Positions 1-64,000 of a DNA stretch of 64,000 nucleotides are shown in pieces. This DNA comes from Psychrobacillus sp. FSL H8-0483 (GTDB lineage Bacteria; Bacillota; Bacilli; Bacillales_A; Planococcaceae): positions 1,471,501-1,535,500 of the forward strand of contig NZ_CP152052.1 of NCBI RefSeq assembly GCF_038637725.1, given 5' to 3'. The notes under the pieces were generated by a model, which ran no database searches, was not told where the DNA came from, and worked only from the letters and a program-made list of their open reading frames with translations. How positions within the stretch are numbered: position 1 is the first letter of the stretch; the number at the start of each line of letters is the position of its first letter. Position numbers and translations under genes: made by a program.

Positions 1-1
1 C

Positions 2-280
2 TTACAAAAACAAGCGGTGAACTTCCAACATTTAGGGAAAGAAAAAGCTTTAAATATGATCGAAGGTAAGATTACAGCGATTGAAGAAGAAATTGATAAT
101 CTTCCAATTGTACAAGAATTTAAACAATCACAAGGTGATGTCAATAGTCTTCTACAATTAGTTGCAAACTCTATTTCAAACAATGTAACAAACCAAATTA
201 TTGAAGCGACAGAAGGCGACTTACTTAGAGGCGAAACGGGATCAAAAGTAAAAAATACAACGTATGATAGCTGTTCTTAA
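2..280 (+). CDS. ricA: RicA (YmcA) C-terminal part, cut by window start
   Basis: The reading frame is already open at base 2, so this is the 3' part of a gene that begins before the window; the GTG at 17 is an internal codon. The sequence matches what I know of Bacillus RicA/YmcA: a coiled YlbF/YmcA-family helix region, the segment LLQLVANSISNNVTNQII and the GDLLRGETGSKVK tail, ending near a cysteine. RicA works with RicF and RicT in the Y-complex, which helps RNase Y mature some mRNAs and supports competence, biofilm and sporulation. In B. subtilis ricA lies just before cotE-mutS; here cotE is 25 kb downstream. Identification is sure; full length is not visible. Confidence 0.9.
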   Translation, partial: LQKQAVNFQHLGKEKALNMIEGKITAIEEEIDNLPIVQEFKQSQGDVNSLLQLVANSISNNVTNQIIEATEGDLLRGETGSKVKNTTYDSCS

Positions 281-294
281 TTAAATTAAAACCG

Positions 295-336
295 ATGGAT
301 ACTATGTTAGTACATTAACATAGTATCCATTTTTTT
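295..336 (+). terminator. Intrinsic terminator of ricA
   Basis: A perfect 15-bp stem (295-309 with 316-330) and a 6-base loop are followed by a run of T. It lies just after the ricA stop. Confidence 0.9.
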
Positions 337-441
337 ATTCGACAAAATATTCTTATTAATTTAATAGTTTGACAATTCAGTAGAGAGGTGTGGTAAAATT
401 AATATCGGGTGGGAAAAATAGTTATAAAGGGGGAAATTAGT

Positions 442-1428
442 TTGAGGAAAAAACAGATTAAATGGTTAACAGTCCTAAGTGTAATTGCTCTATTGGTACT
501 ATCAGCTTGTAATTCAACTGATAGTGGTTCTGGGGGAGGATCTGGAAAAACTAAAGAGGATTATGATTTTTTAAGTATATTAACAGGTGGCACACAAGGG
601 ACTTATTATGCACTTGGAGGGACATTTGCGGATTTAATTTCAACAGAAACAGGAGTTAAAACTACTGCCGAAGTTTCTCAAGCATCAGCTGCGAATATGA
701 CAGCGATGCAAAGTGGCGAAGGTGAAATTGCTTTCGTACAAACGGACATTGCTTACTATGCAACGGAAGGTCTTTTAATGTTTGATGGTAAAAAAATTGA
801 TACTATATCTGCTTTAGGCGCTCTTTACCCAGAAACAGTACAGTTAGTAACTTTAGCTGATTCAGGTATTAAATCATTCGAAGATTTAAAGGGTAAAAAA
901 GTTTCTGTTGGGGCACCAGGTTCTGGTACTTATGCAAACGCAGAACAATTACTTGAAATTCATGGATTATCGATTGAAGAAGACATCGAAGCCCAAAACC
1001 TAGACTTTGGGGAGTCAACAGAAGGAATCCAATCGGGACAAATCGACGCTGCATTCATAACAGCAGGTTATCCAACTGCTGCAGTGGAAGCATTAAACGC
1101 TACAAATAAAGTATCTATCGTCCCAGTAAGTGCTGACAAAGCAGAAGCATTAATCAAAAAGTATCCATATTATGCGGTAGATGTGATTCCTGCAGGTACT
1201 TACGGATTAGAAGCTGAAGTGCCAACAGTATCTGTACTTGCAATGATAGCAGTTAATAAGGATCTTCCTGAAGACCTTGTATACGAAATCACAAAAGCGA
1301 TTTATGATAACACAGAAAAAATTAGCCATGCAAAGGGTGCATTTATTAAACCTGAATCTGGATTAAACGGTATCAATATTGAAGTTCACCCAGGTGCTCA
1401 AAAATATTTTGATGAAGTAAACAAATAA
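442..1428 (+). CDS. TAXI-family TRAP transporter solute receptor (lipoprotein)
   Basis: This is the extracytoplasmic solute receptor of a TRAP transporter of the TAXI class; it binds a carboxylate-type substrate and delivers it to the fused permease two genes downstream. The N-terminus is a lipoprotein signal with lipobox LSAC (Cys about residue 23), followed by a Ser/Gly linker. The segments TGGTQGTYYALGG and KKVSVGAPGSGTYANAE are typical of TAXI receptors. I chose the TTG at 442 because AAAGGGGG sits about 8 bases upstream; an in-frame GTG at 409 lacks such a site. The length of 328 residues is normal for the family. The substrate cannot be told from sequence. Confidence 0.88.
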   Translation: MRKKQIKWLTVLSVIALLVLSACNSTDSGSGGGSGKTKEDYDFLSILTGGTQGTYYALGGTFADLISTETGVKTTAEVSQASAANMTAMQSGEGEIAFVQTDIAYYATEGLLMFDGKKIDTISALGALYPETVQLVTLADSGIKSFEDLKGKKVSVGAPGSGTYANAEQLLEIHGLSIEEDIEAQNLDFGESTEGIQSGQIDAAFITAGYPTAAVEALNATNKVSIVPVSADKAEALIKKYPYYAVDVIPAGTYGLEAEVPTVSVLAMIAVNKDLPEDLVYEITKAIYDNTEKISHAKGAFIKPESGLNGINIEVHPGAQKYFDEVNK

Positions 1429-1439
1429 TTAAACAGTAA

Positions 1440-2012
1440 ATGAGAGGCTCTGTTGCGAATAGCTTCGAGCTTCTTTTTGATAAAGTGGGGTTTAGTCACT
1501 ACGTGAAAAAAAAACTTGCAACGCTTTTCTTCTTTCTCATGATTTGTTTCTTCTTTATTCCATTTTGGACGGCGTTTACCTTTACGGAAACAAGAAATGA
1601 AAACCCAAGCCTTCACTATATATCATTAAATGACGTCAAAGATTTTCAGATTATTTTTACCCATTCCATTCATCTAACCGATGTTATTGAAAGTTATAAA
1701 GTGCTAGATTCGAAGGAAATTCGTTTAATGTCGATGAAATACAGCGATGTCGCAATTGGTATGCCGAGTTATGCGGAGGAAGGTCAAACATTACTTTATG
1801 AGGATGGAATTTACACGTTGCAATACAATGAAGCAATTTTACCCAATTTTACCTTACATATTGGTGATGTCGACTATAGGTTGAATTTTGTATATGGGGC
1901 AAAGTATTTTAATTTAAAAGAGGAGCTTGTAAGAGGTAAGTCGTATTTGTTTGAAGTGAAGAAACTTTCTTTATATGAAAAAATGAAAGGAGTCAAATTG
2001 AATGGACGATAA
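1440..2012 (+). CDS. DUF1850 protein of the TRAP-TAXI locus
   Basis: A small protein with one N-terminal membrane segment (LATLFFFLMICFFFIPFW) and an outside domain holding the FTHSIHLTDVIESY pattern, typical of DUF1850. Members of this family are regularly encoded between TAXI receptors and their fused permeases, as here; their role is unknown. It lies 11 bases after the receptor stop and overlaps the permease start by 11 bases, so it is part of the operon. The start is uncertain: ATG 1440 has no clear ribosome site, and GTG 1503, just before the membrane segment, is an alternative. Confidence 0.75.
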   Translation: MRGSVANSFELLFDKVGFSHYVKKKLATLFFFLMICFFFIPFWTAFTFTETRNENPSLHYISLNDVKDFQIIFTHSIHLTDVIESYKVLDSKEIRLMSMKYSDVAIGMPSYAEEGQTLLYEDGIYTLQYNEAILPNFTLHIGDVDYRLNFVYGAKYFNLKEELVRGKSYLFEVKKLSLYEKMKGVKLNGR

Positions 2013-4011
2013 GAAAAACTCGAAATTTCAAGACAATCAGTTTAAAGAATTGTCAGCAGAGGAACAGCAGGCCATTTTAGAAAAGTACGATCTGGAATCG
2101 AATACACGTACTTTAAGTGGGGTATTAAAATATGTTATTTACATTGGCTTAATGGCATTTTCTTTATTTCAGCTGTACACAGCTATTTTTGGTCAATTTC
2201 CAGCGCAAATTCAGCGAACAGTCCATTTAGGATTCGGGTTAGTATTTGTTTTCTTACTATTTCCAGCACGGCGAAAACTTTCGAAAACAAAAATTCCATT
2301 TTACGATTTTATTTTAGCAGCAGGAGCGATTCTAGTTGGAAGCTATTGGACGATTAATTATCATCGTTTAGTACAGAGCTTAGGAGCGCTAGAGGGAATG
2401 GACTTTTTCGTAGGATTAGTTGCAATCGTACTCGTTTTAGAGGCGGCAAGACGAGCTGTAGGTTTGCCAATTACAATTATTGCTATTTTGTTTTTAGTGT
2501 ATGCATATTTAGGGCGCTACTTCCCGGCCTTTATGGCGCATCGTGGGCAAAGTCTTGATAATATCGTTAATTTAATGTTCTATACGACAGACGGGATTTT
2601 AGGAACGCCACTTGCCGTTTCATCGACATATATTTTCGCGTTCTTATTATTCGGTGCGTTTTTAATGAAAACCGGCGTTGGTGAATATTTTAATGATTTA
2701 TCTGTTGCGGTTGCAGGAAAGCTAATTGGTGGTCCCGCGAAAGTAGCGATTTTCTCATCTGCCTTGCAAGGAACGATTTCAGGAAGCTCTGTAGCAAACG
2801 TAGTAACATCAGGTGCTTATACGATTCCGATGATGAAATCGCTTGGCTATAAAAAGGAGTTTGCTGGTGCAGTAGAAGCATCTTCATCCACTGGTGGACA
2901 GTTGATGCCACCAATTATGGGAGCAGCAGCTTTCTTAATGGTTGAATTTATCGGAAGAGGCGTGACATATTGGGATATAGCTAAAGCAGCTGCAATTCCT
3001 GCTTTACTTTATTTTGCTGGCATTTGGATTATGACGCACTTTGAAGCAAAACGCTTAGGACTACGTGGTTTAACGGATGAGCAAATGCCAGACCGTAAAG
3101 AAATTTTAAAGAAGCTTTATTTAATTTTACCGATTTTCTTAATTATTGTTTTGATGATGGTAGGGGTTCCTGTCATTCATTCTGCGTTATACGGCATACT
3201 CGCGTGTATCGTAGTAGGTATGATTAATAAAGAAACGCGAATAGGCCCTCTAGATATATTGGATGCATTGGTTGATGGTGCTCGCACAGCTCTAGGAGTT
3301 GTAGCTGCTACTGCTTGTGCTGGGATTATCGTAGGAGTTGTTGTTAAAACTGGATTAGGTTTAAGTTTAGCAACGAGCTTAGTAAAACTTGCTGGCGGAA
3401 GTATTATTTTAACATTGTTCTTTGTGATGATTGCGTCTCTTATTTTAGGGATGGGCGCTCCTACAACAGCGAACTACGTTATTACTTCGACGATTGCAGC
3501 ACCAGCTATTATCGCATTGTTAGCACCAGATGTTCCACAAAGCGCAGTACCAATAGTCGTGTTATTATCAGCACATTTCTTCGTTTTCTATTTCGGAATT
3601 ATCGCGGATATTACCCCACCTGTTGCACTAGCCGCCTTTGCTGCATCTGGTATTTCAGGTGGAGATCCAATAAAAACCGGAGTAGAAGCTTCGAAGTTAG
3701 CAATTGCTGCTTTTATTATCCCTTATATGATTGTATTTTCACCAACATTATTAATGATAGATACAACCATACCCGAGATAATTTGGGTTGTATTTACTGC
3801 GATGACAGGAATGATATCAATCGGTGCAGGAATGGTTGGTTATTGGTATCGAAAAGTAACATGGATTGAAAGAATATTTGCCGTTGGTGCGGGACTATTA
3901 CTTATTTATCCAGAAGGCTATTCAGATATCGCGGGGCTAATCATTTTTGCAATATTATTAACAATTCAATACTTAACACGAGAAAATGATAAATCAATAG
4001 TCGTAGCTTAG
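2002..4011 (+). CDS. TRAP transporter fused permease (4TM-12TM)
   Basis: A 669-residue membrane protein in which the small and large TRAP membrane subunits are fused, the usual form with TAXI receptors. The DctM-like core shows GGPAKVAIFSSALQGTISG and SSVANVVTSGAYTIPMM (about residues 245-275), then STGGQLMPPIMGAAAF. A second GMGAPTTANYV repeat follows near residue 485. TRAP systems use an ion gradient to import organic acids bound by the receptor. AAAGGAG at 1985-1991 serves the ATG at 2002. It is the last gene of the three-gene operon, closed by a strong terminator. Confidence 0.92.
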   Translation: MDDKKNSKFQDNQFKELSAEEQQAILEKYDLESNTRTLSGVLKYVIYIGLMAFSLFQLYTAIFGQFPAQIQRTVHLGFGLVFVFLLFPARRKLSKTKIPFYDFILAAGAILVGSYWTINYHRLVQSLGALEGMDFFVGLVAIVLVLEAARRAVGLPITIIAILFLVYAYLGRYFPAFMAHRGQSLDNIVNLMFYTTDGILGTPLAVSSTYIFAFLLFGAFLMKTGVGEYFNDLSVAVAGKLIGGPAKVAIFSSALQGTISGSSVANVVTSGAYTIPMMKSLGYKKEFAGAVEASSSTGGQLMPPIMGAAAFLMVEFIGRGVTYWDIAKAAAIPALLYFAGIWIMTHFEAKRLGLRGLTDEQMPDRKEILKKLYLILPIFLIIVLMMVGVPVIHSALYGILACIVVGMINKETRIGPLDILDALVDGARTALGVVAATACAGIIVGVVVKTGLGLSLATSLVKLAGGSIILTLFFVMIASLILGMGAPTTANYVITSTIAAPAIIALLAPDVPQSAVPIVVLLSAHFFVFYFGIIADITPPVALAAFAASGISGGDPIKTGVEASKLAIAAFIIPYMIVFSPTLLMIDTTIPEIIWVVFTAMTGMISIGAGMVGYWYRKVTWIERIFAVGAGLLLIYPEGYSDIAGLIIFAILLTIQYLTRENDKSIVVA

Positions 4012-4014
4012 CAT

Positions 4015-4046
4015 AAATCACGAACCTCTTTGGTTCGTGATTTTTT
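4015..4046 (+). terminator. Terminator of TRAP operon
   Basis: A 12-bp perfect stem (4015-4026 / 4032-4043) with a 5-base loop runs into six T. Confidence 0.9.
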
Positions 4047-4113
4047 ATATAATTACGGTTCTTCATTTTTGATATAATACAAATATTGAGAATAAAAGAA
4101 AAGAGGATATGAA

Positions 4114-5139
4114 ATGTCACTGAAATTTGTACAAGCGGAAAAACAAATAAATGATACGATCCTATTTCCAGCGTTTGACTTATCTGTAGAACCAAGTGAA
4201 GTCGTTGCGATTTGCACGAGTGTTAACGTGAGGGAGCAGCTTATTACTATCTTATTAGGTAAAAAGTTGTTGTCGAATGGTTCTATTACATATTCTTTAG
4301 GAGATAGACTAGGATTCTTTTTTCTAGATGAAGGAGTACATGAGCGTTTAACTGTAAACGAATCCTTAAAGTTTTACCATCAGTTATATCATTCAGAAGA
4401 ATTGATCGAAAGAATTATTCGTCTTGTCCAACTTGATTCAAAGAAAAATAAAAAAATAAAAGAACTTACATACTCCGAAAGAAAACGAGCTCAGCTAGCA
4501 TACATACTTATTCAAAATCCTAACGTATACATCATGGAAGAACCTGATCAAAATTTAGACGTGGAATCGAAACGAATTTTTCTAGGTGTACTTCAGGAGC
4601 TTCGCAATTCACAAAAAATAGTGCTTATTTTGACAGGTCAATTAGAAAGTGCAGTAACAGTTGCAGACAAAACTTACCGTTTAGACGATAAAGGGCTTCA
4701 TGCTATTCAAATCATAGAAGAAGATAAGGAAGACGAATTACAGAATGCTTCAGAAATAGAAATAGTAATAGAGAATGAAGAAAAAATAGTTCAGCCCATT
4801 CGATTTGAAAAAATCCCTACAAAAGTTAATGAAAAAATTGTGTTATTTGATCCACCCGAAATTGATTATATAGAAAGTACAGAGGGACAAACTTTTTTAC
4901 ATATTAAGGGAGAAAATTTCCCTTGTACTTTTACTTTAAATGACTTAGAGGAAAGATTATTACCATTCGGTTTTTTCCGTTGTCATCGATCGTATATTGT
5001 CAATTTACAAAAAGTACGGGAAGTAATTACATGGACAAGAAATAGTTACAGTTTAGTATTAGAGGATGCGGAAAAATCATCTGTTCCGCTATCTAAAACG
5101 AAAATGGCGGAATTAAAGGGAATGTTGGGCCTTAAATAA
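4114..5139 (+). CDS. Degenerate ABC ATPase domain fused to LytTR DNA-binding domain
   Basis: The N-terminal 200 residues have ABC-ATPase architecture but lack a working Walker A: where GxxGxGKST is expected the sequence reads CTSVNVREQL. A Walker-B/D-loop-like IMEEPDQNLD and a signature-like LTYSERKRAQLAY remain. Residues about 240-335 form a LytTR domain (FFRCHRSYIVNLQKV), which binds DNA direct repeats. A complete ABC transporter (5250-6802) follows, so the likely role is a regulator of that transporter, perhaps sensing through the pseudo-ATPase; this is inference. Such fusions are known in some Bacillales. It has its own start with AAGAGGA upstream. The 110-bp gap to the next gene is the natural place for its target; I found no clear LytTR repeat there by eye. 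Confidence 0.75.
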   Translation: MSLKFVQAEKQINDTILFPAFDLSVEPSEVVAICTSVNVREQLITILLGKKLLSNGSITYSLGDRLGFFFLDEGVHERLTVNESLKFYHQLYHSEELIERIIRLVQLDSKKNKKIKELTYSERKRAQLAYILIQNPNVYIMEEPDQNLDVESKRIFLGVLQELRNSQKIVLILTGQLESAVTVADKTYRLDDKGLHAIQIIEEDKEDELQNASEIEIVIENEEKIVQPIRFEKIPTKVNEKIVLFDPPEIDYIESTEGQTFLHIKGENFPCTFTLNDLEERLLPFGFFRCHRSYIVNLQKVREVITWTRNSYSLVLEDAEKSSVPLSKTKMAELKGMLGLK

Positions 5140-5249
5140 GCTCCATTCATCCTTAAAATGACTCATTTCACGGAAAATATGATGTCTTCTAAATGAATAT
5201 CTCTTAATCTAAAGGTGTACAAACGAACTAACAATTAGGAGGTTTCAAA

Positions 5250-6098
5250 ATGGAAAATGCAATCGAAGTGAAAGGGTTATCCAAATACTATTCCAATTTT
5301 AAAGCAGTGGAAGATGTTCATTTTAAAGTAAAAAAGGGAGAAATATTCGGATTCCTTGGACCAAGTGGATCTGGTAAAACAACTACAATAAAAATCCTAA
5401 CTGGCCAGCTAGACCCAACGGAAGGAGAAGCACTTGTTTTTGGAGAAAGTGTATCCAACCTGAAAAACCCAAAAGAACGGAAACGTTTTGGGGTATTAAC
5501 AGATAATAGTAGTTTATATGGAAGACTCTCTATTTATGAAAATTTAAAATTATATTGCCAGCTTTACGATCTACCTCTTTCGAAGATCGATGAATCATTA
5601 GCGTTTGTTAATTTAAGAGAAGAAAGCAAAAAAAAGGTTTCTACATTATCTAAAGGGATGACGCAACGTGTCATTTTAGCAAGAGCCATTCTTCATGAGC
5701 CAGAGCTATTATTTTTAGACGAACCTACCTCGGCATTAGATCCTGTAAATACGCTACATATATATGATGGATTACGTGCATTAAATAAAAAAGGAACGAC
5801 TATCTTTTTAACGACTCATGATATGCATGAAGCAGATACGTTATGTGATCGTGTAGCTTTTATAAATAAAGGGAAAATCCAGCTATTGGATAAACCTAGC
5901 GAACTAAAAAAGAAGTATGCGGATGCAACACTAACAGTAGAACTAGCAAACAATGAAAAAGTGGTTTTACGAAAAGATGAAGAAGGTGCGGAAGAGATGT
6001 TTCAGTTAATGAAAGAAAATCAAGTAGTGACTGTACATTCAAACGAACCAACATTAGGAGATATATTTGTAAAAGTGACAGGAGGAGAATTAGTATGA
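5250..6098 (+). CDS. ABC transporter ATP-binding protein
   Basis: A complete ABC ATPase of 282 residues: Walker A GPSGSGKTTT near residue 38, signature LSKGMTQR, Walker B LLFLDEPTSALDP and switch His in TTHDMHEAD. The order and the permease next to it resemble drug or lantibiotic-type ABC-2 exporters. AGGAGG at 5238-5243 precedes the ATG. The stop overlaps the permease start, so the two are translationally coupled. Unlike its upstream neighbour, which has lost Walker A, this ATPase keeps all motifs. Substrate unknown. Confidence 0.9.
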   Translation: MENAIEVKGLSKYYSNFKAVEDVHFKVKKGEIFGFLGPSGSGKTTTIKILTGQLDPTEGEALVFGESVSNLKNPKERKRFGVLTDNSSLYGRLSIYENLKLYCQLYDLPLSKIDESLAFVNLREESKKKVSTLSKGMTQRVILARAILHEPELLFLDEPTSALDPVNTLHIYDGLRALNKKGTTIFLTTHDMHEADTLCDRVAFINKGKIQLLDKPSELKKKYADATLTVELANNEKVVLRKDEEGAEEMFQLMKENQVVTVHSNEPTLGDIFVKVTGGELV

Positions 6099-6802
6099 CA
6101 TTTTCATGGAAACGTGTAAACGCAATTTTTCAAAAGGATTTCAAAGACTTTTCAAGGAATATGGCTGTTTCCATTGTTATTTTTTTACCGATCATTTTAG
6201 CAGCAATATATGGACGAATGGAATTAGATTCAATTCAAGCACATTTTATAAATATTAATATGACATTTGCAATGGTTGGAACATATGTACAGTGTTGCTT
6301 GATCGCAGAGGAAAAAGAGAAAAACACCTTACGTGGCCTTATGCTATCTCCTGCTAGCACATTGGAGATTCTAGGTGGAAAAAGTTTGCTCTCGTTTGTA
6401 TTAACCATCGTCATTGCATTCTTCTGTGCTTATTTATCTGAATATAAGCCAGCTAATATTTCTATTGTTGCACTTGCAATTATAGTATCTGCTATTTTCT
6501 ACATTGGAATGGGAACGTTATTAGGCCTTATTGCAAAATCAGTGATGGAATCATCGGTTATCGTACTTCCTGTCATCGGGATATTTACAGTAGGTTCCTT
6601 CGCTACCGTCTGGGCGGATAAATATCCCATATTAAAAGTAGTGGAGTATATGCCGAACATGCAACTTATTGACCTGGCTACAAGAATAGAAGAAGGTGCA
6701 GGTATTGTCGATGTACTTTCCAACTTAGGTATTATAAGTATCTGGGCAGTTGTCGTCTTTGTATTGGCAGCAATAGTATATAAGAAACGTATGGTGGATT
6801 AA
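6095..6802 (+). CDS. ABC-2 type transporter permease
   Basis: A 235-residue protein with about six membrane helices, the short ABC-2 permease form. It starts inside the stop of the ATPase gene with GGAGGAG upstream. The cytoplasmic segment AEEKEKNTLRGLMLSPASTLEILGGKSLL is the conserved coupling region of ABC-2 permeases. It should act as a dimer with the 5250-6098 ATPase, probably as an exporter, and may be controlled by the LytTR fusion protein encoded upstream. Confidence 0.85.
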   Translation: MTFSWKRVNAIFQKDFKDFSRNMAVSIVIFLPIILAAIYGRMELDSIQAHFININMTFAMVGTYVQCCLIAEEKEKNTLRGLMLSPASTLEILGGKSLLSFVLTIVIAFFCAYLSEYKPANISIVALAIIVSAIFYIGMGTLLGLIAKSVMESSVIVLPVIGIFTVGSFATVWADKYPILKVVEYMPNMQLIDLATRIEEGAGIVDVLSNLGIISIWAVVVFVLAAIVYKKRMVD

Positions 6803-6837
6803 TCAGTAAATTGTTATAATATGGATATAAAAATAAT

Positions 6838-6883
6838 GCAAGTAGAAAAAACTTCTAAATCCCCCAAAGTTTCTTCTACTTGC
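6838..6883 (+). terminator. Probable terminator hairpin after the ABC operon
   Basis: Two 17-base arms (6838-6854 and 6867-6883) pair with one mismatch; only a short T stretch follows, so efficiency is uncertain. Confidence 0.55.
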
Positions 6884-6937
6884 TTTCAGTTAAAGGAGTT
6901 TTTCAATGAATTGTCCAATTTGATCCCTTAAATCACT

Positions 6938-6954
6938 TTAATGATTATCATTAA
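6938..6954. promoter_or_regulatory. Fur box in front of MFS gene
   Basis: TTAATGATTATCATTAA is a perfect 8-1-8 inverted repeat and matches the centre of the classical Fur consensus (TAATGATAATCATTA) at 14 of 15 positions. It lies 20 bases before the ATG at 6974 and overlaps the leader, so Fur bound to iron would be expected to block expression. Confidence 0.7.
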
Positions 6955-6973
6955 TTAAATATGGGGGATAATA

Positions 6974-8167
6974 ATGAAGTCAAACAAGAACTTTCTTTTG
7001 TTAATGCTAGGTCAATCCGTCGCAAATTTAGGGGACGTATTTTATATTGTAAGTGTTATTAGTATATTATTTGGGTTAACAGGTTCTGCTGCTATTGCCG
7101 CGTTTGTTCCTTTTACGATTGCTTCCACGATGTTTATTTCGAGTTTGTTAACACCTTTAGTAATCGGAAAGTGGCGTTTAAAAACGCTGTTAGTAGGGTC
7201 ACAAATTGGAAAAACAATATTATTAATCGGACTAGTCTTTTTTGTTTTTCTGTTTTTACAAGATACGAATTATTATTTCATCTTTTTCTACATTGCCGGT
7301 ATAGCGCTACTAGACGGCTGTGCGAATCCGATAATGCGTACTTTTTTTCCTTACTTTGTGGAGGATGAAAAGTTAGTAAAGGCTAATAGTATAGCTGAAA
7401 CTACTACTCAAATAATTCAAATTGGAGCATGGCTTTTCGGAGCACTGTTATTGCTTGTTATTAATACAATTCAATTAATCTGGATTGTAAGTTTTCTTTT
7501 TTTATTGTCGTGTCTATTTTTGAGCTTCCTTCCACATGTGAATCATATAGAGGAAAGAGAACAAAATTTTTGGCTACGACTTACCGAAGGATGGAAGAGT
7601 ATTGGTACAACTCCAGTGCTGAAAACAACGATTCAAATGGATATTTTAGAGACAATTGCTGGAACAGTGTGGATTGCTGCTATTGTTTATGTATTTGTCG
7701 AGCAAGCACTACATGTAGGTGAACAATGGTGGGGCCTGATAAATGGAGCGTTTTTCATTGGCTTATTAATAGGTAGTCTATATTGTTTGAAATTTTCTTA
7801 TCTTGTTGACCAATATAAGTACCGTTTTATATTCGTAGGAGCCTTCATTTCTAGTATCTTAACTATATTATTTAGTACAACAAGTAATCCTGTGATAGCA
7901 CTAATTCTATCAGCAGGCATTGGTCTGTTTGGCCAACTTAAAAATATCCCACAAGGAACTATCATTCAACGAAGCGTTCCACCTGAAAAACTTGTAACAG
8001 TTTATACATCGATGGGAGCAGTTGTAACAGGTGTATTTGGGATTTCTTCGTTATTTATTGGAATATTAGCGGATTTGCTTGGAGTGCGAGCTGTATTTAT
8101 CGTATCGAGCATACTATTAGCCGCAGTAAGTTTAATTGCATTTAAAAATAAACGATTATTTGTATAA
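6974..8167 (+). CDS. MFS exporter, probably iron-regulated (siderophore exporter-like)
   Basis: A 397-residue major facilitator with about 12 membrane helices. The layout resembles EntS/macrolide-type exporters: GDVFYIVSVISILFGLTGSA at the N-terminus and a conserved 'NSIAETTTQI' loop near residue 140. GGGGGA sits 7 bases before the ATG. The Fur box directly upstream suggests a role in iron stress, for instance siderophore export, though no siderophore biosynthesis genes are visible nearby. A strong terminator follows. Function as MFS is sure; the siderophore link is inference from the operator. Confidence 0.8.
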   Translation: MKSNKNFLLLMLGQSVANLGDVFYIVSVISILFGLTGSAAIAAFVPFTIASTMFISSLLTPLVIGKWRLKTLLVGSQIGKTILLIGLVFFVFLFLQDTNYYFIFFYIAGIALLDGCANPIMRTFFPYFVEDEKLVKANSIAETTTQIIQIGAWLFGALLLLVINTIQLIWIVSFLFLLSCLFLSFLPHVNHIEEREQNFWLRLTEGWKSIGTTPVLKTTIQMDILETIAGTVWIAAIVYVFVEQALHVGEQWWGLINGAFFIGLLIGSLYCLKFSYLVDQYKYRFIFVGAFISSILTILFSTTSNPVIALILSAGIGLFGQLKNIPQGTIIQRSVPPEKLVTVYTSMGAVVTGVFGISSLFIGILADLLGVRAVFIVSSILLAAVSLIAFKNKRLFV

Positions 8168-8174
8168 CAAATGA

Positions 8175-8206
8175 GGGAGTGCCTTCAGTGAGGCGCTCTC
8201 TTTTTT
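8175..8206 (+). terminator. Terminator of MFS gene
   Basis: A 10-bp stem with two G-T pairs (8175-8184 / 8191-8200) and a 6-base loop runs into six T. Confidence 0.85.
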
Positions 8207-8266
8207 CAGGTGGATTTGTGGAAAACTAAGTGAAGAAATAAGATTGTTTTAAGGGGGCTATTAGTA

Positions 8267-8938
8267 ATGGAATATAAAGTAAAAACATATGAAGAAGCAA
8301 TAAAAGTAGTTGAGGAGATTGGATTGCTTCCTCTTGCTCCTTTAATACCTGGCTTTCCTTCCTTAAATAGCATCACCTCTCTAGACTCTTGGCATTCCGA
8401 TACAGAGTTCGACCCTTGGATTTGGAGAACTAAATTTCCTGCTGATGGTATTGCAGGATACGGGAAGTTTATGAAGAATAAATCCATCTTAGTATCTCTT
8501 AAGTTGCTACCATATGTAAAAAAAGTTCTTGGCTACACGGAATCGGTTAAAGATCGTTATGTTGATGGAATGGTATCAAAAGAAGCATTTACTATCTATA
8601 AGTTGATTATACAAGAAGAGGGTATTGATACGAGGGTACTAAGGAAAAAATCGGGGTTAACTCATAAGGATCAAAAGAAAATATTTGAAAATGCTTTATT
8701 AGAGTTACAAGGAACAATGGATATTGTCATTTCAGGTATACAAGAAAAGAAAAATATAGAGGGAGAAACGAATGGCTGGAACAGTACAGCTTTTGAGACG
8801 TATGATTCTTGGGCAAGCAGAAATAAAATTGAACGTATCGAAATGGAAAAAGAAGCGGCAAGGGACTATCTGTTAGATCATTTTATTAATGTAAGTAGTG
8901 AGGAGTCCGTTAAATCACTTCGAAAAATACTGTCTTAA
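8267..8938 (+). CDS. AlkZ-related protein
   Basis: A 223-residue soluble protein. The stretch FPSLNSITSLDSWHSDTEFD followed by PWIWRTKFPADGIAGYGKF matches what I recall of the AlkZ-related family of Bacillales, shorter relatives of the AlkZ DNA glycosylase / winged-helix proteins. The GLTHKDQKKIFENALLELQ part looks like a helical wing segment. AlkZ excises damaged bases; whether this short form has enzyme activity is unknown. GGGGG upstream of the ATG at 8267 gives a start. It is monocistronic, after the MFS terminator. Confidence 0.6.
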   Translation: MEYKVKTYEEAIKVVEEIGLLPLAPLIPGFPSLNSITSLDSWHSDTEFDPWIWRTKFPADGIAGYGKFMKNKSILVSLKLLPYVKKVLGYTESVKDRYVDGMVSKEAFTIYKLIIQEEGIDTRVLRKKSGLTHKDQKKIFENALLELQGTMDIVISGIQEKKNIEGETNGWNSTAFETYDSWASRNKIERIEMEKEAARDYLLDHFINVSSEESVKSLRKILS

Positions 8939-8989
8939 TTAAAAGCTATATAAAATTAGGCTGTTGTTTTTTAGAAGATTATATTTTGT

Positions 8990-9162
8990 GACGAAAATCC
9001 GCGAGACTCCTTCGGAAAAACGGACTGTTAGGACCCCATATCGGTCTTATAGGATTAAATCCTACATTTGCCACATCCATTTGGCAACGGATTCGTGACC
9101 AACATCCTGTTGACCCGAGGGTGCTTGGCAGTTCGTCCGCGGAAAGCGAGCGGATTTTCGTC
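8990..9162. repeat. Inverted-repeat element (MITE-like), about 173 bp
   Basis: GACGAAAATCCGC at 8990-9002 is matched by its exact reverse complement at 9150-9162, with the imperfect repeat extending inward and a small palindrome near 9050. No gene inside. A related end (TCTCGCGATTTTCGTC) is seen at 12080-12095. The element fills most of the gap between 8938 and 9240. Confidence 0.6.
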
Positions 9163-9239
9163 CATAATAACATAGTCGTTTAACAGAGGTTAACTAACAA
9201 TTGGTGGACACTAGGTTTGACTAACATAAATTGTATAGC

Positions 9240-9803
9240 TTATTCAACGACTGTAAAAATAATGTTAGCTTCTAATTCCACTTTATTTTGTGTTGGATTT
9301 TCTCCTACTGATAATTTCGTAATCGCTTTAATTTCATATTGCCCCGGGGAAAGATTCCCTTTTGCAACTTCCCTATATTCCTCCTCACTATAAGACTCAC
9401 CGGGCATCCCTTCATGATAGCTTCCACCAGAAAAAGAATAAACAGTTTTATAAGGCTCGCTTTTCTTAAAATCCTCGATATACAAAGGTGTATTCATAGC
9501 CCAACCGAATTGATAGTTTTTCGTTAAATTTGTCGTTTCAAATAATATTGGCGTTCCGCTATGTGCCACTGTAATTGTGTCTGTTTCTCCCTTATAAGCA
9601 AGCGTTGCAGTGATTTCTAATGGCTCGCCAACTTGGTATTCTTCCTTTTCTGTTCGCACGGTCAAAATGAACTGTTCGTTCTCGCTTATAGTTTCTGTGA
9701 TGTTTCTCTTTTTACTAGGTACTTGCTCATTTTCGATAGGTGTTTCAGTATTACAACCACTCAACAAAAAAATGATTAACAAGAATGAAATACACTTCTT
9801 CAT
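9240..9803 (-). CDS. Lipoprotein of unknown function
   Basis: A 187-residue protein with a lipoprotein signal: two lysines, a hydrophobic stretch and lipobox LLSGC (Cys 17). The mature part is polar and rich in Glu and Thr; the segment FILTVRTEKEEYQVGEPLEI resembles the first strands of an Ig-like, BsuPI-type beta-sandwich, so it may be a surface-anchored beta protein. AAAGGTGGG is 6 bases before the ATG. It stands alone on the minus strand between two plus-strand genes. I do not recognise a function. Confidence 0.7.
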   Translation of the reverse strand: MKKCISFLLIIFLLSGCNTETPIENEQVPSKKRNITETISENEQFILTVRTEKEEYQVGEPLEITATLAYKGETDTITVAHSGTPILFETTNLTKNYQFGWAMNTPLYIEDFKKSEPYKTVYSFSGGSYHEGMPGESYSEEEYREVAKGNLSPGQYEIKAITKLSVGENPTQNKVELEANIIFTVVE

Positions 9804-10013
9804 TAATACCCACCTTTATTATTGCTTTACTCCTATAATATATTTGACGTGATATTATCCATAATGTTACATCGAAGTACCTGAAATCAACTAACCTAAA
9901 ACAAGTGAAGTGTATCTTCGTCTAGGAAGGGTATAATAAAATAGAAGAAGTAGATGATAAATTGAACTGCTATAAGTATCACCAATTTATACGATAGACG
10001 GAGAAAGGAAGAT

Positions 10014-11489
10014 ATGATGTCAAAAGTGAACACAAATACTGGTTGGAACATAGAAAACAGTTATGCTGGTCTTCCGAAATTGCTGTTTACTACTATGGAC
10101 TTAAATCCTGTACGGTCACCGAAGTTGGTCATCCTCAATAATTCATTGGCAACATCTCTAGGTTTAAATACCAAGGCCCTTGAAAGTGAAAGAGGTGTGG
10201 AGGAGCTTGCTGGTAACCATCCACCAGAAGATAGTTTGCCTCTTGCTCAAGCTTATGCAGGTCATCAATTCGGACATTTTAATATGTTAGGGGACGGCCG
10301 AGCTCTACTGCTTGGCGAGCAAATTACTCCCCAAGGAGACCGAGTTGATATTCAGCTAAAGGGTTCAGGTAGAACGCCATACTCTCGCGGGGGAGATGGG
10401 AGAGCAGGACTTGGACCGATGCTTCGTGAATACATAATTAGCGAGGCAATGCATGGATTTGGTATCCCTACAACACGCAGCCTATCGGTGGTGACAACCG
10501 GTGAATCCATCATTCGTGAAATGGAACAACCTGGTGCAGTTATGACTCGAGTTGCTGCAAGTCATATTCGAGTAGGAACTTTTCAATTTGCTGCAAATTG
10601 GGGAACTTTCGAAGATCTTCGCTCATTAGCAGACTACACGTTAGAAAGACATTATCCGGAGATTGATGATAAAGAAGAGAACCGATACCTTTCACTTCTG
10701 CAAGAAGTAATCAAGCGTCAAGCCGAGTTGATTGCCAAATGGCAATTGGTTGGTTTTATTCATGGGGTGATGAACACGGACAATATGGCCATTAGTGGAG
10801 AAACTATTGATTATGGTCCTTGTGCATTCATGGATACATATGACCCTAAGACAGTATTCAGTTCTATTGATACTCATGGGCGCTACGCCTATGGTAATCA
10901 GCCTAATATCGCCGGTTGGAACCTCGCTCGATTTGCTGAAAGCTTGTTGCCTCTTATACATGAAGAACAAGAGCAAGCAATCAAGCTGGCCGAAGATGCG
11001 ATGACAAATTATTCCGAGTTGTATCAATCTAGCTGGCTCAAAGGTATGAGAGCAAAATTGGGGATTTACAATGAAGAGACAGAAGATATTTCCCTTATTG
11101 AGGACCTTCTTTATATGATGGAGAAATATGGCGCAGACTATACGAATACATTTCGATCACTAACCTTAGATCAGATGGAGGATACGGTCCTATTTGGTAC
11201 TCCAGAATTTATAGATTGGAACGAGATATGGCAATCGAGATTGAGTAGACAGAAGGAATCCAAAGACTTATCAATTGAGTTGATGCGGAATAGTAACCCT
11301 GCTGTAATTCCTCGTAATCACCGGGTAGAAGAAGCACTTGACGCAGCAGTGAGTCAAGGAGATTATAGTCTGTTGGAGCAGCTAGTTGATGTACTTAGAA
11401 TTCCTTACGCATATACTCCTAAACAGAATGAATACAGCACACTCCCACCGGAATCCAGCTGTCGTTACCAAACTTTCTGTGGTACATGA
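10014..11489 (+). CDS. selO: SelO/YdiU protein adenylyltransferase
   Basis: A 491-residue member of the SelO family, pseudokinases that transfer AMP to Ser, Thr or Tyr of target proteins and protect against oxidative stress. Family segments are clear: [20 protein letters not shown], then [17 protein letters not shown], and near residue 250 [19 protein letters not shown] with the metal-binding Asn/Asp. The C-terminal YQTFCGT looks like the natural end, so length is complete despite the repeat that starts 7 bases downstream. AAAGGAAG precedes two ATGs (10014 and 10017). Monocistronic. Confidence 0.92.
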
Positions 11490-11510
11490 TGATTTGCCCA
11501 TAAATTGAAG

Positions 11511-11550
11511 CAGGTGTAGAAAAACGAGTCTTTTTCTACACCTGTTTTTT
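11511..11550 (+). terminator. Terminator of selO, inside the repeat
   Basis: A 14-bp perfect stem (11511-11524 / 11531-11544) is followed by six T. The same structure is present in repeat copy B near 21045-21084. Confidence 0.85.
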
Positions 11551-11626
11551 GTATACTTTTTATTAAACAACTATTTTTTGTAGGCAATTGATGTAGTGAA
11601 AGACAGCGACTCCAGGGGAATAGCAT

Positions 11627-11881
11627 GAGGGCACTGAAAAAGTGGTATTCTAATAAAATTCCTAATAAATATCCGCTAATTGGATTTAGCACGGCTCTGT
11701 TCGCTTTCCGTGGGCGAGCGCCGAGCCTCCTCCTACGCTACGCTACGCTTCTTGCGGGGTCTCGGCTGTCTCGCTTTCCCACAGGAGTCTCACGACGCCG
11801 TGCTAAATCCTATAGTACACAGTATCGTTACATCAAATATTTATTATAAAAAATTCTGTAATAGAGTTTTTCAGTACCCTC
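11627..11881. mobile_element. 255-bp MITE with 15-bp terminal inverted repeats and 8-bp target duplication
   Basis: The ends GAGGGCACTGAAAAA (11627-11641) and its complement (11867-11881) match in 14 of 15 bases. AATAGCAT flanks it on both sides (11619-11626 and 11882-11889), and the empty site is seen in copy B of the host repeat. Inside, a second inverted repeat, GGATTTAGCACGGC at 11682-11695 and its complement at 11797-11810, encloses a GC-rich core, as if one element sits in another. No gene inside. Confidence 0.85.
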
Positions 11882-12026
11882 AATAGCATGAGCTGAAGGC
11901 CCGGCAGGAGCGAAAGCGACGAGGAGACTGAAGCCATGCCCGCGGAAAGCGTCCGTCTGGAACGGAAATCAATACATTGGAAAAGGGACCATCTCTCAGT
12001 CACTATATGGCTTTAAGGACAGCCCC

Positions 12027-12296
12027 TTTGTTCCTATAAGCTCCTTGCGGGGTCTTGGCAGCCCGTTTTTCCACAGGCGTCTCGCGATTTTCGTCAACAA
12101 ATATATTCTCCTTAAAATCGCTCGGTAAATGATGTAGCAAAGTCCATTCCAAAGCAATCCGGAAACATCTGCGAACAGGTATTGCACTAAAACGGCACTA
12201 TCCGCTTCTCTTATTAAGATAGTAGGGAAAAAGCAAATTGAAGTAATTGGTTCTATCTTACTCGTTTTTGATTACACTAAAAGTAGGACAGAGAAT
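12027..12296. other. Gene-free stretch with a repeat remnant
   Basis: The part at 12035-12095 (GCGGGGTCTTGGC to GCGATTTTCGTC) resembles, in reverse, one end of the 8990-9162 element. The rest is presumably the promoter region of the next gene. I see no ORF or RNA gene here. Confidence 0.45.
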
Positions 12297-12311
12297 GGAG
12301 GTGAAGAGGAT

Positions 12312-13577
12312 TTGGCGAAGAAATGGGGAATTATAGCACTTTTACTATTTGGGGTATATGCATTAGGGATGTATTTTTATATCTTTCATAGTGATAGTGG
12401 GGGTATACCAACAGCTTTGAAAGGGACTGTTGCAGATCCACACGTCTTTATGTCGGAGCGTGAATTGTACCTAAGTGAGGAGTATTCAAAAATAAAGAAT
12501 TTCCTCTTTTTTGTAGGAACACCGTTTGAATGGCTTGTCTTACTTTTTATATTGATTACTGGGCTTTCTCAAGCGTTTGAAAGATGGATCCCTTTGCAAA
12601 ACAAATGGGCAATTTGGCAAAATGCAATCTATTTATTTTTATTATCCTTACTTATGTTTATCGTGTTATTTCCTTTAGATTATTACAGGTATTCCTTAAG
12701 TAAATACTATGGGATTAGTACCCAGAATTTCAATTCTTGGATGCGAGATAATGTCATTGAATTTTGGGTTAACTTCGGAACAACAGTAGTGATTGTGACC
12801 GTTTTATATTGGCTTATTAATAAAAGCACAACGAAATGGTGGTTTAACGCATGGTTATTAATGATTCCTTTCTCCATTTTCCTCATGTTTATTCAACCAG
12901 TATTAATCGACCCACTTTATAACGATTTTTATCCACTAACCAATAAAGAACTAGAGACGAAAATTTTGTCGTTGGCTGAGCAAGCAAATATTCCAACAGA
13001 GCATGTGTATGAAGTGAATATGGCGGAAAAGACAAATGCGCTAAATGCCTATGTTACGGGGATTGGGAGTAATTCCAGAATAGTGTTATGGGATACGACG
13101 TTAAACCGCTTATCAGAAAATGAAATTCTCTTCATCATGGCTCATGAGATGGGGCATTATGTGGAAAAACATATTTATTTCGGAATCGCTGGTTATTTAT
13201 TAACGATGCTTGTTGGGCTTTGGTTAACAGCGAAACTAATGCGTAGGGTCATCACCCGCTATGGACGTGTATTAAAAATTAATCGAATAAATGCTATTCA
13301 CTCGCTTCCATTGTTTTTGCTTATTACATCTTTTCTGTTATTCGTTTCAAGTCCACTTTCCAATTACATTTCTAGATATCAGGAAAATAGAGCTGATCAG
13401 TATGCTATAGAGTTAGTAGTCGACCCAGAGGCAGCTGTGAGCACTTTTCAAGAGCTAACAAAGGCTGGATTAAGTGAAGTGAATCCTCCATTACTCGTAA
13501 AATGGTTTCGATATTCTCATCCAACCATGTTAGAAAGAATAACTAAAGTAGCTAATGAAATAGGAAAAGAAGAGTGA
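12312..13577 (+). CDS. M48-family membrane metalloprotease (Ste24/YhfN-like)
   Basis: A 421-residue integral membrane zinc protease. The zinc motif HEMGH is near residue 278 and the third ligand Glu is in ENRADQYA near residue 358, both typical of the Ste24 branch. Several membrane helices lie in the N-terminal half and two more after the HEMGH helix. The start is TTG 12312 with GGAGGTG 9 bases upstream. Ste24 proteins cleave membrane or misfolded proteins; B. subtilis YhfN is of this kind. No operon partner. Confidence 0.88.
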   Translation: MAKKWGIIALLLFGVYALGMYFYIFHSDSGGIPTALKGTVADPHVFMSERELYLSEEYSKIKNFLFFVGTPFEWLVLLFILITGLSQAFERWIPLQNKWAIWQNAIYLFLLSLLMFIVLFPLDYYRYSLSKYYGISTQNFNSWMRDNVIEFWVNFGTTVVIVTVLYWLINKSTTKWWFNAWLLMIPFSIFLMFIQPVLIDPLYNDFYPLTNKELETKILSLAEQANIPTEHVYEVNMAEKTNALNAYVTGIGSNSRIVLWDTTLNRLSENEILFIMAHEMGHYVEKHIYFGIAGYLLTMLVGLWLTAKLMRRVITRYGRVLKINRINAIHSLPLFLLITSFLLFVSSPLSNYISRYQENRADQYAIELVVDPEAAVSTFQELTKAGLSEVNPPLLVKWFRYSHPTMLERITKVANEIGKEE

Positions 13578-13643
13578 GGTAAATTAACAGAAGCAAATTA
13601 GCTAAAAGAGATTATAGGGAATCAAGTTATGAACATATGTAAG

Positions 13644-13688
13644 CGTCAAATAATGCCTGCCTAGCGACTAGGTGGGCATTATTTGACG
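13644..13688. repeat. Long perfect hairpin in 13578-13935 gap
   Basis: Two 21-base arms (13644-13664, 13668-13688) pair fully, counting two G-T pairs, with a 3-base loop. No T run follows, so it is not a standard terminator. The rest of the gap has a short open stretch around 13775-13893 that I cannot assign. Confidence 0.6.
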
Positions 13689-13935
13689 TTGACTTGATTA
13701 CGTGCATTTTATTTGTTGAAATTGCGTAAACACCCAACAAATAGATTCCATTCAGACTAGTGTATGAGTTGTTCGTTACACAGGGAACACTGGAGGGATA
13801 CCTGGTGAATATGTCAACAGATTGCCACTTAGTAAGGATGGCGAATTCAATAATTCTGTTATATTTAGAAGAGTAACAATATCGAGAAATTAGAAATGTC
13901 GTACAGGAAAATGAAGGAGTGTTAAACTAGACAAC

Positions 13936-14832
13936 ATGCAAAAACAATCTAACTTTAATTTATGGGCATTGGCTCTAAAAACAGGTATTATTAAATCTAA
14001 TTTAATTCCGATGGTAGCAGGTCTGATGCTAGCTTTATACACATATGAGTTAAGTTTCCGAGACAATCTTTCGAATCTTGTTTATGCAATTTTAGGAACG
14101 GCGGCAGTAATTGCTGCTGCGGGTTCTTTTAATAATTTGTACGATCGTGACATTGATGTTGTGATGCAACGTACGAAAAATCGTCCCACCGTAACAGGTG
14201 AATTATCTCCGAAACTTATCTTGGTCGTTGGAATCTCTTTACTTTTAATCGGAATTGGATTACTTGCATTAACGACACCACTTGCATCATTCTTAGGTTT
14301 TCTCGGAGTATTTTTCTATGTTGTACCATATACAATTTGGACGAAACGCCGTACCATTTGGAACACAGAAGTTGGCAGTATTTCAGGGGCAATGCCACCA
14401 CTTATTGGTTGGGCAGCAGTAGCACCAGATATTTGGCATCCTGCAGCGTGGGCATTGTTCATTATCGTCATGATTTGGCAAATGCCGCACTTTTACGCGA
14501 TTGCTCTTCGGAAAAAGGATGATTACGCTGCAGCGAATATCCCAATGCTTCCTGTAGTAAAAGGTGAGCGTCGTACGTATATTCAATCCAACATTTACTT
14601 AGTACTATTAATATTAACGAGCTTCTTATTTTTACCCCTTAGCTTAGGGCTCACATTTGTTTCGGTTATTTTAGGAGCAATTTGGCTGTCGATGAGTATT
14701 GTGGGCTATCACAAGAAGGAAGGGAAGAAATGGGCGAACCGTATGTTTGTATACTCTTTATTCCATATGATGTTCATTTTCGGCACTGTCATTATTTATG
14801 CATCTATAGGATTAATATTAAACGAGCATTGA
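13936..14832 (+). CDS. ctaB: Protoheme IX farnesyltransferase
   Basis: Converts heme B to heme O by adding a farnesyl group, a step needed for heme-copper oxidases. The UbiA-family motif with the Asp-rich NNLYDRDIDVVMQRTKNRP is present at about residues 63-81, and a second acidic region and GSISGAMPPLIGW follow. About nine membrane helices; 298 residues is normal. A GAAGGAG lies 16 bases before the ATG, farther than usual, but no other start is available in frame. The other cta genes are not next to it, so this is an unlinked copy. Confidence 0.93.
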   Translation: MQKQSNFNLWALALKTGIIKSNLIPMVAGLMLALYTYELSFRDNLSNLVYAILGTAAVIAAAGSFNNLYDRDIDVVMQRTKNRPTVTGELSPKLILVVGISLLLIGIGLLALTTPLASFLGFLGVFFYVVPYTIWTKRRTIWNTEVGSISGAMPPLIGWAAVAPDIWHPAAWALFIIVMIWQMPHFYAIALRKKDDYAAANIPMLPVVKGERRTYIQSNIYLVLLILTSFLFLPLSLGLTFVSVILGAIWLSMSIVGYHKKEGKKWANRMFVYSLFHMMFIFGTVIIYASIGLILNEH

Positions 14833-14840
14833 GTTAGAAA

Positions 14841-14892
14841 CCTTGTGTCACGAACAATTCAGAATAATTTCTGAGTTATGCATGACACAGGG
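14841..14892. terminator. Hairpin between convergent ctaB and Ca-ATPase genes
   Basis: Outer arms CCTTGTGTCA (14841-14850) and TGACACAGGG (14883-14892) pair with an inner CAGAA...TTCTG stem. No T run; position suggests a two-way terminator. Its right part resembles sequences at 13757-13788 and 17908-17940. Confidence 0.45.
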
Positions 14893-14900
14893 TCCACTAA

Positions 14901-17510
14901 CTATTTTGTACTTCTCACGAACAATAGTTTATACCACTGATTAACTAGAAAAGGCATACAAGACAAGCTATAAATAATAACTAGTTGTACTCCACTTAAT
15001 GTCGCGACTTCAAACACACCTGTAAGCGAAGGGATAAATAATACTAAATGTAAACATAAAAAACCTATTAAAAATGCTAGCCAAGTATATTTATTTGAAA
15101 ATACACCAATAGTGAAGATCGATTCTTTCGATCTGGAGTTGAAGCCATGTATTAATCTCGACAAACATAAAGTTGTGAATGCCATTGTGCTTGCTGTTAG
15201 CGTATCTCCCGCCTGCAATCCCATTCGAAAAGCAATAATTGTAGAGATTGCAATTAATAACCCTTCAAGCACCACTTGAGTAGTAAATGTTTTATTTAAT
15301 AAAGACTTGTGAATATCTCTAGGCTTGTCCTTCATTGTATTTTTATTATGCGGCTCTAAACCTATTGCAATTGCTGGCAGACTATCGGTAAGTAAGTTAA
15401 TAAATAATAGATGCACAGGTGCAAAGGGAACTGGTAAACCTAATACAGTTGCATATAAAACAACAAAAATAGCACCTGCATTCCCTGACAATAAGAATAG
15501 AATGGCGTTTTTAATATTGGTATAGAGGCTTCTTCCATTCGAGATTGCTTTGACAATCGTTGAAAAATTATCATCTGTTAAGATCATAGAGGATGCATCT
15601 TTTGCTACCTCGGTACCAGTTATCCCCATCGCCACACCGATATCGGCTTGTTTTAAAGCGGGGCCATCATTGACACCATCCCCGGTCATCGCAACGACAT
15701 TTCCTTTTTCCTGCCATGCTTTCACGATACGAATTTTATGCTCTGGTGTTACACGGGCAAAAACAGAAATATCTTGTACCTTTTCTTGTAATTGTTGATC
15801 AGTTAATCCTTCAATCTCATAGCCTTCAATCGCTTCTGAAGGATCATTTAAAATACCAATTTGTTTCGCAATTGCAGTTGCTGTTATTTTATGGTCTCCA
15901 GTAATCATAACTGGTTTAATACCAGCTTTTATACAGCTTTCAACAGCTGCTTTTGACTCTTTTCTAGGAGGATCCATCATTGCAATTAATCCGACAAAGA
16001 TTAAATCTCTTTCACCCCAGGCATCGATTGATTGATGTACCTGTATCTCTTTGTAAGCTATCGCTATTACTCTTAATCCATTCATCGAAAAATCACGATT
16101 CACTTCTTCGATTTTGTTACGATGTTTTTCCGTTATAGTACGTACACCTGTAGAAGTTTCGATTTTCGCAATCTTAGGTAAAAGAACATCAACTGCTCCT
16201 TTGGTAATCATTATTGATTGCAGATTGGACCGATGCACAGTCGTCATTAACTTTCTGTCCGAATCAAAAGGAATTTCCGCCACTCTCGGTTTGAGACTTC
16301 TTACGATTAATTCATCAAGACCGTACTGCTTCCCTAATTTTACAAGTGCAATTTCAGTGGGGTCACCGATTTCTTTATGATCTCTTTCCAATGCGTCATT
16401 ACATAATAGTGACATTTCAATAAGATTTTTCTCTATTGCATTTTCAGTATTTAGTTGATCCTGCGGAATGACTTTTTGATCAATATATACTTGCTGAACA
16501 GTCATCTTATTTTCTGTTAATGTCCCCGTTTTATCTGAACAAATAACCGATACACTTCCCAGACTTTCGACAGCATAAAGCTTTCGTATAATGGCATTTT
16601 CTTTCGCCATTTTCTGTGTTCCAAAAGCCAATACAATGGTAACAATCGAGCTTAATGCTTCTGGAATTGCTGCAACTGCCAGCGAAACAGCAAACATAAA
16701 CGATTCTACCAACTCTCGACCTCGAAAAAGATCGATAGTGAAAATGGCTAGACAGATTATCGTTATCCCTAATGCTAGATTTTCTCCAAAACGATCTAGA
16801 CTTATTTGTAGAGGTGTTTTCTTTTCTTTCGCAGTACCCAGTAAACTTGCGATTTTTCCGATTTCGGTTTCCATTCCAATAGCTGTAACAAGTACAGTGC
16901 CGCGACCAGTAGTGACAAAACCTCCAGTGAAAACCATGTTTTTTTTATCTGCAATGGTTACATGATTTTCATTGATTGGTTCGGTACTCTTCGCAACAGC
17001 CAATGATTCACCTGTCAGCGAGCTTTCATTTATATGCAGATTATGGCTTTCTACTAATCTTCCATCCGCATTTACATAATCACCAGCTACCAAATAGAGA
17101 ATATCTCCAACCACTATATCTTCTGAAGAAATCTCTACGATCTGATTATTTCGCATCACTTTTGCAACTGGAGTGGTCAAAGCTTTCAGATTATCCAAGG
17201 ACTGTTCTGCCTTCACATGCTGTACAGTACCCAGGATTGCGTTTAATATAACGACAATCATGATTACAATAGTGCTTCCTACTTCACCTAATAGAAATGA
17301 AATGAAAGCGGCGATGATTAAAATTATGACTAATAAATCCTTAAACTGTCCAAAGAAAACGGCGAATGTACTTGTTCTTTTTCCTTCCACCAATTTATTA
17401 GAACCGTATATTTTTTGTCTATTTCGGACGTCATAATCATTCAATCCTTGATTTGTGACGTCCAATATCTTCATGATTTCAAGTGATGATTGTTGATGAT
17501 ATTCTAACAT
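14901..17510 (-). CDS. Calcium-type P-type ATPase (YloB-like)
   Basis: An 869-residue P2-type cation pump of the SERCA/PMCA group. The phosphorylation motif CSDKTGTLT has Asp 326; the membrane-helix-4 motif AVAAIPEAL, the actuator SLTGES and the hinge MTGDGVNDGPALKQADIG are all present. The N-terminal cation-ATPase domain and the C-terminal helical domain are complete. It most likely exports Ca2+; Mn2+ cannot be excluded. GAAGGAGA lies just upstream of the ATG. It is convergent with ctaB and divergent from nos. B. subtilis YloB (890 residues) is the nearest relative I know. Confidence 0.9.
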   Translation of the reverse strand: MLEYHQQSSLEIMKILDVTNQGLNDYDVRNRQKIYGSNKLVEGKRTSTFAVFFGQFKDLLVIILIIAAFISFLLGEVGSTIVIMIVVILNAILGTVQHVKAEQSLDNLKALTTPVAKVMRNNQIVEISSEDIVVGDILYLVAGDYVNADGRLVESHNLHINESSLTGESLAVAKSTEPINENHVTIADKKNMVFTGGFVTTGRGTVLVTAIGMETEIGKIASLLGTAKEKKTPLQISLDRFGENLALGITIICLAIFTIDLFRGRELVESFMFAVSLAVAAIPEALSSIVTIVLAFGTQKMAKENAIIRKLYAVESLGSVSVICSDKTGTLTENKMTVQQVYIDQKVIPQDQLNTENAIEKNLIEMSLLCNDALERDHKEIGDPTEIALVKLGKQYGLDELIVRSLKPRVAEIPFDSDRKLMTTVHRSNLQSIMITKGAVDVLLPKIAKIETSTGVRTITEKHRNKIEEVNRDFSMNGLRVIAIAYKEIQVHQSIDAWGERDLIFVGLIAMMDPPRKESKAAVESCIKAGIKPVMITGDHKITATAIAKQIGILNDPSEAIEGYEIEGLTDQQLQEKVQDISVFARVTPEHKIRIVKAWQEKGNVVAMTGDGVNDGPALKQADIGVAMGITGTEVAKDASSMILTDDNFSTIVKAISNGRSLYTNIKNAILFLLSGNAGAIFVVLYATVLGLPVPFAPVHLLFINLLTDSLPAIAIGLEPHNKNTMKDKPRDIHKSLLNKTFTTQVVLEGLLIAISTIIAFRMGLQAGDTLTASTMAFTTLCLSRLIHGFNSRSKESIFTIGVFSNKYTWLAFLIGFLCLHLVLFIPSLTGVFEVATLSGVQLVIIYSLSCMPFLVNQWYKLLFVRSTK

Positions 17511-17997
17511 TCGATTCTCCTTCCAGTGTGCAATTATTAGACTATCAACCTAATTAAAGATAATCTCAGCAGAGATACTACTTGCTATTGAGTCTCGATA
17601 AACTCGAATAATTCAATTTCTATTGTCCATCAGAATGGAAGGAAGTAGCTAAAATAGGTCCATGAAGTAGGCACCTTTTGGATTGTGCAGGTATCAGATT
17701 CACTTGAATATATTTCCGGAAAATAGCATTCGAATAAGTATTTCAATTTTGTTCTCTATATATTCCACCTCCATTAACTATAACAATATTATTCCTTGTT
17801 CTATTCCAGTATGATAATAAGCGATATAGAAATTAAATTATTTGTTATATCGTTGAAAATATATATATAGATTCAAATAATTCAATTTTTATCACTTAAA
17901 ATTCAGAATAGTTTCCATAATGTGCGTAACACAGGGAACGCTTCTATTTGTAACAGTGTCATAAATTCCTCACAACTTTTGGAGGGTTGGTACTTGT
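17511..17997. other. Divergent intergenic region
   Basis: This 487-bp AT-rich stretch must hold the promoters of the Ca-ATPase and nos genes. Around 17908-17940 it has a copy of the short motif ending ACACAGGGAAC that also lies upstream of ctaB. I see no gene in it. Confidence 0.4.
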
Positions 17998-19107
17998 TTG
18001 GCTTGGCATCTTTCTACTAAGATGGAAGGTGTAGTGGAAGGGACGAGAGGTATGTTAAATGAAGCGAAAGCGTTTATACATCTTTTTTATAAGGAAACAG
18101 GTAGAGATGAACAAGAAATGGTTACTCGATTAAAAGAGATCGAGGAGCAGATTTATATAAATGGTACCTATGAACATACGGCAGAGGAGCTAACATACGG
18201 TGCTAAAGTGGCGTGGCGTAATAGCAATAAATGCATTGGTCGTTTATTTTGGCAAAGCTTAACTGTAATAGATAAAAGGGAACTACATACAGAGGAAGTC
18301 ATCTTTGAATCTTTACTGGAACATATAAAGTTTGCCACCAATGAGGGGCGAATCAGACCGACGATTACGATATTTTCACCACAAGATGTCCGTGTTTGGA
18401 ATCATCAGCTGATTCGTTATGCAGGATATGAGATGGAGGACGGAATTATTGGAGATTCCGATTCGATTGCTTTCACAAAAGTATGTGAAGAACTTGGTTG
18501 GAAAGGAAACAAAACAAATTTTGATGTCTTGCCACTCGTCATTCAAGTAAAGAATCGACCTGCAAAAATTTTCGAAATTCCTGAGCAATATATATTAGAA
18601 GTTCCAATCCGGCACCCAGAATATAATTGGTTTAAAGAACTACAATTGAAATGGTATGCAGTGCCGATGATTTCTAGCATGAAACTTGAAATTGGTGGCA
18701 TCACTTATGCAGCTGCTCCATTTAACGGATGGTATATGGGTACAGAAATCGGTGCACGTAATCTAGCAGATGATTACCGCTATAACATGTTGCCGACGAT
18801 TGCAGAGCATATGGGGCTTAACACAAAATCGAATGCTTCTCTATGGAAGGATCGTGCACTAGTTGAACTGAATGCAGCGGTTTTACATTCTTTCAAAGAA
18901 GACGGGGTCAGTATTGTAGATCACCATACAGCAGCACAGCAATTTAAGAAATTTGAAGAGATTGAAAAGGATGCAGGGCGAGATGTCACTGGAAACTGGA
19001 CATGGCTTATTCCTCCAATGTCACCGGCAACCACTCATATCTTTCAAAAGCCATACAATAATGAAAAGATAACACCTAACTATTCTTATCAACCTTTACC
19101 ATATTAA
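17998..19107 (+). CDS. nos: Bacterial nitric oxide synthase (oxygenase only)
   Basis: Makes NO and citrulline from arginine, using a non-dedicated reductase; bacterial NO protects against oxidative stress. The heme thiolate is Cys 79 in [13 protein letters not shown], and the substrate pocket segment [13 protein letters not shown] carries the conserved Glu. The length (369) fits the oxygenase domain alone, with no reductase module. The start is TTG 17998 with GGAGGG 11 bases upstream. It is monocistronic with a perfect terminator. Confidence 0.94.
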
Positions 19108-19145
19108 AAAGCAGAAGCATGGGTCCCATGCTTCTGCTTTTTAAA
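19107..19145. terminator. Bidirectional terminator of nos and MFS gene
   Basis: A 17-bp perfect hairpin (19107-19123 / 19124-19141) has A on the left and T on the right, so it can act for both convergent genes. Confidence 0.85.
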
Positions 19146-19195
19146 TATAAACAAGTACAGAATAAAGCCTCCGTAAACGGCTGAGCACTATTATC

Positions 19196-20395
19196 TTAAG
19201 TTTCTTCAGTTACATATCGATCTCTACTTGCATGCATTCCTGAAAAGAATAGGAGTACGACGGTTACGATAAATAAAATAATAGATGTATGCCAGCTTCC
19301 AGTTGCATCGTGAATATAGCCAAAGAAAACTGGGCCAACTGCTGCTAAAAGATAACCGATTGATTGTGCTGTTCCAGAAAGTTCAGCGGCCTCCATAGGC
19401 GTTCGTGAGCGAAGAGAGAAAAACATCATGACCAGACTAAATGACGCACCCCCTGCTAAACCAAGGAAAATCATCCATACAATTGCAAGCGAATTACTAC
19501 CTACTAATAATCCACTGAAACCGATTAAGTACAAAGCCGTATATACTACTACAAGTATTCGCTGATCTTTTAAGCGCCCCGCAATGATTGGTGTAATAAA
19601 AGTCATTGGCAATTGAGCGAATTGCATAATGGACAACATCCACCCAGATTGATCAGCTTCCATACCTTGAGATTGTAAAATATCAGGTATCCAAGCAGCA
19701 GTCGTATAAAAAATAAGAGATTGAAATCCCATACATAATGTGATGGTCCATGTTAAGGGAGAAGCTAGAATCGACTTAGGTTTGTCTATTTTAGTTTCAA
19801 TTTGTGATTCTGTCATTTCTTTTCTTTTCTTAATTTGGGGTATCCAAATGATGCTAGCAATGATGGCAAAAATGGCCCAACAGCCTAGTGCACCTTGCCA
19901 TCCATAAATTGTGCTTTCAGCAATAGGATAACTAATTCCTGCTCCTATTCCAGCGGATAGATTCATGGAAACTGTGAAAATCGCAGTCAATAAACCAACC
20001 TGTAAAGGGAATTTTAGCTTTATTAAACTTGGCAATAAAACATTTCCAAAAGCAATGGCGATTCCGATTAACGAAGTTCCAATAAGTAAGAAAGCTGTAG
20101 CTCCTAAAGAGCGAATGATAATGCCCGCTGCTAATAATAAGATAGCGTAGAACAAAGTTAATTCCATTCCAAAACGGCGCGCAATTTTAGGTGCAAATGG
20201 AGAAATAACTGCAAATGCTAAAAGAGGAATGGTTGTTACAAATCCTGCTAGTACGTTAGAAATAGCTAGTCCATCTCGTATGTATGAAATAATAGGTCCA
20301 ACTGAAGTAAGTGGGGCCCTAAGTGTGGAAGACACAAAAATAATTCCGATTATTAATAATAGAATGCTTCCTTTTCTCTCCTTGATAGTCTCCAA
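19196..20395 (-). CDS. MFS transporter, CynX/NimT type
   Basis: A 399-residue major facilitator with 12 predicted helices. The N-terminal FVSSTLRAPLTSVGPII and the SLRSRTPMEAAELSGTAQS loop are typical of the cyanate/2-nitroimidazole transporter family (B. subtilis YycB is one). The start is TTG with GAGGAGGG 8 bases before it. It is convergent with nos, with a shared terminator. Substrate unknown. Confidence 0.82.
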   Translation of the reverse strand: METIKERKGSILLLIIGIIFVSSTLRAPLTSVGPIISYIRDGLAISNVLAGFVTTIPLLAFAVISPFAPKIARRFGMELTLFYAILLLAAGIIIRSLGATAFLLIGTSLIGIAIAFGNVLLPSLIKLKFPLQVGLLTAIFTVSMNLSAGIGAGISYPIAESTIYGWQGALGCWAIFAIIASIIWIPQIKKRKEMTESQIETKIDKPKSILASPLTWTITLCMGFQSLIFYTTAAWIPDILQSQGMEADQSGWMLSIMQFAQLPMTFITPIIAGRLKDQRILVVVYTALYLIGFSGLLVGSNSLAIVWMIFLGLAGGASFSLVMMFFSLRSRTPMEAAELSGTAQSIGYLLAAVGPVFFGYIHDATGSWHTSIILFIVTVVLLFFSGMHASRDRYVTEET

Positions 20396-20613
20396 GGGAA
20401 TACCCTCCTCACATAAAAAAATTGTTAGTCAGTACTAGAAAATCCTACACTCTTTAGTAGAAAAGTTCAATAGAAAGATATTAAGGAACGGGTGTTGATT
20501 ATCCAATTTACCTCATCAAAATTTCACAAGAAATGCGCAAGGAACCCATTTTGCACTTGTACGCTTTTGGTTTGCTTTGGACGAAATGAACGCTACATCA
20601 TTACCTAGGGCTA

Positions 20614-20652
20614 AGTGTAGCAGGAAGTGACTGCGTCACTTCCTGCTACACT
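20614..20652. repeat. Perfect 18-bp hairpin
   Basis: AGTGTAGCAGGAAGTGAC and its complement flank a 3-base loop. A short ATTTT follows. No gene within 200 bp on either side. Confidence 0.6.
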
Positions 20653-20723
20653 ATTTTCAATTATCCTGTTGTGGATATTTGTCCGTTACGTACCAACAAT
20701 CCTCAAAAGAAATCCGAAATTGA

Positions 20724-20940
20724 TTTGGAAAATGAAAGAATAGCTACCTTTTACTCATAGTGGAGGTGCCCGAAGATGCAATTTCGGGTACTCAATCGCT
20801 TTCTATAATGCGTTCCTTGCTTATTTTTGTGAAGCTAATTGAAAAGGTGGAATACGATAGAGAAAGACTGAGCAGCCAAATTTGCATCTTTGGCTGCTTA
20901 TTGTATAAATAGGAAAGTGGCTATTCTTTCATTTCCAAAA
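20724..20940. repeat. Inverted-repeat element, about 217 bp (possible MITE)
   Basis: About 25 bases at 20724-20750 containing ATGAAAGAATAGC recur inverted at 20912-20940 (GCTATTCTTTCAT). Inside is a terminator-like stem (20871-20880 / 20889-20898). No ORF. It lies in a 1.1-kb gene-free stretch (20396-21541) with the hairpin above and repeat copy B below. Confidence 0.55.
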
Positions 20941-21028
20941 GCTTTGGCACTTCTATTACAAGTAGCTATGGAGAGTGACAGACGAGCGACTACCACACAA
21001 TTATCGAAAAAATGGGGCTAGCCAATAA

Positions 21029-21298
21029 GCCCATAAATTGAAGCTGGTGTAGAAAAAAGAGTCTTTTTCTACACCTGTTTTTTGTATACTTTTTATTAAA
21101 ACTACTATTTTTTGTAGGCAATTGATTGTAGTGAAAGACGGAGACTCCAGCGGGAATAGCATGAGCTGAAGGCCCCGCAGGAGCGAATGCGACGAGGAGA
21201 CTGAAGCCATGCCCGCGGAAAGCGTCCGTCTGGAACGGAAATCAATACATTGGAAAAGGACCATCTCTCAGTCAATGTATGACTTTAGGGACAGCCCC
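21029..21298. repeat. 270-bp repeat, copy B (uninterrupted)
   Basis: Matches both halves of copy A (11496-12026) without the MITE and so shows the empty insertion site at CGGGAATAGCATGAGCTG. It ends with GGGACAGCCCC like copies A and C. Confidence 0.8.
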
Positions 21299-21541
21299 AT
21301 AAAGAAAATCCAGGCAATGGTGTAGAACTCGTTTAGTTCTATAAGCTTTCCAAAGCACCTATACATAGAGAGCCTAGTGTGTTAGCACCATTTTATTAAG
21401 CAATTGTGTGATGTTAAGGAATACTCATCTAGCAATATATTTCCTTGGATTGTGAGATTAGGAAGATTATTTAATGTATAATTAGGATAGTTAGTTAATT
21501 TTTGGTAGTAACCATTTTATTAGTAGAAGAGGGGGAACTTT

Positions 21542-22336
21542 ATGAGAAACGAAAAGGTTTTATCATTAGTAAATGTATCGAAAAGCTTTGGTAATAAAAA
21601 AGTATTGAATGGGGTCAATTTAGATGTGTATAAAGGTCAAATCATTGGCTATATTGGACCAAATGGTGCCGGTAAAAGTACTACCGTTAAATTAATGCTA
21701 GGTTTAATAGAAGGCTATAGTGGCCTTATTGAAATTTTTGGGGAAAACATCATCAAAAGTGATTATGCTTATAAAAAGAGAATCGGCTATGTACCTGAAA
21801 CAGCAGAACTATATGAAAATTTAACGGCTTTTGAATATCTGGCCTTTACAGGAGAGTTGTACGGTTTAACAAGTGAGGATGCGGAGAAAAAAGCGTATGA
21901 ATTGATGAAAGAATTTGGTTTGGAAGCTGCATTTCATCAACGACTATCTTCTTTTTCAAAAGGGATGAAGCAAAAAGTATTAATTATTTCTAGTTTGCTG
22001 CATGATCCAGATTTATTGTTTTATGATGAGCCACTAAGTGGACTTGATGCAAATAGTGTGATGGTCATTAAAGAAATACTTGCTCAGCTTGCAAAACGTG
22101 GAAAGACAATCTTTTATTCCTCTCATATAATGGACGTAGTTGAGAAGATTAGTAATCGAATCGTTTTATTGGTAGACGGCCAAGTAGTAGCAGATGGAAC
22201 TTTCGAAGAACTAAAAATGCAAAATAAAGAGGGATCACTAGAGGGCATTTTCAATCAATTAACAGGTTTTACTGAGCATGAACAAATTGCGGAGAGGTTT
22301 GTCGACCTAGTTAGCGAGGGACATAACAATGGATGA
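21542..22336 (+). CDS. ABC transporter ATP-binding protein
   Basis: A 264-residue ABC ATPase with Walker A GPNGAGKST near residue 40, signature FSKGMKQK, Walker B DLLFYDEPLSGLD and switch His in YSSHIMD. It pairs with the 540-residue membrane protein whose start overlaps its stop by 8 bases. The layout is that of an ABC-2-like exporter. GAGGGGG precedes the ATG. Confidence 0.88.
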   Translation: MRNEKVLSLVNVSKSFGNKKVLNGVNLDVYKGQIIGYIGPNGAGKSTTVKLMLGLIEGYSGLIEIFGENIIKSDYAYKKRIGYVPETAELYENLTAFEYLAFTGELYGLTSEDAEKKAYELMKEFGLEAAFHQRLSSFSKGMKQKVLIISSLLHDPDLLFYDEPLSGLDANSVMVIKEILAQLAKRGKTIFYSSHIMDVVEKISNRIVLLVDGQVVADGTFEELKMQNKEGSLEGIFNQLTGFTEHEQIAERFVDLVSEGHNNG

Positions 22337-23951
22337 TTTTATTTCTCTTCGAATATTAGATCGTTTTAAAGGCGTTTTTCACAAGTTAAATATCGACTAT
22401 GCCGTTATGAGGAAGATTCTTCAGTTGAAACTTACTATGGATGGTAGAAGAATGCCAGCTATTTTCAGTGGGTCTAAGGTAAAAAAAGAAGGAAATCAGT
22501 TTCTAAAATCATTGTGGTTGTACGCTTTTTTTGGACTTCTCTTTTTGACGCCTCTTCTATTTTTAGGAAATGAGTTTCTTTTTTCACTTTCTATTATGTT
22601 TAGCGCTTTATTTATTATATTAATGACATCTATGGTTTCTGATTTCTCAGCAGTCTTACTTGATATCCGGGATAAAAATATTCTCCATCCTAAGCCTATT
22701 AGCGGAAAAACATTAAATGCAGCGAAAATCGTTCATATTCTGATTTATATGATTCTCTTAACAGGCTCATTTGTAGCAGTCCCTTTCATTGTAAGTATAT
22801 TTAAGCATGGTATTGTATTTGCGCTCATATTTTTAATAGAAGTTATTCTCATTAGCAGTTTAGCTGTTGTATTAACTGCCTTTATCTATTTATTTATACT
22901 TCGATTCTTTAGTGGAGAAAAGCTAAAGGACATTATCAACTATGTGCAAATTATATTAGCAATCGGAATGGCGATTAGTTATCAACTAATCGGTCGTGTA
23001 TTTGAAATTATTAATATAGAGATTTCATACACCTTTGCTTGGTGGCATATCGCATTACCTCCTATTTGGTTTGCTGCCCCGTTTGAATTGATTCTAAATA
23101 AAGATTTCTCTACTCATATTATTGTGTTATCTCTGCTTGCTTTGTTAATTCCAATTATTTCGATTGTACTTTATATTCGACTGATGCCAGCTTTTGAAAG
23201 AAATCTATCGAAATTGCAAAGTGATGCCAATAGAAAGAAAAAGAGGAATCGTAAAATCGAGGAGTTTTGGGCGAAGATTTTATGTAGAACGAAAGAAGAA
23301 CGAACTTTTTATAAGTTTTCTTCTCTCATGTTAAAGGAAGAGAGAGAAATAAAACTAAAAATGTATCCACTGTTAGGCTTTGCGTTTATCTTTCCTTTCA
23401 TATTTTTGTTTAATAACATAAGAATGGATTCATATGAAGAAGTGATAAAAGGAAATTCATATATGGTTATCTATTTTGGCTTAATAATGATTCCTTCTGT
23501 TGTTCAAATGCTCCAGTTCTCTGGTAACTATAAAGGACAATGGATTTTCTATGCGGCTCCTATTCGACATAAAGGACTTGTATATAGCGCAACTTTAAAA
23601 GCAAGTATCATTAATTTCTTCATTCCGATTTTACTCTTATTAAGTGTGATATTTCTTTGGATGTTTTCTGTACGAATTTTACTTGATTTGTTTGTTATAT
23701 TGCTTGTCGCAATAGTTCTGACGCTTATTTCCTTTTTGCTAATTGATAAAGACGTTTATCCTTTTACTCATTCACACGAGCATACGCAAGATGGTAGCAC
23801 TTTAAAGGTTTTTGGAAGTATGTTAATAGTTGGTTTATTAGCGGGGGTGCATTTTGTGGCTTTGATACTCCCATACGGACTAGTTGTATATGCAATAATC
23901 CTTCTTCTTGGACTTATTATCGGGTGGAAAGTGACTTTTTCGAAAAGGTGA
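22329..23951 (+). CDS. ABC exporter membrane subunit (large type)
   Basis: A 540-residue membrane protein with 10 or more predicted helices. The N-terminal part YAVMRKILQLKLTMDGRR fits the 'putative ABC exporter' family of Bacillota as I know it. It is coupled to the ATPase at 21542-22336. A charged central region of about 50 residues (KLQSDANRKKKRNRKIEEF) separates two membrane halves. Substrate unknown. Confidence 0.75.
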   Translation: MDDFISLRILDRFKGVFHKLNIDYAVMRKILQLKLTMDGRRMPAIFSGSKVKKEGNQFLKSLWLYAFFGLLFLTPLLFLGNEFLFSLSIMFSALFIILMTSMVSDFSAVLLDIRDKNILHPKPISGKTLNAAKIVHILIYMILLTGSFVAVPFIVSIFKHGIVFALIFLIEVILISSLAVVLTAFIYLFILRFFSGEKLKDIINYVQIILAIGMAISYQLIGRVFEIINIEISYTFAWWHIALPPIWFAAPFELILNKDFSTHIIVLSLLALLIPIISIVLYIRLMPAFERNLSKLQSDANRKKKRNRKIEEFWAKILCRTKEERTFYKFSSLMLKEEREIKLKMYPLLGFAFIFPFIFLFNNIRMDSYEEVIKGNSYMVIYFGLIMIPSVVQMLQFSGNYKGQWIFYAAPIRHKGLVYSATLKASIINFFIPILLLLSVIFLWMFSVRILLDLFVILLVAIVLTLISFLLIDKDVYPFTHSHEHTQDGSTLKVFGSMLIVGLLAGVHFVALILPYGLVVYAIILLLGLIIGWKVTFSKR

Positions 23952-23967
23952 GGAAGGAGATGGAAGT

Positions 23968-24552
23968 ATGAAAATCCATACAGAAGATGATATATGTAGA
24001 TGGATAAAAGCAGATGAATGGATGATGGACTTACTAAAGGCTGCAAAAACATTGGATCTCCCGGATTGGTGGATTTGCGCCGGGTTTGTCCGTTCGAAAA
24101 TTTGGGATGTGTTACATGATATTGATGAGAGAACCCCAATAGCAGATATTGATGTGATTTATTTTGATCCTACTAACACAAATGAATTAGTGGAAAAGAA
24201 ATTAGAAGAACAACTACAAAGACGGATGCCTAATATTCCTTGGTCTGTGAAAAATCAAGCAAGGATGCATGTAATAAACAATCTCCCAGCCTATTCCTCT
24301 GCAGTTGATGGCATAGCTAATTTCCCAGAGACGGTGACAGCGCTAGGGGTGAAGTTAGACAAAGAAGACAATCTACTATTGACTGCCCCACATGGAATAG
24401 AGGATGTCATACATTTTCATGTAAACCCAACACCTAGCTTTCGGATAAATACAGAATTAACAGCTATTTACGAGGAACGAATATTAAAAAAAAATTGGGC
24501 AACTATTTGGACAAAGCTTAATATTAAATTTCCAGATGGGGTGAATGAATGA
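23968..24552 (+). CDS. Nucleotidyltransferase-family protein (DUF925)
   Basis: A 194-residue protein. ICAGFVRSKIWD is followed by PIADIDVIYFD, the G(F)R...D(I)D nucleotidyltransferase core with two acidic residues for metal; the overall pattern fits the DUF925/NTP_transf_6 family. The target is unknown. GGAAGGAG lies 9 bases before the ATG. It follows the ABC exporter by 16 bases and overlaps the next gene by 4, so all four may be co-transcribed. Confidence 0.75.
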   Translation: MKIHTEDDICRWIKADEWMMDLLKAAKTLDLPDWWICAGFVRSKIWDVLHDIDERTPIADIDVIYFDPTNTNELVEKKLEEQLQRRMPNIPWSVKNQARMHVINNLPAYSSAVDGIANFPETVTALGVKLDKEDNLLLTAPHGIEDVIHFHVNPTPSFRINTELTAIYEERILKKNWATIWTKLNIKFPDGVNE

Positions 24553-25130
24553 AAAGAATTTTGATTTTATTTACTTTAAGCCTACTATTATTATCTTTAT
24601 CTGCTTGTAATGAGGAAAATACACTTGCAGGAGCTGAGTTATCAGAACGAGATCAATTATTAATTTCTAGTGTAAGTGATCAATCCTTTGTATTTGATTT
24701 TCAGACTGGTGAGGAATTTAAACAAATCACTGTATGGGTGGATAAATATGAATTCGGAGAACTCGTGGATGAGAAAATTATCGAGATGACAACGGATATT
24801 GAACATAATGGAACGATTATTTTTACAAATTCTCCAATACCAGATGAACGAAATGAGACGATTTTTACTATAAGCGTCTCAAGTGAAAAAGGGTCAAGTA
24901 GTAGTAGAGTGGTGCAAAAGTTTAAAGCACCAGAACAAAGTACATGGGGAAGTAATCAGATGAAAAATATTCCGCTTGAGGAGACTGCGACTTTAGCCAG
25001 TATTTCGTATGCAAACGGACAGGGAATGAGTTCACTTTCTTCCGATTTTTATACAAATTTGGATAAGCACTTAAATGAAATCAAAGAATATGATGTGGTA
25101 TATGTACTCAAAAGTGAATTTCATAAATAA
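24549..25130 (+). CDS. Lipoprotein of unknown function
   Basis: A 193-residue protein with signal peptide and lipobox LSAC (Cys 20). The mature part has two probable beta-rich halves, the first with FDFQTGEEFKQITVWVDKYE. I do not recognise a family. The ATG overlaps the stop of the nucleotidyltransferase gene as ATGA. A terminator follows. Confidence 0.7.
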   Translation: MKRILILFTLSLLLLSLSACNEENTLAGAELSERDQLLISSVSDQSFVFDFQTGEEFKQITVWVDKYEFGELVDEKIIEMTTDIEHNGTIIFTNSPIPDERNETIFTISVSSEKGSSSSRVVQKFKAPEQSTWGSNQMKNIPLEETATLASISYANGQGMSSLSSDFYTNLDKHLNEIKEYDVVYVLKSEFHK

Positions 25131-25137
25131 TAACACG

Positions 25138-25170
25138 AAAGAGGTATCTCAAATAAGATAGCTCTTTTGT
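25138..25170 (+). terminator. Terminator after lipoprotein gene
   Basis: Twelve-base arms (25138-25149 / 25156-25167) pair with one mismatch, followed by a short T stretch. The gap to cotE (25171-25384) holds its promoters; CATATGAT near 25348 could be a SigE -10, but I see no convincing -35. Confidence 0.65.
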
Positions 25171-25384
25171 TATGGCAAAATAATCCTGTACAAGACAAAA
25201 CAATACCTGAACCACACAATCGGTACATGAAATACAAACAGAAAACGACAAATTAAGTAAAATATCCTCTTATTCGATTCATGTAACCCGCAAACGCTAA
25301 GTACGCAAAGAATTTTCTAAAGAGATGAACCGATTGGGCTAATGGTGCATATGATGTTATGACTTGAATACAAGGAGGAAAAAA

Positions 25385-25936
25385 ATGAAACACTTACGAC
25401 AAATAGTGACAAAAGCTGTTGTGGCTAAAGGGAAAAAGAGAACGGAATCCCGCGAAATTCTTCGACCACCAAATGCGCCATCTAGTATTTTAGGCTGCTG
25501 GGTTATTAATCACACTTGTTCGTCCAAGAAAGTTGGGAAATACGTAGAAGTAACTGGAAAATTTGATATCAACGTTTGGTACGCACATCATGACCATTCC
25601 AAAACATCTGTTTTTACGGAAACTATTAATTACAAAGACAGAATAAGATTACATTACCGCGATAAAGATTCTACTGGTGGAGAAGTACATGTTCGTGTTA
25701 TTCAACAGCCAAATTGTACGGAAGCAATTATTATCGCCCATGGAACGCAATTCCAGGTAACGGTAGAAAGAGAGCTACTTGCAGAAGTAGTTGGCGAAAC
25801 AACCGTAGTTATTCAAGTGCATGATACAGAATTTGAAGAAGAATGGGCAATTAATGAAGAAAGCTCTTCTAGTTCTTCTAGTTCCTCTAGTTCATCAAGC
25901 TCCTCTAACGATCAACACGGTTCCTCATCACTTTAA
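25385..25936 (+). CDS. cotE: Outer spore coat morphogenetic protein CotE
   Basis: CotE organises the outer spore coat. The first 155 residues follow B. subtilis CotE: ITKAVVAKGKK, PSSILGCWVINH, DINVWYAHHDHSKT, QQPNC and the EREFLAEVVGET-like ERELLAEVVGETTVV. The usual acidic C-terminal tail is replaced by a run of 15 serines (about residues 157-171) and NDQHGSSSL. The start is ATG 25385, since AGGAGGA sits 6 bases before it; the in-frame TTG 21 bases upstream lacks a site. It precedes mutS as in B. subtilis, with a terminator in between. Confidence 0.92.
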   Translation: MKHLRQIVTKAVVAKGKKRTESREILRPPNAPSSILGCWVINHTCSSKKVGKYVEVTGKFDINVWYAHHDHSKTSVFTETINYKDRIRLHYRDKDSTGGEVHVRVIQQPNCTEAIIIAHGTQFQVTVERELLAEVVGETTVVIQVHDTEFEEEWAINEESSSSSSSSSSSSSSSNDQHGSSSL

Positions 25937-25937
25937 C

Positions 25938-25969
25938 AAAGCCGGCCAGTTCTTCCGGCTTTTTTTTTA
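25938..25969 (+). terminator. Terminator of cotE
   Basis: An 8-bp stem (AAAGCCGG / CCGGCTTT) and 9-base loop run into nine T. Confidence 0.9.
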
Positions 25970-26019
25970 TGTAAATTTGTTATAATAGCTATAGAGTTAA
26001 GAAGAGAGAAGGATAGAAC

Positions 26020-28584
26020 ATGACAACACATACTCCAATGATGCAACAATACTTAAATATTAAAAAAGACTACATAGATGCTTTTTTATTTTTCCGTTTA
26101 GGTGATTTTTATGAGTTATTCCATGATGATGCTGTAAAAGCAGCTTCTATATTGGAAATAACCCTAACGAGCAGAAAGGATAACATTCCTATGTGTGGTG
26201 TACCGCACCATGCTGCACAGAACTACATTGAAACACTTATTAGTAAGGGCCATAAAGTGGCCATCTGTGAGCAAGTGGAGGATCCAAAGGAAGCTAAAGG
26301 TGTTGTGAAAAGGGAAGTAGTACGTCTCGTAACGCCTGGAACGCTAATTGAAGGAAAAGCAATGCACAATAAAACCAATTACTATATCGCTTCTGCTGAT
26401 TTAATTTCTTCCAATGAAGTGGCTTTTTCCTATTTAGACGTTTCAACAGGAGATGGTTTTACTACGATAATAAATGGAGACGAGAAAGAGGTCGTACAGG
26501 AATTATTGTCACTACAAGCAAAAGAATTAATAGTAAGTGATCAAATGTATGTATTGATTAATGATACATCTGCCATGCATGATTTTACATTATCAATTGA
26601 ACAAGAAGAGTTAAGTGATCATGAGACGGCAAAATATGTGGAAAATCATCCGATTGAAACGCATCGAACAGTAAAACGTTTATTACAATACATTCAAAAA
26701 ACACAAAAACGTTCTTTGTTGCATATACAGCCTTTTACATTTCAACAAAGAGATTCCTTTTTGGCAATGGACTATCATTCCAAAAGAAATTTAGAGCTGA
26801 TTTCTTCCATTCGAAATGCCGATCAAAAAGGTACATTATTATGGTTACTCGATGAAACAGTAACTGCCATGGGAGGACGAAAACTAAAGCAATGGATTCA
26901 CCAACCGCTAGCAAATAAAAAAGCGATTGAAGCACGCTTAGAAATAGTCACCAGTTTTTTAGATGATTTTATGTTAAGAGAAGAAATAAAAGAATCATTT
27001 AAAGAAGTGTATGACTTAGAACGATTAGTCGGAAGAATTGGTTTTGGTAGTGCAGGGGGAAGAGACCTTGCCCAACTTAGACAATCACTATCTAAAATTC
27101 CATTTATTAAACAGCTTTTATTGGAGTCGACCAATGACGCATTACAAGCATTAGGCGAAGCGATAGAAGATTGTGAAGATATTTGGAGAAAGTTAGAAGA
27201 AGCGATAAGTGAAAATCCACCAATTGCAGTTAAAGATGGTGGAGTGATTAACAATGGTTATCATGCTCGCTTAGATCAACTTCGAGATGCATCAGTCAAC
27301 GGGAAAAAGTGGATTGCGGAACTGGAGCAAAAGGAAAGAGAGCTTACAGGATCGAAAAACTTAAAAATAGGGTATAACAGAGTATTCGGCTATTATATAG
27401 AGTTAACAAAATCCAATATCCATTTTGCGGATGAAGCAAGATATGTGAGAAAACAAACACTTGCAAATGCGGAACGCTATATTACAGACGAATTAAAAGA
27501 AAAAGAATCCCTTATTCTTTCAGCCGAAGACGAAAGTTTAGTATTAGAATACGAGTTGTTTACACAATTAAGAGAAGAAATTAAAGCCTATATTCCTCGT
27601 GTACAACGATTAGCTAAACAAATAAGTGAGCTAGATGTGTATATAGCATTTGCACAAGTATCGGAAAACCACAGACTTACAAAACCTGAATTCCATGAAA
27701 CAAATGCGATGATTATTAAAGAAGGAAGACATCCTGTCGTTGAAAAGATGATGAACAATCAACTTTACGTACCAAATGACTGCGTTTTAACAGAAGAGGA
27801 AAATATGCTTCTAATTACTGGACCTAATATGTCAGGTAAAAGTACTTTCATGAGACAAGTCGCAATAACAGTCATCATGGCTCAAATTGGTTGCTATGTA
27901 CCAGCAGAATCTGCAACTTTACCAATTGTCGATAAAATATTTACTCGAATCGGTGCTGCTGATGATTTAGCCGGTGGACAAAGTACGTTCATGATTGAAA
28001 TGATGGAATCACAGCATGCAATTACAAATGCAACAAGTAAAAGCTTGCTTCTTTTTGATGAAATTGGGCGTGGGACTTCTACTTATGATGGGATGAGTTT
28101 AGCACAAGCGATGATGGAATATATTCATGACAATATTGGGGCAAACACCCTATTCTCTACTCATTATCATGAGTTAACTGATTTGGAACAAACGCTATCT
28201 AAATTACGTAATGTACATGTTTCCGCTACAGAAAAAGATGGTAAAGTCGTATTCCTTCACAAATTAAAGGATGGCCCAGCAGATAAAAGCTATGGGATAC
28301 ATGTTGCTGAGCTTGCCCAACTTCCAGAAGAAATTATTACAAGAGCACGAGAAATACTAGAAACGTTTGAACTGCAGGAGAAAAAAGAACCTAGCCAAGA
28401 TCAAGTAAATGATACACAATTGTCATTCTTTGATGAACAGATAATACAGCCAGTCGAACCTAAAGTAGAGATAAACAAGTCAGCTGAAAAAATAGCGAAG
28501 AAGCTAAAAAAAATAAATATATCAGGGACAACTCCACTCGAAGCATTACAGCTATTATATGAGCTGCAAAACGAACTAGAATAA
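26020..28584 (+). CDS. mutS: DNA mismatch repair protein MutS
   Basis: Recognises mismatches and recruits MutL. The mismatch-reading Phe-X-Glu is F30-Y-E32 in RLGDFYELF. Walker A GPNMSGKST lies near residue 600, and LLLFDEIGRGTSTYDG is Walker B with the signature. The C-terminal region, after a basic linker, holds QLSFF, the usual beta-clamp binding motif. Length 854 is normal. It is 22 bases before mutL, so the two form one operon. Confidence 0.96.
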   Translation: MTTHTPMMQQYLNIKKDYIDAFLFFRLGDFYELFHDDAVKAASILEITLTSRKDNIPMCGVPHHAAQNYIETLISKGHKVAICEQVEDPKEAKGVVKREVVRLVTPGTLIEGKAMHNKTNYYIASADLISSNEVAFSYLDVSTGDGFTTIINGDEKEVVQELLSLQAKELIVSDQMYVLINDTSAMHDFTLSIEQEELSDHETAKYVENHPIETHRTVKRLLQYIQKTQKRSLLHIQPFTFQQRDSFLAMDYHSKRNLELISSIRNADQKGTLLWLLDETVTAMGGRKLKQWIHQPLANKKAIEARLEIVTSFLDDFMLREEIKESFKEVYDLERLVGRIGFGSAGGRDLAQLRQSLSKIPFIKQLLLESTNDALQALGEAIEDCEDIWRKLEEAISENPPIAVKDGGVINNGYHARLDQLRDASVNGKKWIAELEQKERELTGSKNLKIGYNRVFGYYIELTKSNIHFADEARYVRKQTLANAERYITDELKEKESLILSAEDESLVLEYELFTQLREEIKAYIPRVQRLAKQISELDVYIAFAQVSENHRLTKPEFHETNAMIIKEGRHPVVEKMMNNQLYVPNDCVLTEEENMLLITGPNMSGKSTFMRQVAITVIMAQIGCYVPAESATLPIVDKIFTRIGAADDLAGGQSTFMIEMMESQHAITNATSKSLLLFDEIGRGTSTYDGMSLAQAMMEYIHDNIGANTLFSTHYHELTDLEQTLSKLRNVHVSATEKDGKVVFLHKLKDGPADKSYGIHVAELAQLPEEIITRAREILETFELQEKKEPSQDQVNDTQLSFFDEQIIQPVEPKVEINKSAEKIAKKLKKINISGTTPLEALQLLYELQNELE

Positions 28585-28606
28585 CCTAAAAAGCAGGTGA
28601 ACAACA

Positions 28607-31922
<3,316 letters not shown>

Positions 31923-33575
31923 ATGAAGTCTTCTGTGGAAAGAGAACAAATCTTAAATACATTAAATTATTATGAGTTTGATGTCCTAGTAATTGGCGGA
32001 GGTATTACTGGTGCAGGTATAGCACTAGATGCAGCTACTCGAGGGATGTCAGTAGCATTGGTGGAGATGCAGGATTTTGCTGCAGGGACTTCCAGTAGGT
32101 CAACCAAACTTGTGCATGGTGGACTTCGTTATTTAAAGCAACTCGATGTGAAAGTGGTAGCTGAAGTTGGGAAAGAACGAGAACTTGTGTATGAAAATGC
32201 AGTTCATGTGACGGAGCCGATGTGGATGCTGCTACCTTTTCACAAAAAGGGTACATTTGGAAAATTAAGCACATCTGCAGGTTTGAGGATTTATGATTTT
32301 CTTGCTGGTGTAAAAAAAGAAGAACGTCGTCATATGCTTTCTCCAGAAGAAACAAGCCAAAAAGAGCCGCTTGTAAAAACGAAAGACCTCTTAGGAGGAG
32401 GCTACTACGTAGAATATCGGACTGACGATGCAAGGCTGACGATTGAAATAATTAAAAAAGCAATTGAAAAAGGCGCGGTATGTTTGAATTATGCGAGAGC
32501 AAGATCCTTTATGTATAACGACCAAAATAAAGTAATTGGCGCAGAAGTTGTAGATACTATCAACAATAAACGGATTAACATTCATGCTAAAAAAGTTGTC
32601 AATGCAACTGGGCCATGGGTGGATGGGGTACGCGCATTAGATTCAATTGAAAATAAGAAAAAATTAAAACTAACAAAAGGTGTACATATTGTACTAGATC
32701 AGGATGTCTTCCCGCTTAGACAAGCAATTTATTTCGATACACCAGATAAACGCATGGTATTTGCTATTCCTCGCAATGGAAAAGCATATATTGGAACGAC
32801 AGATACTTTTTTCGAGGGGAATATTAAAAACCCTGTAGCAACACATAAGGACGTAGATTACTTATTAGATGCAATTCACTATATGTTCCCACAAGTTCAA
32901 GTGTCGAAAGAACATGTGGAGTCTACTTGGGCGGGTGTTCGGCCATTAATTTATGAAGAGGGCAAAGATCCATCGGAAATTTCTCGGAAGGACGAAATTT
33001 GGCAGTCTGAAGCAGGTTTATTTACAATAGCTGGTGGTAAATTAACGGGCTATCGTAAAATGGCCGAGACAATTGTAGATAAAATCTCCAAACAATTAGG
33101 CGAGGAAAAGTATGGACCTTGCGTGACTAAGCATCTAACTCTTTCTGGTGGAGATTTAGGTGGATCCAATCAATTCGAAGCTTTTATAGCGATGAAAGAA
33201 CAGATTGCACCTTCTTACGGATTAACAAGAGAAGAAGGCAGAAGATTAGCGAAATTTTATGGAACAAATGTAGATAAAGTATTTCAATACGCGCATATCC
33301 TAGGAACGGTTCCATCAAATTTACCATTAAGTCTGCTAGCGCAAATTTATTACGCGGTTCATGATGAGATGACCTATTCTCCTGTCGACTTCTTAGTTAG
33401 AAGAACAGGAATGCTTTATTTCCAGATTGATCAATTTAAACTGTATAAAGACGATGTGTTAAAAGTTATGAAGCAACTACTAAACTATACGGAAGAAGAA
33501 ACAGCTTCCCTTCAAAAACAACTGGATATATGTTTAGTGGATGCTACTTTATCTGAAAGCGGGGACATTCTTTGA
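31923..33575 (+). CDS. glpD: Aerobic glycerol-3-phosphate dehydrogenase
   Basis: An FAD enzyme that oxidises glycerol-3-phosphate to dihydroxyacetone phosphate at the membrane and feeds electrons to quinone. The dinucleotide-binding GGGITGAGIALDAATRG lies at residues 20-36, followed by GTSSRSTKLVHGGLRYL. The C-terminal domain is complete at 550 residues. It begins one base after the glpK stop, with GAGGTGG upstream, and overlaps the next gene's TTG. Confidence 0.95.
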   Translation: MKSSVEREQILNTLNYYEFDVLVIGGGITGAGIALDAATRGMSVALVEMQDFAAGTSSRSTKLVHGGLRYLKQLDVKVVAEVGKERELVYENAVHVTEPMWMLLPFHKKGTFGKLSTSAGLRIYDFLAGVKKEERRHMLSPEETSQKEPLVKTKDLLGGGYYVEYRTDDARLTIEIIKKAIEKGAVCLNYARARSFMYNDQNKVIGAEVVDTINNKRINIHAKKVVNATGPWVDGVRALDSIENKKKLKLTKGVHIVLDQDVFPLRQAIYFDTPDKRMVFAIPRNGKAYIGTTDTFFEGNIKNPVATHKDVDYLLDAIHYMFPQVQVSKEHVESTWAGVRPLIYEEGKDPSEISRKDEIWQSEAGLFTIAGGKLTGYRKMAETIVDKISKQLGEEKYGPCVTKHLTLSGGDLGGSNQFEAFIAMKEQIAPSYGLTREEGRRLAKFYGTNVDKVFQYAHILGTVPSNLPLSLLAQIYYAVHDEMTYSPVDFLVRRTGMLYFQIDQFKLYKDDVLKVMKQLLNYTEEETASLQKQLDICLVDATLSESGDIL

Positions 33576-34492
33576 AAATAATCTTAGAAGGCAAAATGTC
33601 TGATAGTCACCTTATTCATATCGTACAGTATGAACCGGAACAAGCACCGATCGGACATGTACATCTCTTGCATGGAATGGCCGAGCATATCGATCGCTAC
33701 GATGAATTTGCACAGTTTTTAGTTGGAAAAGGATTTATAGTAAGTGGTCATGATCATCGTGGTCATAGAAAAACTGCCGAGAAAAACGGACAATTAGGCT
33801 ATTTTGCTGACGAAGATGGATTTAATCGAGTAACGGAGGATGTTCGAGAAGTATTAGGGCTAGTTCGAGAAAATATGCATGATATTCCGCTTATTTTATT
33901 TGGTCATAGCATGGGATCCTTTATTGCTCGAAGATATATGCAAAAATACAGTGACTCCCTATCGAAGGCCGTAATTTGCGGTACAACATTTAGCCCTGGA
34001 CTGATGGGGGATGTGGGTACGATTATTGGGAAAATCGCTACTAGATTACAATCTCCTCAAACAGAGAGTGCTTTACTAAATCAGCTTGCTTTTGGAGGCT
34101 TCAATAAAAAGTTTAAAGATGCTAAAACAGAATTTGATTGGCTAAGTAGCGATGAAGAAGTAGTGAAGAAATATATAGACGATCCGAAGTGTGGCTTCGT
34201 ACCTTCCAATAGGTTTTACACCGATTTGTTTGGTGGATTAAAAACAATTCATCAAGAAGTAGAAATAAATAAAATTAGAAAAGATTTACCGGTCTTTCTG
34301 ATAAGTGGAATAAAAGATCCAGTAGGGAAAGATGGAAAAGATATTTTTAAGGTAGCGAAGGGTTTGAAAAAAGCTGGTATGCAAAATGTAACCGTACAAT
34401 TAATAGAAGATGCAAGACATGAAATCTTAAATGAAGTAAATAAGCAGCAAACATTTGATGTAATCGCAAATTGGATGATGAAAGATGAATAA
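33572..34492 (+). CDS. Lysophospholipase / monoglyceride lipase-like hydrolase
   Basis: A serine alpha/beta hydrolase of the Hydrolase_4 type (306 residues). The oxyanion segment HLLHGMAEH, nucleophile GHSMGS, acid in ISGIKDPVG and His in DARHEIL form the catalytic set. The TTG start overlaps the glpD stop and the end overlaps the miaA start by 8 bases. Its place after glpKD suggests that it releases glycerol or glycerophospholipid parts that feed the pathway; this is inference. Confidence 0.85.
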
Positions 34493-35405
34493 CAAACCTG
34501 CAGTAATAGCGATTGTAGGACCAACCGCTGTTGGAAAAACTGCTTTAAGTATAGAGCTTGCAAAAGCATGTAACGGTGAAATTATTAATGGTGATTCTAT
34601 GCAAATTTATCGGGAGCTCTCCATAGGAACAGCTAAAATAATGGAGGAAGAAATGGATGGAATTCCTCATCATTTATTAGATATTAAAGATCCTACCGAT
34701 AGTTTTTCCGTTGCGGAGTACCAAAAGCTCGTACGTGATAAAATTGAAGACATCGCTTCTAGAGGAAAACTGCCGATTATTGTCGGTGGAACAGGCCTCT
34801 ACATTCAATCGGTATTATATGACTTTCGTTTTACAGAGCAGCAAAAAACGGATGACAAAATCATCGAAGAACTGGAGAAACTATCTCCTGAAGAACTGTA
34901 TGCTCGATTGGAAAAGAGCGATCCAGAAGCTGCACAAGAAATTCATCCCAATAATGTGCAACGTATTGTACGTGCAATTGAACGAGTCGAGCTTACCGGT
35001 AAACAAAAAAACGAGATCGAACAGAATCAAGGGCATGAAAGGGTATACCCGCATTATATAATTGGGCTTTCCATCGATCGGGACATTTTATACGAGCGTA
35101 TTAATAAACGAGTCGACATAATGATGGAAAAAGGGTTGCTCGATGAAGTGAAGCGACTTCATGCAAATGGGATACGTGATGTTCAAGCTATTCAAGCAAT
35201 TGGATATAAAGAAATTTATGCCTATTTAGATGGGGACATCTCTTTAGAAACGGCTATTGAAAAGCTAAAACAAAATTCTAGAAGATATGCCAAACGTCAA
35301 CTAACTTATTTCCGCAATAAAATGGACATTCATTGGTACAATCCATTTTTAGATTCGGAAAGAATTATAAAAGAAATTATTGGATATTTGCAGGATAATA
35401 AATAA
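34485..35405 (+). CDS. miaA: tRNA dimethylallyltransferase
   Basis: Adds a dimethylallyl group to A37 of tRNAs reading UNN codons. The P-loop [11 protein letters not shown] is at residues 11-21, and [11 protein letters not shown] plus GGTGLYIQ are family motifs. 306 residues is normal. It overlaps the hydrolase gene by 8 bases and is followed by hfq, the standard miaA-hfq order. Confidence 0.95.
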
Positions 35406-35470
35406 TTATAGCGAATAGTTAAGAGGAAGAGAATATTTTTACAGGCAAAATGTAAATTGGGGGTATTGGA

Positions 35471-35692
35471 ATGAAACCTATGAATATTCAAGACAATTAT
35501 TTAAATCAGTTAAGAAAGAATGACATTTTTGTAACCGTCTATTTATTAAATGGCTTCCAGTTAAAAGGGTGTGTGAAGTCATACGATAATTTTACAGTTC
35601 TTTTTGAGTCAGATGGAAAGCAACAGTTAATATACAAGCATGCAATTTCCACATTTGCTCCATCAAAACCAGTAAAATTAACAGAAGAATAA
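35471..35692 (+). CDS. hfq: RNA chaperone Hfq
   Basis: A 73-residue Sm-like RNA-binding protein. Sm1 ([19 protein letters not shown]) and Sm2 (YKHAISTF) are present, the latter with the usual YKHA of Gram-positive Hfq. GGGGG lies 6 bases upstream of the ATG. It follows miaA as in other Bacillales. Confidence 0.95.
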
Positions 35693-35765
35693 GTTCGATA
35701 AATTGACAGATTAACTAGCTCCTATTATGCTTTGAAGGACTAAACATGAAGTGGAGAGTTAAAAA

Positions 35766-36065
35766 ATGAATGTTATAACAACAGATGAACTTTTGCAAAA
35801 AATAGATGCTGGAGAAAATATTAGCATCATCGATGTACGTGAAAGTGATGAAGTAGCAACTGGTATAGTTCCAGGAGCAAAACACATTGCACTTGGTCAA
35901 GTAGAAGCAAGTATGGATCAACTGGATAAATCCGTTCCTCATTACATCATTTGTAAAGCCGGTGGTCGCAGTGCTATGGCTTGCGAAATTTTAGAGGAAA
36001 ATGGCTATAATGTAACAAACGTTGCTGGTGGAATGATGAGCTGGGAAGGCGAGTTACAATTTTAA
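35766..36065 (+). CDS. Single-domain rhodanese (sulfurtransferase)
   Basis: A 99-residue rhodanese domain. The start matches IIDVRESDE, and the active loop CKAGGRSA holds the catalytic Cys near residue 61. These proteins move sulfane sulfur between carriers; the partner is unknown. GGAGAG lies upstream of the ATG. A terminator follows. Confidence 0.9.
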   Translation: MNVITTDELLQKIDAGENISIIDVRESDEVATGIVPGAKHIALGQVEASMDQLDKSVPHYIICKAGGRSAMACEILEENGYNVTNVAGGMMSWEGELQF

Positions 36066-36073
36066 TAGAGAAG

Positions 36074-36105
36074 GGCTAATTTCATTCATTTGAGATTAGT
36101 CTTTT
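36074..36105 (+). terminator. Terminator of rhodanese gene
   Basis: An 11-bp stem with two G-T pairs (36074-36084 / 36091-36101) is followed by four T. Confidence 0.7.
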
Positions 36106-36145
36106 CTATTTGCAATTTGGAAACAATGGATTAGGAGAGTATGAC

Positions 36146-37396
36146 ATGAATTTTACAACAACATTATCCGACGAGGTATTAGATCTAGCTGTGAAAGCAG
36201 AAACTAAAATCGCTAGTTACCATAAGGAAGTAGAAAAAATCGCTTTCTTTAACCAACAAAAAGTAATACACGCTTTTAAAGAGCATCATGTAAGCGATCA
36301 TCATTTTCAAACATCCACTGGATACGGATATGACGATGAGGGCCGCGATACGTTAGAAAAAGTCTATGCAACAACTTTCGGTGCAGAAGCTGCACTAGTA
36401 CGCCCGCAAATTATTTCAGGAACGCATGCAATTTCCATTAGTTTATTTGGCGTTTTACGGCCAAATGATGAGCTACTATACATAACTGGAAAACCATATG
36501 ACACACTTCAATCGATTGTAAGCGGTGGAGAAGATGATACTGGCTCACTTGCAGACTTCGGGATATCGTATAAGCATATAGATTTACTGGAGACTGGAGC
36601 GGTTAACTGGGAAGCTGTGGAACAGGCAGTGAAAAGTAATACAAAAGTAATTGCTATTCAACGTTCGAAGGGTTACGCTGTGCGACCTTCCTTTACGATC
36701 AATCAAATCCAGGAAATGGTCCAAAAAATAAGAGGTCTTAAAGAAGATGCCATAATATTTGTTGATAATTGCTACGGAGAGTTTGTAGAAGAATTAGAGC
36801 CGACCAATGTAGGCGTCGACTTAATGGCTGGTTCGCTTATCAAAAATCCAGGTGGCGGTCTTGCTAAAACTGGAGGCTATATTGCAGGGAAAAGCGAATT
36901 CGTTACAAAATGTGCTTATCGTATGACATCACCTGGTATTGGAGCTGAGGCTGGTGCTTCATTAAACACGCTCATGGATATGTATCAAGGGTTTTTCCTA
37001 GCTCCTCATGTGGTATCACAAGCTGTTAAAGGTGCTATTTTTACATCCGCTATTTTAGAGGAAGTTGGTATGACGACTGAACCGCATTTTTCGAAAAAAA
37101 GAACAGATCTTATTCAATCGGTTTCCTTTTCAACAGCTGAACAAATGATTCAGTTCTGTAAGGCGATTCAAATGCATTCTCCTGTAAACGCTCAATTTGC
37201 ACCAGAACCCGCGTATATGCCTGGGTATGAGGATGACGTGATTATGGCTGCAGGGACATTTATACAAGGATCAAGTATGGAACTAACAGCGGATGGACCA
37301 ATTCGTCCCCCTTTTACCGCTTTTATTCAAGGTGGATTAACGTATGAGCATGTGAAATATGCCATTTTAGGAGCAGTACAATCATTAAAAAGATAG
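36146..37396 (+). CDS. PLP-dependent lyase, YnbB / 'aluminium resistance' family
   Basis: A Cys/Met-metabolism-type PLP enzyme of about 416 residues, related to methionine gamma-lyase and B. subtilis YnbB. Family stretches are VRPQIISGTHAISISLFG, DNCYGEFVEELEP and the PLP lysine in SLIKNPGGGLAKTGG. The start is ATG 36146 with AGGAGAG upstream; an in-frame TTG 36 bases earlier has no site. As in B. subtilis it stands just before glnR. The natural substrate is not known. Confidence 0.88.
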   Translation: MNFTTTLSDEVLDLAVKAETKIASYHKEVEKIAFFNQQKVIHAFKEHHVSDHHFQTSTGYGYDDEGRDTLEKVYATTFGAEAALVRPQIISGTHAISISLFGVLRPNDELLYITGKPYDTLQSIVSGGEDDTGSLADFGISYKHIDLLETGAVNWEAVEQAVKSNTKVIAIQRSKGYAVRPSFTINQIQEMVQKIRGLKEDAIIFVDNCYGEFVEELEPTNVGVDLMAGSLIKNPGGGLAKTGGYIAGKSEFVTKCAYRMTSPGIGAEAGASLNTLMDMYQGFFLAPHVVSQAVKGAIFTSAILEEVGMTTEPHFSKKRTDLIQSVSFSTAEQMIQFCKAIQMHSPVNAQFAPEPAYMPGYEDDVIMAAGTFIQGSSMELTADGPIRPPFTAFIQGGLTYEHVKYAILGAVQSLKR

Positions 37397-37402
37397 ACGT
37401 AG

Positions 37403-37437
37403 AGCCACTTTCTGATTAAAAAGAAAGTGGCTTTCCT
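37403..37437 (+). terminator. Terminator before glnR
   Basis: An 11-bp perfect stem (37403-37413 / 37422-37432) with an 8-base loop and TTTCC after it. Confidence 0.75.
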
Positions 37438-37453
37438 ATTCTATTAATTTCTA

Positions 37454-37504
37454 TGTAAGTTTATATAACATGGAGTTGACATGTTAGCTAACATGACATA
37501 TACT
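37454..37504 (+). promoter_or_regulatory. glnRA promoter with two GlnR/TnrA boxes
   Basis: Box 1, TGTAAGTTTATATAACA (37454-37470), and box 2, TGTTAGCTAACATGACA (37482-37498), both match TGTNA-N7-TNACA exactly. The SigA promoter is TTGACA (37476-37481) and TATACT (37499-37504) with 17 bases between. Box 2 fills the spacer, so GlnR binding should shut the promoter, as in the B. subtilis glnRA operon. Confidence 0.92.
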
Positions 37505-37533
37505 ACTTTTATAACCAACTAGGAGGTGCAGCG

Positions 37534-37917
37534 ATGGAAAAGGAATGGAGACGTTCCATGCCACTGCTATCAATGAATATTGTCATGCAGCTAACCGGTT
37601 TAACTGCTAGACAAATTCGGTATTATGAAGAGCAAGATTTAGTTCAGCCTGCACGTACGGAAGGTAAACAGCGTATGTTTTCGTTAGATGACATCGATGT
37701 ATTATTAGAAATAAAAGATTTGCTTAAAACAGGAGTGAATATTGCTGGTATAAAGCAAATTTTTGAAATGAAAAACAATCCCGCAGCCTCTAAAGATGTA
37801 CGACAAGTGATTTCCGACAAAGAATTACGTGCGATTGTAAAAGAAGAGATGCAACTCGCGCAGAGACAGCAACGAGCATCTTTACGACAAGGGGACCTAT
37901 CTCGATTCTATCGTTAG
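37534..37917 (+). CDS. glnR: MerR-family nitrogen regulator GlnR
   Basis: Represses glnRA and other genes when nitrogen is plentiful, helped by feedback-inhibited glutamine synthetase. The N-terminal winged helix has MQLTGLTARQIRYYEEQDLV, and the C-terminal peptide RQGDLSRFYR is the GlnA-sensing tail. 127 residues is typical. AGGAGGTG precedes the ATG. It lies 34 bases before glnA. Confidence 0.95.
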   Translation: MEKEWRRSMPLLSMNIVMQLTGLTARQIRYYEEQDLVQPARTEGKQRMFSLDDIDVLLEIKDLLKTGVNIAGIKQIFEMKNNPAASKDVRQVISDKELRAIVKEEMQLAQRQQRASLRQGDLSRFYR

Positions 37918-37951
37918 AACGAGGTTCATATAAAATAAAATTTTTGGGAGA

Positions 37952-39295
37952 GTGAATAAAATGGGCAAGTTTACAAAAGAAGATATTAAAAAGTTCGTTC
38001 AAGAACACGAGGTGAATTTTATTCGTCTTCAGTTTACAGACATACTAGGTACGATTAAAAACGTAGAAATTCCAGTGAGTCAGCTCGACAAAGCTCTCGA
38101 TAATAAAATGATGTTCGACGGATCTTCTATTGAAGGATTTGTTCGAATTGAAGAATCTGATATGTACTTAGTTCCAGATTTAAATACATGGGTTGTATTC
38201 CCTTGGATTACAGGTAAAGGGAAAGTTGCTCGTCTAATCTGTGACGTAAATAAAGCGGACGGAACTCCATTTGCAGGAGATCCACGCAGTAACTTGAAAC
38301 GTGTGTTAAAACAAATGGAAGAATTAGGATTTACAAGCTTCAACTTAGGGCCAGAGCCTGAATTCTTCTTATTTAAATTAGATGCACAAGGTGAACCAAC
38401 GCTTGAACTAAATGACCACGGTGGTTATTTTGACTTAGCGCCAGTCGATCTTGGTGAAAACTGTCGTCGTGATATCGTGCTTGAGCTAGAAGAAATGGGC
38501 TTTGAAATTGAAGCATCTCACCATGAAGTAGCTCCAGGTCAACACGAAATCGACTTTAAATATGCGGATGCAATCACTGCTTGTGACAACATCCAAACAT
38601 TCAAATTAGTAGTAAAAACAATCGCTCGTAAACATGGTTTACACGCAACATTCATGCCAAAACCACTGTTTGGCGTAAATGGTTCAGGAATGCACTTTAA
38701 CGTTTCTTTATTTAATGGAAAAGAAAATGCATTCTTCGATGAATCAGCTGACCTACAATTAAGCGAAACAGCTATGCAATTTATGGCTGGAGTATTAAAA
38801 CATGTTCAAAGCTTTACAGCAATTACAAATCCTTTAGTAAATTCATACAAACGCCTTGTTCCTGGTTATGAAGCACCTTGCTACGTTGCTTGGTCTGGTC
38901 AAAACAGAAGTCCATTAATTCGAATTCCTTCTTCAAGAGGATTAAGTACACGTATCGAAGTTCGTTCTGTTGACCCAGCTGCAAATCCATACCTTGCAAT
39001 GGCTGTAATTCTACAAGCTGGTCTAGATGGTATCAAAAATAAATTAACACCACCACCAGCAGTTGATCGCAACATTTATGTGATGACAGAAGAAGAACGT
39101 AATGAAAATGGTATTTACAACTTACCACCAACATTATTTGCAGCTATTCAAGAGCTTGGTAAGAGCCCAATAATCCGCGAATCACTAGGGGAGCATATCT
39201 ATGCTAACTTTGTAGAAGCAAAAGAGATCGAATGGGATATGTTTAGAACAACTGTTCACCCATGGGAACGTGAACAATACTTGAAAATGTATTAA
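37952..39295 (+). CDS. glnA: Glutamine synthetase type I
   Basis: Makes glutamine from glutamate, ammonia and ATP. The 447-residue length is that of the I-alpha form found in Bacillus, which lacks the adenylylation insert. FDGSSIEGF, the GPEPEFF metal site and [13 protein letters not shown] are present. The last 16 codons ([16 protein letters not shown]) overlap the attachment site of the integrative elements: the same codons, with synonymous changes, recur at 44409 and 48116. The tail present now was therefore probably brought in by an element. Confidence 0.96.
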
Positions 39296-39296
39296 T
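39248..39296 (+). other. Attachment site 1 (in the glnA 3' end)
   Basis: 49 bases from ACAACTG to ATTAAT recur at 44409-44457 and 48116-48164. The last glnA codons are within the shared core, and integrase remnants follow each copy. The crossover point inside the core is not known. Confidence 0.8.
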
Positions 39297-39604
39297 CTTG
39301 ATTTAACAGGGTTTATGCACCAGTTTTATGGGGTGTTATAAGTGGAAGAATTCTTAAAAATTATTCGCACCCCAATTTCACCCCAAAAAATAGGTAAAAA
39401 AATATTACTTGAAAACATCGTTCAGTCGTGAGTTGACTCGATCGGTGTTTTTCTTTTTTATTTTCTTGGAAACATGGTCGTATACGTCTGCTGTTATTTG
39501 ATAACTACCATGACCCAACTGCTTTTGGATATACTTGATATCTGTCTCTGCTTCCATCAATAAAACTACATATGTGTGGCGTAAAGAATGTATAGGTAAG
39601 GCTT
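39248..39604. repeat. Direct repeat, first copy (attachment core plus integrase end)
   Basis: This 357-bp stretch matches 48116-48471 with about eight differences and one 1-bp deletion by eye. It covers the glnA tail, a non-coding strip and the 3' part of an integrase gene. The two copies lie 8.87 kb apart in the same orientation. Confidence 0.85.
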
Positions 39605-39614
39605 TATTACGCAA
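39405..39614 (-). pseudogene. Tyrosine recombinase, C-terminal fragment (unit 1)
   Basis: About 69 residues of the catalytic domain remain: HSLRHTYVVLL with the Arg, LGHGSYQITADVYDH with the His and the nucleophile Tyr. The N-terminal and core parts are lost just upstream of 39614. It points toward glnA and ends 109 bases from the glnA stop, the usual place of an integrase beside its attachment site. Confidence 0.8.
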
Positions 39615-39727
39615 ATCACCTTTTTCACATTGAGGAGATTCGTTTGTGGTTATCGCAATATTTACCCCTTCTCGTGCTATTTCAAAATGAATGCAATAAT
39701 CCCTTTCTAATTGAAAGGGATCTGCAA

Positions 39728-39758
39728 AAAAGCATCATCTCTTAGGAGGTGATGCTTT
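39728..39758. terminator. Hairpin AAAGCATCA..TGATGCTTT
   Basis: Arms 39728-39740 and 39746-39758 pair; TTTCC follows. It may be a leftover terminator of a lost gene. Confidence 0.4.
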
Positions 39759-39856
39759 CCTATTGAATTAATAATGGGAGTTTCCATGTCGTGACATGCA
39801 CTGGATAAAAGCCATTGGTTTCACACGTTATTGATAGTCAGGGTGATAATACAACA

Positions 39857-39963
39857 TGTAAACAGTGGAATTTAAAAAAGATGACTCCGGCACAGTACCG
39901 AAGATCGCAACGTAAGCTGCAAGGTTTCTTTTATTAAACTGTCCTAATATAAGGGCTCAGTTC
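39857..39963 (+). mobile_element. IS3-family remnant (end of transposase and right end)
   Basis: The frame at 39857-39937 reads CKQWNLKKMTPAQYR and stops soon after, the usual end of an IS3/IS150 OrfB. ACTGTCC followed by AAGGGCTCAG just after the stop looks like the IS right end. The rest of the IS is gone. It fills part of the gap between glnA and the ger operon; nothing else in 39964-40256 is recognisable. Confidence 0.6.
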
Positions 39964-40256
39964 ATTTTAGAGATGACCGTTTTTTTATGCGATTATCTTT
40001 TTTGCTAAAACACTCATTCTTCTTCAAAATTATGGGTACGTAAGGGAGTGAATCCTGCTTGAGATAGTGAGTAAATTTAAATTTTGTCCTTCCATTTGTT
40101 TTATGGATCGCCTTTGATTTCTTGGGTGGTTAAGGGTGTGCCTCTGCATCTTATTAATTTAGTTTCGTATATTTTAAACTTAAAAAGAGAACAATGGAAT
40201 TAATATGGAATTTTACCGTTCTTCCAAAAATGCTTTTTTACATATAGAGGTGAGGG

Positions 40257-41738
40257 ATGTACATGTTTGGGAAAAAACAATCAAATGAAAATAAGCCTGT
40301 TTCTCAATCAAACGCAGAATCAGAATTATCAATAGAAGCTCTAAAAAAAGCCCTCGTTCAAATGGATGATGCGGAATTTGTGGAAATCAACATTTCTGAA
40401 AATCAAAATGTTGATCTTATCTACGTAAGAACCCTGATTGACCAAGAAAGATTAAATGAAAGCATTGTAAAACCTTTATCTAACTGTTCCAAACAATCCA
40501 TTCAGGAATGCAATGTTCACTCAACAATAAACTCCATTTCCACTTTTAAAGAGGCAAAAAAGCAGCTGTTTAAAGGATCAGTCTTGTTATTTGACTCTTC
40601 ATCAAACCTTTGGTTCGCTATCCCTTTAAAAAATCCACTTGGACGTGCAATTGAACCATCCGATACTGAAACCATCCTTTTAGGAGCAAAAGACAGCTTC
40701 AGTGAACAGCTAGAACAAAATATTACGCTCATTCGTAGACGTCTTCCAACACATGATCTGAAAACAGAGAAGTTCACCGTTGGTTCTTTAAGTGAGACAA
40801 ATGTGGTCTTATTGTACATAGAAGGGCTGACCAATCCAGAATTTGTTTCAACCGCCAAAAAGAAGATTTCGGAAATTAATTATGATCTCTTCTTTGATTC
40901 TTCTCAAGTAGCGGCATTCATGGAGGAACATCAAGATAGTATTTTTCCTCAGTTTCAGCAAACTGACCGACCTGATGTTGTTGCTTATTCTCTGGGATTA
41001 GGAAAAATTACGATTCTGGTAGACAATACACCTTTTGCTCTCGTTGCCCCAATTACTATTTTTCATTTGTTCCAATCACCAGAGGATTATATTAATCGAT
41101 GGGTAGTTGCCAGTTTTTTGCGCATCATCCGATATGTAAGTTTTATTCTGTCTATCACATTGATCCCATTCTACGTGGCATTAACAACTCATCACTATCA
41201 AATGATTCCTTTACAAACACTTTTCGTCTTGGTGGAGTCAAGGAGCAAGCTTCCGTTCACTCCTTTTTGGGAAGCATTTATCATGTTGATTTTTATTGAG
41301 ATTATAAAAGAAGCAAGTTTAAGGATGCCAACAAAGACTGGTCAAACGCTTGGGGTTATTGGGGGCATTGTAATTGGTCAAGCAGCAGTTGAGGCTGGTT
41401 TGGCAAGTAAGGTGTTAATTGTCATGGTAGGGATTTCAACTATCGGATCCTTTCTTGTTCCTAATTACCTTGTGACAAAGGCGAATTCATTGATTCAATT
41501 CATTCTTCTTGTATTTTCTTCGTTTCTTGGGATAGTAGGGATTGTTCTGGCAATGATTATCATTTTAGCCCACCTTAATGGCTTGTCTTCACTCAAGCAG
41601 CCATATTTATCCCCTGTTGCCCCTTTCTACGGAAAAGATTGGCTTGACCTATTCATTCGAGGGCCTTTAGTCAAAATGAAGGAGCGTCCAGAACATCTTA
41701 AACCGCTGAAGATGAAGAGATATCCAACTAGGAGATGA
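40257..41738 (+). CDS. Spore germination receptor subunit A (GerA family)
   Basis: A 493-residue GerXA protein of a nutrient germination receptor in the spore inner membrane. The hydrophilic N-terminal domain (about 240 residues) contains VDLIYVRTLIDQERLNESIV; the C-terminal part has about five membrane segments with EIIKEASLRMPTKTGQTLG. The ATG at 40263 has better spacing from GAGGTGAGGG than 40257, and both are possible. It heads a gerXA-XB-XC operon with 4-base and overlapping junctions. The nutrient cannot be told. It lies between two glnA-tail copies, so it is probably mobile cargo. Confidence 0.92.
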   Translation: MYMFGKKQSNENKPVSQSNAESELSIEALKKALVQMDDAEFVEINISENQNVDLIYVRTLIDQERLNESIVKPLSNCSKQSIQECNVHSTINSISTFKEAKKQLFKGSVLLFDSSSNLWFAIPLKNPLGRAIEPSDTETILLGAKDSFSEQLEQNITLIRRRLPTHDLKTEKFTVGSLSETNVVLLYIEGLTNPEFVSTAKKKISEINYDLFFDSSQVAAFMEEHQDSIFPQFQQTDRPDVVAYSLGLGKITILVDNTPFALVAPITIFHLFQSPEDYINRWVVASFLRIIRYVSFILSITLIPFYVALTTHHYQMIPLQTLFVLVESRSKLPFTPFWEAFIMLIFIEIIKEASLRMPTKTGQTLGVIGGIVIGQAAVEAGLASKVLIVMVGISTIGSFLVPNYLVTKANSLIQFILLVFSSFLGIVGIVLAMIIILAHLNGLSSLKQPYLSPVAPFYGKDWLDLFIRGPLVKMKERPEHLKPLKMKRYPTRR

Positions 41739-41742
41739 ACTG

Positions 41743-42885
41743 ATGGTAGCCCTTCAATTATTTAATAAGAATGAAACCTATAATGGGTTCTATGTCATGT
41801 TGATGGTAAATCGCCTCCAAATGCTTTACTTTTTTTTGATTATGCCAAGGTTTTTGATCCATTCATATATGATTTGGGTGATTATAGCGGTCGGCATATT
41901 GTCTCAACTAAACATTCTTCTTATATCCAAATGGTTTTTAACCCGGTTTTCTAGCGAAGGATACAACGGATTTGTCCAATTATTCGGAAAAAAACTTGTA
42001 CGTCTCCTCTCATTCATCGGGTTGTTCTTTATACTGCTTAAACTTTTCGTGATTATGTTAGGATTCTCGGAAATGATTCAAATATTTATGTTTCCAGCTA
42101 CAGATTCAAATTGGCTTATCTTTTTTATTCTGTTGTCTTGTTTGTATGTAGCATGGAAGGGCGTTGAAAAAACTATACGTTTTGTCGTGATTTCATTTTT
42201 GTGTACATTTTGGATGTTCTTATTCTTTGCTTTTTTCTTCTTTCCTCCAATAGCTCAACTCACCGATTTGTATCCGATTATTCCAATGGAATTAAGCGGG
42301 GATTCCTGGAAAGGAATATTTTTAATTTTATCTTCATTTTCAGGGCCTGAATTTCTGGTATTTTTGGGACCGTGGTTTAAAACAAATAATAAGACATTTC
42401 GCTATTTGTCTTATGGCAATGCTCTAACCGTTATAGAGTATGTATCCTTATATATGGCGTCCTTATTCTATTTCGGTTCCAATTATTTAAGCAAAGGTCA
42501 ATTTCCAATTGTCACTATGGCCCGTTATTTTCAAAATCCAATAATTGAACGTATTGATATGGTCATGCTTTCTTTGGAATTATTTAACATCGTCTTTGCG
42601 GTTTCAATTTTTCTACTGTTGTTTTATGGAGCATCTAAAATAGCTAATGGGAAAATGGAGAGTCCACCCAGTCGAGTAGGCTTTTTATTCAGTGTATTCA
42701 TTATTTTAATTGGAATGATTCTTGTGAATGAATGGATTTGGAAGTCAGATGAAAAGCAGGTTATTTTACTTAATCTTCAAATTTTAGCAGGAAGCTTAAG
42801 TTACTTAGTGGTTCCAATTATTATTATCGTAGTGATGAAGATAAAGGGGGTTAATAAACATGAGACTACGAAAGAAGATGGCTAA
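41743..42885 (+). CDS. Spore germination receptor subunit B (GerB family)
   Basis: A 380-residue permease-like protein of the amino acid/polyamine/organocation group, with ten predicted membrane helices, the nutrient-binding subunit of Ger receptors. SYGNALTVIEYVSLYMASL and GPEFLVFLGPWFKT fit the family. It starts 4 bases after the gerXA stop and overlaps gerXC by 26 bases. Confidence 0.9.
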   Translation: MVALQLFNKNETYNGFYVMLMVNRLQMLYFFLIMPRFLIHSYMIWVIIAVGILSQLNILLISKWFLTRFSSEGYNGFVQLFGKKLVRLLSFIGLFFILLKLFVIMLGFSEMIQIFMFPATDSNWLIFFILLSCLYVAWKGVEKTIRFVVISFLCTFWMFLFFAFFFFPPIAQLTDLYPIIPMELSGDSWKGIFLILSSFSGPEFLVFLGPWFKTNNKTFRYLSYGNALTVIEYVSLYMASLFYFGSNYLSKGQFPIVTMARYFQNPIIERIDMVMLSLELFNIVFAVSIFLLLFYGASKIANGKMESPPSRVGFLFSVFIILIGMILVNEWIWKSDEKQVILLNLQILAGSLSYLVVPIIIIVVMKIKGVNKHETTKEDG

Positions 42886-43954
42886 AAAATTGTCAATCAT
42901 ATTTATGGCATTATGGTTAACTGGATGTGCCCCTTTTACTGAAAATAACATTATTGAAGAGCTTGCTCCAGTCACATTTTTATCACTTAGTAAAGGGGAT
43001 GAAGGTAAAATAAAAATCAGTACGATTTTGGCTCCTCTAAGCAAAGAAAAAAAGAGTGTAATGACGCAAGAAGTAAGCTTAATAAAGGAGGGATTAAGGA
43101 ATTTTAATTTAAACTTCTACCAGGAAATGAAATCTGGGCAAATGCGAATGCTGATAATTAATGAAGACCTCGGAAAAGAGGGGATTATGTCCATTATTAA
43201 TGTGTTATTGACTGATCCGGATATTTCTTTGAGAATCTATTTAGTTATCGTAAAAGGAAATTTTGAAGAATACTTGGAAAATCAATTGGACAAACAAGAA
43301 AATCTTGATTACTCTTTTTACCGAATGCTGAAGCACTATGAGGAAAAAAATCAGGGAGAATTAAGTGTCGTTAATCTACATGAATTTAAAAATTTGTTAT
43401 ATACTCCTTATTCAGATCCTTTCTTACCTGTATTCAAAATAGAAAATGACGCTATCAGCTATGAAGGTACAGCCCTGTTTCAAAATGATAAACTAGTTGA
43501 AATAATAACAACTTTTTATGATCGTATCTTCCAGCTGTTAAACAACAATCACTACTTAGCAGTTTTACCGATCCCAGAGTTAGAGGTTGTTCTAGGTCAT
43601 GTTAGGTCTAAAACGAAAGTGGATATCAATAAAAGCTTGTCTACTATGACCTATACAGTGAATATAGACTCAAGAATTGAAGAATACCGGGGAGAAAAGC
43701 AATTATTTGACCCAAAGGATTTAGAAGATTTGAAAAAAGATATCCAATCCAATCTTGAAAAACAAACACAAGAACTAGTAAAAAAGATGCAAGAATTGAA
43801 TGTGGATCCATTACAGCTAGGCATTCATACATTAAAACCATTCTCAAAACCAATGGATGAAAAAAAATGGATTAAAATTTTCGAGAAGATGGAAATTAAG
43901 ATTGATTATCAGTTTAATATTGAGCCTTTGACGGATTCAAACGCAAAAAGTTAA
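42860..43954 (+). CDS. Spore germination receptor subunit C (GerC family lipoprotein)
   Basis: A 364-residue lipoprotein with lipobox LTGC (Cys about 23), the third Ger receptor subunit on the outer face of the inner membrane. The C-terminal domain holds DRIFQLLNNNHYLAVLPI and ELNVDPLQLGIHTLKPFSK, as in other GerC proteins. AAAGGGGG lies 10 bases before the ATG. Complete in length. Confidence 0.9.
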   Translation: MRLRKKMAKKLSIIFMALWLTGCAPFTENNIIEELAPVTFLSLSKGDEGKIKISTILAPLSKEKKSVMTQEVSLIKEGLRNFNLNFYQEMKSGQMRMLIINEDLGKEGIMSIINVLLTDPDISLRIYLVIVKGNFEEYLENQLDKQENLDYSFYRMLKHYEEKNQGELSVVNLHEFKNLLYTPYSDPFLPVFKIENDAISYEGTALFQNDKLVEIITTFYDRIFQLLNNNHYLAVLPIPELEVVLGHVRSKTKVDINKSLSTMTYTVNIDSRIEEYRGEKQLFDPKDLEDLKKDIQSNLEKQTQELVKKMQELNVDPLQLGIHTLKPFSKPMDEKKWIKIFEKMEIKIDYQFNIEPLTDSNAKS

Positions 43955-44130
43955 TTAAGGTGACATTTGTATAATTACATATCCTAAACCAGCGTTGAAT
44001 ATGGTTTTCCATGCTTTTTCGGAGTTTCCTAGCATGAAAAAGAATGCGCCACCTATCATAATGACACTTGCTATTGGAAAACTAATCGCTACATGATTTG
44101 AACTAGTGGGTCTAATACAAATGCAAAACA
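43955..44130 (-). pseudogene. Fragment of a small membrane protein, possibly a VirB2/TrbC-like conjugation pilin
   Basis: The minus-strand frame ends with SFPIASVIMIGGAFFFMLG, then NSEKAWKTIFNAGLGYVIIQ. The start of the same gene seems to continue in another frame as FAFVLDPLVQIM, so there is a frameshift near 44095. Two hydrophobic helices and this ending resemble the small pilin-like proteins of Gram-positive conjugative elements. This is a guess from pattern; only about 55 residues remain. Confidence 0.35.
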
Positions 44131-44175
44131 CATAAAGAAGACCACTCTTTGTAAGCGGCCCTCTTTATGTGTTTT
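44125..44175. terminator. Hairpin after the ger operon region
   Basis: A 14-bp perfect stem (44125-44138 / 44162-44175) ends in TTTT and starts with AAAA, so it can act in both directions. Confidence 0.7.
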
Positions 44176-44408
44176 ATTGTTAATTAACAATTACTTCATT
44201 TACAGCTACTAGGTAATGACAAAGTTCTTCAGGCGCTATATTTTATATGGAATCAATAGTATAATTTTCACCCCACAAACACCCCATGAATACCCCGTTT
44301 GCTAAGACAAAACATGAAATCATATAATAAACTAAATTTACGATAACCTATATATATAGGTTTATTTGTACTGAATGACACCCAAAAACAGGTCGGTATA
44401 TCATCCGC

Positions 44409-44457
44409 ACAACTGTTCACCCATGGGAACGCGAACAATATCTAAAAATGTATTAAT
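44409..44457 (+). other. Attachment site 2 (glnA tail copy)
   Basis: Encodes the same last 16 codons as glnA plus stop, with synonymous changes AGA to CGC, CGT to CGC, TAC to TAT and TTG to CTA. It is not preceded by the rest of glnA. It marks the right end of unit 1 and the left end of unit 2. Confidence 0.85.
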
Positions 44458-44460
44458 AGT

Positions 44461-44495
44461 AAAGCGTTGGGGCTCTAGGCTTCCAACGCTTTTTC
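44461..44495 (+). terminator. Terminator directly after glnA tail copy 2
   Basis: A 10-bp perfect stem AAAGCGTTGG / CCAACGCTTT (44461-44470 / 44483-44492) runs into a T-rich tract 4 bases after the tail's stop region. It is the kind of terminator expected behind a working glnA. Confidence 0.88.
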
Positions 44496-44542
44496 TTTCG
44501 TTTCTTTTTCTCATTTTTGGGCAAGTATTTAGATTTGCCCAA

Positions 44543-44800
44543 TTATTTTACAAGAGATTTCATAAAATCATTAAATTGATCCATTGATTTTTGTTCATAG
44601 CTTTCCGAAATATGTGAGTAAATATCAGAAGTTGTTTTCATAGATTCATGCCCAAGACGTTCTTGTATCACTTTCATGGACCAACCAGCCTCTAACAACA
44701 TGACTGCATGTGTATGACGTGTTGAATGGATTGGCAAAGATTCGACACCTAGATGCTCCATAGCAGCTTTAAGAGTGTGTATTTTTAAAGTCAAAACCAC
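44543..44800 (-). pseudogene. Tyrosine recombinase, C-terminal fragment (unit 2, different type)
   Basis: The fragment keeps LPIHSTRHTHAVMLLEAG (catalytic Arg), LGHESM and TSDIYSHIS (nucleophile Tyr). It differs clearly from the unit 1 and 3 integrases, so unit 2 comes from a different but related element using the same site. The first 12 or so codons look unrelated and mark the truncation point. Confidence 0.78.
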
Positions 44801-44959
44801 TGGAATATTTTTCCTGATACATAAAAATAAGTATACTCGATATTTTTTTCAATATATATGGTTTAAGTCACAGTACGACCAAACGTTGCCGTAGACACAT
44901 ATTATGTACTAAGAAAATTAAAAAGGGCAATCAAATATAGATTGCCCGTAGAATTATTA

Positions 44960-45469
44960 TTATTTATCTGGAAAGTCTACATGTAGTGGTGGAGGAACAA
45001 GCCAACCTTTACTTTTATTCAATCGTAACAATTTGGCACCTAGTTGAGCTTTATTCAGATGGAATTGACCATACATTAAACCGATATCTTCTCTAATGGA
45101 CATTCCCATAGCTTTGCTGCAAGCAACTAAACCTGCAGCTACATTCATTGAAAGTGAAGCGCTGATTTCAGGATCGTAAAATCTTGCACCAGGTGGAATG
45201 TCCTCTAATCTTGCTTCCGGACGTTCAGGTGGTGCGGGAGGAAGCGCGACTCCATTTACTTTTAATATCTTTTCTAATTGCTTATTTTCGTCTTTCATAC
45301 TGTAAATAAATTCTTCAATTAGTTTTTGTAAATCTTGGTCACCAGTGTGATTAAAAAACGTTTGATATGCAGCAATCAATCCATTGTTTGTTGCCAGATT
45401 TGTCCAGATTCCGAACACTTCACCATAATGTAAAGGTTCATCTTTTGGGTTTCCAGTTAGTATTCCCAT
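44960..45469 (-). CDS. DUF3231 family protein (CotF/ferritin-like)
   Basis: The frame is open from 45568, but the ATG at 45469 with GGGAGTG before it gives the normal family start MGILTGNPKDEPLHYGEVFG. The 169-residue protein is one DUF3231 domain, an all-helical fold often linked to spore coat or ferritin-like proteins in Bacillales. A Pro-rich strip (PPAPPERPEARLEDIPPG) divides two helical halves. The function is unknown. It is cargo of unit 2. Confidence 0.75.
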   Translation of the reverse strand: MGILTGNPKDEPLHYGEVFGIWTNLATNNGLIAAYQTFFNHTGDQDLQKLIEEFIYSMKDENKQLEKILKVNGVALPPAPPERPEARLEDIPPGARFYDPEISASLSMNVAAGLVACSKAMGMSIREDIGLMYGQFHLNKAQLGAKLLRLNKSKGWLVPPPLHVDFPDK

Positions 45470-45632
45470 TATTGCACTCCCTAACAATTCATAATTTTTC
45501 ATACAAGGACTAGGATGTGCGGAGTATAAAAGATTATTCATTTGTATGGGAAATTTAAGAAACAGCAAAGTTTAAATTCGTAATTCGTATGTAAAGTGAC
45601 ACATTAATCGAAGTAAGGAGTGAATTTGGAGA

Positions 45633-45827
45633 ATGGAAAAATGTTACCAATGTGATAATGGATGTAAAGAAATTCACTGAATTAAAGTCATAGATGAATG
45701 TGGAAAATTAACTATTGAAAATGTATGTAGTGAGGAATATGGAGAAGAAGTGCGACAAGAGATGTATCACTTACATTTTAATCGAGCAAATGAAGTAAAT
45801 AATCAGGTATTTCAAAGACTCAAGTAG
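45633..45827 (+). pseudogene. Small Cys-containing protein with an in-frame TGA
   Basis: A 64-codon frame begins MEKCYQCDNGCKEIH, meets TGA at 45678-45680 and continues to TAG at 45825 with normal-looking codons (VCSEEYGEEVRQEMYHLHF). GGAG lies near the ATG. A single point stop in an otherwise intact small gene is the simplest reading. Confidence 0.5.
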
Positions 45828-46094
45828 TGAAGTGATTCACAGTACGCCCATAATGCGAACTGCAATTTTAAATTGTATATAAATAGATAAAAATTAAATT
45901 GGATATCTCACCACTTTTATTATCAAGCTAATCATTATCAAATCGGAGCTTTTTAATACTTGTAAAAGGGTGAGAAATTGAGGACAAGATTGCAGAAAAT
46001 GAAACAAGAGGATGGAAGCAAATAAGTGACATAAAAGAAGACTATGGGAAATTTCAAGTATTTCTTAAGTTTGATGCGATAAGGAGGCTCTAAG

Positions 46095-46285
46095 ATGGGC
46101 AAGAACATTACGTTTGAAGTTACTGAAAATATTCACTGGGACAATTGGGGAAGGCTTATAGTGGTTTTTTCCCAAGGTCAAATATGTGAAGGTACACTAC
46201 ATGAAGACGGAACAGTTACAGCGGAAAGTCCGTATTATGAGACGTCTCTGACTATGTTGATTTAGATAGTATTAATATTTTATAA
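46095..46285 (+). pseudogene. Small conserved-looking protein with a late frameshift
   Basis: AAGGAGG precedes the ATG at 46095. The frame MGKNITFEVTENIHWDNWGR to ESPYYE is regular, then a shift near 46245 leads to an early stop at 46265; the other frame reads VSDYVDLDSINIL and stops at 46285, the likely natural ending. Function unknown. Confidence 0.5.
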
Positions 46286-46309
46286 CGACATAGTTCGACC
46301 AAAGTCTTT

Positions 46310-46850
46310 GAAGAGGCTGAAATAGAGAGGTTCATAGAAATGTGGGAGTATGGTTATAGCGTCTTATCAATCTATTATGTATTAAATCGAATTCCCTTGG
46401 AAATTGGATTACTTGCAATGGATAGAGCCGAAACTGGGTTTATAGATCAAAGAAAACTCGGAATCAATGGAAGACTACGACAAATACAGGTAATGCTTAT
46501 GCCGTCACATTAGACCTTGCACCAATTGAATATAAAAATGGTATGGGCTTAGTTTTAACAATTAATGCAGAAGCACAGCAGCTGCAACAGTCAGTGTAAA
46601 TGGACTTGAATAGGTATCTATCGAAAAGAAAGAGGATTTCAAATTGGAATTTTCAAGTCCGACATTAAAAAAAGAAACCGAAACATCCTTGCTCAGTAAA
46701 TCACATCGTCAAATTATTATAGATGCAGCTGTAAAAGAAGGAGCAAATAAAGAATAGCCTGACAAACTAGAAAATAAGACGATCGGACGCTGGTGTAATA
46801 GGGTTAGCGGTTAAGTATACAATTGCGGGTGGGGGCTTTTTTATTTTAGT
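46310..46850 (+). other. Prophage debris
   Basis: Short broken frames: EEAEIERFIEMWEYGYSVLS (helix-turn-helix-like), then AVTLDLAPIEYKNGMGLVL, like a phage structural repeat protein, and HRQIIIDAAVKEGANKE from 46687. The 46687-46840 part is a diverged duplicate of 57508-57655. Nothing here is an intact gene. Confidence 0.5.
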
Positions 46851-46929
46851 AAAAAAATTATAATGTATAGTTCGATTAGATTATGACAATAACTAGCTTG
46901 TAACAACAACTCAAAGGAGGTACTACAAT

Positions 46930-47148
46930 ATGAAAAAATTACTAGGACTTTTTCTTGTATTTTTGATCGCTTTTTCATTTACTGAATCTACCTATGCTAC
47001 ACCCAATACCACTACAAACAATACTCCTGACACTGACACTAACACAACTTCCGATATGGATGACGACGATGATACTGATTGGGGCTGGATAGGATTATTA
47101 GGGTTAGCGGGATTGTTAGGATTACGCAGAAGAGAAGAAATTAAGTAA
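46930..47148 (+). CDS. Small secreted WGxxGxxG-type protein
   Basis: A 72-residue protein with a signal peptide (about residues 1-23), a low-complexity Thr/Asn stretch, a run of six acidic residues, and a C-terminal WGWIGLLGLAGLLGLRRRE. The last part is a Trp-Gly motif, one membrane helix and an Arg cluster, as in the WGxxGxxG-CTERM family of Bacillus, presumably a membrane-anchoring or sorting signal. AAAGGAGG precedes the ATG. The role is not known. A terminator follows, so it is an independent gene. Confidence 0.8.
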   Translation: MKKLLGLFLVFLIAFSFTESTYATPNTTTNNTPDTDTNTTSDMDDDDDTDWGWIGLLGLAGLLGLRRREEIK

Positions 47149-47159
47149 GTAATATGATA

Positions 47160-47199
47160 AAAAAAGCGACCTCTTCTTAATTAGATTGGTCGTTTTTTT
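47160..47199 (+). terminator. Terminator of the WGxxGxxG gene
   Basis: GCGACC (47166-47171) pairs with GGTCGT (47188-47193); A run before and T run after. Confidence 0.7.
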
Positions 47200-47281
47200 A
47201 TTTGCCCAAAAGGAGTTGTACAAATCGATGTCGAATTGTGGTAATAAAAGGAGCTGGTTGAATTAATAATCTATTTTTAGT

Positions 47282-47488
47282 GTGCTTGAACCAAGTATAG
47301 AGCTAATAAAAGCACATATATATTCATTAGCTAAGTACATAATTATCGTTATCTTATTTGGAGCAATAGGATATTATATCACGTCCTATACTGGATTGAG
47401 AGAAATTAGAGTATTTGTAGCTTCTGCTCTTTATTTTTTGTATTGGTACTTTTTTATTTATTTGTTTCTACCTAACCTTAATAGCTAA
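47282..47488 (+). CDS. Small membrane protein, unknown
   Basis: A 68-residue frame from GTG with two predicted membrane helices (YIIIVILFGAIGYYI and ASALYFLYWYFFIYLFL). The ribosome site is weak; AAAGGAG at about 47248 is too far. A clean terminator just after the stop supports a real gene. No family recognised. Confidence 0.5.
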   Translation: MLEPSIELIKAHIYSLAKYIIIVILFGAIGYYITSYTGLREIRVFVASALYFLYWYFFIYLFLPNLNS

Positions 47489-47490
47489 GG

Positions 47491-47526
47491 AAAAAGCACC
47501 CTATCTTTGGAATGGGTGCTTTTTTT
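47491..47526 (+). terminator. Terminator of small membrane protein gene
   Basis: AAAAAGCACCC pairs with GGGTGCTTTTTT (to 47526). Confidence 0.85.
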
Positions 47527-47603
47527 ATTTGTCCAAAAATTAATAATTATTATTAGTTGTAAAATCAATCTAATGTTCTTTTATTATATAAAAAAGGGGG
47601 AGG

Positions 47604-47858
47604 TTAAAATATTTTTTTTAGATCTCGTTCATCCTTTAGTAGTTCAACTGCTTCTCGGAAGCGAAGAGAGTGAATATTTTCTCTTTCTCTTAAAAAAGCT
47701 AAAGCATCATTAATACCTGGGTCGTCTGAAATATCGATTAACCATTGATATGTTGCGCGTGCCTTTTCTTCTGCTGCGATATCTTCATACAAATCCGCAA
47801 TAGGGTCACCTTTAGATTGGATAAATGTCGCTGTAAACGGAACACCACAAAAGCTTTT
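47604..47858 (-). pseudogene. CotJC-like manganese catalase, C-terminal fragment
   Basis: The frame reads GVPFTATFIQSKGDPIADLY, then EDIAAEEKARATYQWLIDIS and ends RERENIHSLRFREAVELLK plus a natural stop. These are the metal-binding helices of the Mn-catalase-like spore coat protein CotJC. The N-terminal half is missing beyond about 47858, with no start. A coat gene has decayed here. Confidence 0.75.
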
Positions 47859-48115
47859 GATGCTCAGTGGACAATCTATTTTAAAATTATTGTTTTAAAT
47901 AAATATTGGAAAAGATTAATTTAAAATCAGTTACAATATAATTGACCACAGAAAGTTTTTAGGGTGCCCAACTCATACAAAAGGAGTTGCCCAATTTTTG
48001 CCCAATTTTGTCTAATATGTAGTGATTAATAGTGACAATGAGATTACCAATTTAACTATTTAATGAGGTTTATGACGTTTAAATACGGGTTAAAATGTGT
48101 ACGTATAGAATCCGC

Positions 48116-48164
48116 ACAACTGTTCACCCATGGGAACGTGAGCAATACTTGAAAATGTATTAAT
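48116..48164 (+). other. Attachment site 3 (glnA tail copy)
   Basis: Repeats the last codons of glnA with GAA to GAG and AGA to CGC as synonymous changes. Copies 2 and 3 also share ATCCGC just before the core. It marks the end of unit 2 and the start of unit 3. No fourth copy was found up to 64 kb. Confidence 0.85.
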
Positions 48165-48471
48165 CTTGATTTAACAGGGTTTATGCACCAGTTTTATGGG
48201 GTGTTATAAGTGGAAGAATTCTTAAAAATTATTCGCACCCCAATTTCACCCCAGAAAATAGGTAAGAAAATATTATTTGAAAACATCGTTCAGTCGTGAG
48301 TTGACTCGATCGGTGTTTTTCTTTTTTATTTTCTTGGAAACATGGGCGTATACGTCTGCTGTTATTTGATAACTACCATGACCCAACTGCTTTTGGATAT
48401 ACTTGATGTCTGTCTCTCTTCCATCAATAAAACTACATATGTGTGGCGTAAAGAATGTATAGGCAAGGCTT
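48116..48471. repeat. Direct repeat, second copy
   Basis: Partner of 39248-39604, about 98 percent alike by eye, with a 1-bp deletion near 48420 that shifts the integrase frame. Confidence 0.85.
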
Positions 48472-48745
48472 AGCTCTTTTTAGAATACGTTCAAGCGCAT
48501 TAAAGAGGGTTGATTTTGGCATTGGTTCCCCATCTTTTCTACAAAGCGCTAAATTGAGATCATTGACGATAGACGTCGTTTAATATAAGTTTGTTTTGAT
48601 TTTGAAAGTTTAGATGCGCTTTTAATGCACTTGCTGTCGTATCAGCCATTTCAATAACTCGTGATTTGCGATTCTTTGTATCTCCAAACAAATCATCTTC
48701 TTCGCTTGGTTGAAAGTCAAGACTCTTATTAATGCTAATTGTCAT
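48273..48745 (-). pseudogene. Tyrosine recombinase, decayed (unit 3)
   Basis: A longer remnant than in unit 1. From 48745 down it reads SRVIEMADTTASALKAHLNF and NQNKLILNDVYRQ, then, after a stop and a shift, RKDGEPMPKSTLFNALERIL, and then the HSLRHT-type catalytic end shared with unit 1. At least two frameshifts and one stop, so it is dead. The layout is that of ICE/phage integrases. Confidence 0.78.
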
Positions 48746-48821
48746 TTAGATGCCAGAATTTCCTGAAGCCTATGTCGTTGCACAGCCTATTTCTTCATAA
48801 ACTCGCCCATAATTAAATGAC

Positions 48822-48867
48822 AAAAAAAGGGAACCGAATCATCTTTAGAGATCCGGGTCCTTTTTTT
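48822..48867 (+). terminator. Terminator-like hairpin
   Basis: AAAAAAAGGGAACCG pairs imperfectly with CGGGTCCTTTTTTT. The rest of 48746-49200 holds no gene; a weak hairpin with GAATATGGATGTA as right arm lies near 49014. Confidence 0.6.
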
Positions 48868-49201
48868 AATTTCAGCAGTCAAAATTTGTTGTAAAATTAT
48901 CCATATTTGTGCGTGTATAACTAATAAGCAACACTAGCGCACCCGTCGAATTTATACACTACGTATATTTATTCACCGCCCCTTGCTGCAGCGAGGTCTT
49001 TCTTTATGCAGAGTGAATATGGATGTATAGACTAATTGTTCGGGTGATAGGCATCAAATGGAAAAATGCTAGGAATGACGTGGTAACTACTAATGTCGAG
49101 AAATTATTCGATTAGTGCGCACAGGTACACACAAAAAAAAAAAAATCAGAAAAAACGAAATATTCTATTTCTTTTTTAAAAATGTGTGCTAGAATAACTT
49201 T

Positions 49202-49219
49202 ATAATTGTATACAATTAT
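49202..49219. promoter_or_regulatory. Palindromic operator overlapping -10 of the GntR gene
   Basis: ATAATTGTATACAATTAT is a perfect 18-bp palindrome with the TTGTATACAA core typical of FCD-type GntR operators. The -10 TATAAT (49201-49206) lies within it, so autorepression is likely. Confidence 0.7.
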
Positions 49220-49238
49220 TTTAAAGGCGGTGAACCAG

Positions 49239-49916
49239 TTGAATGAAAGAGCAAAAGTCAGTCGAGTCTCTACGAAAGATATTGCACATAAAGCGTTGAG
49301 AGAAATGATCATCAAAGGTGAACTGGAACCGGGTCAACCAATTGCGGAGGAAGAGTTAGCCAAAGAGCTACAGATCAGTCGAACCCCTCTTAGAGAAGCT
49401 CTTCAGATCTTGGAACTGGAAGGATTGGTCAATCGCAGTTTAAACGGCCGTATGAATGTGGCGCCGATTTCGATCCAAGAAGTGAAAGAAATATTTGTTA
49501 TCCGTAGCAACTTGGAAGGGATTGTCGTTGAAGATGCCATTGATAATATCACGCAAAAGGACATTGACCACTTAACCCATCTCATCAAATTACTCAAAAT
49601 GGCGATAAGCCTGGAAGATTATGAGACAATCGATCGATTTGGTAAGCAATTCCACGAATACATTTACACGGTGAGTGGCAACAAGATAGCGGTCAAGTTC
49701 TTGTATCAGCTCAACAGCATGATCAACCGGTACAGGCGATTGGCACACAAAAGTATTGGCGATACAAAACGATCCGTAAAAGAACATAAGATGATCCTTC
49801 ATTACATCATCCAAAAAGACAAGATCAACGCAGTAGAAGAAATGAAGAAACATATTTTAGGTTCGTTGAATCAAGCCATCAAGACGGTCGAAAAATACGA
49901 ACATACCCAATTCTAA
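49239..49916 (+). CDS. GntR-family regulator with FCD domain
   Basis: A 225-residue repressor: winged helix (about residues 10-75, with SRTPLREALQILELEGLV) and an all-helical FCD ligand domain with the metal-binding type pattern KEHKMILHYI. The start is TTG 49239 with AAGGCGGTGA 6 bases upstream; the frame is open further back but only across the operator. It stands 57 bases before an opine dehydrogenase gene and probably controls the whole cassette to 54248. The ligand may be an opine or amino acid; this is inference. Confidence 0.85.
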   Translation: MNERAKVSRVSTKDIAHKALREMIIKGELEPGQPIAEEELAKELQISRTPLREALQILELEGLVNRSLNGRMNVAPISIQEVKEIFVIRSNLEGIVVEDAIDNITQKDIDHLTHLIKLLKMAISLEDYETIDRFGKQFHEYIYTVSGNKIAVKFLYQLNSMINRYRRLAHKSIGDTKRSVKEHKMILHYIIQKDKINAVEEMKKHILGSLNQAIKTVEKYEHTQF

Positions 49917-49973
49917 CAAGAGAAAGGTACAGATTGAAATAGATTGCGAACCATATGAGAGGAGGAAGAGTTC

Positions 49974-51011
49974 ATGACATATGCAGTAATGGGCGGTGGA
50001 AATACAGGGCAGGCCATTGCAGGATATCTGAAATTGAACGGAGAAAGCGTGAAATTGTATACCCGTGATCCACAGAAAGCTGAAAGAATTTCTACACAAG
50101 GGTTGGAAGTGAAAGGGATCTATTCGGGGCACGTCGATTTAGAGGCATCGACCACCATAGATCAGGTAATTGCAGAGGCCCAGTTTATCATTGTATCGAC
50201 GACGGCTATGGGGCATGAGACGATTGTCAATCAAATTAAACCGTTCTTGCAACCCAATCAAACCATCATCTTTTTTCCAGGCTACTGGGGTGCACTAGAA
50301 TGTGAACGAATTCTGGGTACTGATTTGATTACAGAAAAGAACATTACAGTGGCCGAAACGAGTGCCATGCCTTTTGTCAGTTTGGCCGATCAAGCCGGTT
50401 CTGTTGCGATCACTAAAATTAAATACAACGTACTAATTAGTACGTTGCGTAAAGAGAACCAGATTGCTCCATCGTTTATGGAAAGGTTTCCGCAATTGAT
50501 TCCGGGAGAAAGTGTATTTGAGACTTCCTTAAATAATTCCAATGTGGTGATTCATCCTCCGATCACCCTGTTTAACGCAGCAAGGATTGACGCATCCGAG
50601 AGATTTCAGTTCTATCCTGACGGAGCATCTCCCTATTCCTGTAACTACGTAGAAAAGATGGATAAAGAACGACTGGAAATAGCAAGTCGTCTACATGTCG
50701 ATCTTCAAAGTATTTTGAGTATCTTGAATGAATTTTATGATTCCGATTATCCCACGTTATATGAAGCTTTGCCTGGCTTGTTCCCTACTGGATTAGGTCC
50801 TACGACACTCGATTATAGGTATCTGACAGAAGACATTCCTTTTGGACTTGTTCCGATTTCAGAATTAGGGAAAATCTTAGGGTTGGCAACACCGTATACC
50901 GACTCCATCATCAGCACGGCATCTTTACTTATGAACAGCGACTATAGGCAAGTAGGGATTCGCTTTCAGGGGCTGACCGAGGAGAATCTACGGCGGATGT
51001 CCATGGTATAG
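49974..51011 (+). CDS. NAD(P)-dependent opine dehydrogenase family protein
   Basis: A 345-residue enzyme of the octopine/nopaline dehydrogenase family. The Rossmann motif GGGNTGQAIAGYL is at residues 7-19, and the C-terminal domain has SNVVIHPPITLFNAARI, which carries the family's catalytic-type His. Such enzymes join or split an amino acid and a keto acid through the amino nitrogen. GAGGAGG is upstream of the ATG. The next gene is an amino-acid ABC transporter, so uptake and breakdown of an opine is one reading and synthesis the other. Confidence 0.85.
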   Translation: MTYAVMGGGNTGQAIAGYLKLNGESVKLYTRDPQKAERISTQGLEVKGIYSGHVDLEASTTIDQVIAEAQFIIVSTTAMGHETIVNQIKPFLQPNQTIIFFPGYWGALECERILGTDLITEKNITVAETSAMPFVSLADQAGSVAITKIKYNVLISTLRKENQIAPSFMERFPQLIPGESVFETSLNNSNVVIHPPITLFNAARIDASERFQFYPDGASPYSCNYVEKMDKERLEIASRLHVDLQSILSILNEFYDSDYPTLYEALPGLFPTGLGPTTLDYRYLTEDIPFGLVPISELGKILGLATPYTDSIISTASLLMNSDYRQVGIRFQGLTEENLRRMSMV

Positions 51012-51054
51012 CACATATAGGATTTGAAATAAAGCACTTGGGGAGGTAGAGATT

Positions 51055-51825
51055 ATCTTACACGTTAAAAACTTGCATGTTTCATACAACCAAAAAGAAG
51101 TGTTGAAAGGTATTAACCTATCGGTCGAAAAAGGCGAGGTTGTATCGTTTATTGGTCCGAGTGGAACAGGGAAAACCACCTTATTAAAATGCATCAATTA
51201 CTTAGAAAAACCCCAACAGGGCGAAATTCAAATCGGGGATCTGCATCTCAATTATCAAAGTTTATCCAAGCAAGACACCCTAAAGCTTCGCAGGAAAACT
51301 GCCATGGTGTTCCAGATGTTCAACATTTTCAAACATAAGACGGTCATCCAAAATGTAATGGATGCTCAAATAGCCGTTCAGAAAAAGTCCAAAAACGAAG
51401 CGTATGCCATGAGTTTGAAACAATTAGAAAAGGTAGGTCTTAAAGATAAAATAAATGAATATCCCTCTCGCTTATCGGGAGGACAATTACAAAGGGTCGG
51501 CATTGCACGTGGCTTGGCGCTTGAACCCGAGTTGATTTTGTTTGATGAACCTACTTCAGCTCTTGATCCCGAATTAGTAGAGGAGGTATTGAAAGTAATA
51601 GAAGATGTAGCAAAGTCCGGCATGACAACGCTTCTTGTCACCCATGAAATGGACTTCGCCAAGCGGATTTCCGACAAAGTGGTCTTTATGGAAAATGGTC
51701 ACATTGTGGAAGTGGGAACGCCTGAACAAATCTTCGAGAAATCAGTGAATGTGAGAACAAGGCAGTTTTTGAAAAAGATCTATGCAGAGCAAGACCAACA
51801 AAAATTAAACATTAAGGGTGGTTGA
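51055..51825 (+). CDS. Polar amino acid ABC transporter ATP-binding protein
   Basis: A GlnQ-like ATPase with Walker A GPSGTGKTTLLKC, signature LSGGQLQRVGIARGLA, Walker B LILFDEPTSALDPE and switch His in VTHEM. No ATG, GTG or TTG lies at the family's usual start. The ribosome site GGGAGG (51041-51046) faces ATT (51052) and ATC (51055), and alignment with GlnQ proteins puts the start at ATC or ATT; otherwise the TTG at 51073 would cut the first beta strand (ILHVKNL). The end overlaps the receptor gene region. Confidence 0.85.
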   Translation: MLHVKNLHVSYNQKEVLKGINLSVEKGEVVSFIGPSGTGKTTLLKCINYLEKPQQGEIQIGDLHLNYQSLSKQDTLKLRRKTAMVFQMFNIFKHKTVIQNVMDAQIAVQKKSKNEAYAMSLKQLEKVGLKDKINEYPSRLSGGQLQRVGIARGLALEPELILFDEPTSALDPELVEEVLKVIEDVAKSGMTTLLVTHEMDFAKRISDKVVFMENGHIVEVGTPEQIFEKSVNVRTRQFLKKIYAEQDQQKLNIKGG

Positions 51826-51830
51826 TGAGA

Positions 51831-52664
51831 ATGAAGAAAAAGTCAATTTTAGTAGCAGCTTCTGTACTGGGTTTATCTCTCCTTACTGCATGCAATTCCA
51901 CTGACAACAAGTCACAAGCTGAGAGCACTGGGGATTCAGGTGTAAGAACAATCAAAGTGGCGACTGGCCACACGTCAAAACCATTGAGCTGGGTCGATGA
52001 GAACGGCGAAGTGACGGGTTATGAGCCTGAGCTGATAAAAGAACTGGATAAAGTGCTTGAAGACTATGAATTTGAATTGTTCGGTGTGGAAGATTCAGCG
52101 GGTGAAACAGGACTAGCTACTGGAAAGTACGACATGTTGGCAGGTGGTCTAGGGTTCACGGAGGAACGTGCAGAGCAATATATCATTCCTTCAGAATCGA
52201 GTGGTCGTGCCCTGATCAAGATTTACGTGGCAGAAGATAGTGGAATTGAGAGCATTCAAGATTTGGTAGGGAAGAAAATTTCTCCTCTATCCCCAGCGGG
52301 TGCTACATATAAAACCGTTAAGAATTGGGAAGAAGAAAATCCTGAATTTAAGCTGGAGTATGATTTGGCTGATGTGGGAATTCCAATCGCAGATCGACTA
52401 AAAGAAGTGGCGAGTGGCAAATATGATGCGTTGTTCTATCCATCGAGTTACGGACAAATCGAAATCATTGAAGATCAAAATCTACCTGTTGTGGGATTGG
52501 ACCCAGTCAAAATTATTCCTACGTTCTTTATGATTCACAAATCAGAGGAAAATGAGGAACTGAAACAAGCCATCGATGAAGGTCTAAAGGAATTGGCAGA
52601 AGCAGGCGTGCTTTCTGAGTTGTCTACTGAATTCTACGCAGAAGATGTGTTTCAATACGATTGA
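51831..52664 (+). CDS. Amino acid ABC transporter substrate-binding lipoprotein
   Basis: A 277-residue family-3 solute receptor with signal MKKKSILVAASVLGLSLLTAC (lipobox LTAC). TGHTSKPLSWVDENGEVTGY followed by EPELIKEL and the late DPVKIIPTFFMIHKSEENEE segment fit polar amino acid receptors. The ATG at 51831 has the best distance from AAGGGTGG; 51825 is also possible. The binding pocket is not clear enough to tell the ligand; an opine fits the context. Confidence 0.85.
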   Translation: MKKKSILVAASVLGLSLLTACNSTDNKSQAESTGDSGVRTIKVATGHTSKPLSWVDENGEVTGYEPELIKELDKVLEDYEFELFGVEDSAGETGLATGKYDMLAGGLGFTEERAEQYIIPSESSGRALIKIYVAEDSGIESIQDLVGKKISPLSPAGATYKTVKNWEEENPEFKLEYDLADVGIPIADRLKEVASGKYDALFYPSSYGQIEIIEDQNLPVVGLDPVKIIPTFFMIHKSEENEELKQAIDEGLKELAEAGVLSELSTEFYAEDVFQYD

Positions 52665-52734
52665 GGCTTTTACATGAACGTCTTGGTTCGAGTCAGATAA
52701 GGTCATAGTGAATATCTCCGGATCGACTAGAGCA

Positions 52735-52779
52735 CATCCATATTCTCTCGTTTGGTTGAATCCCTTGAGAATATGGATG
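52735..52779 (+). other. Hairpin between receptor and permease genes
   Basis: A 13-bp perfect stem, CATCCATATTCTC / GAGAATATGGATG (52735-52747 / 52767-52779), without T run. In this place it could protect or process the mRNA so that the receptor is made in excess, as in other ABC operons. Confidence 0.55.
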
Positions 52780-52854
52780 TAGACTAAGACGAAAAACATA
52801 GACATGACACCGTCATGTACAGAAGAGATATTCAATAGAGAAGGGAGAATGACG

Positions 52855-53526
52855 ATGGAAACGGGTATGCAAGAATTACTAATGGAGTTTCTTAAAACGC
52901 TTCCGATCAATATTATCATCATCATCTTGTCGGCTGCGCTTGGGTTACTCTTTGCTGTGCTATTAACGTTTGTGCGACTAAAGAGAATTCCCGTCATTAG
53001 TCAATTAGCCGATTTGTATGTATCTTTTGCGCGAAGTGTTCCTGGACTGATTTTACTATTTATAGCGTACTTTGGAATTCCAAAAGTGTTACCTCTCATC
53101 GGTTTGGGCACATATGATATAAGCCCGATGCATGCTGCTATTATTTCCATGGGATTTTATCATTCTGGTTATATTTCTGAAGTGTTTCGACCCGCTTATC
53201 TCGCCGTTGAAAAAAGTCAACATGAAGCTGCAGATAGCTTGGGGTACACACCAATGCAAAAGTTTTTCCGAATTATTCTGCCCCAAATGGTCCCTGTTGC
53301 ACTCCCGGGATACGGCAATGCCTTGGTTTACTTGATTCATGATACGTCGCTGATCTTTGCCATTGGCATCGTGGATATTATGGGAACCGCAGAATTGTCT
53401 ATCTCACGTTCTTACGGTACTAATCAAATCCTAATTTACTTTATCATTGCCTTGATGTTTTCGGCTATGTGCTTCGCAACGGACGGATTGGTTAGAAAAC
53501 TGGAGAAGAGAGTGGCCATTCGATAA
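52855..53526 (+). CDS. Amino acid ABC transporter permease
   Basis: A HisMQ-type permease of about 223 residues with five membrane helices. The EAA loop reads HEAADSLGYTPMQKFFRIIL, then PQMVPVALPGYG. AAGGGAG lies 7 bases before the ATG at 52855. It pairs with the second permease 32 bases downstream. Confidence 0.88.
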   Translation: METGMQELLMEFLKTLPINIIIIILSAALGLLFAVLLTFVRLKRIPVISQLADLYVSFARSVPGLILLFIAYFGIPKVLPLIGLGTYDISPMHAAIISMGFYHSGYISEVFRPAYLAVEKSQHEAADSLGYTPMQKFFRIILPQMVPVALPGYGNALVYLIHDTSLIFAIGIVDIMGTAELSISRSYGTNQILIYFIIALMFSAMCFATDGLVRKLEKRVAIR

Positions 53527-53558
53527 AGGTTTAACCACAATAAGCAAGGGGGATTAAC

Positions 53559-54248
53559 ATGTTTGATTTTGAGGCTTCATACGAAATGTTTTTAGGGATA
53601 TTGGGTGTACTTCCTGAAACCTTACTCATAGCGATTACTATACTTGTATTATCCACCCTTCTAGGAGTGGTGTTGGCTCTGATACAACAATATAAAATCC
53701 CTGTGCTGGTTCAACTTACAAAATTATTTAAACTGTTTTTACGAGGGACACCTATGGTGGTGTTTTTATACTTGATGTATTATGCACTCCCTGCCATTGG
53801 ACAGTTCATCGTTACACTTCTAGGTATCGATTATAATATGAACAATATGTCGCCTCTGGTTATTTTAATTGTCACAGTTAGCCTCACGTTGTCTGCCTTT
53901 CAATCTGAGATCATCCGAGGCTCATTTTTAGCGGTAGATCCGGGGCAAATTGAGGCGGCGCAATCCTTGGGCTATAGTTTTTCTCAAACGTTTACGAGAA
54001 TTGTTGCCCCGCAAGCTTTTGTCCATGCAATCCCTGATTTCGCAAACTCTTTCACAGTGGCCATCAAAGCCACTTCACTCGGGTTTTTAATCACCGTGAT
54101 TGATATCTTTGCACAAGCCAAAATCATGGCAGCCCAGAACTTTCGCTTTGTCGAGGCGTTCATGATGGTGGCACTCATTTACTGGGGAATCGGTATTTTA
54201 ATCACCAAGTTAGCCGACCGCTATGAGAATGATGTGCGAATCAAATGA
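53559..54248 (+). CDS. Amino acid ABC transporter permease, second subunit
   Basis: A 229-residue HisMQ-type permease; the EAA loop is IEAAQSLGYSFSQTFTRIVAPQ. AAGGGGG precedes the ATG. With the first permease it should form the heterodimeric channel for the 51055 ATPase and 51831 receptor. Last gene of the opine cassette. Confidence 0.88.
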   Translation: MFDFEASYEMFLGILGVLPETLLIAITILVLSTLLGVVLALIQQYKIPVLVQLTKLFKLFLRGTPMVVFLYLMYYALPAIGQFIVTLLGIDYNMNNMSPLVILIVTVSLTLSAFQSEIIRGSFLAVDPGQIEAAQSLGYSFSQTFTRIVAPQAFVHAIPDFANSFTVAIKATSLGFLITVIDIFAQAKIMAAQNFRFVEAFMMVALIYWGIGILITKLADRYENDVRIK

Positions 54249-54377
54249 GCTCATGCCATCACACAAGCCCCATACATACACATCCGTCCTTGCAGCCGCA
54301 TGGGCGTTTTTGTATGTCTCTTTAAGCAGCAGGTACTCTTAATCTTGATTGATTTCCTACAGATTCTACACTCGTGA

Positions 54378-54626
54378 CTACACCGTATACCAACTAAATA
54401 TAACAAAGGTATAGACCACATAGACGACGAAAATCGAAGCGAAAGAGAGGAATGCGGGTTTCTTCGGTTTAGGTGAAACAACAGTAAAGATGATAGATAC
54501 GAGTACTCCGGCAAGTAGAGTATGAGCGTGAAAGACAAGCACTTCTAGGAGAGACGTCGCTTTAGACATGAACTTAATGGGGCCTGTCACCCATCGCACT
54601 AGGAGAGGTTGATGGACGTCCTCCAA
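54378..54626 (-). CDS. Doubtful small membrane protein
   Basis: An 82-residue frame with two hydrophobic stretches (LLAGVLVSIIFTVVS and FASIFVVYVVYTFVIFSWY) and a KPKKP loop. No convincing ribosome site; TTG or inner ATG starts are possible. It may be a gene fragment. The surrounding 54249-54658 has nothing else that I can name; a weak GCCCCAT...ATGGGC hairpin after the permease may terminate the cassette. Confidence 0.3.
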   Translation of the reverse strand: MEDVHQPLLVRWVTGPIKFMSKATSLLEVLVFHAHTLLAGVLVSIIFTVVSPKPKKPAFLSFASIFVVYVVYTFVIFSWYTV

Positions 54627-54658
54627 TCTCTTACAGTGAACCTTTAATAGAGGGTGAA

Positions 54659-54892
54659 ATGGTTAAACTCACAATTGAATTTACAAGTGCTGAGACGATT
54701 GAGATTGATGAACAGAACACCATTAATAAAGTAATTAAGGAAATCAACCATTCAAGAAGAGAAGGTACACAAGAAATGGAGTTCGAAATTGGACATCGAG
54801 CTACAATTGAAAACAGTGATGGCGAGACAAAATCTTTCCATTTTTTCAGCGAAGGTCTAAGTCGTCGTGAATTATATATAGATGCTAGGTGA
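54659..54892 (+). CDS. Small acidic protein, unknown
   Basis: A 77-residue protein beginning MVKLTIEFTSAETIEIDEQN. AGAGGGTG precedes the ATG closely. It looks like a small beta-rich, phage-type protein; no family recognised. A CCGC/GCGG hairpin with seven T follows at about 54908-54955. Confidence 0.55.
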   Translation: MVKLTIEFTSAETIEIDEQNTINKVIKEINHSRREGTQEMEFEIGHRATIENSDGETKSFHFFSEGLSRRELYIDAR

Positions 54893-54998
54893 TAGCAAAT
54901 ACGAAGTTTACCGCAGTCGGAACATTAAACGCAGCGTAAGGTAGCGGTTTTTTTTATGTAAATTTATTACTTGTTAATCAAAAGATTTGAGTTTAGAT

Positions 54999-55247
54999 TT
55001 AGATTAAATGCCCATAATAGTCTAAATGGAAAATGATGTTTCCAAAATCCTTTTTAGTTAACTTATTGAAATAGTTTACACTTAATATTTCTTCTTTTGT
55101 CAGTTCTCGTTCCGATTGGCTAATTTCTTTTAAATGATATGCAGCTGCCAGAGCTGTAGTATGAGTTCCACCATAGTCATTATATATATAAATCACGATA
55201 TCATCCTTTGAATTGTTTAATTGATTCAAAGTAAACATCAATTTCAT
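54999..55247 (-). pseudogene. DUF3189 protein, N-terminal half (inverted)
   Basis: Reads DIVIYIYNDYGGTHTTALAA, later LTKKDFGNIIFHLDYYGHLI, the first half of a DUF3189 protein, and stops early. The second half lies head-to-head on the other strand (next entry). Together they make one gene of normal size, so an inversion has split it. Confidence 0.7.
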
Positions 55248-55472
55248 GAACAGATAATCTTCTCCAATACATCACCAACTGTACCATTAGCGATGTCGAT
55301 TGGGGTTTTTTTGTCTAGAGGATTAAAAATTGATTCTATTGGTGTTCCACTATTAGTTATTGGTGCAAAACAATGTTGTGATAATATTTTTCGGTTGGTA
55401 GAAAATACAAAACAAATAGCCCAAAACAATAAGGACCAAGTAATTATTTTAGAAAATAACGAATTTAAGTAA
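55240..55472 (+). pseudogene. DUF3189 protein, C-terminal half (inverted partner)
   Basis: Reads IIFSNTSPTVPLAMSIGVFL, then SRGLKIDSIGVPLLVIGAKQ and VENTKQIA, the second half of DUF3189, with no start of its own that fits the family. The breakpoint is near 55240-55250. Confidence 0.7.
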
Positions 55473-55878
55473 TACTTTTTAATTCTATTTATTTCTGTTT
55501 TAAAAAATTCTTTAACTTGTAAGAGATTGATGGTTTACAATAGGAACATTATACGCATGAAAACCTTATTGAACTACTATGGAAGAACGTAATTTTCTTG
55601 CATATTCTGTGGTGAAGCAGGTCTTCATAGGGTACTAACGGGGCAAGTTAGTTGAACAAGTGGAATGAAAATCCCTTGCAGTGCAGGGGGGAGTTGCTTA
55701 TATCTATCTCAATATTATATGAAGCCACATTTTTACAATCAATTCTTCATATATATAAGAAAACAATTTAGAAGGAGATAAAATGAAATGAAATAATTTG
55801 CAATTCTGGCTGTAATTGTTATCCATACTGGAAAAGTGGCAATGCATGTGAATGCTTGTTTATTTAGGGGGATCGTGG
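55473..55878. other. Gene-poor stretch
   Basis: No intact gene. A short Cys-rich frame at about 55798-55860 (CNSGCNCYPYWKSGNACEC) has GAAGGAGAT upstream but no in-frame start with it. The part around 55590-55690 is unlike its AT-rich surroundings, and I cannot name it. Confidence 0.35.
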
Positions 55879-56469
55879 ATGTTATTAATTATAAGTATAT
55901 TAATAGTATTAGGTTATACTACTTTCTTGATTTTTAAAATTTCTTTCAATACAGATAAATTAACAGGTATGACAGGTATGATAATAGTGATGTCATTGGG
56001 AATGATGTCAAGTTTGGTAATTGGATTAATCTCAGGAATTGTTTATAAAAATGATATAACTTCTTCAACGATTCTTGCAATGGTTTTAAGTTTAATTGTT
56101 GGATATTTTTTAGGTAAACGGTTGGGATTGGTTGTAACAATTGAAGGAATGGCATCTTCACTAATGGGTAGCATGATGGGAGCAATGTTAGGAGAAATGT
56201 TACCCTCAGAGAACTTTAAAATAATGTTAGCGTTTATGGATGTGCTATTTATAATAGTTGCATCTTTAATCTTTTTTCTAATCAGGAATATTTTAAGGAA
56301 AAGTAGTGATAAAGACCCTATTATTAATCATACCTACACTTCAATCTTTATCGTGGCTATTTTAACAACTATTGTATTGGTCACTACTTTTTATGAAGGT
56401 AATTATGTTGAAAATCTGATTAATGATCGCCCTGTTAAAAACCAAATGAATGAGCATAATCATCATTAA
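55879..56469 (+). CDS. Membrane protein of unknown function
   Basis: A 196-residue protein with six predicted helices, a Met/Gly-rich pair of helices (MASSLMGSMMGAMLGEML) and a His-rich tail NEHNHH. Met- and His-rich parts suggest contact with copper or a similar metal. AGGGGG lies 8 bases before the ATG at 55879. It is on the same island as a PepSY protein with a His/Met insert. Function unknown. Confidence 0.6.
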   Translation: MLLIISILIVLGYTTFLIFKISFNTDKLTGMTGMIIVMSLGMMSSLVIGLISGIVYKNDITSSTILAMVLSLIVGYFLGKRLGLVVTIEGMASSLMGSMMGAMLGEMLPSENFKIMLAFMDVLFIIVASLIFFLIRNILRKSSDKDPIINHTYTSIFIVAILTTIVLVTTFYEGNYVENLINDRPVKNQMNEHNHH

Positions 56470-56718
56470 AGGTATTATTTTTATTATGAAACTAACGTGG
56501 TGTTTTAGTTTAATAATCATAATTAAAGACAACACTGATTTGTTGGCTTTTTCTGACGCATCTGGAATATATGTGTCGTAAACAATTTTATACTTCTAAA
56601 AGTATTCTCCTTCTATTTTGTCAAATTGTGTATATTAAATGGAACTAGTTATTAAAACTATTTATAAAAAAATGCTAGAGCCGATAATATCTATATAAAT
56701 AGTTTAAAGGAGTTTCAA

Positions 56719-57099
56719 ATGGATATAAGTGACTTAATGAAAAAAATCAATGAAAGAATGGATAATATGGATTTGGTTACGGCAAGAAGATTTATTGAGA
56801 ACGATATAGAACTGATCAGTGAAAACAGGCATCTACTTAAAAGTAACGCAAGGTCATTGTTTGAAATGCTTTTAGATAATAAGGAATCTGTAATTAACAA
56901 CTTAAATCGGTATGAATTGAATGTAATTTATGCTATCAATAACTATGCTTCAAATTTTGATGTACGAGGGTTAAAGCTTTCGATTAAAAATAATTCCGCC
57001 CTTTTGGTAAGAAAAGATATAAACCATTACTTAAATGAGGATGCGAAAACTTTATTAACTGGAATGAAAGTAATTAATATCGGTAATGAAAATGAATAG
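56719..57099 (+). CDS. Small helical protein, unknown (duplicated module)
   Basis: A 126-residue, probably all-helical protein (ARRFIENDIELISENRHLLK). AAAGGAG precedes the ATG. Its C-terminal part, LVRKDINHYLNEDAKTLLTG, has a decayed copy at 61078-61200, and both copies are followed by the same kind of GAACGTCCA hairpin. No family recognised; a phage or island gene by context. The gap before it (56470-56718) has no other gene. Confidence 0.6.
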   Translation: MDISDLMKKINERMDNMDLVTARRFIENDIELISENRHLLKSNARSLFEMLLDNKESVINNLNRYELNVIYAINNYASNFDVRGLKLSIKNNSALLVRKDINHYLNEDAKTLLTGMKVINIGNENE

Positions 57100-57113
57100 T
57101 TATATATTAATTC

Positions 57114-57145
57114 AGAACGTCCACACGGGCGTTCTTTTTATTTTA
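57114..57145 (+). terminator. Terminator of the 56719 gene
   Basis: AGAACGTCC pairs with GGGCGTTCT (57114-57136), then T-rich. Confidence 0.8.
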
Positions 57146-57165
57146 TAAAAATTTGGGGGTGCGGA

Positions 57166-57411
57166 ATGGGTGAAGAATTAATAAGAAATATTAGGGAGCG
57201 ACTAAGCGGTATCAAAGCGAAGATTGATTATATTCGAGACATCCGCATTACAGCAGAAAGAGCACAGGATACTGCTGACAAGGTGCCAGAAAGTACCAAG
57301 AGCGCTCATAATCGCTTGGACAAAATAGACAAAATTATATGGTGGGTATCTACTACGATCATTGCGGCCGTCATTTTGGCTCTATTGGCATTGGTAATTA
57401 AAACAAACTAG
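57166..57411 (+). CDS. XhlA-like phage lysis protein
   Basis: An 81-residue protein: coiled amphipathic part (IRERLSGIKAKIDYIRDIRI) and one C-terminal membrane helix (WWVSTTIIAAVILALLALVI), the haemolysin XhlA pattern. XhlA works with a holin to release the phage endolysin. GGGGGTGCGG is upstream. A holin-like start follows at 57420 but is broken. Confidence 0.75.
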   Translation: MGEELIRNIRERLSGIKAKIDYIRDIRITAERAQDTADKVPESTKSAHNRLDKIDKIIWWVSTTIIAAVILALLALVIKTN

Positions 57412-57419
57412 GAGGAGGT

Positions 57420-57655
57420 ATGATGACAACTGATAAACTAAAACAACATTTCGCTTTACTTGGAGGATTGCTATCAGCAATCCTTTTATTTTTGCAATCA
57501 CCTTGCTCAGTAAAGTACATCGTCAAATTATTGTAGATGCAGCTTTAATTGATGGGATTAAATAAAGAATGGGCTGACAAACTAGAAAGTAAGACGATCA
57601 CAGACGCTGATGTATAGGATTAGCTGTAAAGTATACAATTGCAGTAAATAAATAC
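57420..57655 (+). pseudogene. Holin-like start fused to phage debris
   Basis: GGAGGAGG and ATGATG give MTTDKLKQHFALLGGLLSAI, which stops at 57536 after joining DNA out of frame. From 57508 the sequence is a diverged copy of 46687-46840. The join suggests an illegitimate recombination. Confidence 0.5.
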
Positions 57656-57737
57656 CCAAAGTAAAAGCGACCTTCTCCTGATCGAGTTGGTCGCCAAACT
57701 ATAGAACTATTTGTAATGTTTTAATCCTCTTATGTTA

Positions 57738-59117
57738 TTAAATAGGGGTGATTTTAGGTTTATTCTTGTGTAATACATATATAATTAATTCTATAAGAGC
57801 AATTAGTATTAGAGATAATCCGAAAAGTGGCATAATAATTCCGAGAATTACTAAAAGAAAAATGAATCCTACAAAACTTTTTCCCATAGGAGTTTTTGGA
57901 GGAGCTGACAGTTTCCCCTTTACTTTTCTATCTAACCACATCTTGTATCCCAAAATAATAACCGTTAAAAATGCCAAACAAACGAGTAAATTGATTATTT
58001 TATTTGGCCATCCAAATAAGTGTCCTTCATGTAATGGAATACCCCATGTAAACCATTTTGCTAATATACCATAATCTTCGTAACTAACTTTTGAAATTAG
58101 ATTACCACTATATTGATCAAAATAGGTAGTCATTTCTTCATACGGACTAACATCTAAACCAGTGACACCAGTATTACTTCCTTTCGATACTGTATATACA
58201 CCATCTTCACTCATTGGATAAACAATAGAATACGGTTTGGAGATCTGGGATTCGTCCACCTTATCCATCAGTCGTTGAACACTAATCATGTTACCACTAT
58301 CAGTCATATTAGACATACCTGACATGCCATTATGGTGAGCATGAGCATCGCTTGATGTAGGTGCTTCATTTTTACGAGTAGCCCAAGGAATTTCATTGAT
58401 CTCAGAAGTTGGTGGAACCTGCTGTAATTCCGGAATACCAATGGATGGATTTGATTGTGCTGCTGAGTATATGAAATTGCCCATGAGAGCAGACCAAGGC
58501 AAACCTGTAAAAATTAATATTACCATTGGTATGGCAATTATAGTACCAGTAATAGAATGTAGCTTTTTATGACCTTGTCTCTTATTCTTGTTTCCTTTTT
58601 GTCTTTTAAATACTTTACCTTTAAATGACATATAAACTCCTGAAATAAGTAGAAAAATAGCCCAACATGCTGCTAATTCAACTAAATAGTTTACAACTGT
58701 TCCGCCAACAAATAAAGAACTATGTAAACCTCTCATGACATTAGAAAAAGTAGTTGCTGCGTTCTGACTACCTATTATCTGATTATTATTATCAATGAAT
58801 ACATATTTCTGTTCGCCTTCTGCATTGGTCATCGTGAATCTTGTATTGTATTCATCTTCCAAAACAATTATTTTTGTTACATCAAAACCATCATACTTAT
58901 TTTCTGCATTCTCTATTGCTTCATCTATTGTTACACCTTCACTTTTGGTACTTGCATTGCCAAAAAATAAATCATCATAGATTTGATTTTCGACATTTGT
59001 ATAGAATAAGTAACCAATACCGCTAATTGTTAGTGTTATTAGTAACGGGGCAATAAATAAAGCGGCGTAGAAGTGCCAACGCCAAAAAATATTATAGAAT
59101 TGCTTATTAATTTTCAA
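57738..59117 (-). CDS. PepSY-associated membrane protein
   Basis: A 459-residue protein with four or more membrane helices and PepSY domains (HFYAALFIAPLLITLTISG at the start; GLHSSLFVGGTVVNYLVEL later). These proteins resemble PiuB and other iron- or copper-linked membrane reductase partners. The outer loop holds HAHHNGMSGMSNMTDSGNM, a His/Met-rich stretch that could bind copper. A ribosome site AGGAGG lies upstream of the ATG (reverse strand). No operon partner on its strand. Confidence 0.8.
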   Translation of the reverse strand: MKINKQFYNIFWRWHFYAALFIAPLLITLTISGIGYLFYTNVENQIYDDLFFGNASTKSEGVTIDEAIENAENKYDGFDVTKIIVLEDEYNTRFTMTNAEGEQKYVFIDNNNQIIGSQNAATTFSNVMRGLHSSLFVGGTVVNYLVELAACWAIFLLISGVYMSFKGKVFKRQKGNKNKRQGHKKLHSITGTIIAIPMVILIFTGLPWSALMGNFIYSAAQSNPSIGIPELQQVPPTSEINEIPWATRKNEAPTSSDAHAHHNGMSGMSNMTDSGNMISVQRLMDKVDESQISKPYSIVYPMSEDGVYTVSKGSNTGVTGLDVSPYEEMTTYFDQYSGNLISKVSYEDYGILAKWFTWGIPLHEGHLFGWPNKIINLLVCLAFLTVIILGYKMWLDRKVKGKLSAPPKTPMGKSFVGFIFLLVILGIIMPLFGLSLILIALIELIIYVLHKNKPKITPI

Positions 59118-59374
59118 TTTTGTTCCTCCTAAATTTTAATAGATCTATTATTCTGTTTTTTTATGATATACATTGAATCTATAAAAAAAATTAAAGTAAC
59201 CACAGTAATTTTTGTAATTATGCAAATTTTGTTACTTCAACTCTCTCTCTTTTAATTTGTAATCAAATTCGAATTTAACACATTTACCATTCTATGAAAC
59301 TATTGTGAAATTTGAACGAAATTTAATGTATAAGGATTAAATTATTTTAATTGCTAAAAAATTAGGTGATAAAT

Positions 59375-59394
59375 AAAACGAATGTTCTTATAAT
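59375..59394 (+). promoter_or_regulatory. Decayed SOS box and -10
   Basis: AAAACGAATGTTCT (59375-59388), then TATAAT at 59389-59394, mirrors the intact operator at 61294 with three changes. The rest of 59118-59400 is AT-rich and shared with the promoter of the PepSY gene. Confidence 0.45.
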
Positions 59395-59415
59395 AAATAA
59401 AAGTAGGGAACGAGT

Positions 59416-59541
59416 GTGCGTAAAAGAAATTTGAATGTATTGGAATATGTGCAAATTGCTAAAATGATCTACATGAAAAACAGTGGTGAAATTAGTAAAG
59501 GGCGAGTAAAGGTGTTGAAACATCGTCCATTCATGAGTTGA
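59416..59541 (+). pseudogene. Truncated copy of the 61337 gene joined to integrase DNA
   Basis: Reads MRKRNLNVLEYVQIAKMIYM, then KNSGEISKGRVKVL, like the first half of the 61337 protein, then runs into the reverse of an integrase gene and stops. Confidence 0.65.
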
Positions 59542-59806
59542 CTCATACGGTGTTTTTCTTTTTTATTTTGCTTGAAGCATGGGCATAAACGTCAGCGGTT
59601 ATTTGGTAGCTAAAATGCCCAATTGTTTTTGGATATACTTCATATAGGTTTCTGCTTCCATCAATAAAACTACATAAGTATGACGTAATGATGGATTGGA
59701 AAGGTTTTAATTTCAGCTCTTTTAACGATACATTCAAATGTTTTAAATAGAAGTCCCTGTTAAAATTTCTTCGCCCGGCATCGCGCTTGAACCAAAGTAA
59801 AGGCAT
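59517..59806 (-). pseudogene. Tyrosine recombinase remnant (fourth)
   Basis: The end SYQITADVYAHASSKIKKKN is like the unit 1 and 3 integrases, but the part before it is badly shifted. No glnA tail lies next to it, unlike the other three remnants. Confidence 0.65.
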
Positions 59807-59872
59807 TCACCTATGTTTCCCTAGAAGAGTATCTTATAGTTGATAACATCTTAAATAACTGGAGGGGATAAC

Positions 59873-60655
59873 ATGGGATACTTTGTTACGGTAGAGCAGG
59901 GAGTAAAAGTATATGTAGAGGATGTAAACCCAGAGGGAAAGAAAACAATACTATTTATACATGGTTGGCCATTAAATCATAATCAGTTTGAATATCAGTT
60001 TAATGTTCTTCCTGCAATGGGATATCGTTGTATTGCCATTGACTGGAGAGGTTACGGTAATTCCGATAAACCAATCAGTGGCTACAATTTTGACAGATTG
60101 GCAGATGATGTTCATGCAGTAATAAGTACATTGCAGTTAAAAGATTTTACACTAGCAGGACACTCCACAGGAGGGGCTATCTCGATTCGATATATGGCTC
60201 GATATCAAGGTTATGGCGTTTCAAAACTTGTCCTAATAGACGCTCAATCTCCGTCTAGTGTACAAGAAGAAGTAGCAAATACGTTCATAACAGAAACACT
60301 TAATGATCGGCCTAATATGTTGCGGAGACTAACGGATATTTTCTTCTTCCAGTATATTACCGCTCCATTATCTGACTGGTTCTTTCAGCTAGGATTACAA
60401 GCCGCGGGTTGGTCGACTGCTGCGGTCATGATGTCATTGAGAGATGAGAATGTGTACAATGATCTTGGCAAAATATTAGTTCCTACGCTAATTATTCACG
60501 GCATACATGATAAAGTTGTTCCATTTAAAAATGCACAAGAAACAAACAAATTAATAAAAAATTCACAGCTTGTCCCATTTCAATACAGCGGCCATGCTCC
60601 TTTCTATGAAGAACGTGACAAGTTTAACCAGCTACTAATACAATTTATTGGATAA
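59873..60655 (+). CDS. Alpha/beta hydrolase
   Basis: A 260-residue hydrolase of the chloroperoxidase/esterase type. Oxyanion segment IHGWPLNHNQFE, nucleophile GHSTGG, acid in HGIHDKVVP and His in SGHAPFYEE give a complete triad. GGAGGGG lies 6 bases before the ATG. No partner genes; substrate unknown. Confidence 0.85.
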   Translation: MGYFVTVEQGVKVYVEDVNPEGKKTILFIHGWPLNHNQFEYQFNVLPAMGYRCIAIDWRGYGNSDKPISGYNFDRLADDVHAVISTLQLKDFTLAGHSTGGAISIRYMARYQGYGVSKLVLIDAQSPSSVQEEVANTFITETLNDRPNMLRRLTDIFFFQYITAPLSDWFFQLGLQAAGWSTAAVMMSLRDENVYNDLGKILVPTLIIHGIHDKVVPFKNAQETNKLIKNSQLVPFQYSGHAPFYEERDKFNQLLIQFIG

Positions 60656-60881
60656 TAATTTATCGATTGGGAATATTCAAGAGCTGCATGATAAGAAGCA
60701 CAGGCTACAGAAGATGCTTGAATTCTATTTGGACATCAAGAAGGGGACAGAGGATAAGATCGGTCAGTTGGAAGGGTTGAAATATCAAGTGGCTCGAATG
60801 AAGTATATGGAGAATAAATCTTATAAGCAGATTGCAGATGAATTAGGGAAATCGTATGGGTAAACGGAATGTGGCAAAAAT
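60648..60881 (+). pseudogene. Phage-type helix-turn-helix protein, frameshifted at its end
   Basis: Reads LHDKKHRLQKMLEFYLDIKK, GLKYQVARMKYMENKSYKQI and ADELGKSYG, then stops at 60863; the next frame gives RNVAKIR and a stop at 60881, the likely true end. The last part is a helix-turn-helix as in phage sigma-like regulators. Confidence 0.55.
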
Positions 60882-61077
60882 TAGATAAGTCTTTATTCAT
60901 TTTTAAGATTGTGCGATCTTGGCAGGTATCGGCAGCATCGTATTAAAGAATAAACCGATATATCCTGGGAGCGAATGAATTAATAAGAGGACGAATAATT
61001 TTTCCCCATAATAAACTAAACAAAGCATATGTAATCAGTCAGAACAGATCTAATTAAAAGTAACTCAAGCTGATTAT

Positions 61078-61200
61078 TTGAAAAACTTAATAACAATACA
61101 AAATAATCCTGAACTTTTGGTGAGAAAAGATATACGTCATTATTTAATGCCGAAGCGATTACATTATTAATTGGAATGAACGCTATTAGTAAGGAATGAT
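61078..61200 (+). pseudogene. Decayed copy of the 56719 gene
   Basis: LKNLITIQNNPELLVRKDIR followed by HYL and, after a shift, EAITLLIGMN matches the C-terminal part of the 56719 protein. A GAACGTCCACCC hairpin follows, as in the intact copy. Confidence 0.6.
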
Positions 61201-61293
61201 ATATGTAACACCATGGAACGTCCACCCGGACTTTCTTTTTGTTTTGTAAAGAACTAAAGGAAAGAAATTGGAGTAATTTACTAGTTATAAAAA

Positions 61294-61313
61294 CAAACGA
61301 ACGTTCGTATAAT
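61294..61313 (+). promoter_or_regulatory. LexA (SOS) box and -10 of YolD cassette
   Basis: CAAACGAACGTTCG matches the Bacillus SOS consensus CGAACRNRYGTTCG in 13 of 14 positions, and TATAAT (61308-61313) follows directly. LexA would block the promoter; DNA damage should turn the genes on. Confidence 0.7.
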
Positions 61314-61336
61314 GAAATTAAAAGGAGGAAACAAAT

Positions 61337-61558
61337 GTGCGTATAAACATTTTAAAAATATTAGAACATGATCAAATTGCTGAAATGATCTATATGAAAA
61401 ACAATGGTGAAATTACTAAAAGGCGAATAAAGGTATTAAGCGTAACAGAGGATTCATTCAAGGCTTACTGTTTTTTACGTAGTACAAAGCGGACTTTTAA
61501 AATAGATAACGTACTCGCATTTGTTCCTGTAATTAAGAAGGAGCGTGCAGTAATATGA
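61337..61558 (+). CDS. Small WYL-like protein of a YolD cassette
   Basis: A 73-residue protein from GTG with AAAGGAGG 8 bases before it. AEMIYMKNNGEITKRRIKVL is followed by YCFLRSTKRTFKIDNVLAF, the strand order of WYL-type small proteins often found before yolD. It overlaps the yolD-like gene by 4 bases. A truncated copy is at 59416. The usual uvrX polymerase gene of such cassettes is not seen. Confidence 0.65.
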   Translation: MRINILKILEHDQIAEMIYMKNNGEITKRRIKVLSVTEDSFKAYCFLRSTKRTFKIDNVLAFVPVIKKERAVI

Positions 61559-61938
61559 TTAGCAACACAGAATTTAATGAACTATTTGCAACGGTATACG
61601 AATCAGCAAAGTTAAAACATCGTGATGACAAGTGGGGTATGTCGATGATGTTGCCAGAGCATGTTGAGATGCTGAGGAATTATTATGATGAACAAAAGAA
61701 AGTACCTCGTCCAGAGCTAAACGAATGGGATTTAGAGATCTTACAAATAAGCCTAGAAAATGCAATGAAAAGTAAAGCAGATACAAAAATAAAATTGTGG
61801 AAAGATGGAGAGTTTTATTATAATAGGGGCATTATAGAGAGTGTGGATTTTACTAGAAGAACTATCGAATTACAGGATCCATTTTGTTTGTTGTCAATAA
61901 ATTTAGAGGAAATAGTTGATGTAACAATTGTGGAATAA
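61555..61938 (+). CDS. YolD-like protein
   Basis: A 127-residue YolD-family protein; DDKWGMSMMLPEHVEMLRNY is the family hallmark. YolD proteins go with Y-family polymerase UvrX in SOS operons and are thought to be UmuD-like helpers. It starts inside the stop of the gene before it, with GAAGGAG upstream. The polymerase partner is missing here. Confidence 0.8.
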   Translation: MISNTEFNELFATVYESAKLKHRDDKWGMSMMLPEHVEMLRNYYDEQKKVPRPELNEWDLEILQISLENAMKSKADTKIKLWKDGEFYYNRGIIESVDFTRRTIELQDPFCLLSINLEEIVDVTIVE

Positions 61939-61952
61939 GGGTGATATTATTT

Positions 61953-62105
61953 ATGGAAAAGTCTAAAGCAGAAATTGAATTAGAAGTTTTGATTAATAAG
62001 TTGTTAAAAACACGACCGCGTGTAGAAGCGATTGGTTATTTAGAATGGCTAGATAATTTGTCTGAATCCGATTTTAAAGATCAAACAGATTGTATAAAAT
62101 TATAG
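61953..62105 (+). CDS. Small protein after yolD, 50 residues
   Basis: AAGGGTGA lies 8 bases before the ATG. Reads MEKSKAEIELEVLINKLLKT and ends DNLSESDFKDQTDCIKL. It resembles the short helical third gene (YqzH-like) of SOS cassettes, but I am not certain. Too short for routine gene calls. Repeat copy C begins 25 bases after it. Confidence 0.55.
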   Translation: MEKSKAEIELEVLINKLLKTRPRVEAIGYLEWLDNLSESDFKDQTDCIKL

Positions 62106-62130
62106 ATTAGGTAGAAGTTGAACAAAAGGT

Positions 62131-62214
62131 CGGAAAGCGTCCGTCTGGAACGGAAATCAATACATTGGAAAAGGGACCATCTCTCAGTCACTATATGACT
62201 TTAGGGACAGCCCC
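62131..62214. repeat. 270-bp repeat, copy C (3' end only)
   Basis: 84 bases from CGGAAAGCGTCCGTCTGG to GGGACAGCCCC match the right ends of copies A and B. The left two thirds are missing. T run follows, so it may act as a terminator for the yolD cassette. Confidence 0.75.
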
Positions 62215-62322
62215 TTTTTTAGTTTATTTATTTTATATATAAAGCTCCTTTACACAAGAAAAGAAAGAGAACTTGCAAAATATCCGCCGTCAAAGAATTT
62301 GTCTGTTCATTTAAACTAGACC

Positions 62323-63729
62323 TTATAGTTCAGAAACTGGCACGATTTCATACCCTTCTGCTTTTAAGTATTTTAAAATAGGTTCTACTGCTTGTACGCT
62401 TGTGTCATGGATATCATGCATGAGAATGATGGAACCATCTTTAACATTTTCTTTAACAATTTTTAATATTTCATTTGGATTATGCGACTTCCAGTCCAAT
62501 GTATCTATTGTCCATAAAAATGTTGGGCTGCTGATAGAGTTCTGGATTTGTTTGTTAACAGCCCCATACGGTGGGCGAAACGCAGTCGGTTCTCTCCCAG
62601 TAGCACTCTTTATAGCTTCATTTGTTTTTTCAACTTCTTGAATTCCTTCTTCCTTACTTAAGGTAGTAAGGTCCTTATGATTCCAAGTGTGATTTCCTAA
62701 TTCATGTCCTTCATCTGCAACTTTTTTTGCAATCTCTGGATAAAAATCGACTCTGTTTCCCAGCATAAAGAAGGTTGCTTTTGCATCATATTTATCCAAT
62801 AGATCAATAATCTTCAATGTGTTCTTTGGATGTGGACCATCATCAAATGTAAGTGCCACTCGTTTACCACTTGTTGAAGCACCCGGTTTTTCCTCTTTTG
62901 CTATCGGTTTTTCCTTTGCACCATCTTTGTCGGCTTTTTCCTTATGATCCAGTAGTAATTTATCCTTCCATTCATCCGTAAGTAAATCTCGCATCTCATC
63001 TATTGGGATAGAGATTTCTGGCATGCCTGCTGCTCCAGCAGTTACTTCATATTTATCAAATTTAAATACAGCTGACTCTTCAGTGAAATACAGGTTTGAA
63101 AAATTGTTTTCTTCATTCATTGTCCATTCCTTTAAATCTTCTTCAAATAATAATGGGGCATATTCTGCCGATTCTTTGAATCTTTCATTTAATAGCCTAT
63201 ATAGTTGTTCCCTATTCTGTTTTGAATCCTTAAAGATTTTAGTTTGTGGAATAAATGTTCCTTTTTCTACATCTACCAGATAAATCTTTGCTTTTTCTTG
63301 ACCATTTGCTCCTACCACATAACTTCCTTCAGAAAATACAATAGAATATGTATTATCAGCGGTTAGATAGATATCCATAGTTAAGGATAAATTGGCCACA
63401 TGATTTTTAATAAACTCTTTATTTTCTTTAACAGAAATTAAGAAGTCTTTTTTAGTAGTAGACACATATTCTTCTATAACTGCGTTCAATTTGTTACTTT
63501 TAAACTTTGGGTAATGCATGGCAATGTGATAATTTTCTTTATCGGTTATATCTGTAATTAAATCTACTCCAGGATACTTAGAATACTCTATTATTGTTCC
63601 ATTGGTTTTCGCTTCTTGATTTACATCAGCCTTAGTATTTCCCTTTAGGTTTATAAAAAAATAACCAATAGAGAAGATGCAAATTATAAATATAATGCTA
63701 TACGATAGTTTCGTAGGTCTCATAAACAA
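62323..63729 (-). CDS. Peptidoglycan N-deacetylase, PdaC-like
   Basis: A 468-residue membrane-anchored enzyme: one N-terminal membrane helix (SIIFIICIFSIGYFFI), then a DUF4163/DUF3298 region (residues about 50-265), then a NodB deacetylase domain. NodB motifs: TFDDGPHPKNT, zinc His pair in GNHTWNHKDLT, RPPYG and LMHDIHD. The order and length fit B. subtilis PdaC, which deacetylates N-acetylmuramic acid and gives lysozyme resistance. The ribosome site AAGGAG lies upstream of the ATG on this strand. Confidence 0.88.
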   Translation of the reverse strand: MFMRPTKLSYSIIFIICIFSIGYFFINLKGNTKADVNQEAKTNGTIIEYSKYPGVDLITDITDKENYHIAMHYPKFKSNKLNAVIEEYVSTTKKDFLISVKENKEFIKNHVANLSLTMDIYLTADNTYSIVFSEGSYVVGANGQEKAKIYLVDVEKGTFIPQTKIFKDSKQNREQLYRLLNERFKESAEYAPLLFEEDLKEWTMNEENNFSNLYFTEESAVFKFDKYEVTAGAAGMPEISIPIDEMRDLLTDEWKDKLLLDHKEKADKDGAKEKPIAKEEKPGASTSGKRVALTFDDGPHPKNTLKIIDLLDKYDAKATFFMLGNRVDFYPEIAKKVADEGHELGNHTWNHKDLTTLSKEEGIQEVEKTNEAIKSATGREPTAFRPPYGAVNKQIQNSISSPTFLWTIDTLDWKSHNPNEILKIVKENVKDGSIILMHDIHDTSVQAVEPILKYLKAEGYEIVPVSEL

Positions 63730-64000
63730 ATGCTCCTTGTTGTTTTATTTCTTGGAATGTTGTAGCTGAAATGTTCCCTAACATAACGACCAAACGAATT
63801 CTATTCTATCACATATAAACATTATATGATTAAGAATATATGAGAAAAGCTAGCGAAATTAATATTATTTTGTTTTTGCAAATAAAAAGTAGTATATAAT
63901 GACCAACTGGATATGCTTTGATTCTATTTCTCCTTGTTTGCAAATTTTCTTCAAATAATAACGTTTCAAAGTTCTAGCGACTCTGAATAAAAGGCAATAA
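63730..64000. other. AT-rich end of window
   Basis: Presumably the upstream region of the deacetylase gene. I see no gene, RNA or repeat in it. Confidence 0.5.

Follow-up and report, generated by a model that had tools for sequence, protein, structure and literature searches.

Sequence evidence for repeated integration at the 3' end of glnA in Psychrobacillus

In a 64-kb stretch of Psychrobacillus DNA (the window, meaning the whole stretch analysed), the 3' end of glnA was found in three copies, each next to a decayed integrase gene. We interpret the glnA 3' end as the attachment site used by tyrosine integrases of a widespread clade, carried by temperate Bacillales phages, with tandem decayed elements remaining here, and give this reading a probability of about 0.94. 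Sequence comparison strongly supports repeated site-specific integration at this position by tyrosine-recombinase elements. The original prediction of glnA as a repeated integration site was borne out by the pairing of arms, four intact prophages in relatives, an integrase clade tied to glnA and phage records that carry the glnA tail.

Tail copies, arms and integrase remnants in the window

The features of the window are listed in Table 1. Despite the insertion, glnA is intact, its open reading frame still ending in the conserved peptide. The gene is 93-96% identical to that of 15 of the 18 genus relatives, with partial matches only in G001 and G004; in G003, glnA is L208 (93% identical) and a second copy is a 77% identical paralogue. 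The last 16 glnA codons and the stop occur as tails T1, T2 and T3, which encode an identical 16-residue peptide, and the codon differences from glnA's own end (4 in T2, 2 in T3) are all synonymous. The 23-bp core ACAACTGTTCACCCATGGGAACG, with up to 3 mismatches, was present three times in the window, always on the forward strand, at 39248, 44409 and 48116, the chance expectation being 0 (100 shuffles). A 22-bp version, again with up to 3 mismatches, gave the same three sites only across the 4.14-Mb genome. Three same-direction copies with synonymous changes had been claimed at the outset, and these counts confirm them. No fourth tail was found in the window, where the best further 50-nt match had 28 of 50 identities. 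Leftward of T2 and T3, glnA sequence is replaced by a flank (ATCCGCACA) that intact prophages carry at their distal ends as well.

Table 1. Features of the window (window numbering)
Feature	Position	Strand	Evidence or remark
glnA, type I glutamine synthetase	37952..39295	+	447-aa ORF; 3' end = attachment site
Tail T1, inside glnA	39248..39295	+	hybrid attachment site (left part host, right part element A)
Element A right arm	39329..39385		CACCCCA at 39329 (-), 39368 (+), 39379 (+)
Integrase remnant A	39405..39614	-	C-terminal part only; Pfam PF00589, E 5e-8
3.8-kb block inside element A with three-gene spore germination receptor operon	40131..43957	+	Pfam GerA, Spore_permease, Spore_GerAC
Germination operon genes	40257-41738, 41743-42885, 42860-43954	+	
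Element A left arm, before T2	44269..44286	+	two CACCCCA, 11 bp apart
Tail T2	44409..44456	+	element A (left) / element B (right) junction
Terminator-like hairpin 3' of T2	44461..44492	+	type shared with hairpins 3' of glnA (several relatives) and of phage-borne tails
Element B right arm	44517..44542		TGCCCAA sites
Integrase remnant B	44543..44830	-	C-terminal part; PF00589, E 1e-12 (ORF 44543-44800)
DUF3231 protein, element B	44960..45568	-	PF11553, E 7e-39
Short remnant	46687..46826	+	85% over 143 bp vs 57501-57642
Manganese catalase gene fragment, element B	47604..47792	-	PF05067 positions 143-198
Element B left arm, before T3	47965..48005	+	three TGCCCAA sites
Tail T3	48116..48163	+	element B (left) / element C (right) junction
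Element C right arm	48197..48253		CACCCCA sites
Integrase remnant C, frame-broken	48282..48742	-	tblastn 37% over 116 aa, 48% over 44 aa vs G130 integrase
Holin/XhlA-like phage lysis protein	57166..57411	+	PHROG 689 holin, E 4e-12; PF10779, E 1e-7 (under curated cut-off)
Integrase remnant D, without tail	59518..59750	-	82% over 194 bp vs remnant A
YolD-like protein	61555..61938	+	PF08863, E 8e-20; phrog_3352, function unknown

The three tails delimit element A (T1 to T2, 5.2 kb), element B (T2 to T3, 3.7 kb) and a truncated element C that begins at T3. Elements A and B each carry a like motif at their two ends, CACCCCA for A and TGCCCAA for B, these motifs having been chosen by eye. Pairs of CACCCCA no more than 25 bp apart are confined in the window to positions after T1 (39368/39379), before T2 (44269/44280) and after T3 (48236/48247), and pairs of TGCCCAA to positions after T2 (44517/44536) and before T3 (47965/47988/47999); since the motifs were picked after the sequence had been read, these counts are given without a formal P value. 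The left arm before T2 shared 12 7-mers with the A and C right arms and 2 with the B right arm, the background for the A and C arms being 9 and 8 at 95% and 45 and 42 at 99%. The left arm before T3 shared 6 with each of the three right arms.

All four integrases (A-D) are broken, none being intact. Aligned with the intact integrase of P. faecigallinarum, remnant A is 77% identical across 65 aa, and remnant B is 51% identical across 93 aa to the intact integrase of G130. The distance to the neighbouring tail is about 90-120 bp for remnants A (T1), B (T2) and C (T3), all three having their 3' ends turned to the tail. A decayed tyrosine recombinase facing each tail, as originally described, was thus confirmed by the Pfam Phage_integrase matches of A and B and the frame-broken remnant C, and remnant D, with no tail beside it, was an addition. 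Tyrosine recombinases use the catalytic residues R-H-R-H-Y; the corresponding R213, H329, R332, H355 and Y365 were invariant in eight intact integrases of relatives, and the window remnants keep the C-terminal part only.

No capsid, terminase or tail genes were found among the scanned ORFs of elements A-C, and the lysis-type and YolD-type genes lie further right. The segment 57501-57642, homologous to the short remnant at 46687..46826, adjoins the holin/XhlA-like gene. The disturbed region extends beyond the window end; sequence similarity to G004, the near-empty relative, starts again at about 65.64 kb (window numbering).

Intact prophages in relatives and a glnA-linked integrase clade

Four relatives (G036, G104, G130 and G141) have an intact integrase gene directly 3' of glnA and two glnA tails, 41.3, 48.7, 42.2 and 50.0 kb apart, respectively; the DNA between the tails includes genes for the terminase large subunit and the portal. 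Arm motifs were seen by eye at both ends of these elements, G130 having the motif once, plus near-variants, on its attR side. A tail swap was visible in two of the four, in which glnA now ends in a tail different from the displaced one (stop TAA vs TAG in G036; TAT vs TAC in G130). The part of the original prediction in which the gene end is replaced by the element's own stands for these two cases. For the window, a tail origin in another host is plausible at most, since the genome retains no native displaced tail that would close the tail count.

Gene order in the relatives leads from glnA toward lexA (6-19 kb examined per relative). In G004, the next conserved gene lies 0.4 kb from the glnA tail, and no integrase homology was detected within 1.5 kb of the tail. 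Integrase traces after glnA were identified in 12 of 19 Psychrobacillus genomes, namely the window's and 11 of the 18 relatives, a first query having found 7 of 18 and a closer integrase query 11. G003, entered in this census through its 77% identical paralogue, leaves the count unchanged: integrase homology was also absent from the 1.3 kb examined downstream of its true glnA (93% identical).

Two or more matches to the pattern HPWEREQY were found in 20 genomes, 7 of which keep a non-genic extra tail. The other 13 (G003, G019, G020, G021, G023, G024, G026, G079, G233, G234, G239, G240 and G256) were dropped, the copies examined sitting in open frames of 436-551 codons or in full-length glnA. 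Extra tails in genomes with no integrase by glnA had been proposed as evidence against integration. One of the 7 genomes, G121, fits that description, its extra tail lying 2.3 kb from glnA without an integrase trace; the remaining 6 do not.

In a scan of one genome per species, 80 integrase loci were kept, and at 76 of them, in 28 Bacillales genera, a glnA end (degenerate in 3) was located 101-202 bp from the integrase end. Of the 13 strongest integrase matches in the family to which the window belongs, 12 adjoin a glnA end, the 13th being cut by a contig edge, and none of the 10 weaker matches checked does so (4-kb loci). The tail was also found in viral records. The SPbetaL5 phage genome carries an 18-residue glnA end and stop beside an integrase of the clade, with no glnA upstream, and in a 44.8-kb viral contig the tail lies inside a 99-bp terminal repeat with an intact integrase adjoining. 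In both SPbetaL5 and this terminally redundant contig the tail has foreign flanks, and as sequence records they are attP-like.

Proposed mechanism and rival explanations

In the proposed mechanism, the phage attachment site would hold the last 16-17 glnA codons and stop, at times with a glnA-like terminator, and the phage integrase gene would lie beside this tail and face it. Recombination within the shared block would join the host's upstream glnA to the phage tail, leaving the glutamine synthetase intact as a consequence, and would leave the old tail at the distal end of the inserted element. Later phages would have used the same site, so that elements piled up in tandem; the genome would keep at least two two-ended elements (A and B), a truncated third (C) and a fourth integrase remnant (D). 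The exact crossover point, the order of element arrival, the phage nature of A-D and the deletion of the native tail are what we infer on top of the alignments.

Ordinary recombination could instead have copied the glnA end and its neighbourhood twice, carrying integrase pieces along. The T1 and T3 regions with their integrase remnants are indeed near-identical (97.8% over 357 bp), as such a tandem duplication would predict. The extra tails, however, have foreign left flanks, ATCCGCACA as at distal prophage ends in place of glnA sequence, which contradicts local duplication. In addition, T2 is unlike T1 and T3 in its arms, terminator and integrase, element B being of a different type, and the truncation points of remnants A and C differ. 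We therefore rejected simple local duplication, which the original prediction had named as a refuter, as very improbable. It is harder still to credit that the germination operon is the native downstream neighbour of glnA with elements inserted around it. The operon does adjoin glnA here, but versions of its block with 94-97% nucleotide identity occur elsewhere in 3 of the 18 genus relatives, with at most about 70 bp of flank in common with the glnA site, and gene order in the relatives leads from glnA toward lexA without it over the 6-19 kb examined in each. Inspection by eye of the block's edges for a sign of a mobile unit revealed no terminal repeat.

Since A and B measure only 5.2 and 3.7 kb, C is truncated and no structural phage gene was found, the elements may be small islands. 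An array built by satellite islands or integrative mobilizable elements, with A and B never much above 3.7-5.2 kb, would agree with the short distance between their paired arms and with the content of element A, which is mostly the germination operon. Against this, the four intact elements examined at this site in the family all measure 41-50 kb and have terminase and portal genes, the tail is carried by a 127-kb phage and by the 44.8-kb viral contig, and the array contains a lysis-type gene and a related remnant. We consider small islands unlikely.

Decayed phage elements at glnA remain the preferred reading. A highly conserved metabolic gene would then be a heavily used attachment site, in 12 of 19 Psychrobacillus genomes and for a clade in 28 genera, offering a predictable landing site and an integrase set for a large bacterial order. 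It would also account for the variability of the glnA-lexA interval, and the synonymous marks would allow phage replacement of a gene end to be followed. More tentatively, and at somewhat under even odds, glnA's C-terminal codons, together with its stop and terminator, may form a phage-delivered module across Bacillales that is replaced at each integration, the sequence of this gene end evolving partly in phage genomes and passing between species.

Comparison with known systems

Elements at the 3' ends of protein genes are known to restore the gene end and to stack in modular or tandem fashion, and icd, trmE and rlmH are other such integration targets. Like the elements described here, those at guaA, bacA, icd, trmE and rlmH occupy a conserved gene's 3' end, but their target genes differ from glnA. 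Islands at the 3' end of guaA are mentioned in PMC12016501, PAISt is described as integrating at bacA (PMC4057263), and trmE is also named as a target (PMC8409611).

The literature search found one report of prophages at glnA, and work on the integration loci of SPbeta relatives may add more; a match to "glutamine synthetase gene" in an SPbeta review proved to be a cited cloning paper. The report, which names glnA once in its main text, describes Macrococcus prophages, 47-49 kb long, that lie downstream of glnA and have integrase genes unlike those of otherwise similar phages (PMC12016501). The site is therefore not unreported, and the original view that a glnA-tail family had not been described is weakened in this respect; the portions of that account examined mention neither a copied or swapped tail nor tandem elements at glnA. 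Among phages, the Geobacillus phages GBSV1 and phiOH2 encode tyrosine integrases 35% identical to that of G130, and a peptide search of their records found no glnA end. SPbetaL5 (OQ921345.1), a 127-kb Spbetavirus with host B. subtilis BEST7003, encodes an integrase 42% identical to that of G130 and annotated as "hypothetical protein", carries the last glnA codons and stop, and is predicted to use glnA. We conclude that use of the glnA 3' end is a widespread, little-described case of the known gene-restoring integration at protein-gene 3' ends.

glnA ends, integrase remnants and cargo in the window

The three glnA tails (T1, within glnA itself, T2 and T3) have a 23-bp core in common, and even with up to three mismatches allowed the 4.14-Mb genome contains no further copy beyond these three in the window. 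The tails share one orientation and encode the same 16-residue peptide, the extra copies differing from glnA's own end by synonymous codons only. About 90–120 bp past each tail is a C-terminal tyrosine-integrase fragment, on the minus strand with its 3' end toward the tail. The core count, the codon comparison and the placement of these remnants thus bear out the original prediction of same-direction glnA ends that keep the peptide, each with a recombinase remnant pointing at it. None of the four integrase remnants in the window is intact, and the tail-side DNA of remnant D is 81% similar to 61284–61437, in place of a tail. In the profile search, this genome's best integrase match falls outside the glnA clade (26% identity to the integrase of relative G036), and no glnA end was found within its 4-kb locus.

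Features of the glnA hotspot and arm-type motifs of its relatives
Feature	Position in window	Size or motif	Remarks
Tail T1	39248		in glnA
Tail T2	44409
Terminator-like hairpin	44461–44492		directly past T2
Tail T3	48116
Germination-receptor operon block	40131–43957	3.8 kb	compared loci L204, L205, L206, L207
GntR-type regulator, octopine/nopaline-dehydrogenase-like enzyme, amino-acid ABC transporter	49206–54248		inside hotspot
PepSY-associated membrane protein gene	57738–59117		amid phage-type remnants, inside hotspot
Integrase remnant D	59518–59750		no tail beside; 82% identical to remnant A over 194 bp
G036 arm motif		TGTCCAC	both ends
G130 arm motif		TGCCCCA	both ends; far end once, plus near-variants
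G141 and G104 arm motif		TTGCCCAA	both ends
Phage SPbetaL5 arm motif		TGGTCA	both ends; by eye

A tail that joins two elements should have DNA of the previous element on its left and of the next on its right. In the 64-kb window, pairs of CACCCCA no more than 25 bp apart flank T1 and T3 on the right and T2 on the left and occur nowhere else; equally close TGCCCAA pairs are confined to the right side of T2 and the left side of T3. This pairing, descriptive since the motifs were chosen by eye, places element A between T1 and T2 and element B between T2 and T3; 7-mer sharing between arms was also compared and did not decide the pairing. Element C begins at T3, its far end lost, and is a near-twin of element A (97.8% over 357 bp). 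By eye, each intact relative likewise has its own arm motif at both ends. Crossover would occur inside the block common to all three tails, probably in the core, an imperfect palindrome for which the codons alone impose much of the symmetry. We infer that A–D were once phages from the intact relatives and from hotspot genes of lysis and YolD type, and not from any structural phage gene in A–C.

Two types of tail were observed. The T2-type hairpin also lies past glnA in several relatives, G004 among them, and past the phage-borne tails of G036, G104, G130 and G141, so some phages seem to bring the glnA terminator along with the coding end. T1 and T3 are without the hairpin and similar to Psychrobacillus faecigallinarum, whose right arm likewise contains CACCCCA. 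In the window, this site appears to have served two integrase lineages.

Element A contains a GerA-type germination operon of three genes. Blocks 94–97% identical to it occur at other places in G002, G008 and G015, and a remnant in G001. By eye, the flanks are common to G008 and G015, the window, G002 and G001 have about 70 further bp in common at the left, and no terminal repeats are visible. This pattern suggests that the operon was relocated recently or moved horizontally. A phage may have brought it to the site, or it may be a later addition. Counterparts of the hotspot transporter genes past glnA in relatives are just 26–53% identical.

A near-empty site and intact prophages in relatives

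The comparison with an empty-site strain, proposed with the original prediction, was provided by the near-empty site of G004, where the glnA tail and the next gene, of a 99-aa type, are only 0.4 kb apart; an ABC transporter and lexA come after that gene. Similarity to G004 resumes at ~65.64 kb (window numbering) in the window's genome, so ~26 kb has accumulated between glnA and lexA. A second terminator-like hairpin, resembling the glnA terminator, was observed in G004 (L082) ~180 bp past the tail and may be what an old insertion left behind. In 12 of 19 genomes of the window's genus, Psychrobacillus, the window's own counted, integrase homology was detected no farther than 1.5 kb from the glnA tail, the G003 entry of this census having tested a glnA paralogue; the true G003 glnA has no integrase homology in the 1.3 kb examined downstream. 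In several relatives (G003, L208 and L081; genus g2, L209–L221), full glnA genes number two or three, each with HPWEREQY at its end, and no integrase homology was found at 16 examined loci of this set.

A degenerate search for HPWEREQY codons detected the pattern in 116 of 261 family genomes, 20 with at least two matches; searching at the level of the order covered these same 261 genomes. For 13 of these 20 the extra-tail reading was dropped, the copies being full glnA genes. Seven (G000, G036, G095, G104, G121, G130 and G141) have a non-genic extra tail, a lower bound since drifted tails escape the pattern. Extra tails without an integrase near glnA, which would speak against site-specific integration, are absent from six of the seven, where a clade integrase (intact or remnant) lies directly past glnA, but present in G121 (L041), which has an extra tail and terminator 2.3 kb downstream and no integrase trace beside glnA.

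The expected DNA between glnA and a second tail, and intact integrases beside glnA, were both found in G036, G104, G130 and G141, with tails 41.3–50.0 kb apart and an intact 377–388-aa integrase adjoining glnA. Between the G036 tails are genes for a terminase large subunit, portal, head protease, major head protein, Dit, holin and endolysin. A scan of chosen ORFs in the other three identified terminase large subunit, portal and minor head protein in each, and a tape measure protein in addition in G104. The block common to both ends of each prophage starts 16–17 codons ahead of the gene end and extends roughly to the stop codon; outside it both flanks differ between the ends. Since glnA's present tail stops with TAA and the displaced one with TAG in G036, and one tyrosine codon differs (TAT vs TAC) in G130, a tail swap is visible in two of the four intact elements; in G104 and G141 the tails do not differ in the coding part right of the core.

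An integrase clade at glnA and its viral forms

A scan of one genome from each of 84,980 species with an alignment built from eight intact integrases matched 210 stretches, of which 161 encode relatives. Among the best 80 of these 161 loci, 76 have a glnA end (called by motif or by tblastn with a 30-aa glnA-end query) 101–202 bp from the integrase end (median 126). By the names on the sequence records, these 76 span 28 genera, from Paenibacillus and Brevibacillus to Halobacillus and Bacillus, some genomes contributing two loci (e.g. L118, L177); three glnA ends are degenerate or paralogue-like (L155, L161, L176). The exceptions among the best 80 are L113 (glnA end 1,575 bp away), L144 (contig edge 133 bp past the integrase), and L111 and L147, with no recognisable tail. 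The count ties the clade to glnA; as the 80 loci were selected by similarity to glnA-site integrases, it speaks for the clade and not for all related integrases. In the family census, a glnA end adjoins 12 of the 13 strongest integrase matches, the 13th reaching a contig edge, and none of the 10 weaker matches checked (4-kb loci).

In the deposited genome of phage SPbetaL5, a glnA-end peptide of 18 residues adjoins a clade-type integrase without glnA upstream, the arrangement that an attP, the phage attachment site, should have. Matches to the glnA end occur in 6 of 50,697 phage records, SPbetaL5 being the sole Bacillus record and the other five unannotated Listeria records of 5–7 kb. The tail scan of viral contigs yielded 28 stretches. 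A 44.8-kb contig has its tail inside a 99-bp terminal repeat, as a circular genome would. Besides a full glnA frame, the 114.8-kb IMGVR_UViG_2728368993_000001 (L060, L061, L070, L071) holds three partial tails. All four encode the window's 16-residue peptide with different codons, and integrase homology lies past three of them; judged on sequence, this contig is an independent tandem array resembling that of the window.

Relation to known integration sites

Gene-restoring integration at the 3' ends of protein genes is well known, and glnA-end integration is filed here as an unusually widespread, newly recognised case of it. Among the papers covered by a literature search for integration at glnA, a single report (PMC12016501) describes it. 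The original prediction had treated a glnA-tail element family as unfamiliar; the kind of integration itself is known, and the use of glnA has a precedent in Macrococcus, where that report places two prophages 'downstream of the glnA gene'.
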